From the IMG/VR virus record IMGVR_UViG_3300037245_000992, positions 1 through 44,865 of that record: 44,865 nt of DNA; one strand, given 5' to 3'. Below are positions 1-44,865 of this stretch, piece by piece. The DNA comes from a virus. Positions within the stretch are counted from its first letter, which is position 1, and the number at the start of each line of letters is the position of its first letter. A program made the position numbers and the translations under genes. The notes below the pieces were generated by a model that worked only from the letters and a program-made list of their open reading frames with translations, did no database searches and was not told where the DNA came from.

Positions 1-2
1 TG

Positions 3-98
3 ATTGATTTCATTAAGCTAATGGATGTACCTAGTCTTTGTACTTTTAACAGTGTCAGAAGCTGGTATTGCTATAAGGGTATACCTCCCTTAGATTAA
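3..98 (+). CDS. C-terminal tail of a truncated CDS, possibly HTH-type
   Basis: An open frame enters from the left edge and ends at a TAA at 96-98, giving about 31 visible residues that end in YKGIPPLD. The stretch FNSVRSWYCYKGIPPLD has the look of the recognition-helix end of a Cro/CI-type helix-turn-helix (serine/valine turn, W, basic residue, G-I-P-P), but so little is visible that this is only a guess. No start lies inside the window apart from an internal ATG at 21. It could also be chance coding, although the frame stays open to the edge. Confidence 0.4.
   Translation: MDFIKLMDVPSLCTFNSVRSWYCYKGIPPLD
74..92 (+). other. Small perfect hairpin
   Basis: TAAGGG and CCCTTA pair around a 7-nt loop, overlapping the end of the truncated CDS. 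There is no T-run, so it is not a standard terminator. It could be a processing site upstream of the tRNA-like gene. Confidence 0.35.
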
Positions 99-112
99 CA
101 AAAATGTGAAAA

Positions 113-125
113 GGTAATCATTACC
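113..125 (+). promoter_or_regulatory. 13-bp palindrome overlapping the tRNA-like 5' end
   Basis: GGTAAT-C-ATTACC is a perfect inverted repeat around one base. It ends on the first bases of the tRNA-like acceptor stem (which begins at 124). It is suitable as an operator or a 5'-processing hairpin; no regulator can be assigned. Confidence 0.35.
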
Positions 126-212
126 AATAGTAGCTCAGTGGTAGAGGATCTCGATGTGCAATAATTCTAATTGTACGGGGAAACGTCACCGGTTCGATTC
201 CGGTCTGTTGGT
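124..212 (+). tRNA. tRNA-like gene with aberrant anticodon domain
   Basis: The outer parts are a textbook tRNA. A perfect 7-bp acceptor stem (CCAATAG with CTGTTGG, one G-T) is followed by TA, a D-arm (CTC/GAG around AGTGGTA), and a 5-bp T-stem ACCGG/CCGGT around TTCGATT. The discriminator is T212 and no CCA is encoded. The 40 nt between D- and T-arms do not fold normally. The best stem is GTGCAAT/ATTGTAC (156-162 with 170-176) around AATTCTA, which lacks U33. It leaves about 8 extra nt before it and a short ACG/CGT variable arm after it. TTC would be the formal anticodon, while TCT (Arg) sits in an ATTCTAA context one base out of register. Functional decoding is uncertain; it may be a tRNA mimic. 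Confidence 0.6.
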
Positions 213-243
213 TTATTTAAAGATATGACGATATCTAAATAAA
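212..243 (+). other. Hairpin directly downstream of the tRNA-like gene
   Basis: TTTATTTA pairs with TAAATAAA, and GATAT with ATATC around a GACG loop, with a two-A bulge. There is no U-run after it on the plus strand, so 3'-end processing of the tRNA-like RNA or leader protection for the gene at 266 fits better than termination. Confidence 0.5.
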
Positions 244-265
244 AACTTATATGGAGGTATGTAAA

Positions 266-778
266 ATGACATACGAAGTAAGATTTACCCTTAAAGAAAG
301 GGATAAAATCAGTTTAAAAATGATAGACAAAAGTCCTATATTTGATGAAGAACATCGATTAAATAGAGACGAAAACAGTTTGGCGCTTTTAGAGTTTATT
401 AACTTTAAAGCCGGTAAAGCAGTGAAAGGAGAATTTCATACAAAAGACGGGGATAATCCAGCATTTATCACTGTAAATGGTGATTTAATGGATTTAGACC
501 ATGATTTACCTGTTGATCTTGATTTTGTTGATCAAGAAAAAGAAATGGATTTTCTTGGTAGTCCTTTCGAAGTCGGCAAATATTATGCTTCAAAAGATCA
601 AACTGCTTGTGGTAGATTAGTTAAGTTTGCATTTAAAGACAATGAAATACGATTTGTATTAAAAGTCATAGCCTTTCCAATGCCTATCGACAAGTCTGTA
701 GATGCTATAATTCAATTGAAACCAGAATATCTGGAAGCTCTTGGAGAATCCCGAAATAATTACTATGAGGAAATATGA
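266..778 (+). CDS. Unrecognised 170-aa acidic protein
   Basis: I do not recognise this protein. It begins MTYEVRFTLKERD, is rich in D/E, has no cysteine cluster, membrane segment or signal peptide, and its alternating hydrophobic pattern suggests beta structure. The start is chosen at 266 because GGAGG at 253-257 sits 8 nt upstream; the in-frame ATG at 251 lies ahead of that ribosome-binding site. It is the first complete gene after the tRNA-like element and is followed two bases later by the next start (780), so the two are co-transcribed and probably coupled. Confidence 0.75.
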   Translation: MTYEVRFTLKERDKISLKMIDKSPIFDEEHRLNRDENSLALLEFINFKAGKAVKGEFHTKDGDNPAFITVNGDLMDLDHDLPVDLDFVDQEKEMDFLGSPFEVGKYYASKDQTACGRLVKFAFKDNEIRFVLKVIAFPMPIDKSVDAIIQLKPEYLEALGESRNNYYEEI

Positions 779-779
779 G

Positions 780-1799
780 ATGAAAAAGATTATATTATTT
801 TTGTTACTTCTAGTAACAACATTGAGCTTTTCGCAAACTGAGTTAGGCTATGATAATTTATTGCTGAAATATTATTTAATGGAAGCCAAGGTTAAACTTG
901 CTGAAACTAAAGAAGCTGAAGCAAGAGTTTTGACGGATCAGTATTTTAGTAATTGGCAAGAGTCAGAACGTATAGTTAATGATTTAAGTATTGAAATAGA
1001 AATTAACAAAACTACTATAACTGTATTAAAATCAACTAATAAAGTTAAGACTTCAACTATTCAAAGTAAAAACATTATTATCAATAATACTCTTTCTAAA
1101 TTAGATACTACTAAAATAGAAAACTATACGTTATCTACTGAGTTGGGAAAAGCTAACGATAAGATTAGCGCCTATAAAAATATATATACTACAGCTATGG
1201 AAGATATGGTTACAGCTGGAACAAGTATAAATATAATGTCTATATTATGGCCTTGGGGTTTAGTAGTAATTACAGTTATTTTATTGATACTATCTTATGC
1301 AGTAATATTTAAAAGTGGTACTAGTATAGAATCTCAAAAAGCATATGATAAATTTCATAAACTAAAAGCTGAAGAGAAAAAAGCAACTAAAGCTAAATCT
1401 TGGGATACAATAAAAGCTGAAGAGAAACTAAAAAGAGATAATAAAAATAAATCTCAATCTCCCCCGTCTAATAAAAAAAATGTAACTCAAATACAAACAC
1501 CTGTTACAGGTAGAGTTAAAAAACCTTTCTTATGGTTCAATAGAGATAAGAAAATTAAGCAGCCTAAGATAAAAGGTTTGAAAAAAGGTGATAAACTTAT
1601 TGATGCGGACTATATGAAAAAGAAATCTACTGAATGCACACTTAATGAAATTTCAGGCTTAGTTAAACCTATAATGACTGTACAGGGTAAAACTGAAGTT
1701 AAGAAAACTAATACTGATTCTAATAAGGATAAAAAAAATAACTCTTATCCATATAAGAAGAGTAATAAAAATAAAAATAAGAAGAAGAAAAAGAAATGA
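780..1799 (+). CDS. Membrane protein: signal peptide, coiled coil, TM, Lys-rich tail
   Basis: 339 residues with a clear layout: a signal peptide or N-terminal anchor at 1-19 (K-K, then I/L/F run, ending SFSQ), a long heptad-like segment at about 30-140, a transmembrane helix at about 156-177 beginning W-P-W-G, and a Lys-rich low-complexity tail to the end. The tail would lie in the cytoplasm and the coiled coil outside. GAGGAA at 768-773 supports the start at 780 over an earlier ATG at 741. I cannot name a family; a spanin- or host-takeover-type membrane protein is conceivable but unsupported. The tail holds the peptide TPVTG within an 18-bp DNA repeat shared with the gene at 3174. The stop overlaps the next start by 4 nt. 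Confidence 0.75.
   Translation: MKKIILFLLLLVTTLSFSQTELGYDNLLLKYYLMEAKVKLAETKEAEARVLTDQYFSNWQESERIVNDLSIEIEINKTTITVLKSTNKVKTSTIQSKNIIINNTLSKLDTTKIENYTLSTELGKANDKISAYKNIYTTAMEDMVTAGTSINIMSILWPWGLVVITVILLILSYAVIFKSGTSIESQKAYDKFHKLKAEEKKATKAKSWDTIKAEEKLKRDNKNKSQSPPSNKKNVTQIQTPVTGRVKKPFLWFNRDKKIKQPKIKGLKKGDKLIDADYMKKKSTECTLNEISGLVKPIMTVQGKTEVKKTNTDSNKDKKNNSYPYKKSNKNKNKKKKKK
1460..1467 (-). repeat. RACGGGGGAR copy 1
   Basis: Minus-orientation copy inside the Lys-rich tail of the gene at 780, where the plus strand reads S-P-P-S. It lies 426 nt from copy 2, which has opposite orientation. Confidence 0.85.
1495..1512 (+). repeat. 18-bp repeat with ACCTGT-T-ACAGGT palindrome, copy A
   Basis: Identical to 3301-3318. 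The palindromic core is 1499-1511. It encodes T-P-V-T-G in the same frame in both genes, so it may be kept for the peptide, for the DNA, or both. Confidence 0.6.
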
Positions 1800-2893
1800 T
1801 TAAAAAACTTCTTTTTATGCTTGTGGTAATTGCGTTAATCGGAGGTAATTTTTACTTCTATAATAAACAATATCGACCTGTAACAACGGGGGAGAATAGT
1901 TTAAATATATTAGCACCTTTACCACTTGAACAAATTACTGAAGCAGTCGAAAAGTACGGGAATGATTTCATTAGCAATCAAGCCTTTACCAGTAATTTTA
2001 TCAACTTAATGAAACTAAGTGACGAACAATTAAATCTTATGTCCGGTATAAGTGTAGAGTTTTATACGCTTTTAACTGAACAATTTAATGTTCTAAATAT
2101 ATATGCCGAAAAATATTATTCGAAACAGCAAAGTTCCGAGAAAGCTTATATAGTAGCTGGATTTTTAGATCTATCTGAAAAAACACTAAATAAGTTATCT
2201 ATAAATGAATTAGTTGCTGTTGCAAAATTACGTGGAGAGACAATTAAAATGTCTCTTAATGAGAAAAATACTTTTAAGATTTTAGAATTTGATAGAATCT
2301 ATAACGTTTTAGCTCATAGGTTACACGATGAACAGATTACATTAAACGAATTGAAAGTTGTCCGTGAGGGAGTACAGAGTGCGCTAGACCTATTTGGAGA
2401 ATTAGAAGCCAACTTAATCACAGGTATGTTTGGATTGTTAGTAATGCCTAAAACTGTAAATAAACTGGTTTTGGGTAGATTAGCGACTATTGAAGAAATG
2501 AAGTATAATTTAACCTTGGAAACGAACAAGTTTCAAAGTACAGGGGATTCTTTTGATCTTGATAGACTAATTATGAACATTCAGGAAACATTGTGGTTAC
2601 ACAAAACCGATCTTAATTATATCCTTGGAAGTAAACTAATTGATGTTTTACCAAGTGGAGTTTACAGGGTAACTAAAGCTTATCCAGACTCTTTCGATAA
2701 GAAGTATAAAGTAGATCAATACCGGATCTCTAGCAGTGTTTCCGGTAATAATTGGGTACATGCAAGCTATTCATTAGATCATGGAATAATCAATATAGAT
2801 TATGGTGTAATGAATGTTGTTGAAATCTTGCTAAAGTTAAATAAAAACCAATATTACATTCATGGTGAATTATTAACAAAGGAGATAACCTAA
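1796..2893 (+). CDS. Membrane-anchored protein of unknown function, 365 aa
   Basis: An N-terminal anchor (residues about 4-22, MIKKLL followed by a hydrophobic run and YFYNKQYRP) precedes a soluble, largely helical body with no cysteines visible. It has the shape of a single-pass protein with its bulk outside the cytoplasm. It overlaps the stop of the preceding membrane protein by 4 nt (ATGA) and the next gene follows immediately, so it belongs to the same transcript. I do not recognise the family. Confidence 0.75.
   Translation: MIKKLLFMLVVIALIGGNFYFYNKQYRPVTTGENSLNILAPLPLEQITEAVEKYGNDFISNQAFTSNFINLMKLSDEQLNLMSGISVEFYTLLTEQFNVLNIYAEKYYSKQQSSEKAYIVAGFLDLSEKTLNKLSINELVAVAKLRGETIKMSLNEKNTFKILEFDRIYNVLAHRLHDEQITLNELKVVREGVQSALDLFGELEANLITGMFGLLVMPKTVNKLVLGRLATIEEMKYNLTLETNKFQSTGDSFDLDRLIMNIQETLWLHKTDLNYILGSKLIDVLPSGVYRVTKAYPDSFDKKYKVDQYRISSSVSGNNWVHASYSLDHGIINIDYGVMNVVEILLKLNKNQYYIHGELLTKEIT
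1886..1893 (+). repeat. RACGGGGGAR copy 2
   Basis: Plus orientation, in the gene at 1796, read as T-T-G-E (aca acg ggg gag). Confidence 0.85.
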
Positions 2894-3163
2894 ATGAAAA
2901 TGACACAAATGATAAATGCGAATACTGCTCACGATAGATCGAGAGGATCAAATATTAGTTCCAGACTCAGAATGATTCATTATAGAATTATATTCTTTTC
3001 TATCGTGCTACGGGCTAAGAAACTTCACGTAGGGAGTTTAACCCCTGAAGAGGTTATTATTTTAAAGAAAAGAGGTTTTGAAATCTCTTCCACTGTTCAA
3101 GATATGACAGTGAATAATAAAATCAAAAGACTTGTAGGACGAAGATTCTGCATTAAATGGTAA
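2894..3163 (+). CDS. Small basic protein of unknown function, 89 aa
   Basis: An AAGGAG just upstream of the ATG at 2894 supports the start. The product is basic (many R/K), with an R-x-R-rich first third and the C-terminal segment LTPEEVIILKKRGFEIS, which could be a helix-turn-helix-like or RNA-binding fold. This is inference from composition only. It is tightly packed between the membrane-anchored protein and the Lys-rich protein at 3174. Confidence 0.6.
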   Translation: MKMTQMINANTAHDRSRGSNISSRLRMIHYRIIFFSIVLRAKKLHVGSLTPEEVIILKKRGFEISSTVQDMTVNNKIKRLVGRRFCIKW

Positions 3164-3173
3164 GGAAATTATT

Positions 3174-4895
3174 TTGAGTAAAAACAAAAGTAAATGTCGT
3201 GGTAAAAAGAACACGGACAAAAACAAAAACACTGAAACAAAAGAAGTAACTACAGCAAAAGATATTGTAAAAAATGCAAAAAATGCAGTAGTTGAAGCAA
3301 AAACACCTGTTACAGGTAAAAAAGCAATTGAAGCTGAAGCAATGAAAACAGACAAAAAAACTGTTGTTGTTAAAGTTAAGCCTAAATTGACTAAAGAAGA
3401 AGCTGCTGCAAAAAAACTTCTTGCAAAAAACAAAAAAGCAGCTGATAAAGAAGCTTATGAAAATAAGAAAAAACTTCAATTAGCTAATCAGCAGCAACAA
3501 GCTGAAAAGAACGCTAAAAAAGCAGCTAAAAAAGCAGAAGTTACTCCTAAAGTAACTCCAAAAGCTGAAGCTGAACCAAAGGAAACAAAAGTTCCTTTCG
3601 TTGAAAAGACAGATGAAACAACATCTGCAAAGTCTACAGCAGAAAAAGCAAAAGAAGAAGTAAAAAAAGAGATTCCGGTTATAGTTGAACCTGAAACTAC
3701 TTCAGAAAGTGCTAAATCTGGTGTAGAAAAACCTATAACCGATTCTAAAGCAGATCCGGAAGTACCGGATGAAAAAGCAATAACACCTATTATGAATACT
3801 TCCAAAAAAGAAAGTATGCATACTAACGCAAAAGGTTTAGATCTTGAATATGAAGTATCTACGTCTGTCGGTGGTAATGAAACAATTAAACCTGTTCAAA
3901 CTGCTACTTGCGGTGGTGTTCATTTTCAACTTTATGTTTGCAACGGTGTTGACGAAAAAGGTAATCTAATGAAGATTACTAATGCCAAAACTCTAAAGAA
4001 ATTTAGACAGGCAAATGGTCAACCTACTGAAGCCTTAGCTAACGCTAAGAATAAAGAGGAACATAAAAATCTTACAAAACAGATTCGTGACATTGTGAAC
4101 GGTAAAAAACGTTCTATAATAAACAGAGTTGCGACTATCTTACCGACGTATATCGGTCTTGTAGGAACTACTGTGATTTGTTGGGATAACAACACAGATT
4201 TTAAAAAGGGAGAAAAACTTGGACATACTATGGGTATGCTTTTAGGTTTTTCTGGTGGTAAAAAGAACTTTGTCGTGGATATTGAGTTAGAAACTGACAA
4301 TGATCAAACACAGCATGTCCTACGTTCTTATGGACATGTAATGCCTTTAGAAGAAGTAAGATTAGGTAACTCTCACCAAGAAAATATAGTGAAAGCTACT
4401 GAAGTTACACAGGAAGCAGAAAAGATTTTAATTACTGATAAAAGAATGGACGATGTAGAGTTCCCAAAAGGATACACTGAAGCAATTGCTAAAGATTCCT
4501 TTGTATCTCTATTAACTTGGAACTCCCCTTATGGTGGAGATAAAGCAGTATTCCATTCTGTAGCCTTTAAAGATGTAGACGGGGAAACCTCCTACAAATG
4601 GGCTTTTCTTGACAGTAAAGGTCAAGCTAAAACGTCGTTTCTCCCAATGAGGGGATCACAGGCTGAATTATTAAGAGCGACTGTCTTAACCATGCAAGGT
4701 GCAATTCCTGACATGGAAGTAATGAGTTTCGCTGAAGATGAATTTGACCAATATGAAAAATGGTGTGGATTCTTTTTCGACTTGGAAAATGAACCAAAAG
4801 AGACTTACAGTGTATCTGAAGTAGTGACAGGAGTTACTAATGAAGAAACAGAACCAGAACAACAAACAGAACAACCACAAGAACAAGCCAGCTAA
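3174..4895 (+). CDS. Lys/Ala/Glu-rich protein with conserved-looking C-terminal domain, 573 aa
   Basis: The first ~215 residues are low-complexity K/A/E/T sequence with repeated KKAAKKAE-type runs, like a disordered or extended linker. The remaining ~350 residues are globular, with aromatic and cysteine residues (VHFQLYVCNG, WCGFFFDLEN). The start is TTG, preceded at 8-9 nt by AAGGAAA. The shared peptide TPVTG sits near residue 45. The highly charged N-terminus with a folded C-terminus resembles nucleic-acid-binding or virion-decorating proteins, but I recognise no family. Its 3' end overlaps the next gene by 56 nt. Confidence 0.7.
   Translation: MSKNKSKCRGKKNTDKNKNTETKEVTTAKDIVKNAKNAVVEAKTPVTGKKAIEAEAMKTDKKTVVVKVKPKLTKEEAAAKKLLAKNKKAADKEAYENKKKLQLANQQQQAEKNAKKAAKKAEVTPKVTPKAEAEPKETKVPFVEKTDETTSAKSTAEKAKEEVKKEIPVIVEPETTSESAKSGVEKPITDSKADPEVPDEKAITPIMNTSKKESMHTNAKGLDLEYEVSTSVGGNETIKPVQTATCGGVHFQLYVCNGVDEKGNLMKITNAKTLKKFRQANGQPTEALANAKNKEEHKNLTKQIRDIVNGKKRSIINRVATILPTYIGLVGTTVICWDNNTDFKKGEKLGHTMGMLLGFSGGKKNFVVDIELETDNDQTQHVLRSYGHVMPLEEVRLGNSHQENIVKATEVTQEAEKILITDKRMDDVEFPKGYTEAIAKDSFVSLLTWNSPYGGDKAVFHSVAFKDVDGETSYKWAFLDSKGQAKTSFLPMRGSQAELLRATVLTMQGAIPDMEVMSFAEDEFDQYEKWCGFFFDLENEPKETYSVSEVVTGVTNEETEPEQQTEQPQEQAS
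3301..3318 (+). repeat. 18-bp repeat with ACCTGT-T-ACAGGT palindrome, copy B
   Basis: Exact match to 1495-1512, palindrome core 3305-3317, again encoding T-P-V-T-G in the Lys-rich region of a different gene. Confidence 0.6.
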
Positions 4896-5340
4896 AGGAA
4901 AGTTTAGTTCATATGATAAACATAGAGGGGATGAAGGAATATTCTTTGTTTCAGCTAAAGACAAGAAAGGTGTTAAAGCTACTCTTGGGTTTATTGGTAA
5001 AAATTGCTTATTCGCTTACACTGCATCTGGTGCAGTTAAAGCATTTCAAAAAGCAGTCTTTAAAGATGATAAGAAGACCGGAGAATTTCAATGTCCGGGT
5101 TGTGGTGAAGATTTAAAATTTAATGTAGAAGTGGTAAAGTCTGGTAAGACTGATCACAAAAAGAGTAAAAATAATAAGTCTAGTAATACTAATGATTCTG
5201 ATGAATACGGAAGATTACACGGAAAACAGTCTACAAAGTCTGTTGCTAAAGGACTTATCAATGTCGCTGAATTCGTCGGCTTAGATGTAAAAGACGATGA
5301 TAACTGGGAAGAACTTATTGAAATATTCAAAGGTAACTAA
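4840..5340 (+). CDS. Small protein with CxxC knuckle, 166 aa
   Basis: The N-terminus is N/Q/K-rich and disordered-looking (residues 1-25). A central domain of about 90 residues carries one CPGCG knuckle, and a Ser/Asn/Lys linker leads to a short acidic helical tail (NWEELIEIF). Only one CxxC pair is visible, so a zinc site would need other ligands or a dimer. The start is supported by GGAG in the 3' end of the preceding gene; the 56-nt overlap implies translational coupling. Function unknown. Confidence 0.65.
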   Translation: MKKQNQNNKQNNHKNKPAKGKFSSYDKHRGDEGIFFVSAKDKKGVKATLGFIGKNCLFAYTASGAVKAFQKAVFKDDKKTGEFQCPGCGEDLKFNVEVVKSGKTDHKKSKNNKSSNTNDSDEYGRLHGKQSTKSVAKGLINVAEFVGLDVKDDDNWEELIEIFKGN

Positions 5341-5422
5341 TAGAGTAAATTGATCGGCTTAATAGCATCGATTTATCTAAAAGTATTCTTAACAATCTAA
5401 GGTGAGATAAAAGCAATTTCAT

Positions 5423-5436
5423 AGATAGCTCTATCT
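5423..5436 (+). promoter_or_regulatory. Inverted repeat AGATAG-CT-CTATCT
   Basis: Lies in the 132-nt gap between the CxxC gene and the small membrane gene at 5473. The two-base centre makes an RNA hairpin unlikely, so a protein-binding operator is more natural. No convincing -35/-10 pair was found beside it. Confidence 0.3.
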
Positions 5437-5472
5437 TGTCTTGGATCAGTTATTTTAAAGGAGGGTTAAAAC

Positions 5473-5646
5473 ATGGAAAATGTTTTAAACAGTCTACTAT
5501 TCGAGTTGTATACTATGAATAGCCTTTTATTTCATATAAGGATTCCAGATTTTAGTTATTTATTTGTATCAGCGCATATTTTACTTATGGTTAGTCATAC
5601 ATCATTATTATACCAGATCAAAAAACTTCGAAGGAGTTTAATTTGA
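5473..5646 (+). CDS. Small membrane peptide, 57 aa
   Basis: A strong ribosome-binding site (AAAGGAGGG) lies 7 nt before the ATG, and the 57-residue product has a hydrophobic stretch at about 29-47 (YLFVSAHILLMV...) followed by a basic end (KKLRRS). It looks like a single-pass membrane peptide with the basic tail in the cytoplasm. Its stop overlaps the TTG start of the next membrane protein by 4 nt, so the two are coupled. Small paired membrane proteins in phages can be holins, superinfection-exclusion or host-takeover factors; nothing distinguishes these here. Confidence 0.65.
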   Translation: MENVLNSLLFELYTMNSLLFHIRIPDFSYLFVSAHILLMVSHTSLLYQIKKLRRSLI

Positions 5647-6023
5647 TAGGTTTAAGCTGGGGATTAGGTTATTTGATTCCTATACTGGTTATATATTTAA
5701 GTGCTTTAGGTATTAAGAAGGCACATAAACAATATGATATAATTGGAGAATCAACAGCAGACATATTGACAGAAAAAGATGAAACAGGATCTAAGATAGA
5801 AAAAATCTATCTGGATTATGCTAAGATTAGAGCGTTCGGTAGTGGTTTGACTCTAATGTTATTATCCGTAGTATTTTTCACTACACCATTTGAGGGTTTT
5901 TGGCTAAATACATTTGCCTTAATTCATAATGGTATTCTTTATGGGATAAATGCTATTCTATTTGTTGAAGGGTTACTTGCGATACAGTTTCCTTTATTTG
6001 ATGGAGTTAAAAAGGACTCCTAA
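5643..6023 (+). CDS. Multi-pass membrane protein, 126 aa
   Basis: Hydrophobic helices at about 3-23, 62-80 and 95-118, with a hydrophilic loop (about 24-58) between the first two, point to a three-pass inner-membrane protein. The start is taken as TTG at 5643 because AAGGAG lies about 7 nt upstream and the frame has no early ATG. Coupled to the 57-aa gene upstream. Function unknown. Confidence 0.65.
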   Translation: MIGLSWGLGYLIPILVIYLSALGIKKAHKQYDIIGESTADILTEKDETGSKIEKIYLDYAKIRAFGSGLTLMLLSVVFFTTPFEGFWLNTFALIHNGILYGINAILFVEGLLAIQFPLFDGVKKDS

Positions 6024-6028
6024 AGGAG

Positions 6029-6511
6029 TTGCTTATTAAAAGATGGAATAAGTACACTAGTACAAAAGATTCGTTTATTGAACGAATTAAGACACTATTT
6101 AGACCTAATATGAGGTCTGGATCATTATTAAAGATCAAGTGCGGAAAGAGAATCTATGAAATGTTTGTAGAAGGTTTTTTTCTTGACCGTAAAGATTATT
6201 CTAAAATTGCACCACTTACGTGGATTCTGGAAAGAGATGTTAATGACATCTTTTATCTTGTTTACGATGTTTCTGTTCATGGACGGGGGAGAGAAAGATT
6301 AAGAAAAGGTTATGTTCATATTCATTTTACGTTAGATCCTGTAAAGGGGTTGACAGTGATAGCCGAAAACCATTATTATGGTAATACCGTTAAACAACTT
6401 AATTTGAAATATTTAAAGTTTTACAATATATTTTACCGTGTTCACAGAAAACTATATCTAAATAAAGAGGTAAGTTGTGAACGATTTAACAAAAAAGGAA
6501 ACTCTTCCTAA
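6029..6511 (+). CDS. Basic protein of unknown function, about 160 aa
   Basis: A soluble, basic protein with many aromatic residues and no motif I recognise. The start is a puzzle. The only early near-cognate is TTG at 6029, which abuts AGGAG (6024-6028) with no spacer. An ATT codon at 6035 has a 6-nt spacer, and the ATG at 6043 is out of frame and stops at once. A rare AUU start is therefore possible (158 aa). The 3' end overlaps the nuclease gene by 35 nt. Confidence 0.6.
   Translation: MLIKRWNKYTSTKDSFIERIKTLFRPNMRSGSLLKIKCGKRIYEMFVEGFFLDRKDYSKIAPLTWILERDVNDIFYLVYDVSVHGRGRERLRKGYVHIHFTLDPVKGLTVIAENHYYGNTVKQLNLKYLKFYNIFYRVHRKLYLNKEVSCERFNKKGNSS
6283..6290 (+). repeat. RACGGGGGAR copy 3
   Basis: Inside the basic protein gene at 6029, read as G-R-G-R (gga cgg ggg aga), a different frame from copies 2 and 7. 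Confidence 0.85.
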
Positions 6512-7430
6512 AAAAAAAGAGAACCGAGAGGGGTTAGCTGGATCTAGTTTTTACGGTCTATTTGGCGATTGTCCACGAAAATGGGCTATCAAATATATTT
6601 TAGGCTTCAAAGAACTTAAGACAGCTAGACCGCTTATTTATGGCAGCGCAATACACGAAGGTATGGAAGTGTTTTATGAAACGAACTCGAAAGATAAGAT
6701 GATTGAAACAGTTCTAAACTATCTGGATCTTCATTCAAGTAATTATATTAACCCTAATGACTGTACGAAAGATAAAACGAAAGCTACAGATTCACTAGAA
6801 TATTGGTATGATACATACGGACAATATGATTTGGAAAAGTTTGATATCTTAGGAAATGAACTCGCTTTTACGTATAGGCTAGAAAATGGCCTAGACTATA
6901 TTCTTAGACCGGATAGACTTATTAAAGAAAAGTCTACAGGCCACATTTATGTACTAGACACTAAAACAACCGGAGTTAGTGTTACTTATACGGTACGTAG
7001 GATTGCTAAATCCGACCAACCTGTTGGTTATTTGGCTGGAATAAAACCTATCTACGGAAATGCTTTTCGTGGATGGATTAGCGATATAATAGTTGCTACC
7101 GGAAGAAAAGTAGATGCTTTTCGTCCAGAACCTTTAGAATATGATCCATATGTTTTCAAATTATGGGAGTATTCGTTAATGTCACTTATTGAGGATTTAA
7201 CAGGCCGATACAAGATGCTGAATGATGGTGGTTCACTAGAGTTTCTATTCCCTTACAGAAAGTCTGCTTGTAGTGTTTATAGTTGTCCTTACCAAGAGAT
7301 TTGTACAAAACATCTGACTTTGGATTCCAACCCCGAAGATTATGGTTTTATATTAGATCCTTGGATTAAAGAGAGTAAAGTTAAAGACCTAATGGAAAGT
7401 AACTTTAAAAAATTATCAACAAATATTTAA
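6477..7430 (+). CDS. Cas4/RecB-like PD-(D/E)XK nuclease with Fe-S cysteines
   Basis: 317 residues, GTG start with AAAGAGG 6 nt upstream. Visible hallmarks are a first cysteine (C32, GDCPRKW), a RecB-type SAIHEGMEVFYE helix with its His, the motif-II aspartate in RPDRL, a D-x-K motif in VLDTKTTG, and three C-terminal cysteines (C265, C270, C276 in CSVYSCPYQEIC). This C...CxxxxC-x5-C pattern is that of the iron-sulfur nucleases of the Cas4/AddB group, which resect DNA 5' or 3' ends. In phages they sit in recombination/replication modules. Here it is followed by Sak4-like and SSB-like genes, which fits a single-strand annealing or repair unit. Confidence 0.85.
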   Translation: MNDLTKKETLPKKKENREGLAGSSFYGLFGDCPRKWAIKYILGFKELKTARPLIYGSAIHEGMEVFYETNSKDKMIETVLNYLDLHSSNYINPNDCTKDKTKATDSLEYWYDTYGQYDLEKFDILGNELAFTYRLENGLDYILRPDRLIKEKSTGHIYVLDTKTTGVSVTYTVRRIAKSDQPVGYLAGIKPIYGNAFRGWISDIIVATGRKVDAFRPEPLEYDPYVFKLWEYSLMSLIEDLTGRYKMLNDGGSLEFLFPYRKSACSVYSCPYQEICTKHLTLDSNPEDYGFILDPWIKESKVKDLMESNFKKLSTNI

Positions 7431-7433
7431 AAA
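7425..7433 (+). promoter_or_regulatory. ATTTAAAAA leader element before the Sak4-like gene
   Basis: Starts 28 nt before the ATG at 7453, overlapping the stop of the nuclease gene. One of six copies before four replication genes. Confidence 0.4.
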
Positions 7434-7452
7434 AGTAAAAGGAATTGACAAT

Positions 7453-8253
7453 ATGCTAGGTAACATTTCAACAAATTACTTACTGAAGATAACCACACCA
7501 AAAGAGTTAACTTCTAAGTATATTAAATGTCTGGTTTATGGTGCGACGGGATCAAGGAAAACAACTTTCGCAAGTACTTTCCCGCATGTCTTACTGTTAG
7601 ACACAAATAAAGGCACTAAAACAATTCAAGATAGAGACGATATCCAAGTTATTCCGTTAGAACGAACATTTTTTAACGAAAGAGGTGTGGAAGAAAACTC
7701 TGATGTTTACAAAACTGTAATGGCAATCTTGAAGGATGCAAAATATAAAAGAGGTGCGTTCGCTGAAGGACAACCACTAGCTAAAATTGAGACAATAGTA
7801 ATTGACGATCTTACCGATCTAGGTAGTTACATGCATTATGCTACTCTCAAATTTATTAGTAGAAAAGATCCAATTACCCAAAAAGCAGACTTTGACACTT
7901 GGGATAGCTTTCTAAATCAAATGGAAGATATTATTTCAATGCTGAAGTCCATCCCATACCACGTAGTTTTAACTTCACAGGAAAAGCTCGAGGTAGATGA
8001 TAACACCAAAGAGTTAATCGGTGGTGTAATGCTCAAAGGTTCAATGCGACACACTGTACCGTATGGCTTCGATGAATTCTATCATTTTGTGGTAGAATCA
8101 AAAATGGGAAAGACTTCATACAAGTCTTATTTTGTCCCTAATGGAAGCTTTCAAGCAAAGTCCAGACTAAAGTTTACTGATCCAAAGGTAAATCTAACGT
8201 TTGCAGACCTTGAAGCACAAAATAACAAACTACTCAATTCTAATAATATTTAA
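7453..8253 (+). CDS. Sak4-like RecA-fold ATPase (recombination/annealing)
   Basis: 266 residues with a P-loop GATGSRKTTFA at about residues 30-40 and a Walker B IVIDDLTDL near 118. The size, ATPase core and position between an exonuclease and an SSB-like gene match phage Sak4-type single-strand annealing ATPases (P-loop family, AAA_24-type). The Gly that usually precedes the P-loop Lys is Arg here (AGG codon), which is worth noting. AAAGGA lies upstream of the ATG. The TTGACA at 7446 in the leader has no partner -10 and is probably chance. Confidence 0.8.
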   Translation: MLGNISTNYLLKITTPKELTSKYIKCLVYGATGSRKTTFASTFPHVLLLDTNKGTKTIQDRDDIQVIPLERTFFNERGVEENSDVYKTVMAILKDAKYKRGAFAEGQPLAKIETIVIDDLTDLGSYMHYATLKFISRKDPITQKADFDTWDSFLNQMEDIISMLKSIPYHVVLTSQEKLEVDDNTKELIGGVMLKGSMRHTVPYGFDEFYHFVVESKMGKTSYKSYFVPNGSFQAKSRLKFTDPKVNLTFADLEAQNNKLLNSNNI

Positions 8254-8256
8254 AAA
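8248..8256 (+). promoter_or_regulatory. ATTTAAAAA leader element before the SSB-like gene
   Basis: Overlaps the Sak4-like stop codon and starts 22 nt before the SSB-like ATG at 8270. Confidence 0.4.
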
Positions 8257-8269
8257 TAGGAGAATACAA

Positions 8270-8761
8270 ATGTCAGAAGCATTATCAATGGAAGGTTTAG
8301 AAGTAATTAAGGAAGATCACGTTACAGACGGAAAATACGTAGTAACTATCACTAAAGTCGAGATGAAAAAAGCAAAGACTGGTAGAGACTATGCATCGAT
8401 TCAGGCGAAAATCAGTGATTCTAACGTTGAAACAGACGGAAGAATACCTAAAGGGGAAATGTTATTCCCTAGATTTATGTGTCCAATGGTTACAGATAAG
8501 GAAGATACTATTAAGTTCTTTAGAAATAATTTAGCTAAGTTCTTACAAGCTTGTGGAGCATTCGAACATCCAGACTATGCTGCATTAGACGGTACTGTTG
8601 CTAATCCAGCATTATGGGATCTTGCAACCGGTGCTGAACTTTCAATGTCTGTTAAGTGGAAGGAGCAAACCGATAAAGTGTTTAATCCTGAAACTGAAAA
8701 AACTGATAAAGTACCTAACGGTGAATTTCAGTACGATTTTTCAAACTATAAAGCTTACTAA
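8270..8761 (+). CDS. SSB-like / DUF669-type protein
   Basis: 163 residues, starting at MSEAL with AGGAG 7 nt upstream; an in-frame ATG at 8201 would read through the preceding gene and lacks a ribosome-binding site. The pattern DGKYVVTITKVEMKKAKTGRDYASIQAKI, then a helical NNLAKFLQACGAF, then a beta-rich tail, matches the OB-fold-like single-strand-binding proteins that accompany Sak4 and PD-(D/E)XK nucleases in phages (DUF669/DUF2815-like). It would coat single-stranded DNA during replication or annealing. The assignment rests on pattern and neighbourhood. Confidence 0.7.
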   Translation: MSEALSMEGLEVIKEDHVTDGKYVVTITKVEMKKAKTGRDYASIQAKISDSNVETDGRIPKGEMLFPRFMCPMVTDKEDTIKFFRNNLAKFLQACGAFEHPDYAALDGTVANPALWDLATGAELSMSVKWKEQTDKVFNPETEKTDKVPNGEFQYDFSNYKAY

Positions 8762-8775
8762 ACATAACCAATACA

Positions 8776-8783
8776 ACGGGGGA
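8776..8783 (+). repeat. RACGGGGGAR copy 4
   Basis: Non-coding, 15 nt after the SSB-like stop. Its G-run forms the outer stem of the terminator at 8779-8822. Confidence 0.9.
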
Positions 8784-8822
8784 GAAACTAGGAAATATCT
8801 TAGTCGATCCCCTTTTCCTTTT
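8779..8822 (+). terminator. Rho-independent-like terminator built on the G-run word
   Basis: GGGGA (8779-8783) pairs with TCCCC (8808-8812). Inside, ACTAGGA (8887 minus 100, i.e. 8787-8793) pairs with TCTTAGT (8798-8804) around AATA, with a symmetric 3x3 internal loop between the stems. TTTTCCTTTT follows at 8813-8822. It would end or attenuate transcription after the SSB-like gene. Confidence 0.6.
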
Positions 8823-8831
8823 GAGGGGGAT
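8807..8831 (+). promoter_or_regulatory. Alternative hairpin occluding the next ribosome-binding site
   Basis: ATCCCC (8807-8812), which is the 3' arm of the terminator, can instead pair with GGGGAT (8826-8831), the Shine-Dalgarno of the gene starting at 8834. The two folds exclude each other. Confidence 0.4.
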
Positions 8832-8833
8832 AA

Positions 8834-9172
8834 ATGATAACAATAGCATTAGCCACTCTTTTGATTCTAGTAATCTATATTTTGTGGCAATCACATAAAA
8901 TAAACATGCTGAAGGATGATGTTAGTATGTTTAAAGAGTCCTATGATTCTATGACTAAAAGATCTTTAGATCTTGAAATAGAACTAGGGAAGGTAAATAA
9001 AAGATATGAAGGCATTTATGAACAAGCTAAGACTATCGACGAACGCATGGAAAGGATTAGTGACGATCCTATTGCTTTGTGTGACATTGCAAACCGTCGG
9101 TACACAAACCACGGAGAATCCGATGATTCCGACGATATCATTGAAGGCGAGTTCACAGTTTCTAACAGTTAG
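8834..9172 (+). CDS. Single-pass membrane coiled-coil protein, 112 aa
   Basis: An N-terminal transmembrane helix (residues about 2-18) is followed by a hydrophilic heptad-like region (to about 75) and an acidic Ser/Asp tail (ESDDSDDIIEGEF). The type II anchor would leave the coiled coil on the other side of the membrane or in the cytoplasm depending on topology. GAGGGGG at 8823-8829 serves as ribosome-binding site. It overlaps the next membrane protein in another frame; the pair resembles two-component membrane complexes in layout only. Function unknown. Confidence 0.65.
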   Translation: MITIALATLLILVIYILWQSHKINMLKDDVSMFKESYDSMTKRSLDLEIELGKVNKRYEGIYEQAKTIDERMERISDDPIALCDIANRRYTNHGESDDSDDIIEGEFTVSNS

Positions 9173-9476
9173 AACTAGTGATCTTAAGCCAGCATTTATG
9201 ATCCTCTCCCCCGTCCTAGCATTTAACGATATGCTAACGGATGCAATTCTATGGGATGAATTGGGTAACCCTCTTCTTGAATTGGGAAAGGATCTAGAAC
9301 AACTAGAAGCAATGCAAAATACCGTTATCGCAGACTATGCTTCAGAGAATGAACTGCTAAAAGAAGATAACGAAGACTTACGAAGGAAATCACCGTTCAG
9401 AGACAAGCTAACTTGGGCTTTATGCGGACTCCTGTCAGGAAGTGTATTAACATTTATACTAACTTTACTATATTGA
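9123..9476 (+). CDS. Tail-anchored coiled-coil membrane protein, about 117 aa
   Basis: The downstream part is convincing: an acidic helical segment (GNPLLELGKDLEQLEAMQN...LLKEDNEDLRRK) and a C-terminal transmembrane helix (the last ~22 residues, WALCGLLSGSVLTFILTLLY). The start is uncertain: ATG at 9123 has GGAG 8 nt upstream and overlaps the previous gene by 50 nt, while ATG at 9198 begins after that gene but has no good ribosome-binding site. It probably works with the membrane protein encoded just upstream. No family recognised. Confidence 0.55.
   Translation: MIPTISLKASSQFLTVRTSDLKPAFMILSPVLAFNDMLTDAILWDELGNPLLELGKDLEQLEAMQNTVIADYASENELLKEDNEDLRRKSPFRDKLTWALCGLLSGSVLTFILTLLY
9207..9214 (-). 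repeat. RACGGGGGAR copy 5
   Basis: Minus orientation within the gene at 9123, plus strand read as L-S-P-V. It is 431 nt from copy 4, which has opposite orientation. Confidence 0.85.
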
Positions 9477-9492
9477 TATATTAAATTATATC
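9475..9492 (+). other. Hairpin GATATA-TTAAAT-TATATC
   Basis: A perfect AT-rich inverted repeat spanning the stop of the tail-anchored gene and the start of the 98-nt leader of the DNA polymerase gene. No T-run follows, so its role (mRNA end protection or operator) is open. Confidence 0.3.
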
Positions 9493-9537
9493 GTAAAAGG
9501 CCGACACTAGGCTAAAGACAGTAAACATGTAACAGAT

Positions 9538-9557
9538 ATTTAAAAACTATTTAAAAA
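9538..9557 (+). promoter_or_regulatory. Paired ATTTAAAAA elements before the DNA polymerase gene
   Basis: Copies at 9538-9546 and 9549-9557 are 11 nt apart, roughly one helical turn. The nearer copy starts 26 nt before the polymerase ATG. The same paired arrangement is found before the DUF3987 gene. Confidence 0.45.
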
Positions 9558-9574
9558 TTAAGAGGTAAGATAGT

Positions 9575-12343
9575 ATGCTTACACAAAAAGATATTATGGT
9601 ACTAGGTGATTATCCTAGTGAAGCAGACATAATGCAAGGTGGTTCGAAATTTAAAGATCCAGCTTCCCGTTTTATGTTTGCTCTTATTGGATCAGCTGAT
9701 ATAAGCTGGTCTAACATGTCCTTTCTCCACTTCTGGAGAGATCAATCCAATTTTGACGAATCCCCGTTAGGTGATAACGGAAATCATGAAACATTTAACA
9801 AACATCTAGATATTGTTCAGCCGAAAGTTATTGTTACTTTAGGTGCAAATATATCCGGTTTATTAGTCAATGCATTTAACATTAAATCTTATCGTGGTTC
9901 AGTAATGAGCTTTGAACGGAACAACAATACTTATTGGGTAATTCCTACTTATGACCAACGTACTTTGAAATCAAAAATGTGGAAAAGAGTCGGTCAAGGT
10001 GATGCAACTAGAGCAGTTTTATTTCAGAATGATATTAGAAAATCTGTAGTTGTTGCTGAAAATGGATGGGGAATGCATGAAGAACGTTTTAACTTAGATC
10101 CTACAATTGACGAAATAGAGTTCTTTGTAGATATGGTCTGCAAGGACAAGCGTTTACTTTATGGAGACATTGAAGCAACCGGACTAAATACAAGAATAGT
10201 TAAAACTGTAGTTTTGGGTTTAGCATGGACTGAATCGGATGCTATCGTCATTCCTTTACTTGGGTTCGGTGGTAGACACAACTTTAGCAATCCAATTGAT
10301 CAGCAACGATGCTTGACGGCAATTCAGAAGCTTTTCGATAATTGCGGTGGTATAGTTTGGCAGAATGGAGCTAACTATGACATAAAAGTACTGGAAAATG
10401 AAGTATGGAAATTCAATTATCCTCCTTCAGCCTTCGGTGGAGACACTTTACTTCTGCATCATACCTGTAATCCTGAACTACCACACGACATTGGTTTTAT
10501 GAATAGTATTTATGGGAAAATGCCTTACTGGAAAGAGTCATTTTTGACTAAGAAGGAAAACATTTTCTACACTAATCAAACCGAAATGAGACGATATAAC
10601 GCAAGAGATTGTATCGCTATGGTGCCAATATACAAAGCACTTTTAGAAGAATGTAAAGTCAAAGGTCTTACTAACCTTTATAGGGATGCTAAGAAACTAA
10701 GTGTTATAGTTCATCGTATGTCAAATACTGGACTTAAAGTTAGTCAAAAGAATTTAAAAAAACTACAAACATGGATTGATATAGAAGTCAATGAAAAAGA
10801 ATCTACTTTCCGTAGTCTCGGAAAGATACCCAACAAATTAAATCTTGCTTCAGATCCAGACATGCGTACCGTTTGGTTAGGAGAAAAATCATCGAAAGTT
10901 GAAAGACTTTTAAATAAACAATGGCAGTTTCAACCTTGGGATCAATACAGGGGAACATGCTCTTGTGGTACGTCAAAATGGTTCACTCAACAAGAATCAA
11001 AAGACATAAAAGATAATCCAGTCTTGTTACATAGCTTTAAATCTAAATGCCGTAAATGTAAAACACCAGAATGGCATTCTGTAGGGGAAATTAGAGAGGG
11101 AAAAGCTAAGTCAAAATCAACTAAGGCATATCAGGAAATTTTAAACGCAAATCAAATTAACGCATACATACCACCATACATATTAACTACGTATAAGCCT
11201 AGAACCACTAAAGAAGGTGCTAGTCAAGTTGATAAAAAGTTTCGTGAAGCATATATAACTGCACTAGTTAAAAGACAAGAAGAGATTACACAATTGAAAG
11301 CTTATCAAGAAGAAAACAATTCTAGATATGAATACTATAGAACACAGTACAAAGATATTGAAAAACTTATTAAAATGTTATCAGCATACGGTGAATATGC
11401 TGGAATGAAAAAACTACAAGAAACTTATTACCATTGGGATGTAGGAAAAGACGGTAGACTGCATAGTGATTTTAAAGTTTTCGGAACAAAAACCGGAAGG
11501 TTTAGCTCTAAAAAACCGAACTTATTCACGTTTCCGAAATCAGAAAAAGCACCTTTACTTAGACAAATATTTGTTCCTGAAGATGGTAAGATATTCTTTT
11601 CAGCAGACTATAAAGGATTAGAAAACTTTGTAATGGCTTTTGTGACTAAAGACAGGAAGCTATTAGAGATATGCGCTGATGGTCGAGATCTACATGACGA
11701 AAATACAATGGCCTTATTTGACATTACGCCTGATGATTCACGTTGGAATTTGTTTCGTAGTGCATCAAAAACGTACCAGTTCGGTACAGCCTATGGTGGA
11801 AGTGACAATGAAATTTATACACAAATCATTTCCAAGTTTCCAGAAACTAAACTTACCTTAGCAAAATTTAAGCAAGCTAAAGGTAACTTAATGAAAAAAC
11901 ATCCCGGTTATGCAAACTGGGTAGATCAAATTGTAGAAAAAGCAAATACAGACAGATTTGTGGAGACGTACGTTAATGGTAGAAAACGATACCTGTATGG
12001 GAACAAGTCGGATATTCGAAAAGAAGCCATGAATACTCCAATTCAAGGCACAGCAGCAGACATAGTGAACAACGCTATGATTCGCATTGATGAACGACTA
12101 AGGGCGGAAGGTTTAACAGCTGAACTAGTTCTTTACGTTTACGATGAACTTAACTATGAGTTACCTATCGAAGAACTACCGATGGTATACAAAATAGTTA
12201 TGGAAGAAATGACGAAACCAGTAGAAATACTAGGAATTACCAGACACTTTAAGGTAGATCCTGAAATTGGTTATACGTTAGGATCTTTAGGTAGTTTCGA
12301 TCCAGAAACCTTTGAAGTTACCGGTAGTTCAAAACACGCTTAA
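9575..12343 (+). CDS. Family-A DNA polymerase with N-terminal UDG-like domain and zinc-ribbon-like insert
   Basis: 922 residues. Residues ~1-165 look like a uracil-DNA-glycosylase-like fold (MVLGDYPSEAD near the start, VQPKVIVTLGANISG at 82-95). The 3'-5' exonuclease begins at GDIEATG (D198/E200), with NYDIKVLE and NARDCIAM further on. An insert at about 460-500 has two cysteine pairs (CSCG and CRKC, about 30 residues apart) like a zinc ribbon. Polymerase motifs are TGRFSS, motif A DYKGLE, motif B RSASKTYQFGTAYGG, TPIQGTAAD, and motif C VYDEL, where the usual HDE histidine is Tyr. It is the replicative polymerase. GAGG lies upstream of the ATG. Confidence 0.95.
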   Translation: MLTQKDIMVLGDYPSEADIMQGGSKFKDPASRFMFALIGSADISWSNMSFLHFWRDQSNFDESPLGDNGNHETFNKHLDIVQPKVIVTLGANISGLLVNAFNIKSYRGSVMSFERNNNTYWVIPTYDQRTLKSKMWKRVGQGDATRAVLFQNDIRKSVVVAENGWGMHEERFNLDPTIDEIEFFVDMVCKDKRLLYGDIEATGLNTRIVKTVVLGLAWTESDAIVIPLLGFGGRHNFSNPIDQQRCLTAIQKLFDNCGGIVWQNGANYDIKVLENEVWKFNYPPSAFGGDTLLLHHTCNPELPHDIGFMNSIYGKMPYWKESFLTKKENIFYTNQTEMRRYNARDCIAMVPIYKALLEECKVKGLTNLYRDAKKLSVIVHRMSNTGLKVSQKNLKKLQTWIDIEVNEKESTFRSLGKIPNKLNLASDPDMRTVWLGEKSSKVERLLNKQWQFQPWDQYRGTCSCGTSKWFTQQESKDIKDNPVLLHSFKSKCRKCKTPEWHSVGEIREGKAKSKSTKAYQEILNANQINAYIPPYILTTYKPRTTKEGASQVDKKFREAYITALVKRQEEITQLKAYQEENNSRYEYYRTQYKDIEKLIKMLSAYGEYAGMKKLQETYYHWDVGKDGRLHSDFKVFGTKTGRFSSKKPNLFTFPKSEKAPLLRQIFVPEDGKIFFSADYKGLENFVMAFVTKDRKLLEICADGRDLHDENTMALFDITPDDSRWNLFRSASKTYQFGTAYGGSDNEIYTQIISKFPETKLTLAKFKQAKGNLMKKHPGYANWVDQIVEKANTDRFVETYVNGRKRYLYGNKSDIRKEAMNTPIQGTAADIVNNAMIRIDERLRAEGLTAELVLYVYDELNYELPIEELPMVYKIVMEEMTKPVEILGITRHFKVDPEIGYTLGSLGSFDPETFEVTGSSKHA

Positions 12344-12362
12344 GTATATATATTTAACATGG

Positions 12363-12370
12363 ACGGGGGA
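12363..12370 (+). repeat. RACGGGGGAR copy 6
   Basis: Non-coding leader between the polymerase and the gene at 12413, and one of two copies followed by A rather than G. Like copy 4 it is followed by GGAAATATCTT (12377-12387; 8791-8801 at copy 4). Confidence 0.9.
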
Positions 12371-12374
12371 AATT

Positions 12375-12392
12375 GAGGAAATATCTTTTCTC
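12375..12392 (+). terminator. Weak stem-loop, sister of the 8779-8822 element
   Basis: GAGGAAA pairs with TTTTCTC around TATC, followed by a pyrimidine run (TCGTCTTCTT). The GAC of the G-run word can pair with GTC at 12395-12397. Partial termination or mRNA processing after the polymerase gene is plausible. Confidence 0.4.
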
Positions 12393-12412
12393 TCGTCTTC
12401 TTAGGAGGCATA

Positions 12413-12727
12413 ATGAGTAAATTAAAAGACAAAGCTGTGAGAGTTCAACCATATATAGATTTTAGTCCATTGATGACTAAATACGGTATATACGATCAAT
12501 CAGATCTAAAACGCTTTATGAGTAAAATTGTTTTAACTACTCCTATAGAAATGGATAAAAAGAAATTAGATAACTTTCAAGTAGCAATAAAACCAATGAT
12601 AGATCAACCATTAGATGGATTATTATATGATCTAGATTTGATGCCTGAACAACTTAAAACAGAGCTTGATGGTAAAAGGTATTCTGCTATTGTTAATCTG
12701 TATCTTGGAGATTATTATGATGCATAA
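12413..12727 (+). CDS. Unrecognised 104-aa protein
   Basis: AGGAGG 6 nt upstream fixes the start. The product is a mixed-charge soluble protein with no cysteines and no membrane segment; LDGLLYDLDLMPEQLKTEL looks helical. It opens a string of five short genes between the polymerase and the DUF3987 ATPase, which suggests a replication accessory role, but that is position only. Confidence 0.65.
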   Translation: MSKLKDKAVRVQPYIDFSPLMTKYGIYDQSDLKRFMSKIVLTTPIEMDKKKLDNFQVAIKPMIDQPLDGLLYDLDLMPEQLKTELDGKRYSAIVNLYLGDYYDA

Positions 12728-12992
12728 TCAATGGATTTTACTTCCGGTACTAGTAAATGATTTTAGCTTGCAATTATGTGACGGAGTTTTCAATAATGAC
12801 ACTCCTATACTGAAAAATCGTACCGATGGTTTTAATACAATGAATAGTAAAGATGATAAAATTGTCCAGTTTCTCGACGGAACTAAGGAATTTTATACGG
12901 ATTATACCCTTTCTACGGTAGGTATACCAATAACAATTGATGAAGCTGGGTATGTTAAACCTTTTAATTTAAAATTACCAAAGGAAATATAA
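12717..12992 (+). CDS. Unrecognised 91-aa protein
   Basis: GGAG at 12707-12710 supports the twin ATGs at 12717 and 12720, either of which could be used; the product then begins with one or two Met before HNQWILLPVLVNDF. It overlaps the end of the previous gene, so coupling is likely. The sequence reads like a small beta-rich soluble protein. No family recognised. Confidence 0.6.
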   Translation: MMHNQWILLPVLVNDFSLQLCDGVFNNDTPILKNRTDGFNTMNSKDDKIVQFLDGTKEFYTDYTLSTVGIPITIDEAGYVKPFNLKLPKEI

Positions 12993-13246
12993 TGAAAACA
13001 ATAAAGATAGAAGCTATAATAACAGATGATCAAAAAGAATTATTAAAAAGAGTATTTGATAATACAGTAGTTGCAATGGAAACCGGATTATTTACAAGTA
13101 TAGACAATCCAGAAATGGTTAAACAGATTACAAAAGATCTTATATCATTTTCTTTAATTTATGATCAACTAATAGACAAAGTAGAGTTCAATCCACAATC
13201 ACTACGGAAAGAAACTCAACGTAGATCTAATAGGAGTACTAAATGA
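12992..13246 (+). CDS. Unrecognised 84-aa protein
   Basis: AAGGAA lies before the ATG, which overlaps the preceding stop by one base. It is helical-looking (DDQKELLKRVFDNTVVAMETG), with a strongly basic Arg-rich C-terminus (RKETQRRSNRSTK) that could contact nucleic acid. Part of the run of small genes between polymerase and DUF3987 ATPase. Confidence 0.6.
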   Translation: MKTIKIEAIITDDQKELLKRVFDNTVVAMETGLFTSIDNPEMVKQITKDLISFSLIYDQLIDKVEFNPQSLRKETQRRSNRSTK

Positions 13247-13476
13247 AATTAACTGATCCAAGTAAACCGGAAATATTATTTCAATTAACTGTCTTTGAAG
13301 AACTACATGCTGATTATATGTTCTTGCAAGGTCATACAGCTAAAAAAAGACAGTATAAGAACCCTAACTCTGAAGCTTACGATTGTATAACAGACCTTAG
13401 AGATAGTCCAATATATGTAGATAAAATAGTACAAGCAATGTGGATAGGCTTTTTACTATTCCAACAGGAGAAATAA
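13243..13476 (+). CDS. Unrecognised 77-aa protein
   Basis: Starts at an ATGA overlap with the previous gene; AGGAG at about 13231 provides the ribosome-binding site. The second half (NSEAYDCITDLRDSPIYVDKIVQAMWIGFLLFQQ) is amphipathic. No motif recognised. Confidence 0.6.
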   Translation: MKLTDPSKPEILFQLTVFEELHADYMFLQGHTAKKRQYKNPNSEAYDCITDLRDSPIYVDKIVQAMWIGFLLFQQEK

Positions 13477-13477
13477 A

Positions 13478-13774
13478 ATGAAAAGTATATGTGATATTAC
13501 AACACCAATAACAGCAAATAAACTAATGGCTTTAATAAACCAGATAGCCTTACAAGAACATTGTGACGGGGGAGACTTAATTATCCAAGGTCAGTATTTA
13601 GAAGGAAGCGAACTTACAATTATATTAGATCCTGTAACTATAGATGGTACATTTGAAATAGTAGAAGAAACTCCTGTAACTAAAGATGAAGTAATTGAAA
13701 CTGAAGATGTATCGGTTGAAACCTTCTTAGATAGTATACCTGATGAAGAAATTATTGTACCAGTTGAAAAATAA
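13478..13774 (+). CDS. Unrecognised acidic 98-aa protein
   Basis: AGGAGAAATAAA precedes the ATG. The N-terminal half looks structured and the C-terminal half is an acidic tail (TKDEVIETEDVSVETFL...PDEEIIVPVEK), as in small phage inhibitors or DNA mimics, though that is only compositional. It contains a copy of the G-run word read as D-G-G-D. Confidence 0.6.
   Translation: MKSICDITTPITANKLMALINQIALQEHCDGGDLIIQGQYLEGSELTIILDPVTIDGTFEIVEETPVTKDEVIETEDVSVETFLDSIPDEEIIVPVEK
13566..13573 (+). repeat. RACGGGGGAR copy 7
   Basis: In the acidic 98-aa gene, read as gac ggg gga gac (D-G-G-D). Confidence 0.85.
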
Positions 13775-13800
13775 CTGATTTTGTGTTAATATAAATTATT

Positions 13801-13821
13801 ATTTAAAAAGATATTTAAAAA
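13801..13821 (+). promoter_or_regulatory. Paired ATTTAAAAA elements before the DUF3987 gene
   Basis: Copies at 13801-13809 and 13813-13821, 12 nt apart; the nearer begins 24 nt before the ATG at 13837. The arrangement copies that before the polymerase gene. Confidence 0.45.
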
Positions 13822-13836
13822 GAATGGAGTACATAC

Positions 13837-15291
13837 ATGAATGATGATTTTAGCGGATTCAATTTCGAATCTATGGCTATCCCTATATCCGAGTTAATGC
13901 CTAACGTGGAGCAACGAATCGTTGAACCGTTACCGGATAATATGGAAATATGGGATATGACAGGTATACGTAAAAGTTGGAGTAAAGAACCTTGGGATGA
14001 ATTGATTCCTAAAGATGGATTCTTTTATGATTTTTGTCTAGCTTTCAGAGGATACGCACCACCTACAGCATATTGGTTGTGGGGAGCAATAATTGCAATG
14101 AGTACTATGTTAGGTCGTGATGCTTGGCTAGAGTGGGGAGATGGACAATTATTCACTAACTTTTACACGTTATTAGTTGGTCCAGCCGGAAGATTAAAGA
14201 AATCTACTGTAATAGATAAAGTAGATACACTAATACATGAATATACAGAAATGATTCCTTCAGAAGTAGTTGCTTTTCAGAAAGAAACACCTACACTACA
14301 GGGAAAAGCTTCAGAAGCATCTTTGTATATGTTAATGGAAAATAAAAAACAAGTAGTAGTAGACGAATCAGGACAAACAGTAACCATTGAATCTGATGGT
14401 AAAGTATTTGCTTGCGTTAACGAATTGTCTACATTTTTAAGTAAACAAAGTTATTCAAGCGGTATTGTAGAGAAAATGACAGATATGTACGATTGTAAGA
14501 AGCATGACTCTGAAATGACTAGAAGTCGTGGTGAAAACAGATTAAAGAATATATATTCTACATTTATGGCTGGAACTACAGCGAAAGGCTTACGTAATTC
14601 TATTCCAGAATCTGCCTTCGGTGATGGTTTTATGTCAAGACTTACAACTGTTTACATTCCTGAACCTACACGAATATTCCCTTTTCCGATGAAAATGGTA
14701 GGAACACCTAAGATTTATGATTTAAAACAACGATTAGCTTGGTTAGCTCTTAGAGCTAGAGGAGAATACATTTTAAGTCCTGAAGCTTCAAAATATTACT
14801 CGGATTGGTATTTTAAATGGTATGATCAATTAAAAGATACACCTGACGAAAAGTCGTTAAGTAATAGACAAGACATTATTACATTGAAACTTGCTACTAT
14901 TATTTGCGCTCAACGTTACAATCATGCTCCGGGAATGGATAAAATAATTAAAAAATCAGATTATATATTGGCAGAGAAAATAATTAAAAGATCTATAGCG
15001 TCTGCAAATCAAGTAATGGATACTATAGGAGAGGATAAGTTCTTTTTCAATCTAGGCCGAGTTAAGACTGTTATACAAAATCATTCTAATACAAATGATG
15101 GTAAGCCTATTGAAAGAACTAAACTGATTAGAAAAATGTCGTCTAAAAAAGTAACTGTTAAAATGGTTAACGAAATATTACAACAATTGATTGACACGGA
15201 TCAAATATCAGTTTACGATAAGAACATGAATGCACAAAACGGAATTTCTGGAACTGGAACAGAATTATACGAATTGACAGGTGGGGCATAA
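13837..15291 (+). CDS. DUF3987-type replicative ATPase (helicase/primase-like)
   Basis: 484 residues with a P-loop-like GPAGRLKKST at about residues 112-121, preceded by FTNFYTLLV, and a Walker-B-like FACVNELSTFLSK near 190. The upstream PPTAYWLWGAIIAMSTMLGRDAWLEW block and later MAGTTAKGLRNSIPESAFGDGFMSR block are typical of the DUF3987/YfjI group of phage ATPases, which replace or assist the replicative helicase-primase. No separate DnaB-like helicase or primase is visible in the window, so this is the likely unwinding enzyme for the polymerase. TGGAGT upstream is the ribosome-binding site. Confidence 0.8.
   Translation: MNDDFSGFNFESMAIPISELMPNVEQRIVEPLPDNMEIWDMTGIRKSWSKEPWDELIPKDGFFYDFCLAFRGYAPPTAYWLWGAIIAMSTMLGRDAWLEWGDGQLFTNFYTLLVGPAGRLKKSTVIDKVDTLIHEYTEMIPSEVVAFQKETPTLQGKASEASLYMLMENKKQVVVDESGQTVTIESDGKVFACVNELSTFLSKQSYSSGIVEKMTDMYDCKKHDSEMTRSRGENRLKNIYSTFMAGTTAKGLRNSIPESAFGDGFMSRLTTVYIPEPTRIFPFPMKMVGTPKIYDLKQRLAWLALRARGEYILSPEASKYYSDWYFKWYDQLKDTPDEKSLSNRQDIITLKLATIICAQRYNHAPGMDKIIKKSDYILAEKIIKRSIASANQVMDTIGEDKFFFNLGRVKTVIQNHSNTNDGKPIERTKLIRKMSSKKVTVKMVNEILQQLIDTDQISVYDKNMNAQNGISGTGTELYELTGGA
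15191..15219 (+). promoter_or_regulatory. Candidate sigma70 promoter before the HTH gene
   Basis: TTGACA, 17-nt spacer, TACGAT, within the 3' end of the DUF3987 gene; transcription would start about 65 nt before the HTH gene at 15291. Confidence 0.45.
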
Positions 15292-15875
15292 TGGGTGAAA
15301 AGTATAGAAAGAGGGATAATCCTTCAAGAAGTTGCCTAAGAGAACACAATTTAACCATTGAAGATCTACGTAATGCATATGTCGCTGAAGGCTCTATAAG
15401 ACGAGCATCTAAAAAAGTAGGCATAAGTACCACTAGTTTTCATAGAACAATGGTAGCTGACGGATTTAGCTTCACTAAGAAGGGGAAAATACATGCATCT
15501 AAACAACATACTTCAATTGTTGCAGCATGGATTACTAAGAATCCTACAGTAATTCTCCCCCGTCAATATAAAGGCATTGCAGATATAACAAATATTCCAG
15601 TACAAACAATTAGAGCTTACTTCAAACGAAGACAAGACAGATTACAATCAATATTACAACGACATAATAATATAATAGATTTACCCTTTTTCGGAATGCC
15701 AAACACTAACGGGCAAATAATAATTAACAAAAACTTAAAAGAAACACAAATAACTATTGACAATTTTGCTTTATGCTATATAATTAAAGCAGTTACCTTA
15801 TCTGGTAACAAAATAACATTCATAATGCAATTACCAGATTATCTCGAAATGTTTAACCAAGGAGAACATCAATGA
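15291..15875 (+). CDS. Double helix-turn-helix DNA-binding protein, 194 aa
   Basis: Two HTH-like segments are visible: residues ~33-55 (GSIRRASKKVGISTTSFHRTM) and ~96-113 (IADITNIPVQTIRAYFKRR). The first resembles recombinase/transposase or Psq-type HTHs. The N-terminus is basic; the last 60 residues look beta-structured. Its start overlaps the DUF3987 stop by one base. Candidate promoters lie just before it and inside its 3' end, so it could be a regulator of the auxiliary operon or a DNA-marking protein. No target can be derived from sequence. Confidence 0.65.
   Translation: MGEKYRKRDNPSRSCLREHNLTIEDLRNAYVAEGSIRRASKKVGISTTSFHRTMVADGFSFTKKGKIHASKQHTSIVAAWITKNPTVILPRQYKGIADITNIPVQTIRAYFKRRQDRLQSILQRHNNIIDLPFFGMPNTNGQIIINKNLKETQITIDNFALCYIIKAVTLSGNKITFIMQLPDYLEMFNQGEHQ
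15556..15563 (-). repeat. RACGGGGGAR copy 8
   Basis: Minus orientation in the HTH gene; the plus strand reads I-L-P-R. Preceded by TATATTG on its own strand, as is copy 15. Confidence 0.85.
15757..15784 (+). promoter_or_regulatory. Perfect-consensus sigma70 promoter for the auxiliary operon
   Basis: TTGACA (15757-15762), 16-nt spacer, TATAAT (15779-15784), inside the 3' end of the HTH gene. Start of transcription would be near 15791, about 80 nt before the gene at 15872. Both hexamers are exact, which is unlikely by chance even at this A+T. Confidence 0.7.
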
Positions 15876-16372
15876 CAGAATTGGCTCAAGACCTTAAAGT
15901 AATTTTAGATGAATTTAGGGTAGATTATGTTGCAGCAACATCTGAAGATAAAGAAGAGTTTCATTCTATAATTCCACAAATAGTAGAATGGTATGAAGAT
16001 TTAACTTATACAAAGGAAATAAAAATGGAACCAGAAATACCAGCAACACCTTATTCAGAACAAGAAGCAGAAAAGTACTTAGATAAAGAAACAACCGTTT
16101 CATATCAAGATCAAGAACATTTTAATTCAGTAATAGAAGCAGATATGGCTAGATTAGAATTACCTGATTTAGGTAAACCAGAAATCTTCGAACTATCTGA
16201 AGGTTTTGAACACCGTAAAGAAGAAGATAAAATAATGCATGATCAAGAAAAACTTTTAACAGAGTTTGCTACATATATTGTATTGAGTGGTTCTTTTTCT
16301 ACAGCATCAGTACTTGTTTTAAAACAGCAAGCTAAGGATTATCTTTCCAATGACGGGGGAGACAATTGTTAG
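15872..16372 (+). CDS. Acidic protein of unknown function, 166 aa
   Basis: ATGA overlap with the HTH gene; GGAG upstream. The product is strongly acidic throughout (many E/D), with no cysteine until the terminal residues and a hydrophobic helix-like segment near the C-terminus (TEFATYIVLSGSFSTASVLVLKQ). First gene of the run driven by the promoter at 15757. No family recognised. Confidence 0.6.
   Translation: MTELAQDLKVILDEFRVDYVAATSEDKEEFHSIIPQIVEWYEDLTYTKEIKMEPEIPATPYSEQEAEKYLDKETTVSYQDQEHFNSVIEADMARLELPDLGKPEIFELSEGFEHRKEEDKIMHDQEKLLTEFATYIVLSGSFSTASVLVLKQQAKDYLSNDGGDNC
16353..16360 (+). repeat. RACGGGGGAR copy 9
   Basis: Read as D-G-G-D at the end of the gene at 15872, and placed 5-6 nt before the TTG start at 16366, so here the word also acts as a Shine-Dalgarno. 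Confidence 0.85.
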
Positions 16373-16809
16373 ATTATGTTAAACCAAAAATAGTTGATGA
16401 AAATGGTATTGAAATTAAATCTAAAGAAACAAAAGTAAACGAAGCTGTTGTTAGAATGTTCGAAGATTTTGATAAGTTTCAAGGATTTATAGAATCTTGT
16501 GATTTAGATATGTTTGATGATTTAGAGAAAGGTTCAGTGTATTCACTTATGAGTGAATTAGGTGAGTGGGCTGGATGGGAACAAAGAATAAATAGAGGTG
16601 ATTTTAATGATGATCCAATTAAGCTTAAAGAAGCCGAATTAAAACGTTCTAAAGAGCTTGGAGACATTTTAGTTACTATATGTATGATTTGTACATCTAA
16701 AGAAATAATGTTTGGTGATATTGCTATGCTTGCAATTTCAAAACTAATGAAAAGAAAAGAAACAAATACCTTAAAAGGTGCAGGAGATAATCGTGAAGAT
16801 AACAAATGA
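16366..16809 (+). CDS. MazG-like nucleotide pyrophosphohydrolase
   Basis: 147 residues from a TTG start (GGGGGAG 5-6 nt upstream). The helices LMSELGEWAGWEQ and ELKRSKELGDILVTICMI give the ExxE...ExxD metal-binding pattern of all-alpha NTP pyrophosphohydrolases (MazG family), which hydrolyse NTPs or dNTPs, and in phages may remove modified nucleotides or lower (p)ppGpp signalling. Overlaps the genes on both sides by a few bases. Confidence 0.75.
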   Translation: MLDYVKPKIVDENGIEIKSKETKVNEAVVRMFEDFDKFQGFIESCDLDMFDDLEKGSVYSLMSELGEWAGWEQRINRGDFNDDPIKLKEAELKRSKELGDILVTICMICTSKEIMFGDIAMLAISKLMKRKETNTLKGAGDNREDNK

Positions 16810-17380
16810 TAATGTAGATAAATACTTAGGCCAACCAATGACATGTAGTATCGGTGGAAAAGATAACGTACCGTGTATTGTTAAAAAAGATAGAAGTGGA
16901 TACGTAATACTTCAAGATGTTAAAGGCGGTAGCCAAAATTATCAAGCTAAAGATACAATATATTCAAAAGGATATTGGACTAGTGGTCTTTCTTACTATT
17001 ATGTAAAATTTGATACTTATATTACAGTAGCAAAATCTAAAGATGTTCCTGAATGGTTTACAGGACAACCTACTTTAGTATTGGTAGATTCTAGTGATAA
17101 ATACATGGCACTTATTGGATATGATTCTAATAATGGTTATGAATATTTATGTTGTTCTATTAGAGGATATGATAGACTTATAGAAAAATTATTGAAAGGT
17201 GAAAAACAATTACGTTGGTGTGAAATCAATCAAGATTCTGGTCTATGGCATGAAAGTGTTAGTCCAGCAGTTATTAAATCGGTTTCTGAAGTGAAAGCAG
17301 AAATTACTATTACTACTGATGGTGTTGAGAAGAAAGTTGAATTAACTCAAGAACAACTTGATACGCTTGGTATTAAATAA
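16793..17380 (+). CDS. Unrecognised 195-aa protein
   Basis: The start is taken as GTG at 16793 because AGGAG lies 7 nt upstream; an in-frame ATG at 16778 has no such site. The product begins V/M-K-I-T-N-D-N-V, has a beta-rich body with many Tyr/Trp, two or three scattered cysteines (LCCSIRG), and ends with a short segment ELTQEQLDTLGIK typical of small phage structural or nucleotide-related proteins. No motif recognised. Confidence 0.6.
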   Translation: MKITNDNVDKYLGQPMTCSIGGKDNVPCIVKKDRSGYVILQDVKGGSQNYQAKDTIYSKGYWTSGLSYYYVKFDTYITVAKSKDVPEWFTGQPTLVLVDSSDKYMALIGYDSNNGYEYLCCSIRGYDRLIEKLLKGEKQLRWCEINQDSGLWHESVSPAVIKSVSEVKAEITITTDGVEKKVELTQEQLDTLGIK

Positions 17381-17634
17381 TGGATGAAAAGCAAATCAAT
17401 ACGGTGGAAATTACTACAAGTATAGGCTTACCGTTTGTTTTTGAAATTAGTGAGAAAGAAGATCTGACTCCATTTATTGTAGATATATGGTTAGGTGGCA
17501 CTGAATGTGTCACTGACACTATTATGCCTTACATAAATTGTAAGACGGATCTATATAAGTCTATAATTATGGCCTATGAAAACAGGAGAAAAAAAGATGA
17601 ACAACTTCTCAATAGAGAACTGCTTAATACCTAA
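17380..17634 (+). CDS. Unrecognised 84-aa protein
   Basis: Overlaps the previous stop by one base and the GroES-like gene by 38 nt. Small, mixed-charge, with two or three cysteines (GGTECV, NCKTD) and an RKK-rich helix near its end. The ribosome-binding site of the downstream gene lies within its 3' end. No family recognised. Confidence 0.55.
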   Translation: MDEKQINTVEITTSIGLPFVFEISEKEDLTPFIVDIWLGGTECVTDTIMPYINCKTDLYKSIIMAYENRRKKDEQLLNRELLNT

Positions 17635-17911
17635 CGGTACTAGAGTTTTTATTAAAAAACAATCAGTAGAAGAACGGACAGAATCTGGACTTTGGAAGCC
17701 TAAACAAATGGTAGAAAAGGAAAATCTACAATCTAACTTAGGAATTATTGTTGCTGTCGGAGATCTAGTAAAATCTGATAATTGTAAAGTAAATACTCTA
17801 GTTTCTTTTAAAGGTATGACAGAAATGAATATGTCTGTAGAAGGACAGGATTATATAGTAATATTCGAAGAAGCTATTATATGCTACTTTAAAGCAAAGG
17901 AGTCTAAATGA
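17597..17911 (+). CDS. GroES-like co-chaperonin
   Basis: 104 residues from ATG at 17597 (AGGAG ~10 nt upstream). The pattern PNGTRVFIKKQSVEERTESGL, then LGIIVAVGD, then VNTLVSFKGMTEMNMSVEGQDYIVIFEEAIICYF follows the GroES/Cpn10 fold closely: N-terminal strand, mobile loop (E-R-T-E-S-G-L), GxVxAVG, and the D/E-G-x-x-Y-x-I-x-E-E end. T4 Gp31 is the known precedent: a phage co-chaperonin that works with host GroEL to fold the capsid protein. That is the likely role here. Confidence 0.8.
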   Translation: MNNFSIENCLIPNGTRVFIKKQSVEERTESGLWKPKQMVEKENLQSNLGIIVAVGDLVKSDNCKVNTLVSFKGMTEMNMSVEGQDYIVIFEEAIICYFKAKESK

Positions 17912-18408
17912 ACTTAACAGAACAAATAGAAGCTTTAAAAATTAAACGAGACAACGTTAAAGGAACAGAAACTGAAAAGTATGCCAGAATAGTAGGCTAC
18001 TACAGAGCAGTTAAAAACTGGAACATTGGTAAAAAAGAAGAATGGAAAGCACGAGTTAGCTACAATAAACTAAAGTTTGATACAAAAAAACATGGTAATG
18101 TAGACTATTCAGAGAAACCATCTGATATCAATGTACCTAGTTCATGGGGAAATAAAGTACATAAATACATATTCTTTTATCGTACAACATGTCCTAACTG
18201 TCCTCCAGTAAAAGCTATAATGTATAAATTAAGACTAGCTGGTAAAGCAATTAACGTAGATTCTAACGATGGTTTTATTAAAGCACAACAATTTGACGTT
18301 ATGACAGCACCTACTGTTGTATTTTTAGATAAGGACGGGGGAGAGATTTATAGAACTTCCATAATCAAAGATTTAAAAACATTTATTGAAGACAAGGAAT
18401 TATCATGA
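17908..18408 (+). CDS. Thioredoxin-like protein (CPNC)
   Basis: 166 residues. The C-terminal ~85 carry a thioredoxin fold: KYIFFYRTTCPNCPPVKAIM with active-site C95-P-N-C98, and TAPTVVFLD with the cis-proline. The N-terminal ~85 residues are a charged helical extension with no recognised domain. In T7, host thioredoxin is the polymerase clamp; phage-coded versions elsewhere support ribonucleotide reduction or redox control. No ribonucleotide reductase is visible here, so the partner is open. ATGA overlap with the GroES-like gene. Confidence 0.85.
   Translation: MNLTEQIEALKIKRDNVKGTETEKYARIVGYYRAVKNWNIGKKEEWKARVSYNKLKFDTKKHGNVDYSEKPSDINVPSSWGNKVHKYIFFYRTTCPNCPPVKAIMYKLRLAGKAINVDSNDGFIKAQQFDVMTAPTVVFLDKDGGEIYRTSIIKDLKTFIEDKELS
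18335..18342 (+). repeat. RACGGGGGAR copy 10
   Basis: In the thioredoxin-like gene, read as K-D-G-G-E. Confidence 0.85.
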
Positions 18409-18890
18409 AGAAAACTGATTTAAGAATATTTGACATAAACACAATTGTAGAGATACAAGCCGAAGCTGCGGAATATGCATTTATCAAAACAAAGCTAAGT
18501 GAAGAGATAGATAAACTAGTAGGTGTTTTTCCAATTCCTAAAGAAGATTTGACTACTATCGATAAAATAATAGATGAATCTATATTAAATTTAAAGATGG
18601 AAGAACTACAAAAATACACAATTATTGATAAAACTAAAGAAGAATATGAAGAAATCCTTAAAGATTCTAAAAGATTTAATGAACTATCTATGATGGTAGA
18701 AGAAGAAGAATGGTTAGGATATATGGATGCAATTTCTGAAGAAGACTTAGACTACGAAGAAGCCGAAGACGAAGATGATTTCGAAATTCTTACTCAAAAT
18801 GAAGAGGATGCTAAAGTAAAAGCTACTATGACATTTAATGCTTTAACTGAAGGTACTATATTTGAGGGAGATTTAGATGCCTCAAACTAA
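18405..18890 (+). CDS. Very acidic protein, 161 aa
   Basis: ATGA overlap with the thioredoxin-like gene. Long Glu/Asp runs near residues 100-145 (SEEDLDYEEAEDEDDFEIL) on a helical background. Such acidic proteins can be DNA mimics or inhibitors, but there is no specific evidence. Its 3' end overlaps the zinc-ribbon gene by 14 nt. Confidence 0.6.
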   Translation: MKKTDLRIFDINTIVEIQAEAAEYAFIKTKLSEEIDKLVGVFPIPKEDLTTIDKIIDESILNLKMEELQKYTIIDKTKEEYEEILKDSKRFNELSMMVEEEEWLGYMDAISEEDLDYEEAEDEDDFEILTQNEEDAKVKATMTFNALTEGTIFEGDLDASN

Positions 18891-19026
18891 AACATGTCCG
18901 TTGTGCTTTTGGCCAATGAAACGTAAAGGTGGGAGTCTTAGACAAGGATTTCATACATATAAATGTGTAAATTGTCTTAACGTTAAACGAATAGATTATG
19001 TAAAACCGACTAAAAAAGGAAAATAA
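18877..19026 (+). CDS. Small zinc-ribbon protein, 49 aa
   Basis: ATG at 18877 with GAGGGAG ~8 nt upstream, in the end of the acidic gene. The product has CPLC near residue 7 and CVNC at 30-33, a two-knuckle zinc ribbon with 19 residues between, and a basic C-terminus (YVKPTKKGK). The fold suggests nucleic-acid binding. It fills the gap exactly: its stop is one base before the next ATG at 19028. Confidence 0.75.
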   Translation: MPQTKTCPLCFWPMKRKGGSLRQGFHTYKCVNCLNVKRIDYVKPTKKGK

Positions 19027-19027
19027 T

Positions 19028-19348
19028 ATGGATCATACTGGAATGGAAATGGACAGACAAATAGTTAGAGATCACTATGAAGCTGAAAAAGATAAAGAGA
19101 ACAAAAGTATACCTGATTATACTAAAATAGTTAGAGGTGTTATTAAAGATTTAACTGACCTAGAGATAGCTAATTCGGATCTAAGTGTAACACTTAAATA
19201 CAAACATGACGTGTATATTTATAGAATGGCTGAAGATAAGTACATAGTAACTCTATTAGATTGTGGTACACACGGTATCTGGAATGACACAAGCATAAAT
19301 ACATTTGATGAAGCACTTGTTGCGATATTAGATAAGCAATTTTCTTAA
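19028..19348 (+). CDS. Unrecognised 106-aa protein, relative of its neighbour
   Basis: The C-terminal half (VYIYRMAEDKYIVTLLDC ... FDEALVAILDKQF) resembles that of the next gene (AYIYRTGAEFIVTTVAY ... KDRCIEAILRHIL) in spacing and hydrophobic pattern, so the two look like diverged tandem duplicates of a small alpha/beta domain. Function unknown. There is no strong ribosome-binding site: AAAGGAAA precedes it, within the zinc-ribbon gene. Confidence 0.6.
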   Translation: MDHTGMEMDRQIVRDHYEAEKDKENKSIPDYTKIVRGVIKDLTDLEIANSDLSVTLKYKHDVYIYRMAEDKYIVTLLDCGTHGIWNDTSINTFDEALVAILDKQFS

Positions 19349-19359
19349 GGAGAAATAAA

Positions 19360-19689
19360 ATGAATGAATTAGATATGTTTGGTGGGTGTGGTCTTAGTGA
19401 CGAGCAAAAAGAAAAAAAGAAAGCAAGAGAAATAGCTCAAGATAAATACTTATCAATGATATTAGGTAGATATGCTGAAGAACTTAATAAAATTTCTTTA
19501 GATCTTGATAAATTAGAGGACGGAGAAGCTATAAATTATGCTGAAAAAGCGTATATTTATCGAACTGGTGCTGAGTTTATAGTTACTACTGTGGCCTATA
19601 ATGATGGTTTAAAAAACTTTCCACAAGTAATGCATTTTTCAGACAAAGATAGATGTATTGAAGCTATACTTAGACATATTCTTAGATAG
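19360..19689 (+). CDS. Unrecognised 109-aa protein, relative of its neighbour
   Basis: AAGGAGAAATAAA precedes the ATG. The C-terminal ~50 residues match the pattern of the 106-aa protein just upstream (YIYR...FIVT...EAIL), with a different N-terminus (ELDMFGGCGLSDEQKEKKKAR). Last gene before the promoter/terminator gap at 19690. No known family. Confidence 0.6.
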   Translation: MNELDMFGGCGLSDEQKEKKKAREIAQDKYLSMILGRYAEELNKISLDLDKLEDGEAINYAEKAYIYRTGAEFIVTTVAYNDGLKNFPQVMHFSDKDRCIEAILRHILR

Positions 19690-19691
19690 GG

Positions 19692-19720
19692 TTGACAATA
19701 AATATAGGTTATGTTACTAT
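19692..19720 (+). promoter_or_regulatory. Sigma70-type promoter, TTGACA-N17-TACTAT
   Basis: TTGACA at 19692-19697 and TACTAT at 19715-19720 with the ideal 17-nt spacer. Predicted start near 19727. It directs transcription of the leader/ncRNA and, on read-through, of the phosphatase gene at 19891. Confidence 0.7.
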
Positions 19721-19779
19721 ATAAAAGCTAGTAACTAAAGAAACATTTCATACACTCCTTTCTTTCTTACTATATAGCG

Positions 19780-19787
19780 ACGGGGGA
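19780..19787 (+). repeat. RACGGGGGAR copy 11
   Basis: In the transcribed leader/ncRNA, right after TATATAGCG. No pairing partner (CCCC) is nearby, unlike copy 4. Confidence 0.9.
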
Positions 19788-19840
19788 GATTAACAGTTAG
19801 ATACTTCATAGTATCTTCTATCTGTAAAATTATTATGAAT

Positions 19841-19877
19841 GGCCTATCAACTTCATTGTTGGTAGGTCTTTTTTTTT
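19841..19877 (+). terminator. Rho-independent terminator just before the phosphatase ribosome-binding site
   Basis: GGCCTATCAAC and GTTGGTAGGTC form an 11-bp stem with two G-T pairs around TTCATT, followed by a run of nine or ten Ts. AAGGAG of the next gene starts at 19878, so the terminator also controls access to that gene. Confidence 0.8.
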
Positions 19878-19890
19878 AAGGAGAAATAAA

Positions 19891-20544
19891 ATGATAGCAA
19901 TAGGTGATGTGCATGGATGTTTCAAAACATTAGAAGCACTAATACAAAAACTTCCAAAAGATTCAGAGATTATTTTCACTGGAGACGTTATAGATAGAGG
20001 TAGAAACTCTAAAGAAATTATAGATTTAATAATTGAAAATGACTATAAAATGGTTTTAGGTAATCATGAAGATATGCTTTTACAATTCCTTGCAACTGAA
20101 GGCCATAGAGAGAATTATTTAATATACGAATGGTGGACAGATAATGGTGGAGACGAAACTATAAAGTCTTTTAATCATGGTGACGATTTAAAAAAGTATG
20201 AAACGTTCTTTAAAGAACTTCCGTTATATATAGAATATACTAGATCTGATGGACAAAACTTTATTATTAGTCATTCTACTGTAAACAATATTTGGAATGT
20301 TAAAGATAAATGGCAGCTATTTAGAGAAGAATGTTTATGGAATGTAGACTACGAAGAATCTTGTAAAGAATGGCCTAAAAATACTACTAATGTTGTAGGG
20401 CATTTAATACACAAAGAGCATAAGTTCTATAGAGAAAAAGATATTTTTGCAATTGATACCGGATGTTGGGGAGATTCTAGTGGAAAACTTACTGCATTAA
20501 ACTTAGACACAGGTACAATTTATCAACAAGATAATATTGAATAG
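19891..20544 (+). CDS. PPP-family metallophosphatase (lambda-PP-like)
   Basis: 217 residues with the calcineurin-like signature in order: GDVHG (D6, H8), GDVIDRG, GNHED, then IISHS and VVGHLIHKEH with the later histidines, and DTGCWG near the end. This is the set of the lambda/bacterial PPP Ser/Thr phosphatases and related Ap4A-type hydrolases; substrate cannot be read from sequence. It would act in the cytoplasm with two metal ions. AAGGAG 7 nt upstream. It is the last plus-strand gene before the convergent terminator. Confidence 0.85.
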   Translation: MIAIGDVHGCFKTLEALIQKLPKDSEIIFTGDVIDRGRNSKEIIDLIIENDYKMVLGNHEDMLLQFLATEGHRENYLIYEWWTDNGGDETIKSFNHGDDLKKYETFFKELPLYIEYTRSDGQNFIISHSTVNNIWNVKDKWQLFREECLWNVDYEESCKEWPKNTTNVVGHLIHKEHKFYREKDIFAIDTGCWGDSSGKLTALNLDTGTIYQQDNIE

Positions 20545-20559
20545 ATTTTAGACAAAAAG

Positions 20560-20588
20560 AAAGGAGACCTTAGTTGGCCTCCTTTTTT
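20560..20588. terminator. Bidirectional terminator between the convergent arms
   Basis: AAAGGAGACC pairs with GGCCTCCTTT (one mismatch) around TTAGTT. T-rich sequence follows on the plus strand and A-rich sequence precedes it, so it can stop transcription from both arms. Confidence 0.8.
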
Positions 20589-20604
20589 ATTTGCACTTTT
20601 TTAT

Positions 20605-23600
20605 TTAAAATTTATTTAAGTCTTTTGCCTTCTGACTACGTGTCTGCTGTGCTTTAATTTTGTCTAATCTTAATTTTCTTTCTCTAGGTGCTTCAGTAGG
20701 TTGTTCAATAAATGTTTTACCTTTACCCGGAAATGCTCCAACTTTAAGTAGTCCACCTCTAAGATTTCCTTCACTAAGTTCTTTAAGTCCTCCAGCAAGG
20801 TTTCTACCTGTACCGAATAGAGGATATATAAGATTTTCTAAGTTATACGCAAGATTAGCACCTGCTCGACGTTTGTCTATACCGGTTCCTCCGATCCATT
20901 GTAGTGTATTGAACCCTAATTGCATTAGAGGTCCACCAGCGAACGTCATGGAGCCAAAAACAGAGAAATTGGTTACATCTGACCCTGTAACTTCTGACCA
21001 AGCTGTGTTTAGAGCATATGCTCCACCTAAAGCTCTAGCAATATAAGTTGCTTTATCTGCTTTTGTTAAATTATCTAACATATATTTACGAGTTTCTAGC
21101 GTTTGAATTGCAAATGTTCCCATTTGACCGAACACTTTTCCTCCAGCACTAGAATATAATGATGGCTTAGCTATTGTAGAATAGTCTAGGAACGACATTG
21201 AGTTTATCCACTGAGCATATTGATAAGTTGCTCCAGCAGTATCTCCCTGTCTAAGACTTCCTAAGACTTTCTGTTGAATATCTTCAGGAGCTACATAAAG
21301 TTTAGTAACCTTCATAAAATGATTAACTCCACCTTCTGTTCCCCAATTATTAAAAGCACTTATTCCTTCATCCATAGCATTCTTAACTGCTAGAAATCCA
21401 ACTGCTCTATCATAATCGTCTGACATTTTATAGTTTAATAAGCCAATTTCATTCATTCTTTTGATAAGTCCAGTACCAGTTAAACCTAATAGGTCTTGTG
21501 GTAGCTTGGCTTGAAATATAGCATTTTTGGCTAAATATTCCCAACCTTCTCTTCCCATATTAGAAACATCTTTCTTTGCTTGAGCTATAGCTTTAAAACC
21601 GAATAATGGCCCTAAATGCGTCTCAGGTTGAAAGGTATTACGAATTGGCAACCAAGGTCTGAATGCTTGTGTGTTAAGTGTTACAAGACCCATAGCTTGA
21701 TTTAAAGGATTCTGTCTAAACGTATGTTTACTTAAAGCTTTACTTAATACCTCAGTATCTTCAGGACTCAATACAGTTTCTAAATCTGGATCTAAGTCGT
21801 CAACATTTAATTTGCTGTCTACTGTCTTAAACCCTTTATCAGCTGCAATTGAAATCTCATCGTTTAATCGCTTCATATTTTCTACAAATAAGTCATCGTT
21901 AAGTCCTCTAGCTTGCTTTCCAACATCTCTAAGTGTTGCTCTGGCGTTGTCTGAAATGTCTGCACTTTCTGCAAAATCTGTTAAAGCTTTAACTGCTGGT
22001 TCAAGTACTTTAGATTTCAATGTATCGTCTACGTACTTTTGCATCAGTATTAAAGGATCTTCTGTAGTTATATAGGTTGCAATATCAGACTTTCTCATAT
22101 GTTGAAAGAACTTCTGTTCTGCATCACTTAATTCTCTACCGAATGCTTTCTTAGCTAAAGCAGCTGCATTTAAACTTTCATCACCTAATTCTTCCATTGA
22201 AATCAATTTAAATGAAGGGAAGTAATTTTCAATTCTGTCTAAAGTATCTCCAAATCCGTTAACTTCCGCTACCTGATCGAATACACCTCTAACAATATCC
22301 ATGAACTTCTCATGTCTAGATGTAAACTCTTCACCATAAAGTTTTCTATATGACTCTTGCCATAAATCTTTAGGCAGTTCTTTGTCAAGAAGTTTACTTA
22401 GTTGAAGCCGTTCTTTCTCTGGTACAGCCTTAGCAAGGTCTTTTATAGTTGAATGAAACTGAGACTTGCTTGTCTGCATCAACTTCTCCACTTCTATTAG
22501 GTCGTTAAAAAGTCGTATAGCTGGCTTGAAGTTTTCATCACCTCTAGCTATAGAGTTAATCAAACCACGCTTACTTCTAAATATAGCAAAAGTATCTCTA
22601 GTAGCGTCTTCTAAAGCAGTCTTGTTTCCTGTAAATCTATTCGCATAAGATCTCTCAGAAGCTGCCTTTAATTGACTAAAGTTAGCATCTACAGAAGGAT
22701 TATTGAAGTCGATCTTTTTAAAAGAATCTTTCATGTATCTATCTGCATCGTCTATTAGTACTTGATCTGATTCAAAGATTTCAGGAGTTCTAAGTTGATC
22801 TGGAAGATGCTTGGTGTATTCCATAGCTTCCTCATAAGTTTTAAATACTTGATCAGCTTCATCTGCTCTTGAAATAATATAACCTGCTCTAGAAACTGTA
22901 ATCTGTGCTCGCTTCTCTCTAGCAGTCTGTAACATCTTTTTCTCTTTAGTATTTATCTTTTCAAGATATTCCGTTAACTTCTTCTCAGATCTAATGATCT
23001 TAGGAGTCATACCTGTATTAGGAGATTCTACTCTCCAATAACGCTTCTTAATATTAACCAAAACGTCTGTTCCAGAAGTCTTAGTAATCATTTTAGATTT
23101 TGTCATATCTTTAATATCATTGATTGTTTTAAACTCTTTATATTTTCTCATATAATCTTCTAATTGAGGTGCTGAACCTGAAATAGAATTACCATCATAT
23201 CTAACGGCTCTAACATCGTCGTTAATAAACGCCAATTTCGGTCCTGTTCTCAACGGATACTTAGGACGTAATAATGGGTTTTCCATCATGATTTGTTCTA
23301 TAGTTTCACCATGAGCAATCGGACTACCGGTAAATGTCTTAATAGCAATCAAGTTTAATTCTTCATCTTTTGAATACTGAAAGTTCTTTTCAGACTTCAG
23401 ATAATTTGCATATTCTTCGTCGGTGATAGATTTACTATAAACATAATTGGCCATCTGTTCTTGATCCCCAAATGTCAGTTCTTCTCCCCCGTCCAATAGT
23501 TTATATGCTTTACCATCAGTTTTAATTTCTATACCAGCTTTACCTGCTTGAGCATTTATCCAGTCCATATCTCTGAAAGACCATGTACCTTCTGTCTGTT

Positions 23601-25392
23601 TGAGTACATCAAATAACGAAGTGAGTTTTTCTTTATCAACTCCATCTCCACCATGATGTGAAACAAACTCAGTTAAATACTTTAAGTAGTTCTTTTGTTC
23701 TAAAGCTGAATTGATTGTCTTAGGTAAATATAATATATCATCTACATTAGGAATACCCTGTGTAAATGGTTTAGTTAGTCGTACTTCTAATTTAGCTAGA
23801 TCTGCTATGTCTATATCTCCAACTGTCGAAATAGAACCTTTAACAAAACCTAAAGCAGATGTTTTAGAATTAACATCAAATGCACCATGACGGGGGAGAA
23901 TTGATTCAGTGAAATCTACCATATCAAAATCAGCCTTAGCAGACTGCAATACACCTTCCCGTACTTGTGTTATTTGTAAATCTTTAGTAATACTTGCCAT
24001 ATCTGTACTAAGATCGTTAGATCTTTTAAGACCTTTCATAACCTTATCGTCTATCATCTTCATAGCTTCTTCTAATGAACCTACATTGATTATCTTAGAC
24101 TTCTTATTTAAAGTATCTTTAATTACTCCGTAACCTCCCGGTTTAGGGATAATGTCCATACTATTAGATTGAGCAAATAACTTAGCAATTGCTTCAGTAT
24201 CTCTTCCAGCATCTTTCAATGCTCTAACTTTAGCTATACCTGATTGCATAGTTTCTAGAGAATCTGCATATTCTGTCATACCTAAAGAACGATACTTCTT
24301 AGCCAAAGTAGGATCTATCTCACCTTTCAAAATGCTTATAGCATCTGACTTAAGTGTATCTAGGTCAGGACTATTAACTTTTCTAAGTGATTTCCCTAAT
24401 GAAGTATTAAAGAATATATTTGAATAATTCTTAACTCCCGGAATAACTAAGTTGGCTATAACATTTACTCCAGCATCTATACCGATACCTAACATGAACT
24501 CTTTACCGAACTCATTTAGAGTTTCATTAAGTTCTTGATCTTTTAATGTTTTACTTATAGCTATGTCTCTCATAACGAAAGCTGTACCAACTTGTACATC
24601 TTCAGCTAACTGTCCTACAAGGTTCATCATAGTAACTGATGGCATCTTTTTATTTGCTGTACCATAGTCTATAAACATTTTAGCCATAACTTTATTTAGT
24701 TTACCTGTAGCTTCTGCTGGATTCTTAGCTATAGCTGCTTTAGCTAAACTTTTGGCATTAGTACCTATAACCTTGTTTATTACTACAGCATCTGCTATAA
24801 GTGCAGTTAATTCTATTAAGGTTTCTGCTCCACCTGTAGCTTTGCTTGCGTCTGGTTTATATAATTGTTGTACATCTTTAGCCCAATCAAATGCTTTCTT
24901 AGCATCATGATTAAGTTCTGATCCAAGTAACTCTTCTTCTTCAGCAAAGGCAGAAAGATTTAAATATTTTTCTCCTAATTGTGAAGCAGTAGTAGCTATT
25001 TTAGAAGTTATCTTTCTCGGAACTTCTAATAACATAGAAGTTGTAGCTGCATCTGAAAATCGTCTATCTACATACTTAGTGTATGCTTCTTGATGTGGTA
25101 TAGACTCCTGTAATTGTGGGTTATTCATGAACTCAACAGCCATAAGCATATCATTTAATTGTCCATTTTCCTCCCGTGTAGTACTAAAAGTTGGAGTCTG
25201 ATTTATAGCGAAAATAGGATATTCAATATCTAAGTTTCGTTTGTCGTATCCCTGTTGAAGCATAGACGTAAGGTATTCTCTTTTTCTTATATCCTGTTCT
25301 ACTGAATAATCTACCTCACTGTAAAGTCTAACAAAATCCATTACATTAGGTTCAGAAGGTTCAGTAGGTTGTACTAATACTTCATCAGCCAT
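20605..25392 (-). CDS. Giant internal virion / DNA-ejection protein, 1595 aa
   Basis: The largest gene, last of a three-gene block (385, 380, 1595 aa) that mirrors the order of the T7 internal core proteins gp14-gp15-gp16. It is mostly helical and hydrophilic, with Ala-rich and mildly hydrophobic stretches in the C-terminal third (for example GSMTFAGGPLMQLGFNTLQW) that could insert in a membrane during ejection. I see no clear lytic-transglycosylase motif, so cell-wall activity is not claimed. GGTGGAGG precedes the ATG, overlapping the upstream stop by one base. It carries two G-run words. Confidence 0.75.
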   Translation of the reverse strand: MADEVLVQPTEPSEPNVMDFVRLYSEVDYSVEQDIRKREYLTSMLQQGYDKRNLDIEYPIFAINQTPTFSTTREENGQLNDMLMAVEFMNNPQLQESIPHQEAYTKYVDRRFSDAATTSMLLEVPRKITSKIATTASQLGEKYLNLSAFAEEEELLGSELNHDAKKAFDWAKDVQQLYKPDASKATGGAETLIELTALIADAVVINKVIGTNAKSLAKAAIAKNPAEATGKLNKVMAKMFIDYGTANKKMPSVTMMNLVGQLAEDVQVGTAFVMRDIAISKTLKDQELNETLNEFGKEFMLGIGIDAGVNVIANLVIPGVKNYSNIFFNTSLGKSLRKVNSPDLDTLKSDAISILKGEIDPTLAKKYRSLGMTEYADSLETMQSGIAKVRALKDAGRDTEAIAKLFAQSNSMDIIPKPGGYGVIKDTLNKKSKIINVGSLEEAMKMIDDKVMKGLKRSNDLSTDMASITKDLQITQVREGVLQSAKADFDMVDFTESILPRHGAFDVNSKTSALGFVKGSISTVGDIDIADLAKLEVRLTKPFTQGIPNVDDILYLPKTINSALEQKNYLKYLTEFVSHHGGDGVDKEKLTSLFDVLKQTEGTWSFRDMDWINAQAGKAGIEIKTDGKAYKLLDGGEELTFGDQEQMANYVYSKSITDEEYANYLKSEKNFQYSKDEELNLIAIKTFTGSPIAHGETIEQIMMENPLLRPKYPLRTGPKLAFINDDVRAVRYDGNSISGSAPQLEDYMRKYKEFKTINDIKDMTKSKMITKTSGTDVLVNIKKRYWRVESPNTGMTPKIIRSEKKLTEYLEKINTKEKKMLQTAREKRAQITVSRAGYIISRADEADQVFKTYEEAMEYTKHLPDQLRTPEIFESDQVLIDDADRYMKDSFKKIDFNNPSVDANFSQLKAASERSYANRFTGNKTALEDATRDTFAIFRSKRGLINSIARGDENFKPAIRLFNDLIEVEKLMQTSKSQFHSTIKDLAKAVPEKERLQLSKLLDKELPKDLWQESYRKLYGEEFTSRHEKFMDIVRGVFDQVAEVNGFGDTLDRIENYFPSFKLISMEELGDESLNAAALAKKAFGRELSDAEQKFFQHMRKSDIATYITTEDPLILMQKYVDDTLKSKVLEPAVKALTDFAESADISDNARATLRDVGKQARGLNDDLFVENMKRLNDEISIAADKGFKTVDSKLNVDDLDPDLETVLSPEDTEVLSKALSKHTFRQNPLNQAMGLVTLNTQAFRPWLPIRNTFQPETHLGPLFGFKAIAQAKKDVSNMGREGWEYLAKNAIFQAKLPQDLLGLTGTGLIKRMNEIGLLNYKMSDDYDRAVGFLAVKNAMDEGISAFNNWGTEGGVNHFMKVTKLYVAPEDIQQKVLGSLRQGDTAGATYQYAQWINSMSFLDYSTIAKPSLYSSAGGKVFGQMGTFAIQTLETRKYMLDNLTKADKATYIARALGGAYALNTAWSEVTGSDVTNFSVFGSMTFAGGPLMQLGFNTLQWIGGTGIDKRRAGANLAYNLENLIYPLFGTGRNLAGGLKELSEGNLRGGLLKVGAFPGKGKTFIEQPTEAPRERKLRLDKIKAQQTRSQKAKDLNKF
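23485..23492 (-). repeat. RACGGGGGAR copy 12
   Basis: Sense copy in the ejection-protein gene, read as L-D-G-G-E. It is 405 nt from copy 13 in opposite orientation. Confidence 0.85.
23890..23897 (+). repeat. RACGGGGGAR copy 13
   Basis: Antisense copy in the ejection-protein gene; the coding strand reads I-L-P-R-H. Confidence 0.85.
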
Positions 25393-26534
25393 TATCTACC
25401 TCCACCAAAAATGTTTGTTGGTAAATAATTTGATACTGAAGGGAAAGATGTAAGAAACTTATTTTTATCTAGTTCTTGCTGTTGTTTAGGTGTTATAGCA
25501 ATTTCTTTTTCTAACTCTGTTGTATCAAAGCCACCTCTTTTCAATTGATCTAAGGCTGCTTTATCACCAGTCTCTCTAACTCTACCAGTAAGTACTCTTA
25601 TAGAGTCTGCACTTAAAGTTAAAGGAGTTTCTGTTACATTAGCAGTATCAGAATTTTCTACTGTTGGGGGTGTTATAGTTGCTACTTTAATTGATGGTTC
25701 TATACCAAATGCTTTCAAGAAAGGATTTAATATTTTCATCAATCCTGTAGGAGTTTTCTCAACGTTAGTTATCTGTATAGGAGGTTGACCTTCTGCGATA
25801 GCTGCTGCGTTGTAGTCTTCCATACGTTTGATTGTAGCTGGATCAGATAAAACTTGTTCAATTGTAGCTGGATCTTCTAATCGTAGATCATCGAAGAACT
25901 TGTATGTAGACTTCATGTCTAAAGTTAATGACGGTGAAAGTCCTTTCTTCTTAGCTGCTGCATCTAATTCCAATTTATCTTGAGCTTGTTTATATCTAAA
26001 CTCAGCTAAGTTTAAACCATAGGTAAGTTCAGCAACTGTAGCATTTCTCTGAGATACAGTAAGTTGTCCTTCAGATACTTCTAGTCTACCTTTTTCTAGT
26101 TCTTCTCCAACTAGAGCCGATCTTTCTGATTCTACTTGAGCTTGAGATTTAATTGAACCTAACTGATTTATTCTATAATCTTCTTCAGTTGGTGCGTAAG
26201 CTTTTCTATAAAAGTCTTCAGTCTGTCCTTCAGGTGTCTCTCCGGTTTCAATGCCTAATTGTACAAGTTTTTGAAAAGCTTGAGGATCATTATATGTTGT
26301 AGCTATTTCAGACTTAAGAAACTTAAATTGATTCTTCTTTGTCTCTAAAGCAGCTTTACTAGTTGCTGCTGTATTAGCATCATCATATCTCTGTTTAGCC
26401 TCAGCTTGAGCTTTATCATATTGTTGCTTAGCCAATTCTTGCTGTTCTTTATATCTTTTCTGCCCAGTAGCAAATTGTAATAGTTGTAAAGTATTATCCT
26501 GTCTCTGGGGAAGTATTTGTGGTGTAATAGCCAT
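25392..26534 (-). CDS. Internal virion protein, gp15-like position, 380 aa
   Basis: The N-terminal ~90 residues are a Q/K/A-rich coiled coil (KRYKEQQELAKQQYDKAQAEAKQRYDD), then helices and a long charged body. Composition and place between the 385- and 1595-aa genes fit an internal core/ejection protein. GGAGAAATAA precedes the start. No enzymatic motif is visible. Confidence 0.65.
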   Translation of the reverse strand: MAITPQILPQRQDNTLQLLQFATGQKRYKEQQELAKQQYDKAQAEAKQRYDDANTAATSKAALETKKNQFKFLKSEIATTYNDPQAFQKLVQLGIETGETPEGQTEDFYRKAYAPTEEDYRINQLGSIKSQAQVESERSALVGEELEKGRLEVSEGQLTVSQRNATVAELTYGLNLAEFRYKQAQDKLELDAAAKKKGLSPSLTLDMKSTYKFFDDLRLEDPATIEQVLSDPATIKRMEDYNAAAIAEGQPPIQITNVEKTPTGLMKILNPFLKAFGIEPSIKVATITPPTVENSDTANVTETPLTLSADSIRVLTGRVRETGDKAALDQLKRGGFDTTELEKEIAITPKQQQELDKNKFLTSFPSVSNYLPTNIFGGGR

Positions 26535-26543
26535 TTATTTCTC

Positions 26544-27701
26544 CTATCCAAATAAATTATTATTCGTAAATAATTGTGGTGTCTGTCCATTTATAGTGTT
26601 ATTACCACCTGAAATAGGTGTTGTACCACCTAAACTAGCAGTTCCCGATTTATCTCCACCGAAATTAAGTAAATCCATTATAGTAAGTCCTTGTAATGCT
26701 CCGGTAAATATATCGTTAATAGGATTACTTCCCGGCTGTAATGCTGGAGCGTAAAACTCTGGTTGACTTACTCCTGAAAGACCTTGTAATGCACTTGATT
26801 GTAGTCCTGCATTTAATGCACTCTGACTTTGGAAACCTTGTGCTCCAATCTGTTGTGCTCCAATTCCTTGACCGTATATATTTGACGCATTTGAAACTGC
26901 TTGATTTGCTGCTCCACCTTGACCTAAAGCTAGTTGTCCTTGACTTTGTAAGGAAGCTAATTGATTAAGTAAGTTCTGCGTTCCTGACTGATATTGAAAT
27001 TGACTCTGATTAACTGCATTCTGCTGACCCTGTTGTAACAAAGGACTTAATGTTCCTAAGTATGCTTGGTTAGCTAGATTTGCTCTATCTGAAGCCAATT
27101 GTGCTAATGGTGCTTGTGCTCCTTGTGCTGCTGCTGCTGCTGCTGCTCCAGAAGTTGCTCCACCTAAACCAGCAAACTGATTAGCTACTGCACTAACATT
27201 TCTGTCAGCCTGTAATGCTGCTTGAGTTGCTGCTGGATTCTCAAAGTTACTTAAAGCTTCTGTCTGTGCTCTACGTGCAATGTCTTCGAAAGAAGATACA
27301 TTACTTTGAAATAATTGATTAGCTTGATTAGGATCAAATGCTGCTTGATTTTGAAATTGTTGATTAACATTATTAAATCCTGCGAAAGCTTGTTGAGCAT
27401 TCTGACCAGCTATTTGACCTTGACCTAAAGCTGCTAATAGAGCTTGCTGTCCTGTCTGCGCTTGGTTTTGTCCAGAAGACGTTAAGTCCTGAAAACCTTG
27501 TGAAGCTCTATCACCAAGTAATTGTTGTTGTTGAGATGATTGAGCAAACAAATTATTCAATTGTTCTGTAAATGCTGCTTGTTGTTCTGCATTTAAATTG
27601 GTAACGTCACTCGGATCACCTACAGTACTAGGTTGATTGAACAAACTACCTAATATATTCGATCCACCGCCTATAAGGGCTGCTAATAACATTGGGTCCA
27701 T
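26544..27701 (-). CDS. Gln/Ala-rich internal virion protein, gp14-like position, 385 aa
   Basis: A hydrophobic N-terminus (MLLAALIGGGSNILGSLF) that could insert in the membrane, then an unusually Q/A/N/G-rich repetitive body (QQAAFTEQLNNLFAQSSQQQQ, a run of nine Ala, many GQ repeats), and a Gly/Thr-rich end. First of the three ejection-type proteins. The hydrophobic start plus low-complexity helical body fit a membrane-spanning ejection channel component, as in T7 gp14; this is inferred from order and composition. Confidence 0.65.
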   Translation of the reverse strand: MDPMLLAALIGGGSNILGSLFNQPSTVGDPSDVTNLNAEQQAAFTEQLNNLFAQSSQQQQLLGDRASQGFQDLTSSGQNQAQTGQQALLAALGQGQIAGQNAQQAFAGFNNVNQQFQNQAAFDPNQANQLFQSNVSSFEDIARRAQTEALSNFENPAATQAALQADRNVSAVANQFAGLGGATSGAAAAAAAQGAQAPLAQLASDRANLANQAYLGTLSPLLQQGQQNAVNQSQFQYQSGTQNLLNQLASLQSQGQLALGQGGAANQAVSNASNIYGQGIGAQQIGAQGFQSQSALNAGLQSSALQGLSGVSQPEFYAPALQPGSNPINDIFTGALQGLTIMDLLNFGGDKSGTASLGGTTPISGGNNTINGQTPQLFTNNNLFG

Positions 27702-27703
27702 TT

Positions 27704-29737
27704 TTAATTCTCCTTTCCACGTTGTGATACTCTAACCACAAACTCATTTATTGTATTCGGATAAAGATCTGTAGATTCTAATTTAAATCTAAATGTACTA
27801 CCTTTAGCCCTAAAGTTTACTTTACCTTCATCTTTACCTGCTTTAATTAAAAGAGTTCCTACAGGTTTATATGTTCTTCCTCTATCAATTGAAACGTAAG
27901 CAGTAAAAGTTGTATCAAATATAACATGATCTTCTAACTTAACAGTAAATCTATTAACTTGTTTATTATCATCTGGTACATTATAGTCATAGTCTGCTGA
28001 AACTAAAACCTTATTAGGGCCAATTTCAAGTCTTTCTAAGCCTATAACATCATCTCTAGCCGAAGCTACTTCAACATAACTATCAGTTACCCATTGAGTA
28101 ATAACAGTATCCATAGTTGTTAAACCAAATAAAACTGTATGATCAGTAAGTTGACCATCTTTTAAAGCATCCCATCTATTAAATTGTAATTCCCAATCTC
28201 CCCAATCGTATGCTCCTGTATTTCCGGGATCTAAGGCTATATAATCTGTCCAAAAAGTACTACCACTGAATAACATAGAACTACTTATAGAACTAAAATA
28301 ATAAGCATAATCTTTCCCAGTAGGCGTATCAACATAAGAAGCTTCAATATAACTCCAAGCTCCTGTTTTATAGTTGTATCCAAATATCTTAGTAGCTGCA
28401 TTCAAATCATTTAGATCTGTAGCAATACTAGAGAAATCTTCTGGAAACAAAAATAATATCCTACTATTTTCTGGATCAGGTCTAACATCTATACCTGCTT
28501 TATTGTAACATAAATCTAAACTTATTGGAAGTATCGCTGTACCTAATTCTTGTATACTTTGTGCAGCACTTACGAAATAAATATCGTCCTGTCCTACAAA
28601 GTAATGTCCATCAATCCATTGAGTAATTGCACTTTGCCCAACTAAGCCTATATTTGGTGTATTTATCTTAGTAAAAGTATAAGGTAAATTAGCTTGATTA
28701 GTAGCTCTACCGTAATAAACAGCATCACTACAATATACCATAAGGATCTCTCCCATAGGAAGTATAGCAAGTACTTCTCCCATTGAATCAGATAAATCTA
28801 TATAATTCTCTGGTCTAAACCTGTCTGCACTATCAAAATCCAAATATGTAGTAGCGTCTGACCATCTGATTCTTTGTCTTAAAACTTTACCATCTTCAAC
28901 TGTATTTGCAATCCATAGTCTATTTCTATACCACTGGCACACCTTAGATTGCTCAATATCTATGTCAAACTGAGGATCTACTGCTGAGGTGCTGTCAATT
29001 GCAACGGGGGAGAGAATACCTGTAATGTCGTACTGTAAAAGTGCTCCACCTCTACTTGCTGAAAATACTACCTTATTATTATCTATACCATTCACTAAGG
29101 CATGATCAATTTTATACGGTTGAAGTATCCCAAAGTTAAGTTCTCCTTCAAGTAGTCCTGTAGCTGTACTCCAGTTAGCCGGAGTATCTACTTCAACTGT
29201 AATCAGATTATATGTAGCATCTACCTGTAGATCAACAATTTGTCCTACTTCAACACCATATATAATATAATCACCTAAAGCTAAAGCTAGTTGATTTCCA
29301 CCTTCTTCAACATAAGCTCCTGTAAATAAAGGATCTATTATCTGCTTCAATTCAACAGTAGTAACTCCCATAACAAGACCGAATATGTCTATTTCTCCAC
29401 CAAAATGAACCCTATCGTAGGATTCCTTATTTAATCTCATTTTATATAATGCTTCATTGGTTACAGTAAGCAGTTCTTTTTGTCCATCATTCTGTTCAAA
29501 CAAGAACGTATTTTGTACATCACCAGTGATTGCATTAAATATGTTGTTTAATCCTCCAGTTGTACTACCAGCTAAAGGTCTATATAAAGGCTTAAATCCT
29601 CCTCGGACTTTTAAACCATTTGTTGTCACGTTAAAATTAACTGCATCTACTAATGCTCCATCAGGTAATGCCTGACTCGGTAGATTCCTAATAATACCCT
29701 TATTTATAGGTCTTATCGGTACATTTGCATTTGGCAT
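27704..29737 (-). CDS. Tail nozzle / stabilisation-type protein, 677 aa
   Basis: The start is taken at MPNANVPIRPINKG (29737) because GAGGAG lies 7 nt upstream inside the end of the holin gene; an earlier in-frame start at 29788 lacks this. The opening IRNLPSQALPDGALVDAVNFNV and GLKVRGGFKPL resemble the N-terminus of podoviral tail nozzle/tubular B and P22 gp10-type proteins, which cap the short tail. The rest is beta-rich with many Tyr/Trp, as expected for a beta-propeller. Location next to the ejection proteins supports this. Confidence 0.7.
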   Translation of the reverse strand: MPNANVPIRPINKGIIRNLPSQALPDGALVDAVNFNVTTNGLKVRGGFKPLYRPLAGSTTGGLNNIFNAITGDVQNTFLFEQNDGQKELLTVTNEALYKMRLNKESYDRVHFGGEIDIFGLVMGVTTVELKQIIDPLFTGAYVEEGGNQLALALGDYIIYGVEVGQIVDLQVDATYNLITVEVDTPANWSTATGLLEGELNFGILQPYKIDHALVNGIDNNKVVFSASRGGALLQYDITGILSPVAIDSTSAVDPQFDIDIEQSKVCQWYRNRLWIANTVEDGKVLRQRIRWSDATTYLDFDSADRFRPENYIDLSDSMGEVLAILPMGEILMVYCSDAVYYGRATNQANLPYTFTKINTPNIGLVGQSAITQWIDGHYFVGQDDIYFVSAAQSIQELGTAILPISLDLCYNKAGIDVRPDPENSRILFLFPEDFSSIATDLNDLNAATKIFGYNYKTGAWSYIEASYVDTPTGKDYAYYFSSISSSMLFSGSTFWTDYIALDPGNTGAYDWGDWELQFNRWDALKDGQLTDHTVLFGLTTMDTVITQWVTDSYVEVASARDDVIGLERLEIGPNKVLVSADYDYNVPDDNKQVNRFTVKLEDHVIFDTTFTAYVSIDRGRTYKPVGTLLIKAGKDEGKVNFRAKGSTFRFKLESTDLYPNTINEFVVRVSQRGKEN
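29004..29011 (+). repeat. RACGGGGGAR copy 14
   Basis: Antisense in the nozzle gene; coding strand reads I-L-S-P-V. Confidence 0.85.
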
Positions 29738-29738
29738 A

Positions 29739-29963
29739 TTATCGCTCCTCTTTTTGAAGCTTAGCTCCAATAGCTCTCTTAGCTGCATTTACGGTAAGCA
29801 AACTAACTCCAGTTGTTAACCAAGTGTTCATCAACGGAAGCACTTCATTGATATTACCGATTCCTATTGCAGGAAACAGTGACAATGTTGAGATTACAGC
29901 TGCATAAATTATACACATATATCCAACAGTCTTCATTTTATTTGTTTTAGGCTCAATTAACAT
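29739..29963 (-). CDS. Candidate holin, 74 aa
   Basis: Two hydrophobic segments (residues ~13-32 and ~46-60) and a basic tail (KRAIGAKLQKEER) give the two-pass layout of class II holins. It overlaps the 3' end of the candidate endolysin gene by 7 nt, the usual lysis-pair arrangement. Its Shine-Dalgarno is the G-run word itself (GGGGGAGAGAA before ATG). Anti-holin or other small membrane roles are possible. Confidence 0.65.
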   Translation of the reverse strand: MLIEPKTNKMKTVGYMCIIYAAVISTLSLFPAIGIGNINEVLPLMNTWLTTGVSLLTVNAAKRAIGAKLQKEER

Positions 29964-30439
29964 TTCTCTCCCCCGTCAATATAAAAATATCTTTTTCCAA
30001 ATACTTTACCAGTACGTCTAAGTCGTTTATCTGGATCATATTCATCTGTTACAAAATGACCACCAAGATGATCGTTTCCTTCTTTATCTGTCCAAAGTAT
30101 CTGAACATTATTTACTATAGCGTTTATTAGATCTGACATAGTTTCTTTATGAAAAGTTAATTTACCTTCTTTCTCAGATCCTACATAATGAAATCTAGCT
30201 TCACTGTTACCTAGTTCTCTTAGAACTAAAGTTCCTACTTTTGCTGGATTATTTACATAGCATTTAAACGTCATGTATTTAAGCTCAATTGCTTGTTCGT
30301 ATACATGCATAACTTGTGAAGGTAATAATGTTTTTTTCATGAACCTACATGCTAAAAAAAGTATGGACATAAAGTAACATCCATACTTATTTATTTGTCT
30401 AATAAACCACTTAGATGTTTGTTGTGGTAATTCTTTCAT
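29957..30439 (-). CDS. Candidate endolysin: papain-like Cys-His-Asp hydrolase
   Basis: 160 residues. INKYGCYFMS puts a cysteine (C21) at the start of a helix, and GGHFVTDEYDP gives His128 followed by acidic residues, in the order and spacing of papain-like (C39, NlpC/P60-type) enzymes; the opening also resembles DUF261 proteins. Placement directly before a two-pass holin suggests that it cuts cell-wall peptide, though no signal peptide or cell-wall-binding domain is present. AAGGAAA upstream of ATG. The His and Cys assignment comes from inspection only. Confidence 0.55.
   Translation of the reverse strand: MKELPQQTSKWFIRQINKYGCYFMSILFLACRFMKKTLLPSQVMHVYEQAIELKYMTFKCYVNNPAKVGTLVLRELGNSEARFHYVGSEKEGKLTFHKETMSDLINAIVNNVQILWTDKEGNDHLGGHFVTDEYDPDKRLRRTGKVFGKRYFYIDGGEKC
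29969..29976 (-). repeat. RACGGGGGAR copy 15
   Basis: End of the endolysin candidate, read as I-D-G-G-E, and ribosome-binding site of the holin. Preceded by TATATTG like copy 8. Confidence 0.85.
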
Positions 30440-30451
30440 TATTGTTTCCTT

Positions 30452-31306
30452 TTATTCATCATCTGCGAAAGGTTGATTTATTCCTTCCAAATAGTCTTCA
30501 TCAAAATACGTTTGATCAACCAGTAATATTTCAAATGATCCCCATAAACCCATGTCAGCTGAAACTTCTTCAACAGTCATCTTAATATCAGAAAGAGCTG
30601 ATATCGGATCTGGAAATATTCGTTCATCTTTGTACGTTGCAGCACCACCAACTATATTAGTTACTGACTTCTGTGTAATAAAGTTTTTAAGATGTGGTCT
30701 TAAGTTAAAATGAATATGTGCAAACTCTGCTAATGCAGCTGCATTATTCCCATCAAGTTGTACTCCAACTTCACCACGCATAAAAAACCCTACTTTACCT
30801 CTAGGTATAGTATATATAGTCATAAGTGTACTATTAGTATGTCCGTTAATCAATGCTCTAGCGTTAGCTACAAGTGGTACACCATTTATAGGTGCAGCAT
30901 CTGTATGTACATAAAGTATACCATCTACGTCAGAACCATCTGCTGATAAATTAGTCATTTTATATACACGCCAAAGAGGTGTATCTAATGTAACTAAAGC
31001 TTGCCCTGTAGAAATAGGATATTGTGTTACTTCGTAACCGTTAATATCTAACCCTATTACTCTAATTGTTTGCCCTGTATCTGCGACAGACGATGAACTC
31101 ATGTACATAATCGGTGCTGTTCCCCAAGTGTCATAAGTATATAATCCTCCACCTTCCCACATATCTTCTGGATCGGTAGCAACTAGTACATCAAGATTTA
31201 CTCCATACTTAGTAATATAACTATATCCGGGATATAATCCCATTGTTACACCTAAACCAAGATCTTTACTTGTGTTACAACCTCGCAGGTCATTCATATA
31301 TTCCAT
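30452..31306 (-). CDS. Probable virion structural protein, 284 aa
   Basis: Beta-rich, with many Gly, Thr, Tyr and no cysteine after C10; segments such as GVTMGLYPGYSYITKYGVNLDV and VGFFMRGEVGVQLDG look like jelly-roll or fibre strands. AGGAGAG upstream of the ATG (a second in-frame ATG follows at once). It lies among tail and lysis genes, so a tail or capsid-surface protein is most likely. I do not recognise a named family. Confidence 0.6.
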   Translation of the reverse strand: MEYMNDLRGCNTSKDLGLGVTMGLYPGYSYITKYGVNLDVLVATDPEDMWEGGGLYTYDTWGTAPIMYMSSSSVADTGQTIRVIGLDINGYEVTQYPISTGQALVTLDTPLWRVYKMTNLSADGSDVDGILYVHTDAAPINGVPLVANARALINGHTNSTLMTIYTIPRGKVGFFMRGEVGVQLDGNNAAALAEFAHIHFNLRPHLKNFITQKSVTNIVGGAATYKDERIFPDPISALSDIKMTVEEVSADMGLWGSFEILLVDQTYFDEDYLEGINQPFADDE

Positions 31307-31315
31307 TTGTCTCTC

Positions 31316-31588
31316 CTAAAACATGTTAATAACTTCTAGGGTAGCAAATAGCAAGAATCCTATGAGTGTAATCATATTTTGTTTGTTAAAACGATTCTTC
31401 TCAATTATTTCTTTTCGGATACCTTGCATAGCCTCCATTAAAGTTTTTTCCATATAAATCTCCAATCGACTAAACTTATCCTTGAACTCTTCAAAGTCTT
31501 CTACTTTTTCGATAAGTCCTTTTACGCCGTTACCATACAATTGCTTCTTAATAATAGCAACTTCAGTTTTTAAATCCGAAATGTCCAA
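31316..31588 (-). CDS. Coiled-coil protein with C-terminal TM, 90 aa (holin-like)
   Basis: The start is TTG with AGGAG 7 nt upstream. Residues 1-65 are a charged heptad-rich helix (AIIKKQLYGNGVKGLIEKVEDFEEFKDK) and the last ~20 are hydrophobic (MITLIGFLLFATLEVINMF). This is the layout of XhlA-type hemolysin/holin partners. It may assist the two-pass holin. Alternative: a small tail-associated protein. Confidence 0.55.
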   Translation of the reverse strand: MDISDLKTEVAIIKKQLYGNGVKGLIEKVEDFEEFKDKFSRLEIYMEKTLMEAMQGIRKEIIEKNRFNKQNMITLIGFLLFATLEVINMF

Positions 31589-31634
31589 TGTTGTACTCCT
31601 AATTCATGTTTAGGGGAACATACATCCCCCAATC

Positions 31635-31802
31635 TTATTTTGTTTTTTCTTTTTTCGCAGAAGGAACGTCAATTTCTTTTATCTGTGCTTTCTGTAGTAT
31701 CTCTAAAACAGCTTGTAAATTATTTATTCCACCTGCTTTAAGTGCTACATCACATAACTTTTCTATTGCTTCTCTGCCTTCTTTATTACATTCAATTATC
31801 AT
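31635..31802 (-). CDS. Small conserved-looking protein, 55 aa
   Basis: A short ORF with GAGGAAA 5 nt before its ATG, placed 18 nt after the predicted start of the promoter at 31821-31849. The product (MIIECNKEGREAIEKLCDV ... KKEKTK) is a helical, amphipathic peptide with a Lys-rich tail and two cysteines. It is the first gene of the lysis-side transcript. No family recognised. Confidence 0.6.
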   Translation of the reverse strand: MIIECNKEGREAIEKLCDVALKAGGINNLQAVLEILQKAQIKEIDVPSAKKEKTK

Positions 31803-31820
31803 CTTATTTCCTCTTGTCTT

Positions 31821-31849
31821 AGTATATCATATTAAGTTTATTATATCAA
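31821..31849 (-). promoter_or_regulatory. Minus-strand sigma70-type promoter
   Basis: Read on the minus strand: TTGATA (31849-31844), 17-nt spacer, TATACT (31826-31821). Start near 31814. It would serve the 55-aa gene, the holin-like gene, the lysis pair and possibly the ejection genes. Confidence 0.65.
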
Positions 31850-31962
31850 ACAAACTTACTTAACAACTTAACAACCCAATAGAAACGTTTGTGCTTAAAA
31901 AAGCACAAAGTTGTTAAGGCTAATTTATTCTTAAACATCCATCCGAAATGTATCATATTCAT
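31846..31962 (-). CDS. Possible cationic hydrophobic peptide, 38 aa
   Basis: AGGAG lies 4-6 nt before an ATG at 31962, 14 nt after the fibre gene stop. The product has many aromatic and basic residues (FKHKRFYWVVKLLSKFV) and looks like a membrane-active or amphipathic peptide. The coding stretch also contains the 31888-31909 hairpin and part of the -35 box, so the ORF may be incidental. Confidence 0.35.
   Translation of the reverse strand: MNMIHFGWMFKNKLALTTLCFFKHKRFYWVVKLLSKFV
31888..31909 (-). other. Strong hairpin with extended arms
   Basis: TTTGTGCTT and AAGCACAAA form a perfect 9-bp stem around AAAA (plus strand as written). Outside it, CTTAACAAC (two tandem copies at 31859-31875) can pair with GTTGTTAAG (31910-31918). 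There is no long T-run after it on either strand, so the element is probably an mRNA processing or partial-termination site after the fibre gene. Confidence 0.5.
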
Positions 31963-31976
31963 TATACTCCTAAAAC

Positions 31977-32672
31977 TTAACCTGCACTAATTTTAACAGT
32001 CCCACTATCATTCCATAATGCTCCAGCACTAACTGGATCACTTGTAGGAAGAGCGGTCATTTTAACTGATAATCCAAATTCAAAAGCTGCGTCTGTAATT
32101 TTACCTACAAGTGAATTATTCTTCTTAAACACTATATTTTGACCTGTTTTAGCATTTATTGATGTTGTACCGTTATTATCTTGTGTGTTTGCGACTTCTG
32201 TAATGTCCGTAAAAAGTAAATTGCTGAATGAGGCAACTCCCGCTACTCCACCAAGGAATGCTCGTCCAAAGGTATGTAATGTATTTTCACCAGACCTAGC
32301 GCTAATTACACCTGATGTCTGAACTATATTGCCTTTAAAATTTGCAGATAAGTCCTCTTTGAGAGAAAGTATATCAGCACCAGCAAAGGTCTCAAATAAA
32401 TGAGCCTGTTGATTTCCGACTCTTGGAGGTCTAAATAAAAACCCATTATTTGTATCAGTAAATCCTAACACACCAGCTTGATACGCTTGGGATATAGTTG
32501 TTCTTACTAATCCATCAGTTGTAGTAATACCATTAAGATCCGATATTCCGTTTACGGTCAATTCATCTAATGGAGTTGATCCATCAAAGACAGGTCCTGC
32601 TGGACCAGTTGCACCGGTATCACCGGTTAAACCAATTGGTCCTTCTTCTTTATTCCATATACCTTGTTGCAT
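31977..32672 (-). CDS. Tail fibre with short collagen-like start, 231 aa
   Basis: A short collagen-type G-x-y run lies near the N-terminus (GPIGLTGDTGATGPAGP), then a beta-rich, Asn/Thr/Gly-rich body with DELTVNGISDLNGITT-type strands of fibre shafts. A trimeric fibre or tip is likely, contacting the host surface. A G-rich AAGGGGG just before the ATG is its ribosome-binding site. Last gene of the structural block before the structured gap. Confidence 0.7.
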   Translation of the reverse strand: MQQGIWNKEEGPIGLTGDTGATGPAGPVFDGSTPLDELTVNGISDLNGITTTDGLVRTTISQAYQAGVLGFTDTNNGFLFRPPRVGNQQAHLFETFAGADILSLKEDLSANFKGNIVQTSGVISARSGENTLHTFGRAFLGGVAGVASFSNLLFTDITEVANTQDNNGTTSINAKTGQNIVFKKNNSLVGKITDAAFEFGLSVKMTALPTSDPVSAGALWNDSGTVKISAG

Positions 32673-33052
32673 TATTGCCCCCTTAATCCGACTTCAATCT
32701 CAACCGGAGTAGCTACTTCACGTACTATCCTCATTCCTGAAACAACAGAAATAGCTCCTTGAAGCGTAATTGGACCGGTAACAAAACCATTACCATCCTG
32801 TACAGGATCATCTGACATATCGAAATCAATCCAATACCCATCTAAGTTAGTTGCTGGAACAGTAATTTTAGCTTCACTAAATGAAGTAGCTTGTAATTTA
32901 GCTTTAACTCCATTCGGAATAAGCATAGTCCAAGTAATAGTTGAAATATTATCTGGAAAAATTACTGGATCACCTACTAAAGCTTCTCCTAAAACAAAAT
33001 CTAAATCAAACCCTCTATTAGAGTTAAAAAGATTATTCATATTAAAAAACAT
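32672..33052 (-). CDS. Small tail-associated protein, 126 aa
   Basis: Beta-rich with a hydrophobic core and a C-terminal strand pattern (VEIEVGLRG), like BppU-type or Ig-like fibre-attachment domains; this is a shape judgement only. AAGGAGAATTAAAAT precedes the ATG. The stop overlaps the start of the collagen-like fibre by one base, so they probably form one complex. Confidence 0.55.
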   Translation of the reverse strand: MFFNMNNLFNSNRGFDLDFVLGEALVGDPVIFPDNISTITWTMLIPNGVKAKLQATSFSEAKITVPATNLDGYWIDFDMSDDPVQDGNGFVTGPITLQGAISVVSGMRIVREVATPVEIEVGLRGQ

Positions 33053-33075
33053 ATTTTAATTCTCCTTATTGTATA

Positions 33076-35301
33076 TTAGTAAAAAATCTCTGCTATATTA
33101 CTAGTTGATGGGCTATTATAGCTGAATGTAGTACTATAAGCATTACTTTTGAAAGTAATATTAGTGTTGATTAAAGAAGTACCTTGCATAATACCAGAGA
33201 ATACTGAACCAACAGAGAATATTATAGTAACAGGCATACAGTAGTATCTAGTTCCACCGGGAATAGGTACTTTATATGGTTCAACACCCCTTAGTAATGC
33301 ATTAAAATAAGTATAGATATCACCTTGTGTTAGTATATCTGTACCATCAGCTACTCTATAACCATAACCGCCTGTTTTATTTATACTACCATCAACACTT
33401 ATACGATTATTGAATATTATATTGTGATCACTATTTATTTGTAATGCAATTACACTACCTAAATCTGTGGTAATTTCTCCTACTGTTTCCCAAATGCTAT
33501 TCCTAAAATCTTGAAAAGTGATCTTTCCACTATCTACAACTGTACGTTGATCATTTAAAGTACTTGTTAAAGTTCCGTTTGCAGTTAGGTCTGTACAAGT
33601 TATAGATCCACCAGAATTAACTATAAATTTATCATTATCTGTCTTAGTACCTACTTTAAGTGTACCTAATATTTGTACTTCTGTTCCTGTATCTATTAAG
33701 ACATTATCTAAATTAGACGAAGCTCCTAGAACTATCTTGGCTGCACCGATGCTTACTAAACTACCATTAGAATCTGCTCCTAAAGCAATAAATGATTCAT
33801 TATGATAATCTATCCCGTCTACGTTTGTTCCTATAGCAGTAACATTTAATGCTATATTTGCATGTGCTTCGGGTAGACCTGTAACAGGATCATTAACTTG
33901 ACTATCTAAAGTAATAAGAGCGCTAGATTCAGCTTTATTAGTTATTGCTAAAGCATTATCACCTATTAAATCAGCATTATCACCAATAGCTGTAACATTT
34001 GTGCTTATATTGATATTAGCTTCAGCCAATCCTGTAACTGGATCATATACTGTACTATTTAGAGTTATTACTGAATTGCTATTAGTAGTAATAAGCCCTG
34101 AGTTAGTTCCAATATCGTCTGAATTATTTCCTATATTGGTAACGTTTGTACCTATATCAGTTACATTATCGCTGATTCCAGTTACGTTTGTTCCAATTTG
34201 TATATTTGATTGTGTTAAATCAGAATTAAGTGTAATTATAGCTCCACTATTAGTGCTTATTAAACCACCATTTGTGTCTATATCATCTACATTATCACTT
34301 ATACCTGTAACATTAGTTCCAATTTGTATTTCTGAAGCATCAACTCTAGCGTCTAAAACGATAAATGCTTCGGCTAGATCTTGTGTGTCTTCTTCTACAG
34401 CACCTACTCTAATGTCTATAGTTCCCTGACCTACAGTAATTTGGCTCATCGACCATTGATGTTCCTCATCTATATTCTGTACATCTTTAGAAATCTTCTG
34501 TAAATGATAACTCAAATATGCTGTACCATTTAGAACATCTATAAAAGCAGCTTCTGTATCTGTTACAAACTGAGCATAAGTTACATCTACAAAATTATTC
34601 AATGAATCATCATTAGTCGCATCTGTAGTCTCTTCCCAGTCAGTAATACTATAAGCTTGCGCTTCTGTTTTAGGAACAATACATACCCATACACCGTCTG
34701 TTATATCTCTTGTCCATAAATCCCCTACATCATAAGGAACTTGAGGAGTAATTCCTGTAAATACTCTTCTTTTACCATCAGCTGTATCTTGGGCTAATGA
34801 CGCATTCTGTAATGCTAAAGTAACACCAGAATCAGTCCATTCTTTCCAGTAATAAACTGTAGGAACATCTGATACAAAGTGATACGTTTTACCATTTAAA
34901 CCATCGTAATAAACATCACCTAAATGTTGATCTTTAGTTGCATCATCTGTCCAGTTTACAGCAGGTTCATTTAACAACGTAGGAGTTCCATCATAGAACC
35001 AACTAGTATAACCTGACTGTAAGTTTGCATTTATAGTATCAATATCATCTAAAATCGCTTCCGTCTCAGCAGCAGTTCTAACTTCTTCATAAAAATTAGT
35101 TATACTACTAGTAGAGATTTCGCCTACATCTAAAATCCAAGGATCTTTAATGCTTAGGACGGGGGAGCTTGTGATGTTAATGTCATCAAAATAAAAAGCA
35201 TCAAATGGGAACAAGTTCATATCTTGTCCAGTAATACTTTGACTCTGACTCCTACCCACTCCAGTTATTGCAACTGCATTTTGTGTAATCTCTGTTGCCA
35301 T
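33076..35301 (-). CDS. Long tail fibre with N-x-T/I-G-x-N repeats, 741 aa
   Basis: The N-terminal ~300 residues are globular, attachment-like. Residues about 310-510 hold degenerate repeats of the type NIQIGTNVTGISDNV / ITLNS, regular enough to form a triple coiled coil or beta-helix. The C-terminus ends in a beta-rich tip. This is the layout of host-recognition fibres and of the DUF1983-like region of lambda gpJ-type proteins. The G-run word lies antisense near its N-terminal codons (35159). Confidence 0.7.
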   Translation of the reverse strand: MATEITQNAVAITGVGRSQSQSITGQDMNLFPFDAFYFDDINITSSPVLSIKDPWILDVGEISTSSITNFYEEVRTAAETEAILDDIDTINANLQSGYTSWFYDGTPTLLNEPAVNWTDDATKDQHLGDVYYDGLNGKTYHFVSDVPTVYYWKEWTDSGVTLALQNASLAQDTADGKRRVFTGITPQVPYDVGDLWTRDITDGVWVCIVPKTEAQAYSITDWEETTDATNDDSLNNFVDVTYAQFVTDTEAAFIDVLNGTAYLSYHLQKISKDVQNIDEEHQWSMSQITVGQGTIDIRVGAVEEDTQDLAEAFIVLDARVDASEIQIGTNVTGISDNVDDIDTNGGLISTNSGAIITLNSDLTQSNIQIGTNVTGISDNVTDIGTNVTNIGNNSDDIGTNSGLITTNSNSVITLNSTVYDPVTGLAEANINISTNVTAIGDNADLIGDNALAITNKAESSALITLDSQVNDPVTGLPEAHANIALNVTAIGTNVDGIDYHNESFIALGADSNGSLVSIGAAKIVLGASSNLDNVLIDTGTEVQILGTLKVGTKTDNDKFIVNSGGSITCTDLTANGTLTSTLNDQRTVVDSGKITFQDFRNSIWETVGEITTDLGSVIALQINSDHNIIFNNRISVDGSINKTGGYGYRVADGTDILTQGDIYTYFNALLRGVEPYKVPIPGGTRYYCMPVTIIFSVGSVFSGIMQGTSLINTNITFKSNAYSTTFSYNSPSTSNIAEIFY
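35159..35166 (+). repeat. RACGGGGGAR copy 16
   Basis: Antisense in the long fibre gene; coding strand reads S-S-P-V-L. Confidence 0.85.
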
Positions 35302-35302
35302 A

Positions 35303-35836
35303 TTATACTCCTAGTCTACCTTCAGAGGCTAATATTCTAGTTACTAAACTAAAACTATAACCGTCTCTCGTAGGATTTATTACTTTTATTAGTTCTCCTT
35401 CTACTGCCGGATTACCATATCCGCTTATAGATGCTTGAAAACTGAATGTATCTGGACCAAAATCATCAACATAATGCCCTTGTATCCTTACTTGAGCAAA
35501 CTCGTCTGAAGTATTATAGTACTGAGCAACTTCACCATCATCAGGGGTAGAAAGTAGTGTCCATTCTGGTTCAGAATTTAGTTTAGTTTCAACTTTAACA
35601 TAAGAATCCCCTTCTGTATCAAGTCTACCTACACCAAGCTGCATTCTAGCTTCAGGAGCCATTTTAATTATATGTTCCCAATCTTCAGAGTCATCAAAAA
35701 TAGTTCCTTTATTATTCCATGAAAGATCTATTGGAGAGGTGCCTATAACTGGTGTTGCTATAATATGCTTACCGAAATATATTTCTGTTTCGGCCATATC
35801 TGCTGTTGATATGTATTCATCTTTTTCAAATGCCAT
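35303..35836 (-). CDS. Probable tail or neck protein, 177 aa
   Basis: Beta-rich, acidic, ending VTRILASEGRLGV. It starts one base after the previous gene's stop, in the tail-protein block between the long fibre and the 254-aa protein. No motif recognised; size and position would suit a tail-tip or baseplate-like component. Confidence 0.55.
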   Translation of the reverse strand: MAFEKDEYISTADMAETEIYFGKHIIATPVIGTSPIDLSWNNKGTIFDDSEDWEHIIKMAPEARMQLGVGRLDTEGDSYVKVETKLNSEPEWTLLSTPDDGEVAQYYNTSDEFAQVRIQGHYVDDFGPDTFSFQASISGYGNPAVEGELIKVINPTRDGYSFSLVTRILASEGRLGV

Positions 35837-36601
35837 TTATGCCCCCCATACTGCACCAAAGACTTTCACTCCAGTTATATTTCCTGTAGCTACAACGTTT
35901 CCATTTATAGTCTGTCCTGCAAAAGTAACTGCATCAGTTACCTGTAGGTTCTGACCAAAAGGATTATTTGCTGCGTTTGCTTGAATAGCAGTTCTAACTT
36001 CTATAAGTTCTGTACTAATTTGCAAAAGTAAAGACTCTAAGTTATCTGTATCTGCTTTATGTATTATTGTATATATATCATTTGTATTAAAATCTGAGAT
36101 TGTTAAATCTGTTATAGGACTTACATTTAATAAGTCCGGTTCAATCTCGGATGTATCTGTCTTTAAATTAACATAACCTACATTAGCAATTGTCTGGTCG
36201 GCAGGATCTTCAGGAAACACTGCACTAATTACAGGAGCAGTACTAAATGTCTTCTCTCCACCAATAGTCTCGTCTCCATCAAGATTAACTTGATTATATC
36301 CTTTAATTTGTTGATCTGACGTTTCACCTTTAACAGTTAAAATCGCATAGTTAGTATCGAAAGTAATTCCTTTCAATCGGCCTTGTTGTAGATTATTAAC
36401 GGCTGTACCGTCTGAATCTAAATCTATAATTGCTGACCCAGCAAAGTGTTTACCTTGATTAGAAGTTAAGTCTAAGTCAAAGTTGTGCTCTCTCCCAAAA
36501 AGACCTTCTATTTTAGTCTTAAGATCTCTGATAGCAGCTGCACCATAACCGGGATTATTATCATCTTGTGGCAATGACGAATATTGTCCGTTCCAACTCA
36601 T
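35837..36601 (-). CDS. Probable fibre or tail-spike base protein, 254 aa
   Basis: Begins MSWNGQYSSLPQDDNNPGYGAAAIRDLKTKIEG, then has fibre-like Gly/Asn strands (GDETIGGEKTFSTAPVISAV) like those found in short tail-fibre and decoration proteins. GAGCT and AAGGAG-type spacing precede the ATG. The pattern GDETIGGEKTF is often seen in phage and prophage tail-fibre repeats. Exact role unknown. Confidence 0.6.
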   Translation of the reverse strand: MSWNGQYSSLPQDDNNPGYGAAAIRDLKTKIEGLFGREHNFDLDLTSNQGKHFAGSAIIDLDSDGTAVNNLQQGRLKGITFDTNYAILTVKGETSDQQIKGYNQVNLDGDETIGGEKTFSTAPVISAVFPEDPADQTIANVGYVNLKTDTSEIEPDLLNVSPITDLTISDFNTNDIYTIIHKADTDNLESLLLQISTELIEVRTAIQANAANNPFGQNLQVTDAVTFAGQTINGNVVATGNITGVKVFGAVWGA

Positions 36602-36603
36602 TC

Positions 36604-37590
36604 CTAGCTCCTTTTAATCACAAAGCTTCCACCTTTAGTATCCATCAATCTATAATCATTATCTGATTTAGTTGAGTTCATGAAAGTATTGTAGTCATTT
36701 CTGTTCATTACAGAAAGTTCTTCTTCATGCAGTCTAGAGAATCCTCTCCATGCTGCCCACAGTATAACACCATAATGAAACTGCTCTGGTATCTCAAAAG
36801 TATCTGTACCATTCACTAACTTCGTAGGTGTTCTATAATAGTTCATTGAAAATCTAGTTCCGTCATCTGGAAAGCTATCAAATCTTATGTCTGCTCCAAT
36901 AAAGTTATACTCTGTTGGCGCATCAAAGTTGTCTCCAGCGAAAATAAAGTTCTCAAATCCCGAAGCTTTAATAAGCTCCAATTCGTTAGTTAAATCAGAC
37001 ATCTGTAAGATATAAACTAAGTTCCCCCGTCCATAACCTACACTTAACACGTCTGGCTTAATAAAGTTCTCATAAGCCCAAGGATGTGTTCTGTCAACTA
37101 ACATAAATGTATTTTTCTTAATAATTGCAGTTCTATCAATGAAAACCGGTAAATCTATAGTAAAATAAACTTCCCATCTAACATTTAAGCTATCATAAAC
37201 GCTTGATTCTACGTCATAATAAACGTCATCTATTAAAAACTTACAATTAGTAAATCTTCCATACGTTTCTGTCTCTGCAATGGTATTATTAGGCAAGTCT
37301 GCCTTACGAATAGTTATTTTAGTAGGATCTATATTATCTATATCAAATCCTACAGTTATTTGCTTAATTTTTACGTTATGAGTTCCATTTAAGGCCAAAA
37401 ATCGTAAGTCTCCTCCACGTCTTCGTCTATAATTGGAACATTGTATCTGGCCTGAGTTAATTAAACTCGCCAATCTCTGATATCCTTTGGAAGTACTATC
37501 TAACGTTACCCAATCTGAAGCATATGGGTTGAAATCTGTAGGCTCACCTAGAGTTTCAAATAGTATTTCTACGGCTTCATCTAATGTCAT
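36604..37590 (-). CDS. Probable head-tail adaptor or neck protein, 328 aa
   Basis: Opens with a helix MTLDEAVEILFETLGEP and a W/Y-rich stretch, then a beta-rich middle with an R-R-R-R-G-G basic loop (YRRRRGGDLRFLAL). It is placed between the capsid and the tail fibres, as adaptor/tail-tube A genes are in podoviruses. Longer than T7 gp11. Family not recognised. Confidence 0.5.
   Translation of the reverse strand: MTLDEAVEILFETLGEPTDFNPYASDWVTLDSTSKGYQRLASLINSGQIQCSNYRRRRGGDLRFLALNGTHNVKIKQITVGFDIDNIDPTKITIRKADLPNNTIAETETYGRFTNCKFLIDDVYYDVESSVYDSLNVRWEVYFTIDLPVFIDRTAIIKKNTFMLVDRTHPWAYENFIKPDVLSVGYGRGNLVYILQMSDLTNELELIKASGFENFIFAGDNFDAPTEYNFIGADIRFDSFPDDGTRFSMNYYRTPTKLVNGTDTFEIPEQFHYGVILWAAWRGFSRLHEEELSVMNRNDYNTFMNSTKSDNDYRLMDTKGGSFVIKRS
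37023..37030 (-). repeat. RACGGGGGAR copy 17
   Basis: Sense copy in the adaptor gene, read as Y-G-R-G-N; one of two copies followed by A instead of G. Confidence 0.85.
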
Positions 37591-37591
37591 A

Positions 37592-37993
37592 TTAAACTCC
37601 TAACCCAAACGGGTCTAAAAAGAATGGATCATACTCTAATATAACTCCACCTTCTCTCATTTGTGCTAATTTTTGTTCAAGGCATCCTCTAGAAATAGAA
37701 TATACCTTCCCCTCAATTATTTTATAGTCATCTTCTGGTACGTCTTTGTTGCATAAAACACATTCACGCCATTTTCTATCAGAAGCTGGACCTCTAGTTC
37801 CTACCGGATATCTCCATCCGAAGGCATCTTGTTGTTGCGAAGGATCGTCTGCATCAAAAAAAGGGAACTCCATCGTAGCCACTTCCGTTGCTCCCGGAGC
37901 ACTTATGTCCCCAGTACGGAAAGTAGGCATCACGATAGTGCTCCCTTCTAAGTTCAGATCCTCTTCTTCAATTAAAATTGGATCAAAATTCAT
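37592..37993 (-). CDS. Small structural or accessory protein with CxxC, 133 aa
   Basis: An acidic N-terminus, then CVLCNKDVPEDDY...SRGCLEQ, which supplies a CxxC and a third cysteine, so a zinc knuckle is possible. It follows the capsid gene in transcription order, where head-completion proteins are often found. Starts one base after the capsid stop. Not recognised. Confidence 0.55.
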   Translation of the reverse strand: MNFDPILIEEEDLNLEGSTIVMPTFRTGDISAPGATEVATMEFPFFDADDPSQQQDAFGWRYPVGTRGPASDRKWRECVLCNKDVPEDDYKIIEGKVYSISRGCLEQKLAQMREGGVILEYDPFFLDPFGLGV

Positions 37994-37994
37994 T

Positions 37995-38948
37995 TTATTG
38001 TCCTTTATATACGCCTCTCCATTTATTTAAAAATGTAGAGAATCTCATAGTTGACTTATATCTAGTAGTTTCAGTGTCAAAGTCATCGGCACTTTCTAGT
38101 TTAGGCTGATCTTTCCATAACCATCTGAAGTCATGCTTGTTCTTATCAATTAAGTACCATGCATCATCAGAAGATAACCAATCACAAACCAAAATATCCC
38201 AACCGTTGTGAAATCCTGCATTAGAATTAACAGCGTTCTTAAGAACATCTCCGTTAGTATTAGTTAGTCCACCATCATACAATGTAGAACCAAACTCGGC
38301 AGTATGTAATCTATGCGCAACGTGTCTAAGGTTTCTACCAACAATTAGTAAGTTACCTTTAAATACGTTAGGTAATGGCATACCAGTCTCATCGATAAGA
38401 TTATCGAAGTGAGTCATAGCTGCTGCAAGAGAAGTCTCAGTTAAATCAGCAGGAACTGCTAATTTATTAGTTATAGTTGTGATTCCTCTTAATGGATTGA
38501 TAATATCATGTGTACCAAAAATATTCTCGCCTTCCATAGACTCATGTAAGCTATCACCTCTGTTAAATAAATCCCAGAATGTAATTTCTTGGTAGTGTCT
38601 ACCTGATTTAGCTAATGCTTTTGGAAGCTGATTGATTTTACCGTGAAGTTCATCTTGTCTAGCCTCTTTAGTTACTTGGAAACCTAGACCTGCTTTAGAT
38701 ATTCGTCTAGTAATTCCATCTCTCTCTACTGGTACATCGTAAGTTACAGTTCCAGCCTCGTTCATAGGTTTCCATAAACCAAAACCAGTCATATCTGATT
38801 CTGAGATTCTGTTACCCGGTCCGAAGTCCATTACATGTGCTACTTTGTTCCATTGGGATTCGAAGTTCATATAATCATCGAACCATATTTTCTGTATCTC
38901 TCTCGAATGCAGATTCTTCATGTTTCGTGACGTTACTTGTTGTGACAT
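37995..38948 (-). CDS. Major capsid protein, 317 aa
   Basis: Assigned from place (after scaffold and decoration genes), length, and an HK97-like pattern: a flexible N-terminal region, an acidic spine/P-domain helix set (KEARQDELHGKINQLPKAL), and a GNLLIVGRNLRHVAHRL helix with C-terminal DIDFDTETTRYKSTMRFS-like strands. The sequence also resembles Mu-type gpT capsid proteins; I am unsure of the family. AGGAG upstream. It should be the most expressed virion gene. Confidence 0.75.
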   Translation of the reverse strand: MSQQVTSRNMKNLHSREIQKIWFDDYMNFESQWNKVAHVMDFGPGNRISESDMTGFGLWKPMNEAGTVTYDVPVERDGITRRISKAGLGFQVTKEARQDELHGKINQLPKALAKSGRHYQEITFWDLFNRGDSLHESMEGENIFGTHDIINPLRGITTITNKLAVPADLTETSLAAAMTHFDNLIDETGMPLPNVFKGNLLIVGRNLRHVAHRLHTAEFGSTLYDGGLTNTNGDVLKNAVNSNAGFHNGWDILVCDWLSSDDAWYLIDKNKHDFRWLWKDQPKLESADDFDTETTRYKSTMRFSTFLNKWRGVYKGQ

Positions 38949-38966
38949 ACTATCTTATCTCCTTTC

Positions 38967-39443
38967 TTAGTTAGCTACGATTAACATTCTTACAATTGGA
39001 TTTATGTTAATTGTACCATCAGCATTTGTATAAAGATTGTATGAAACAATCTCTGCATCTGTTCCGGGTGTACCTAAAACTGCTTCTAATGAAACATTAA
39101 AATCAACTTTTGTACCCACTTCTGCGATCATGGTTGCTTCAACAGTAATAGCTACTGAAGGAATAACCTCTATCTGTGTTAAGTGTGTTACTGGCTCTAC
39201 CAGTATTGTTAAAGGTGTAGATGCAATTGCATCTATATCTACTTGGTCATAAAACTCAGGCGCAACAATCTGTGATTGATTTAAGCCATAAATTTCATCT
39301 CCGGTAGCATAGGCAACAACAGTACCATCAGTACCACTGTATGATACAGGGTAGTTCACAGCATGTGCAACTTTTGAAAGTTGTTCAGTTAGCTCTTGAA
39401 CTCCACCACCTAATTTCTTCTTTGCTTGGAAAACTCCAGTCAT
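38967..39443 (-). CDS. Probable capsid decoration or head protein, 158 aa
   Basis: Beta-rich after ~30 N-terminal residues, with Val/Thr/Ile strands (LTILVEPVTHLTQIEVIPSVAITVEA), as in head-decoration proteins. It is the gene directly before the capsid gene and has a hairpin at 39468-39484 just upstream. AAGGAGATATAA before ATG. Confidence 0.6.
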   Translation of the reverse strand: MTGVFQAKKKLGGGVQELTEQLSKVAHAVNYPVSYSGTDGTVVAYATGDEIYGLNQSQIVAPEFYDQVDIDAIASTPLTILVEPVTHLTQIEVIPSVAITVEATMIAEVGTKVDFNVSLEAVLGTPGTDAEIVSYNLYTNADGTININPIVRMLIVAN

Positions 39444-39467
39444 TTATATCTCCTTAAAATAAGTGAA

Positions 39468-39484
39468 GCCGAGCTTAACTCGGC
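39468..39484 (-). other. Hairpin GCCGAG/CTCGGC before the decoration-capsid pair
   Basis: A 6-bp GC-rich stem around a 5-nt loop in the 65-nt gap upstream of the decoration gene. On the minus strand it is followed by TTCACTTATTTT, a weak U-run. It could be a partial terminator or an RNase processing site that raises expression of the capsid pair. Confidence 0.5.
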
Positions 39485-39508
39485 AAAACAAAAAGTTTAA
39501 AATATTTA

Positions 39509-40141
39509 TTAAAATGTCAACATCTCAGAACCAAACTCAGCTGTGTGCTTAACACCGGCTCTTTCTGCTGCATCTTTAATTGTATCTTGTTGTATTGTAA
39601 TCATATCAGAATAATTACTATCTTGTGCTGCTCTTAATTTAGCATAATTTTCTTTACTAGTCTTCATAAGAACTAACTCATTCTTACCAATCATATGATA
39701 ACCTTCTACTCGTAATCCTCTCTGAGATTTAACCTCATCGGTAACTACTACCCAACCAGTCACAATCTGATTTCTAACCTTAGTAGGACTAACCCACTTA
39801 AGAACGTAATCTTCTGAACCATCCAGCTCAACCTCAAGTTGATCTGCAGCTGTTCCGTAAACTTCTTCTGCTCCAATTAAACTTAACAAGTCGTCTTTAA
39901 ACATACCCTTGCTTTTGTCATAATCTGATTTAGCAAACTTATATATCTTACGTGTGCTCGCTGACAGCTCATTGAGCTGATCTAAACTCAATACTAAGAA
40001 AAGCTCCGGTTTACTCAAAAACACCAGTGTATGCCCTTCCTTATCATATTTTAACACATTTGCATAGCTTGTGTCAACGTCGATGTACTTTCTTTCTACC
40101 TTAGGCACTACCTGTGCTTCTTTATTATCTTCTTTTGCCAT
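39509..40141 (-). CDS. Unrecognised head-associated protein, 210 aa
   Basis: Lys/Glu-rich, soluble, alpha/beta; placed between scaffold and decoration genes. Starts MAKEDNKEAQVVPKVERKY with a disordered N-terminus. A maturation protease or a scaffold accessory would fit the position, but no catalytic triad is visible. Confidence 0.5.
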   Translation of the reverse strand: MAKEDNKEAQVVPKVERKYIDVDTSYANVLKYDKEGHTLVFLSKPELFLVLSLDQLNELSASTRKIYKFAKSDYDKSKGMFKDDLLSLIGAEEVYGTAADQLEVELDGSEDYVLKWVSPTKVRNQIVTGWVVVTDEVKSQRGLRVEGYHMIGKNELVLMKTSKENYAKLRAAQDSNYSDMITIQQDTIKDAAERAGVKHTAEFGSEMLTF

Positions 40142-40152
40142 TTTATTTCCCC

Positions 40153-41061
40153 TTAGATCTTATCATTTCTTTTTAAATAATCATAAACTTGCATTTGCAT
40201 TTCCATATTAACACCAACGCCAAACTGTTGTTCTGCTATAGATTTAACATACTTCATATCCTTAGCACTTATCTGTACCTTGGTCTTAGCTGGAGCACTT
40301 ACATTATCTAAAGTTGTCGCTCCGACGGGGGAGGATTGTGCTGGATCTTTAGTCACCTTAGCGAGTTCCTCTTTATACTTAGCCAACGCTGCATCAACAG
40401 CAGTAGTAGTATTTGCTTCCATCAACTCAGAAAAGTGATTAGATCTAGTTTGACTAAAAGCCATTGCGTAAGGATCATCTCCTCCAAAATTAGCTGCATA
40501 AGCTTCAATCTCTTGACCATACTTACCAAATAAACTTCTATTATTTTCATTACTCAAAGCAGTTTGCTTACTTAACATCTTATTCATACTAGACATTTTA
40601 GCTTCATAGTTGGCTTGTTGATTCTGCATTACTGGCATCAACATATTAGCTATACCGGACTGAGGGTCTTTAAAGAAATCCTCATTAAACGTAGTCTTCT
40701 CAGGAATATTAAAATTAGCCTGCGCTTGAACTGGAGCAACTGGCATATTAGGATATACAGGAGTTTGTGGAGCTTGCATAGTATTAAACTGCTGTCCCAA
40801 CTGACTAAAGCCATCCTGTAAAATCTTCGCCTGTGATGCTTGCTCTCGCATCAACTTTAACTCTTCTTCCTGTGCAGCTAACTTAGTTGTTAGCTCGCTA
40901 GGATCTACCGTAACTGTTTCATCAACAATATCAAACTCCAACTCTGGAGCTATATTTACTGCTGGAACCACAGGAACCACAGGATCAATAACTGCTCCCC
41001 CGTCAACTTGTGGCACTATTTTTGTATCCGATGTACCATCATTTACATTAGTTGTTATCAT
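40153..41061 (-). CDS. Probable scaffolding protein, 302 aa
   Basis: Acidic N-terminus (residues 1-60, ELEFDIVDETVTVD), then a coiled-coil helix (LTTKLAAQEEELKLMREQASQAK), then a Met/Gln/Pro-rich middle, and a basic/helical C-terminus. This is the usual composition of phage scaffolds, and it lies between portal and capsid genes. Contains two G-run words, one per strand. Confidence 0.6.
   Translation of the reverse strand: MITTNVNDGTSDTKIVPQVDGGAVIDPVVPVVPAVNIAPELEFDIVDETVTVDPSELTTKLAAQEEELKLMREQASQAKILQDGFSQLGQQFNTMQAPQTPVYPNMPVAPVQAQANFNIPEKTTFNEDFFKDPQSGIANMLMPVMQNQQANYEAKMSSMNKMLSKQTALSNENNRSLFGKYGQEIEAYAANFGGDDPYAMAFSQTRSNHFSELMEANTTTAVDAALAKYKEELAKVTKDPAQSSPVGATTLDNVSAPAKTKVQISAKDMKYVKSIAEQQFGVGVNMEMQMQVYDYLKRNDKI
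40325..40332 (+). repeat. RACGGGGGAR copy 18
   Basis: Antisense in the scaffold gene; coding strand reads S-S-P-V-G. Confidence 0.85.
40996..41003 (-). repeat. RACGGGGGAR copy 19
   Basis: Sense copy in the scaffold gene, read as V-D-G-G-A. Confidence 0.85.
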
Positions 41062-41350
41062 ATCTACCTCTTATTGCATCTATATTTTTTTGCATTTCAT
41101 CTATTATCTTTAATGAGCCTTGTTTTCTATATATTTCAATAGGCTCAGAACTTACTCTCAACTTATTCACAGCTTGTCTATTGAAAACCTCTAAAAGTTT
41201 CCTAAAAACCGCTACAGCTTCAGGCGCATCCTTAAGAAACGCCCTCATATCATTAAACGCTAGCTTGGACACTTCCAGCGACTGCGCTACCCTGTGATCC
41301 TGTTTGAACTCCCAATCCTCCGAGTCCTTCTGCATTTTTTCTATCTCCAC
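41048..41350 (-). CDS. Small helical protein overlapping the portal gene, about 100 aa
   Basis: A helical, charged product (AFLKDAPEAVAVFRKLLEVFNRQAVNKLRV). GTG at 41350 is chosen because AGGAG lies 9 nt upstream; a TTG at 41359 abuts AGGAG with no spacer and ATG at 41335 is an alternative. It overlaps the last ~98 nt of the portal gene in another frame and the scaffold start by 14 nt, so it is probably real and coupled to both. Confidence 0.6.
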   Translation of the reverse strand: MEIEKMQKDSEDWEFKQDHRVAQSLEVSKLAFNDMRAFLKDAPEAVAVFRKLLEVFNRQAVNKLRVSSEPIEIYRKQGSLKIIDEMQKNIDAIRGRYDNN

Positions 41351-43202
41351 TTGAATCAACTCCTAATTGTTCGTCTTTCTGAGTGTCAAGTTGTTTTAAC
41401 ATCAACTCAAGATTCCTAACATATGGTAGGTAATCTTCAATATCATCAATATTAAAGTTCTCAAACATACCACGCATCATCTTAACTTTACCTACATACA
41501 AGCTTCCAAGCGCATCAGTTAACCCTTCAGGTAAACCACCTTGTGCAAGAACTTGTGCATATTGTAAAATCTCTTGACCAAATGCAGTATAAACTTCGTA
41601 CAATTGCATCATACCTTGTCTTTTAGCTGCTTCAGTTTCAGAAAGTTCCGTAGTACTTACATTCAATTTAAACGTTGTCGCCAACTCATGAATATTCAAA
41701 CTAAAAATCTGTCTCAACTTCTCTTCGTCATAAGGACTAACCATAGAATAGTCAACCCGATCTTTGTTAGCAACCAATTGCGTAACAAGAATCATACCCA
41801 ACCTAGAAAAACTCTGACTAATATTATCTCTAACAGCATCAAGTATTCCATCTGCCTGAGCAGCTAAAAACTTAGTACCAGTTGCGCCAATACGATTACC
41901 TTCAGATTGATCTAAACCACCCAACTGTGCAGGTGCTCCAGAGGCTTCTCTGGCATATTGTTGTGCTCGTTGTTCTGCTGCCATAGCTCCTTGCGAAACA
42001 TCAGGAAATTCAAAGTCTTTAATATCAGCCACATCATCTATCAATATGATTTTTCCCGGCTTCAATTCAGTTGTTTCGTCTATACCAGAATCTCTTCTAG
42101 CTGCTTTCATTCCAAGCATTGCCAAGTGTCTTCCGTCAATATCCATATTATGAAGCGTCTCAGCTTCACCTTGCATCTGACTTGTAATATCTCCAACACC
42201 CATACTATAAAACATATGAGGCAATTTAATATATGAAATATTATCAAACGGTCTTACACCTAACTTGTTATATTCAGTTCTCAAAATAGTCTTAGTAGTA
42301 GGTTCAAAAGTTACTACAATATCTTCAGGAACTCCGTTACCATCTATATCCCAAAAAACATAAGCTTCAAAGATCTCAAACTCAGTAGACTCTTTAACAT
42401 TCTCAGAATCAATAGTAATTCCTCGATCTCTTAACTCTGCTGCATAATTTTCATCATCAATAGTTTTAACGTCAGAAGTCAACAACTCTACATTAGAATA
42501 AATCCCCTGAGAAGCTTTCTGAAGTAAATCATGATAATAAACACGATTTCTTCTAGCGATCCAAGGAGCATTCTGAATATTCTCGAAATGCCCTCTAATA
42601 AAGAAATCCTCTATCTTAAGCGCAATCAATCCCGGCGAATCCTGAATAGTCTTTACAACTTCCTCAGTAACACCTTCTTCAGTTTCTACTCTAAACTTCT
42701 GCTGTTTAAATACCCAAGGCATATGTACTACCTGATCTCCTAATCTACAAAGATCATAAAACATTTGTCTTTTCTTCTCACCGATATTCAAATGATTTTT
42801 ACTCACAGCAAGTAAATTAAGATACTTAGTCAATGAATCTGCATGTTCATTCCAAGCATCATCCCTTGCTTCTACTTTCCATAATGGTTTCTGTTCAGCA
42901 AAACTACCAACTAACTTAGCTGTAATAGTATTGATAATACTCATCATTATAGGAGGCACTACATTAGATGCACCCTCCCAAGGAAAGTCCTTATTCTTAT
43001 TCTCCGGCAAAGCCATAGATTGCCGTCTATAGGTCTTCCAAAGAATCTCTCTAGCATTCCTTTCAGACTTAGCTAATTCTAACTCCGAAGTCAAATAATC
43101 AATAACCATAATCTGTTGTTCTTCATCTTTAAAAACACTCAGATTAGCGCTTCGACTATCTTCTTCTACTTCCGGTATAACTTCAAATATACTTTCAGCC
43201 AT
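41253..43202 (-). CDS. Portal protein, 649 aa
   Basis: A large protein directly after the terminase block, with WEGASNVVPPIMMSIINTITAKLVGSF near residue 75 and a long alpha-helical C-terminal half (EAAKRQGMMQLYEVYTAFGQEI) ending in a Gly/Gln/Ser-rich tail (GGLGVQTGSQGSAVAGS). These are the marks of podoviral portals, which form the DNA entry ring and the motor docking site. AAGGAG precedes the ATG. Confidence 0.8.
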   Translation of the reverse strand: MAESIFEVIPEVEEDSRSANLSVFKDEEQQIMVIDYLTSELELAKSERNAREILWKTYRRQSMALPENKNKDFPWEGASNVVPPIMMSIINTITAKLVGSFAEQKPLWKVEARDDAWNEHADSLTKYLNLLAVSKNHLNIGEKKRQMFYDLCRLGDQVVHMPWVFKQQKFRVETEEGVTEEVVKTIQDSPGLIALKIEDFFIRGHFENIQNAPWIARRNRVYYHDLLQKASQGIYSNVELLTSDVKTIDDENYAAELRDRGITIDSENVKESTEFEIFEAYVFWDIDGNGVPEDIVVTFEPTTKTILRTEYNKLGVRPFDNISYIKLPHMFYSMGVGDITSQMQGEAETLHNMDIDGRHLAMLGMKAARRDSGIDETTELKPGKIILIDDVADIKDFEFPDVSQGAMAAEQRAQQYAREASGAPAQLGGLDQSEGNRIGATGTKFLAAQADGILDAVRDNISQSFSRLGMILVTQLVANKDRVDYSMVSPYDEEKLRQIFSLNIHELATTFKLNVSTTELSETEAAKRQGMMQLYEVYTAFGQEILQYAQVLAQGGLPEGLTDALGSLYVGKVKMMRGMFENFNIDDIEDYLPYVRNLELMLKQLDTQKDEQLGVDSSGDRKNAEGLGGLGVQTGSQGSAVAGSVQASV

Positions 43203-43218
43203 TCAATTTCTCCTTATT

Positions 43219-43240
43219 AAAGATTTGCTCTGCAAACTTT
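43219..43240 (-). other. Hairpin before the portal ribosome-binding site
   Basis: AAAG-TTTGC and GCAAA-CTTT pair around TCT (plus strand letters; one A bulge). It overlaps the stop of the 136-aa gene and lies 7-14 nt from the portal Shine-Dalgarno. An mRNA-processing role is likely; there is no T-run. Confidence 0.4.
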
Positions 43241-43649
43241 AATTATTTTTATTCTGTGCTATCTTCTCTAGGACGGGGGAGGGATAGGACATATCTGCCC
43301 AATATTTTTTAGACTCTTCCCAATCCTGTCTCCATTTATCTCTAGGTATATCTTTAGATCTTCGTGGAGTATTTCCTACACGAACTTTAATATAATCTCC
43401 TAAACAAGTAAACTCAACTATATGAGTATAACTCATTAAAAACTCTATAGCTGCTAGTCTAATAGGAGAGTTAGAAAAATATATAGTTGTTATTTTATTT
43501 TTCTTATACGCATGTTTAACCACTTTAGTTATATATTTATATACACTTTGATATCTCTTAGGTACATAATGTTTAATAGCTTGTGATCGCCAAGTTAAAG
43601 AATCATATTTATTTATTATTTTCCATTTTAACTTTTTCCATATTGTCAT
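43239..43649 (-). CDS. Unrecognised basic protein between terminase and portal, 136 aa
   Basis: Strongly basic, aromatic-rich (WKKLKWKIINKYDSLTWRS) with a C-terminal WRQDWEESKKYWADMS segment. GAGGAAATAATT precedes the ATG. Such genes between terL and portal are often small accessory or morons; a nucleic-acid-binding role fits the charge. Contains one antisense G-run word. Confidence 0.55.
   Translation of the reverse strand: MTIWKKLKWKIINKYDSLTWRSQAIKHYVPKRYQSVYKYITKVVKHAYKKNKITTIYFSNSPIRLAAIEFLMSYTHIVEFTCLGDYIKVRVGNTPRRSKDIPRDKWRQDWEESKKYWADMSYPSPVLEKIAQNKNN
43273..43280 (+). repeat. RACGGGGGAR copy 20
   Basis: Antisense near the 3' end of the 136-aa gene; coding strand reads Y-P-S-P-V-L. 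Confidence 0.85.
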
Positions 43650-43661
43650 AATTATTTCCTC

Positions 43662-44865
43662 TTAATACCCTGTTAATTTGCTACGACTAGTCGTTAGCCA
43701 CTTCCTTCTATTTGCTGTCTCAGCACGCCTTTCAACTTCTTCAGAACTCGGAGGTTTATGTGTACCTTGATAAGCCAACGCAATCGAATCTAAAATATCT
43801 TTCAGTAGTCCATTAGGAAATGTATGCACTTGATGAATAACTTTCTCATACTGATTATCTCTAATAAACATTCTTCCATCGCTCAAAATAGGTTCCAACT
43901 GCGCCCTAATAACTTGATCTTTATCTCCGGTCTTTGTAACCGGTCTAACGTTAATTGTATTTCCCCTCTTAACTTGTTCTTCTCTTAACAAAGGTCCGAG
44001 CAACTTAAAAGCTCCCATCTGCTCTAGCCAAGATGTAGGACGATAACGTCTATAAGTATTATACTTCCTAAACATCTGATCGAACAACTTAGTCGGCGTC
44101 CAATAGCCAGCATCAACTTCTAACAGAAAGCATCTATTCTTATGATCTCTGGCCATAACAGTAATTGCACTTTGACTCGTACTAGCTCTGGCTTTCTTCT
44201 CAGAAGCAGCCGGGTCAATACCAATCTGTACATCCATATCTTCAACGTACAACGGCTTCTCGGCTCCGGGTATCCAAATCAAATGCCCAAACTCAGGACT
44301 ATAGTCTAGTGTAAACTTCTTCAAATCAAAATCTGTCCATTCACTTGTAGAAGCTAAATGAGGATTATTCAAATACTGTGTTACATACGTCCACCAGTGA
44401 TCTTTCTTAATTTCAGCTAGTCCCTCAAAAGTAATTGCTTCAGGAAATACTATCTTTCCGGCTTCTACAGCCATTCTATAATAAACATCCCAAGTACCTT
44501 TAGGTTGAATGTCATAAGGTATCTCTGCCCAGTTACCCCAAGCACTCTTAGCGTTATTCATTACATATTCATAAGGATCATCTATAGCATATCTAGTAGC
44601 TGCAAGATTTATCCTTCCTGTAGTCCAATCAGTTAACAAAGTCCTAGAAGAACTCTGAAACCAGTTATCAATCTTAAGCATCTCTGTACCAGATTGATGT
44701 GTTGAGTCTAATTGCTTATCTCCAACAATATCATCTAAGTTCAATAACTCAAAGTGATTTCCTGCCGTTGAACCACCAACCGTAATTGGCTTTATACTTG
44801 CTTCAGGTAAGTTATGCGTTCTATTCGGCATAACCATCTCACGAGCATTCCAACGTTTAGCAAGA
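43662..44865 (-). CDS. terL: Large terminase subunit, 5'-truncated by the window
   Basis: 400 residues are visible, and the frame stays open past the apparent ATG at 44837 to the right edge (LAKRWNARE before MVMPNRT), so the N-terminal P-loop part is missing. Visible motifs: a Walker-B-like HFELLNLDDIVGDK, and the RNase-H-like nuclease with VQIGIDPAASEKKA (catalytic Asp) and a downstream DSIALAY aspartate. It packages DNA into the procapsid via the portal just downstream. Confidence 0.85.
   Translation of the reverse strand, partial: LAKRWNAREMVMPNRTHNLPEASIKPITVGGSTAGNHFELLNLDDIVGDKQLDSTHQSGTEMLKIDNWFQSSSRTLLTDWTTGRINLAATRYAIDDPYEYVMNNAKSAWGNWAEIPYDIQPKGTWDVYYRMAVEAGKIVFPEAITFEGLAEIKKDHWWTYVTQYLNNPHLASTSEWTDFDLKKFTLDYSPEFGHLIWIPGAEKPLYVEDMDVQIGIDPAASEKKARASTSQSAITVMARDHKNRCFLLEVDAGYWTPTKLFDQMFRKYNTYRRYRPTSWLEQMGAFKLLGPLLREEQVKRGNTINVRPVTKTGDKDQVIRAQLEPILSDGRMFIRDNQYEKVIHQVHTFPNGLLKDILDSIALAYQGTHKPPSSEEVERRAETANRRKWLTTSRSKLTGY

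What the first reader, a model, noticed from the sequence alone, without database searches (positions are those of the whole stretch)
266..6511. A 6-kb block of unrecognised, membrane-linked and Lys-rich genes
Nine consecutive genes have no family I know. Four have membrane segments (780, 1796, 5473, 5643), two have long K-rich disordered parts (780, 3174) and two share an exact 18-bp palindrome repeat. Their tight overlaps imply one transcript. This looks like a coherent module at the host membrane, perhaps for takeover, exclusion of other phages or assembly of a membrane-bound replication site.
Basis: partly seen in the sequence, partly recalled or inferred. Interest (0 to 1): 0.55.

Follow-up and report, generated by a model that had tools for sequence, protein, structure and literature searches.

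The report
Conserved orphan early-gene block in phage
Nine neighbouring phage genes that match no known family have counterparts in the same order in the one close relative found that covers that spot, which points to a real but still unexplained gene set, partly aimed at the host membrane.

Summary
The nine genes (266-6511) are real, same-strand and densely packed, and match nothing in Pfam, PHROGs, NCBIfam or PADLOC above chance. They lie just before the exonuclease-Sak4-SSB-polymerase genes of a podovirus-like virus distantly related to Methanomicrobiales virus vir526. Its closest long relative found, IMG/VR contig G012 (portal and terminase 63-64% identical, probably complete), has a counterpart of all nine in the same order and strand. 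Six are supported by score; three (266, 780, 2894) rest mainly on position and layout. G012 is the only relative this close that spans the locus. More distant relatives mostly show rows of small genes there.

Layout is kept although sequence is not (21-30% identity): 780 = signal peptide, coiled-coil-like part, membrane segment, Lys-rich tail; 1796 = tethered outside the membrane (lipobox in G012); 5643 = three membrane segments. The "palindrome" follows from coding Pro-Val-Thr-Gly. Best reading: a fast-evolving, host-envelope-directed early module, possibly superinfection exclusion. No function is shown. The record is incomplete upstream of 266.

The parts
266..778 (+). Block gene 1, 170 aa, acidic, no family; ATG at 251 in frame is an alternative start
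   Evidence: Counterpart in G012 at contig 53662..53171: Smith-Waterman z 3.5, 1 or more of 200 shuffles higher, BLASTP prefers another protein; rests on position
780..1799 (+). Block gene 2, 339 aa: likely signal peptide, coiled-coil-like part, membrane segment at residues 159-177, Lys-rich tail
   Evidence: G012 53121..52048 has the same layout; z 3.0, 1 or more of 200 shuffles higher, no BLASTP hit at E 5
1796..2893 (+). Block gene 3, 365 aa, N-terminal membrane anchor, rest probably outside
   Evidence: G012 52100..50955 z 17.7, tblastn E 5e-9, with lipobox LTGC read by eye
2894..3163 (+). Block gene 4, 89 aa, basic
   Evidence: G012 50951..50637 z 4.2, above 200 of 200 shuffles, BLASTP E 0.19; rests mainly on position
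3174..4895 (+). Block gene 5, 573 aa: Lys-rich N-terminal part, conserved C-terminal domain (about residues 322-526)
   Evidence: G012 50620..49016 z 16.5, tblastn E 3e-11; the 9-residue GKKAIEAEA in the Lys-rich part is identical in both
4840..5340 (+). Block gene 6, 166 aa, Lys-rich, overlaps gene 5 by 56 bases
   Evidence: G012 49041..48562 z 14.5, BLASTP E 2e-6, also overlaps its neighbour
5341..5472 (.). 132-base gap inside the block with a 14-base dyad at 5423-5436, no more frequent than chance
5473..5646 (+). Block gene 7, 57 aa, borderline hydrophobic
   Evidence: G012 48328..48080 z 14.6, tblastn E 2e-6
5643..6023 (+). Block gene 8, 126 aa, three membrane segments
   Evidence: G012 47234..46848 z 8.3, BLASTP E 0.002, three segments at similar places
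6029..6511 (+). Block gene 9, 160 aa, basic; exonuclease start lies inside its end
   Evidence: G012 46030..45569 z 10.6, BLASTP E 1e-6, same overlap with the exonuclease
1495..1512 (+). First copy of the 18-bp repeat, codes Thr-Pro-Val-Thr-Gly in 780
3301..3318 (+). Second copy of the 18-bp repeat, codes Thr-Pro-Val-Thr-Gly in 3174
6477..7430 (+). PD-(D/E)XK exonuclease, right flank of the block
   Evidence: Pfam PF12705 E 3e-13, PHROG 1218; 43% identical in G012
123..213 (+). tRNA-like gene before the block, possible 15-base insert

Best explanation
The block is a lineage-specific, co-oriented early gene module of an uncultivated podovirus-like virus group. Three of its products are directed to the host envelope: 780 (signal peptide, coiled-coil-like outer part, membrane segment, Lys-rich inner tail), 1796 (tethered to the outer face of the membrane, by a membrane helix here and probably by lipid in G012) and 5643 (three membrane segments). 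They are probably made together with cytoplasmic basic or Lys-rich partners (2894, 3174, 4840, 6029). Most likely the membrane set changes what crosses the host cytoplasmic membrane soon after infection, for example by blocking DNA entry of later phages, while the basic proteins bind a polyanion such as nucleic acid or ribosomes. Shown: gene content, order, kinship to G012 for six genes, strong divergence. Predicted: topology. Inferred: kinship of the other three, early timing, common transcript, location and function.
For: Counterparts of all nine collinear in G012. Layout kept at 21-30% identity. The block diverges more than most of its surroundings (exonuclease 43%, Sak4 49%, polymerase 56%, primase-helicase 61%, portal 63%, terminase 64%), as expected for host-facing proteins. 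Position on the replication arm just before exonuclease, Sak4, SSB and polymerase. Precedents: inner-membrane SieA blocks P22 DNA injection and has sequence types under 30% identical (PMC10883804, abstract seen); Ltp is a surface lipoprotein for superinfection exclusion (PMC3952083, passages seen).
Against: No sequence match to any known exclusion or takeover protein. Six of nine genes show no clear membrane segment, and membrane proteins are not significantly enriched in the block. The SSB-like gene next door is as divergent (31%), and several other early genes have no significant match in G012, so fast divergence is not special to the block. Only one relative spans the locus. Exclusion proteins are best known from temperate phages (general knowledge); I ran no search for an integrase.
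Confidence: 0.42

Rival explanations
1. The nine genes are independent early genes that happen to sit together in the variable early arm, each with its own small host-interaction role. Order is kept in G012 only because the two viruses are close.
For: Unknown genes before the exonuclease also occur in vir526 (29 annotated genes) and other relatives. G012 inserts four unrelated genes into the block. The whole genome is largely collinear with G012, so kept order is partly expected. Most products look cytoplasmic and membrane proteins are not significantly enriched.
Against: Several other early genes of the window (for example 12413, 12992, 15872, 17908) have no significant match in G012, whereas all nine block genes have a counterpart in place. 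Block genes are larger than the early genes of most relatives and keep layout.
Confidence: 0.33
2. The block builds a membrane-anchored replication or expression site: 780 is the anchor whose Lys-rich inner tail binds viral nucleic acid or ribosomes, 3174 and 4840 are its soluble partners.
For: Directly joined to the recombination and replication genes. Lys-rich tails on both a membrane protein and soluble neighbours, kept in the G012 counterpart of 780 (23% Lys). phi29 p1 and p16.7 anchor replication to the membrane (PMC4974454, passages seen).
Against: No match to phi29-type proteins in Pfam or PHROGs. A replication scaffold would be expected to be as conserved as the polymerase (56%), not 21-30%. 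The N-terminal 200 residues of the G012 counterpart of 3174 are less Lys-rich (15%) and balanced by acidic residues (22.5%).
Confidence: 0.17
3. The block encodes lysis, virion or DNA-delivery proteins.
For: Three membrane proteins and a coiled-coil-like outer part would suit holin or spanin-like roles.
Against: Virion genes lie on the other strand, where a small two-helix protein (29739) beside a DUF261 protein (29957) looks more like a lysis cassette (that reading is inference). The block is on the replication arm.
Confidence: 0.06

Closest known systems
Caudoviricetes sp. vir526 (BK063670, host given as Methanomicrobiales)
   Same: Same overall plan: rightward exonuclease, Sak4, polymerase, primase-helicase; leftward giant protein, head, portal, terminase; about 30-34% identity in polymerase, portal and terminase; also a row of mostly unknown genes before the exonuclease
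   Different: That row is 29 annotated, mostly small genes; no block gene has a detectable match in it
IMG/VR contig G012 (IMGVR_UViG_3300043219_000134, unnamed virus)
   Same: Counterparts of all nine genes in order; 56-64% identity in polymerase, primase-helicase, portal and terminase
   Different: Four extra genes inside the block, lipobox on the 1796 counterpart, two bL12-domain proteins that the window record does not hold
Anabaena phage A-4L (NC_024358)
   Same: Distant terminase kin (25%); rightward arm that begins with unknown genes, leftward virion arm
   Different: No block gene detected; replication genes in another order
Ltp-type exclusion lipoproteins and P22 SieA (works like, not kin)
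   Same: Phage-encoded protein on the outer face of, or in, the cytoplasmic membrane; SieA types diverge strongly
   Different: No match of any block protein to such a family in the libraries scanned
phi29 p1 and p16.7 (works like, not kin)
   Same: Phage membrane proteins tied to replication
   Different: No match to any such family; 780 has a likely signal peptide with the basic tail predicted inside

Membership tests
vir526-like podovirus group | Homologous terminase, portal, major head protein, polymerase and primase-helicase in the same two-arm layout | tested here: met
   tblastn E 4e-62, 3e-102, 6e-46, 2e-60 and 5e-69 against L002; layout
vir526-like podovirus group | Carries the nine-gene block | tested here: not met
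   phmmer --max against 56 loci: only 1796 at E 0.066, in L052 and L055; two-sequence profiles: nothing for the nine below E 0.26 in the held loci apart from G012 pieces. Strongly diverged copies could be missed
G012 lineage module | Counterparts of all nine genes, same order and strand, directly before the exonuclease | tested here: met
   1 of 1 other genome at 61-64% terminase identity that covers the locus; L058, L060 and L088 end before it
Ltp-type superinfection-exclusion lipoproteins | Match to a curated family model | tested here: not met
   No Pfam hit at E <= 1 for 1796 or its G012 counterpart
Ltp-type superinfection-exclusion lipoproteins | Lipoprotein signal with Cys | tested here: not met
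   Window 1796 has no Cys in its N-terminal segment; the G012 counterpart has LTGC; read by eye, no predictor run
Ltp-type superinfection-exclusion lipoproteins | Two repeat regions in the mature protein | not tested
   Feature seen in PMC3952083 passages; no repeat search run on 1796
[quoted passage not shown]
   Membrane segments predicted; the block needs an experiment
phi29 p16.7-type replication organisers | Match to a family model | tested here: not met
   No such hit for any block protein in Pfam, PHROGs or NCBIfam
Ribosomal protein S19 (considered for the 3174 C-terminal domain) | Match to Pfam PF00203 | tested here: not met
   0 of 2 genomes at E <= 10 while 14 of 14 controls ring; profile against PDB sequences E 0.18

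The most novel reading that the evidence does not exclude
The nine genes encode one membrane-anchored viral apparatus in which 780, tethered through the membrane with a Lys-rich inner tail, gathers viral nucleic acid or host ribosomes through 3174 and 4840 beside the replication proteins, while 1796 works outside: a phage membrane factory made of protein families absent from the four libraries scanned.
Probability: 0.13. Interest if true: 0.75.

Novelty: new variant of a known kind. Interest (0 to 1): 0.42.

Why it matters
Early regions of phages hold most of their unknown genes, and usually nothing tells which of them work together. Here a second genome keeps counterparts of all nine genes in order at 21-30% identity and keeps the membrane layout, which turns nine unknown ORFs into a defined candidate module with conserved segments and clear first targets (1796, 780, 3174). 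If it is an exclusion or membrane-replication system, it would be built from families that Pfam, PHROGs, NCBIfam and PADLOC do not hold.

Tried and rejected
Palindrome as an operator: rejected as the simplest reading, not excluded. Both exact copies code Pro-Val-Thr-Gly, whose codons are self-complementary; a near copy at 33877-33889 is also such a codon run, in the tail protein. Against me: near copies are more frequent than in shuffles and the repeat itself is rare by codon shuffle (2 of 400). G012 has no exact 13-base core, but an 11-base core at 18117, inside the counterpart of the same tail protein. The G012 counterpart of 3174 lacks Thr-Pro-Val-Thr; that of 780 keeps those four residues. 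Apart from this peptide 780 and 3174 show no significant similarity.

Ribosomal S19 likeness of the 3174 C-terminal domain: profile hit to archaeal S19 at E 0.18 and z 4.7 and 3.9 against the printed S19 stretch. That stretch came out of a search of 177,635 sequences, and Pfam PF00203 gave nothing while all 14 controls rang. A lead only.

Structure: single-sequence AlphaFold2 models of the 3174 C-terminal part and of 1796 were too poor (pLDDT 32.5 and 40.3), so no fold search was run.

Relatives: single-protein scans of viral contigs with 3174, polymerase, terminase, 1796, 780 and 4840 found none; the other five block proteins were not scanned so. Phage records gave no match for 3174 or for the G012 counterparts of 3174 and 1796. 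The genome search with 3174 reported 0 of 18 records although G012 among them holds a counterpart, so the empty answers are no evidence of absence.

Lysis or virion role: see rivals. Host: open. Shine-Dalgarno-like sites precede 43 of 53 genes against 6% of random places, which speaks against Bacteroidia (PMC9976891, start of abstract in the listing), while the signal peptides of 780 and its counterpart have Gln near the likely cut, as in the Bacteroidetes Q-rule (PMC5837995, start of abstract in the listing).
Full report
1. What is there. The window is a virus record of 44,865 bases, 34% G+C, with no end repeat found. Genes run rightward from 266 to about 20,544 and leftward from 44,864 to 20,605. 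The rightward arm holds a PD-(D/E)XK exonuclease (6477), a Sak4-like protein (7453), an SSB-like protein (8270), a polymerase (9575) and a primase-helicase (13837); the leftward arm holds tail, head, portal and terminase genes. The terminase at the right end lacks its N-terminal part, about 170 residues against vir526. So the record is incomplete just where the block begins.

2. The block. Nine + strand ORFs occupy 266-6511. Neighbours overlap or lie within about 10 bases, except for a 132-base gap at 5341-5472. By the motif rule, seven of the nine starts have an SD-like site, as do 43 of 53 window genes (6% of random places). Best library matches are E 0.027 (PHROGs), 0.016 (Pfam), 0.0072 (NCBIfam) and 0.0041 (PADLOC), below curated cut-offs where these exist and without a common theme. 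I treat them as chance.

3. Relatives. Among 50,697 named phage records terminase finds 8, best vir526 (30%), then cyanophages such as A-4L. vir526 shares the overall plan. An alignment of the two polymerases reached 25 IMG/VR loci. With each block protein alone, phmmer --max over 56 loci (L002-L057) gave only 1796 at E 0.066 in two loci, while exonuclease, Sak4, primase-helicase, portal, head and terminase did match. A five-sequence terminase alignment then reached 72 loci, four at 61-64% identity: L058, L059, L060 and L088.

4. The decisive comparison. L059 lies in contig G012, 59,972 bases. Its two ends repeat each other over 187 bases with 184 identities, so it is probably a complete circular genome. 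tblastn at E <= 0.1 places 1796, 3174 and 5473 in G012 in order, followed by the exonuclease. Listing its genes shows a candidate counterpart for every block gene: 266, 780, 1796, 2894, 3174, 4840, [77 aa], 5473, [141 aa], [153 aa], 5643, [277 aa], 6029, exonuclease. Smith-Waterman z against 200 shuffles, in the order 266, 780, 1796, 2894, 3174, 4840, 5473, 5643, 6029: 3.5, 3.0, 17.7, 4.2, 16.5, 14.5, 14.6, 8.3, 10.6. For 9 of 9 the best of 37 candidates is the one in the expected place. By BLASTP with composition adjustment this holds for 7 of 9: 266 prefers another protein (E 0.58 against 1.7) and 780 does not list its counterpart at E 5. For 266 and 780 at least one shuffle scored higher than the real pair. 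A plain tblastn of the whole contig also misses 266, 780, 2894, 5643 and 6029. So six are supported by score (5643 the weakest, BLASTP E 0.002) and 266, 780 and 2894 rest mainly on position, size and layout. The nearby gene 9018 also has a counterpart before the polymerase (z 10.1). L058, L060 and L088 stop before the block, so conservation is 1 of 1 genomes of this closeness that can show it.

5. Layout under divergence. Block pairs are 21-30% identical; exonuclease 43%, Sak4 49%, polymerase 56%, primase-helicase 61%, portal 63%, terminase 64%, but the SSB-like protein only 31%. 780 and its counterpart share likely signal peptide, middle part, membrane segment and Lys-rich tail (28% and 23% Lys); 5643 and its counterpart share three membrane segments at similar positions; 1796 is tethered by a membrane helix here and probably by lipid (LTGC) in G012 (signal peptides, coiled coil and lipobox read by eye). 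The hydrophobic stretch of 3174 is not kept (maximum 0.93 in G012) and is probably not a membrane segment. The CPGC of 4840 is CSC in G012, so a zinc site is doubtful. In the Lys-rich part of 3174 nine residues, GKKAIEAEA, are identical in both viruses, the longest exact match of any of the nine pairs: a possible short binding motif. Other early genes, for example 12413, 12992, 15872 and 17908, have no significant match in G012, so the block is not the only fast-changing part.

6. More distant relatives. By a crude gene caller the window has 9 genes of mean 227 aa there, 3 of at least 300 aa, 4 with a hydropathy peak (one, in 3174, discounted above); vir526 has 19 of mean 111 aa with 0 and 0. 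G002, G018 and G023 show rows of small genes with few peaks; the stretches held for G010 and A-4L each have one gene of at least 300 aa and one with a peak. Two-sequence profiles of the nine find nothing below E 0.26 in the held loci apart from G012 pieces, while the exonuclease profile finds many. This is absence at this sensitivity, not proof of absence.

7. The repeat. The 18-bp repeat encodes Thr-Pro-Val-Thr-Gly in 780 and 3174. Codons for Pro-Val-Thr-Gly (CCn GTn ACn GGn) are self-complementary at all fixed bases, so the dyad needs no DNA-level cause, although both repeat and near copies of its core exceed shuffles. G012 has no exact core and its 3174 counterpart lacks the peptide.

8. 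Mechanism. I commit to a host-envelope-directed early module (0.42), with exclusion of later phages as its likeliest single use (perhaps 0.2). Independent early genes (0.33), a membrane-anchored replication or expression site (0.17) and a lysis or virion role (0.06) remain. Early expression, membrane location and function are inferred. Papers: SieA (abstract), Ltp (passages), phi29 p1 and p16.7 (passages), virus-encoded ribosomal proteins (passages). I did not search the literature for this block itself.

9. Verdict. It is more than a random stack of unknown ORFs, but short of a demonstrated system.

Noticed in passing
window 123-213 +: A tRNA gene that ARAGORN finds only with introns allowed: tRNA-His(GTG) with 15 extra bases in the anticodon loop, near the usual place of archaeal tRNA introns (that last point recalled). 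The insert could instead be an extended anticodon stem. G012 has no tRNA by the same scan.
   Followed up: partly
G012 contig 53935-54066 and 41402-41572, - strand (loci L150, L151): Two proteins with a bL12 C-terminal domain above Pfam's cut-off; the first lies directly upstream of the block. bL12 domains in phages are known (PMC6375957, passages).
   Followed up: partly
window 8834-9172 + and 9018-9476 +: Two overlapping membrane proteins just before the polymerase; 9018 (hydrophobic at both ends) has a counterpart in G012 (z 10.1). G002 and G004 have proteins of similar layout between Sak4 and polymerase, without sequence similarity.
   Followed up: partly
window 17576-17911 +: GroES-like co-chaperonin (PF00166 E 5e-10); vir526 also carries a groS gene, elsewhere in its genome.
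   Followed up: no
window 17908-18408 +: Protein that joins a stretch like the C-terminal end of anaerobic ribonucleotide reductase (PF13597, over cut-off) to a glutaredoxin-like part (below cut-off).
   Followed up: no
window 29739-30439 -: Small two-helix protein beside a DUF261 protein (PF03196 E 4e-11) in the virion arm; a possible lysis cassette.
   Followed up: no
window right end, 43662-44864 -: Terminase lacks its N-terminal part; by comparison with G012 about 12 kb between terminase and the first block gene may be missing from this record.
   Followed up: partly
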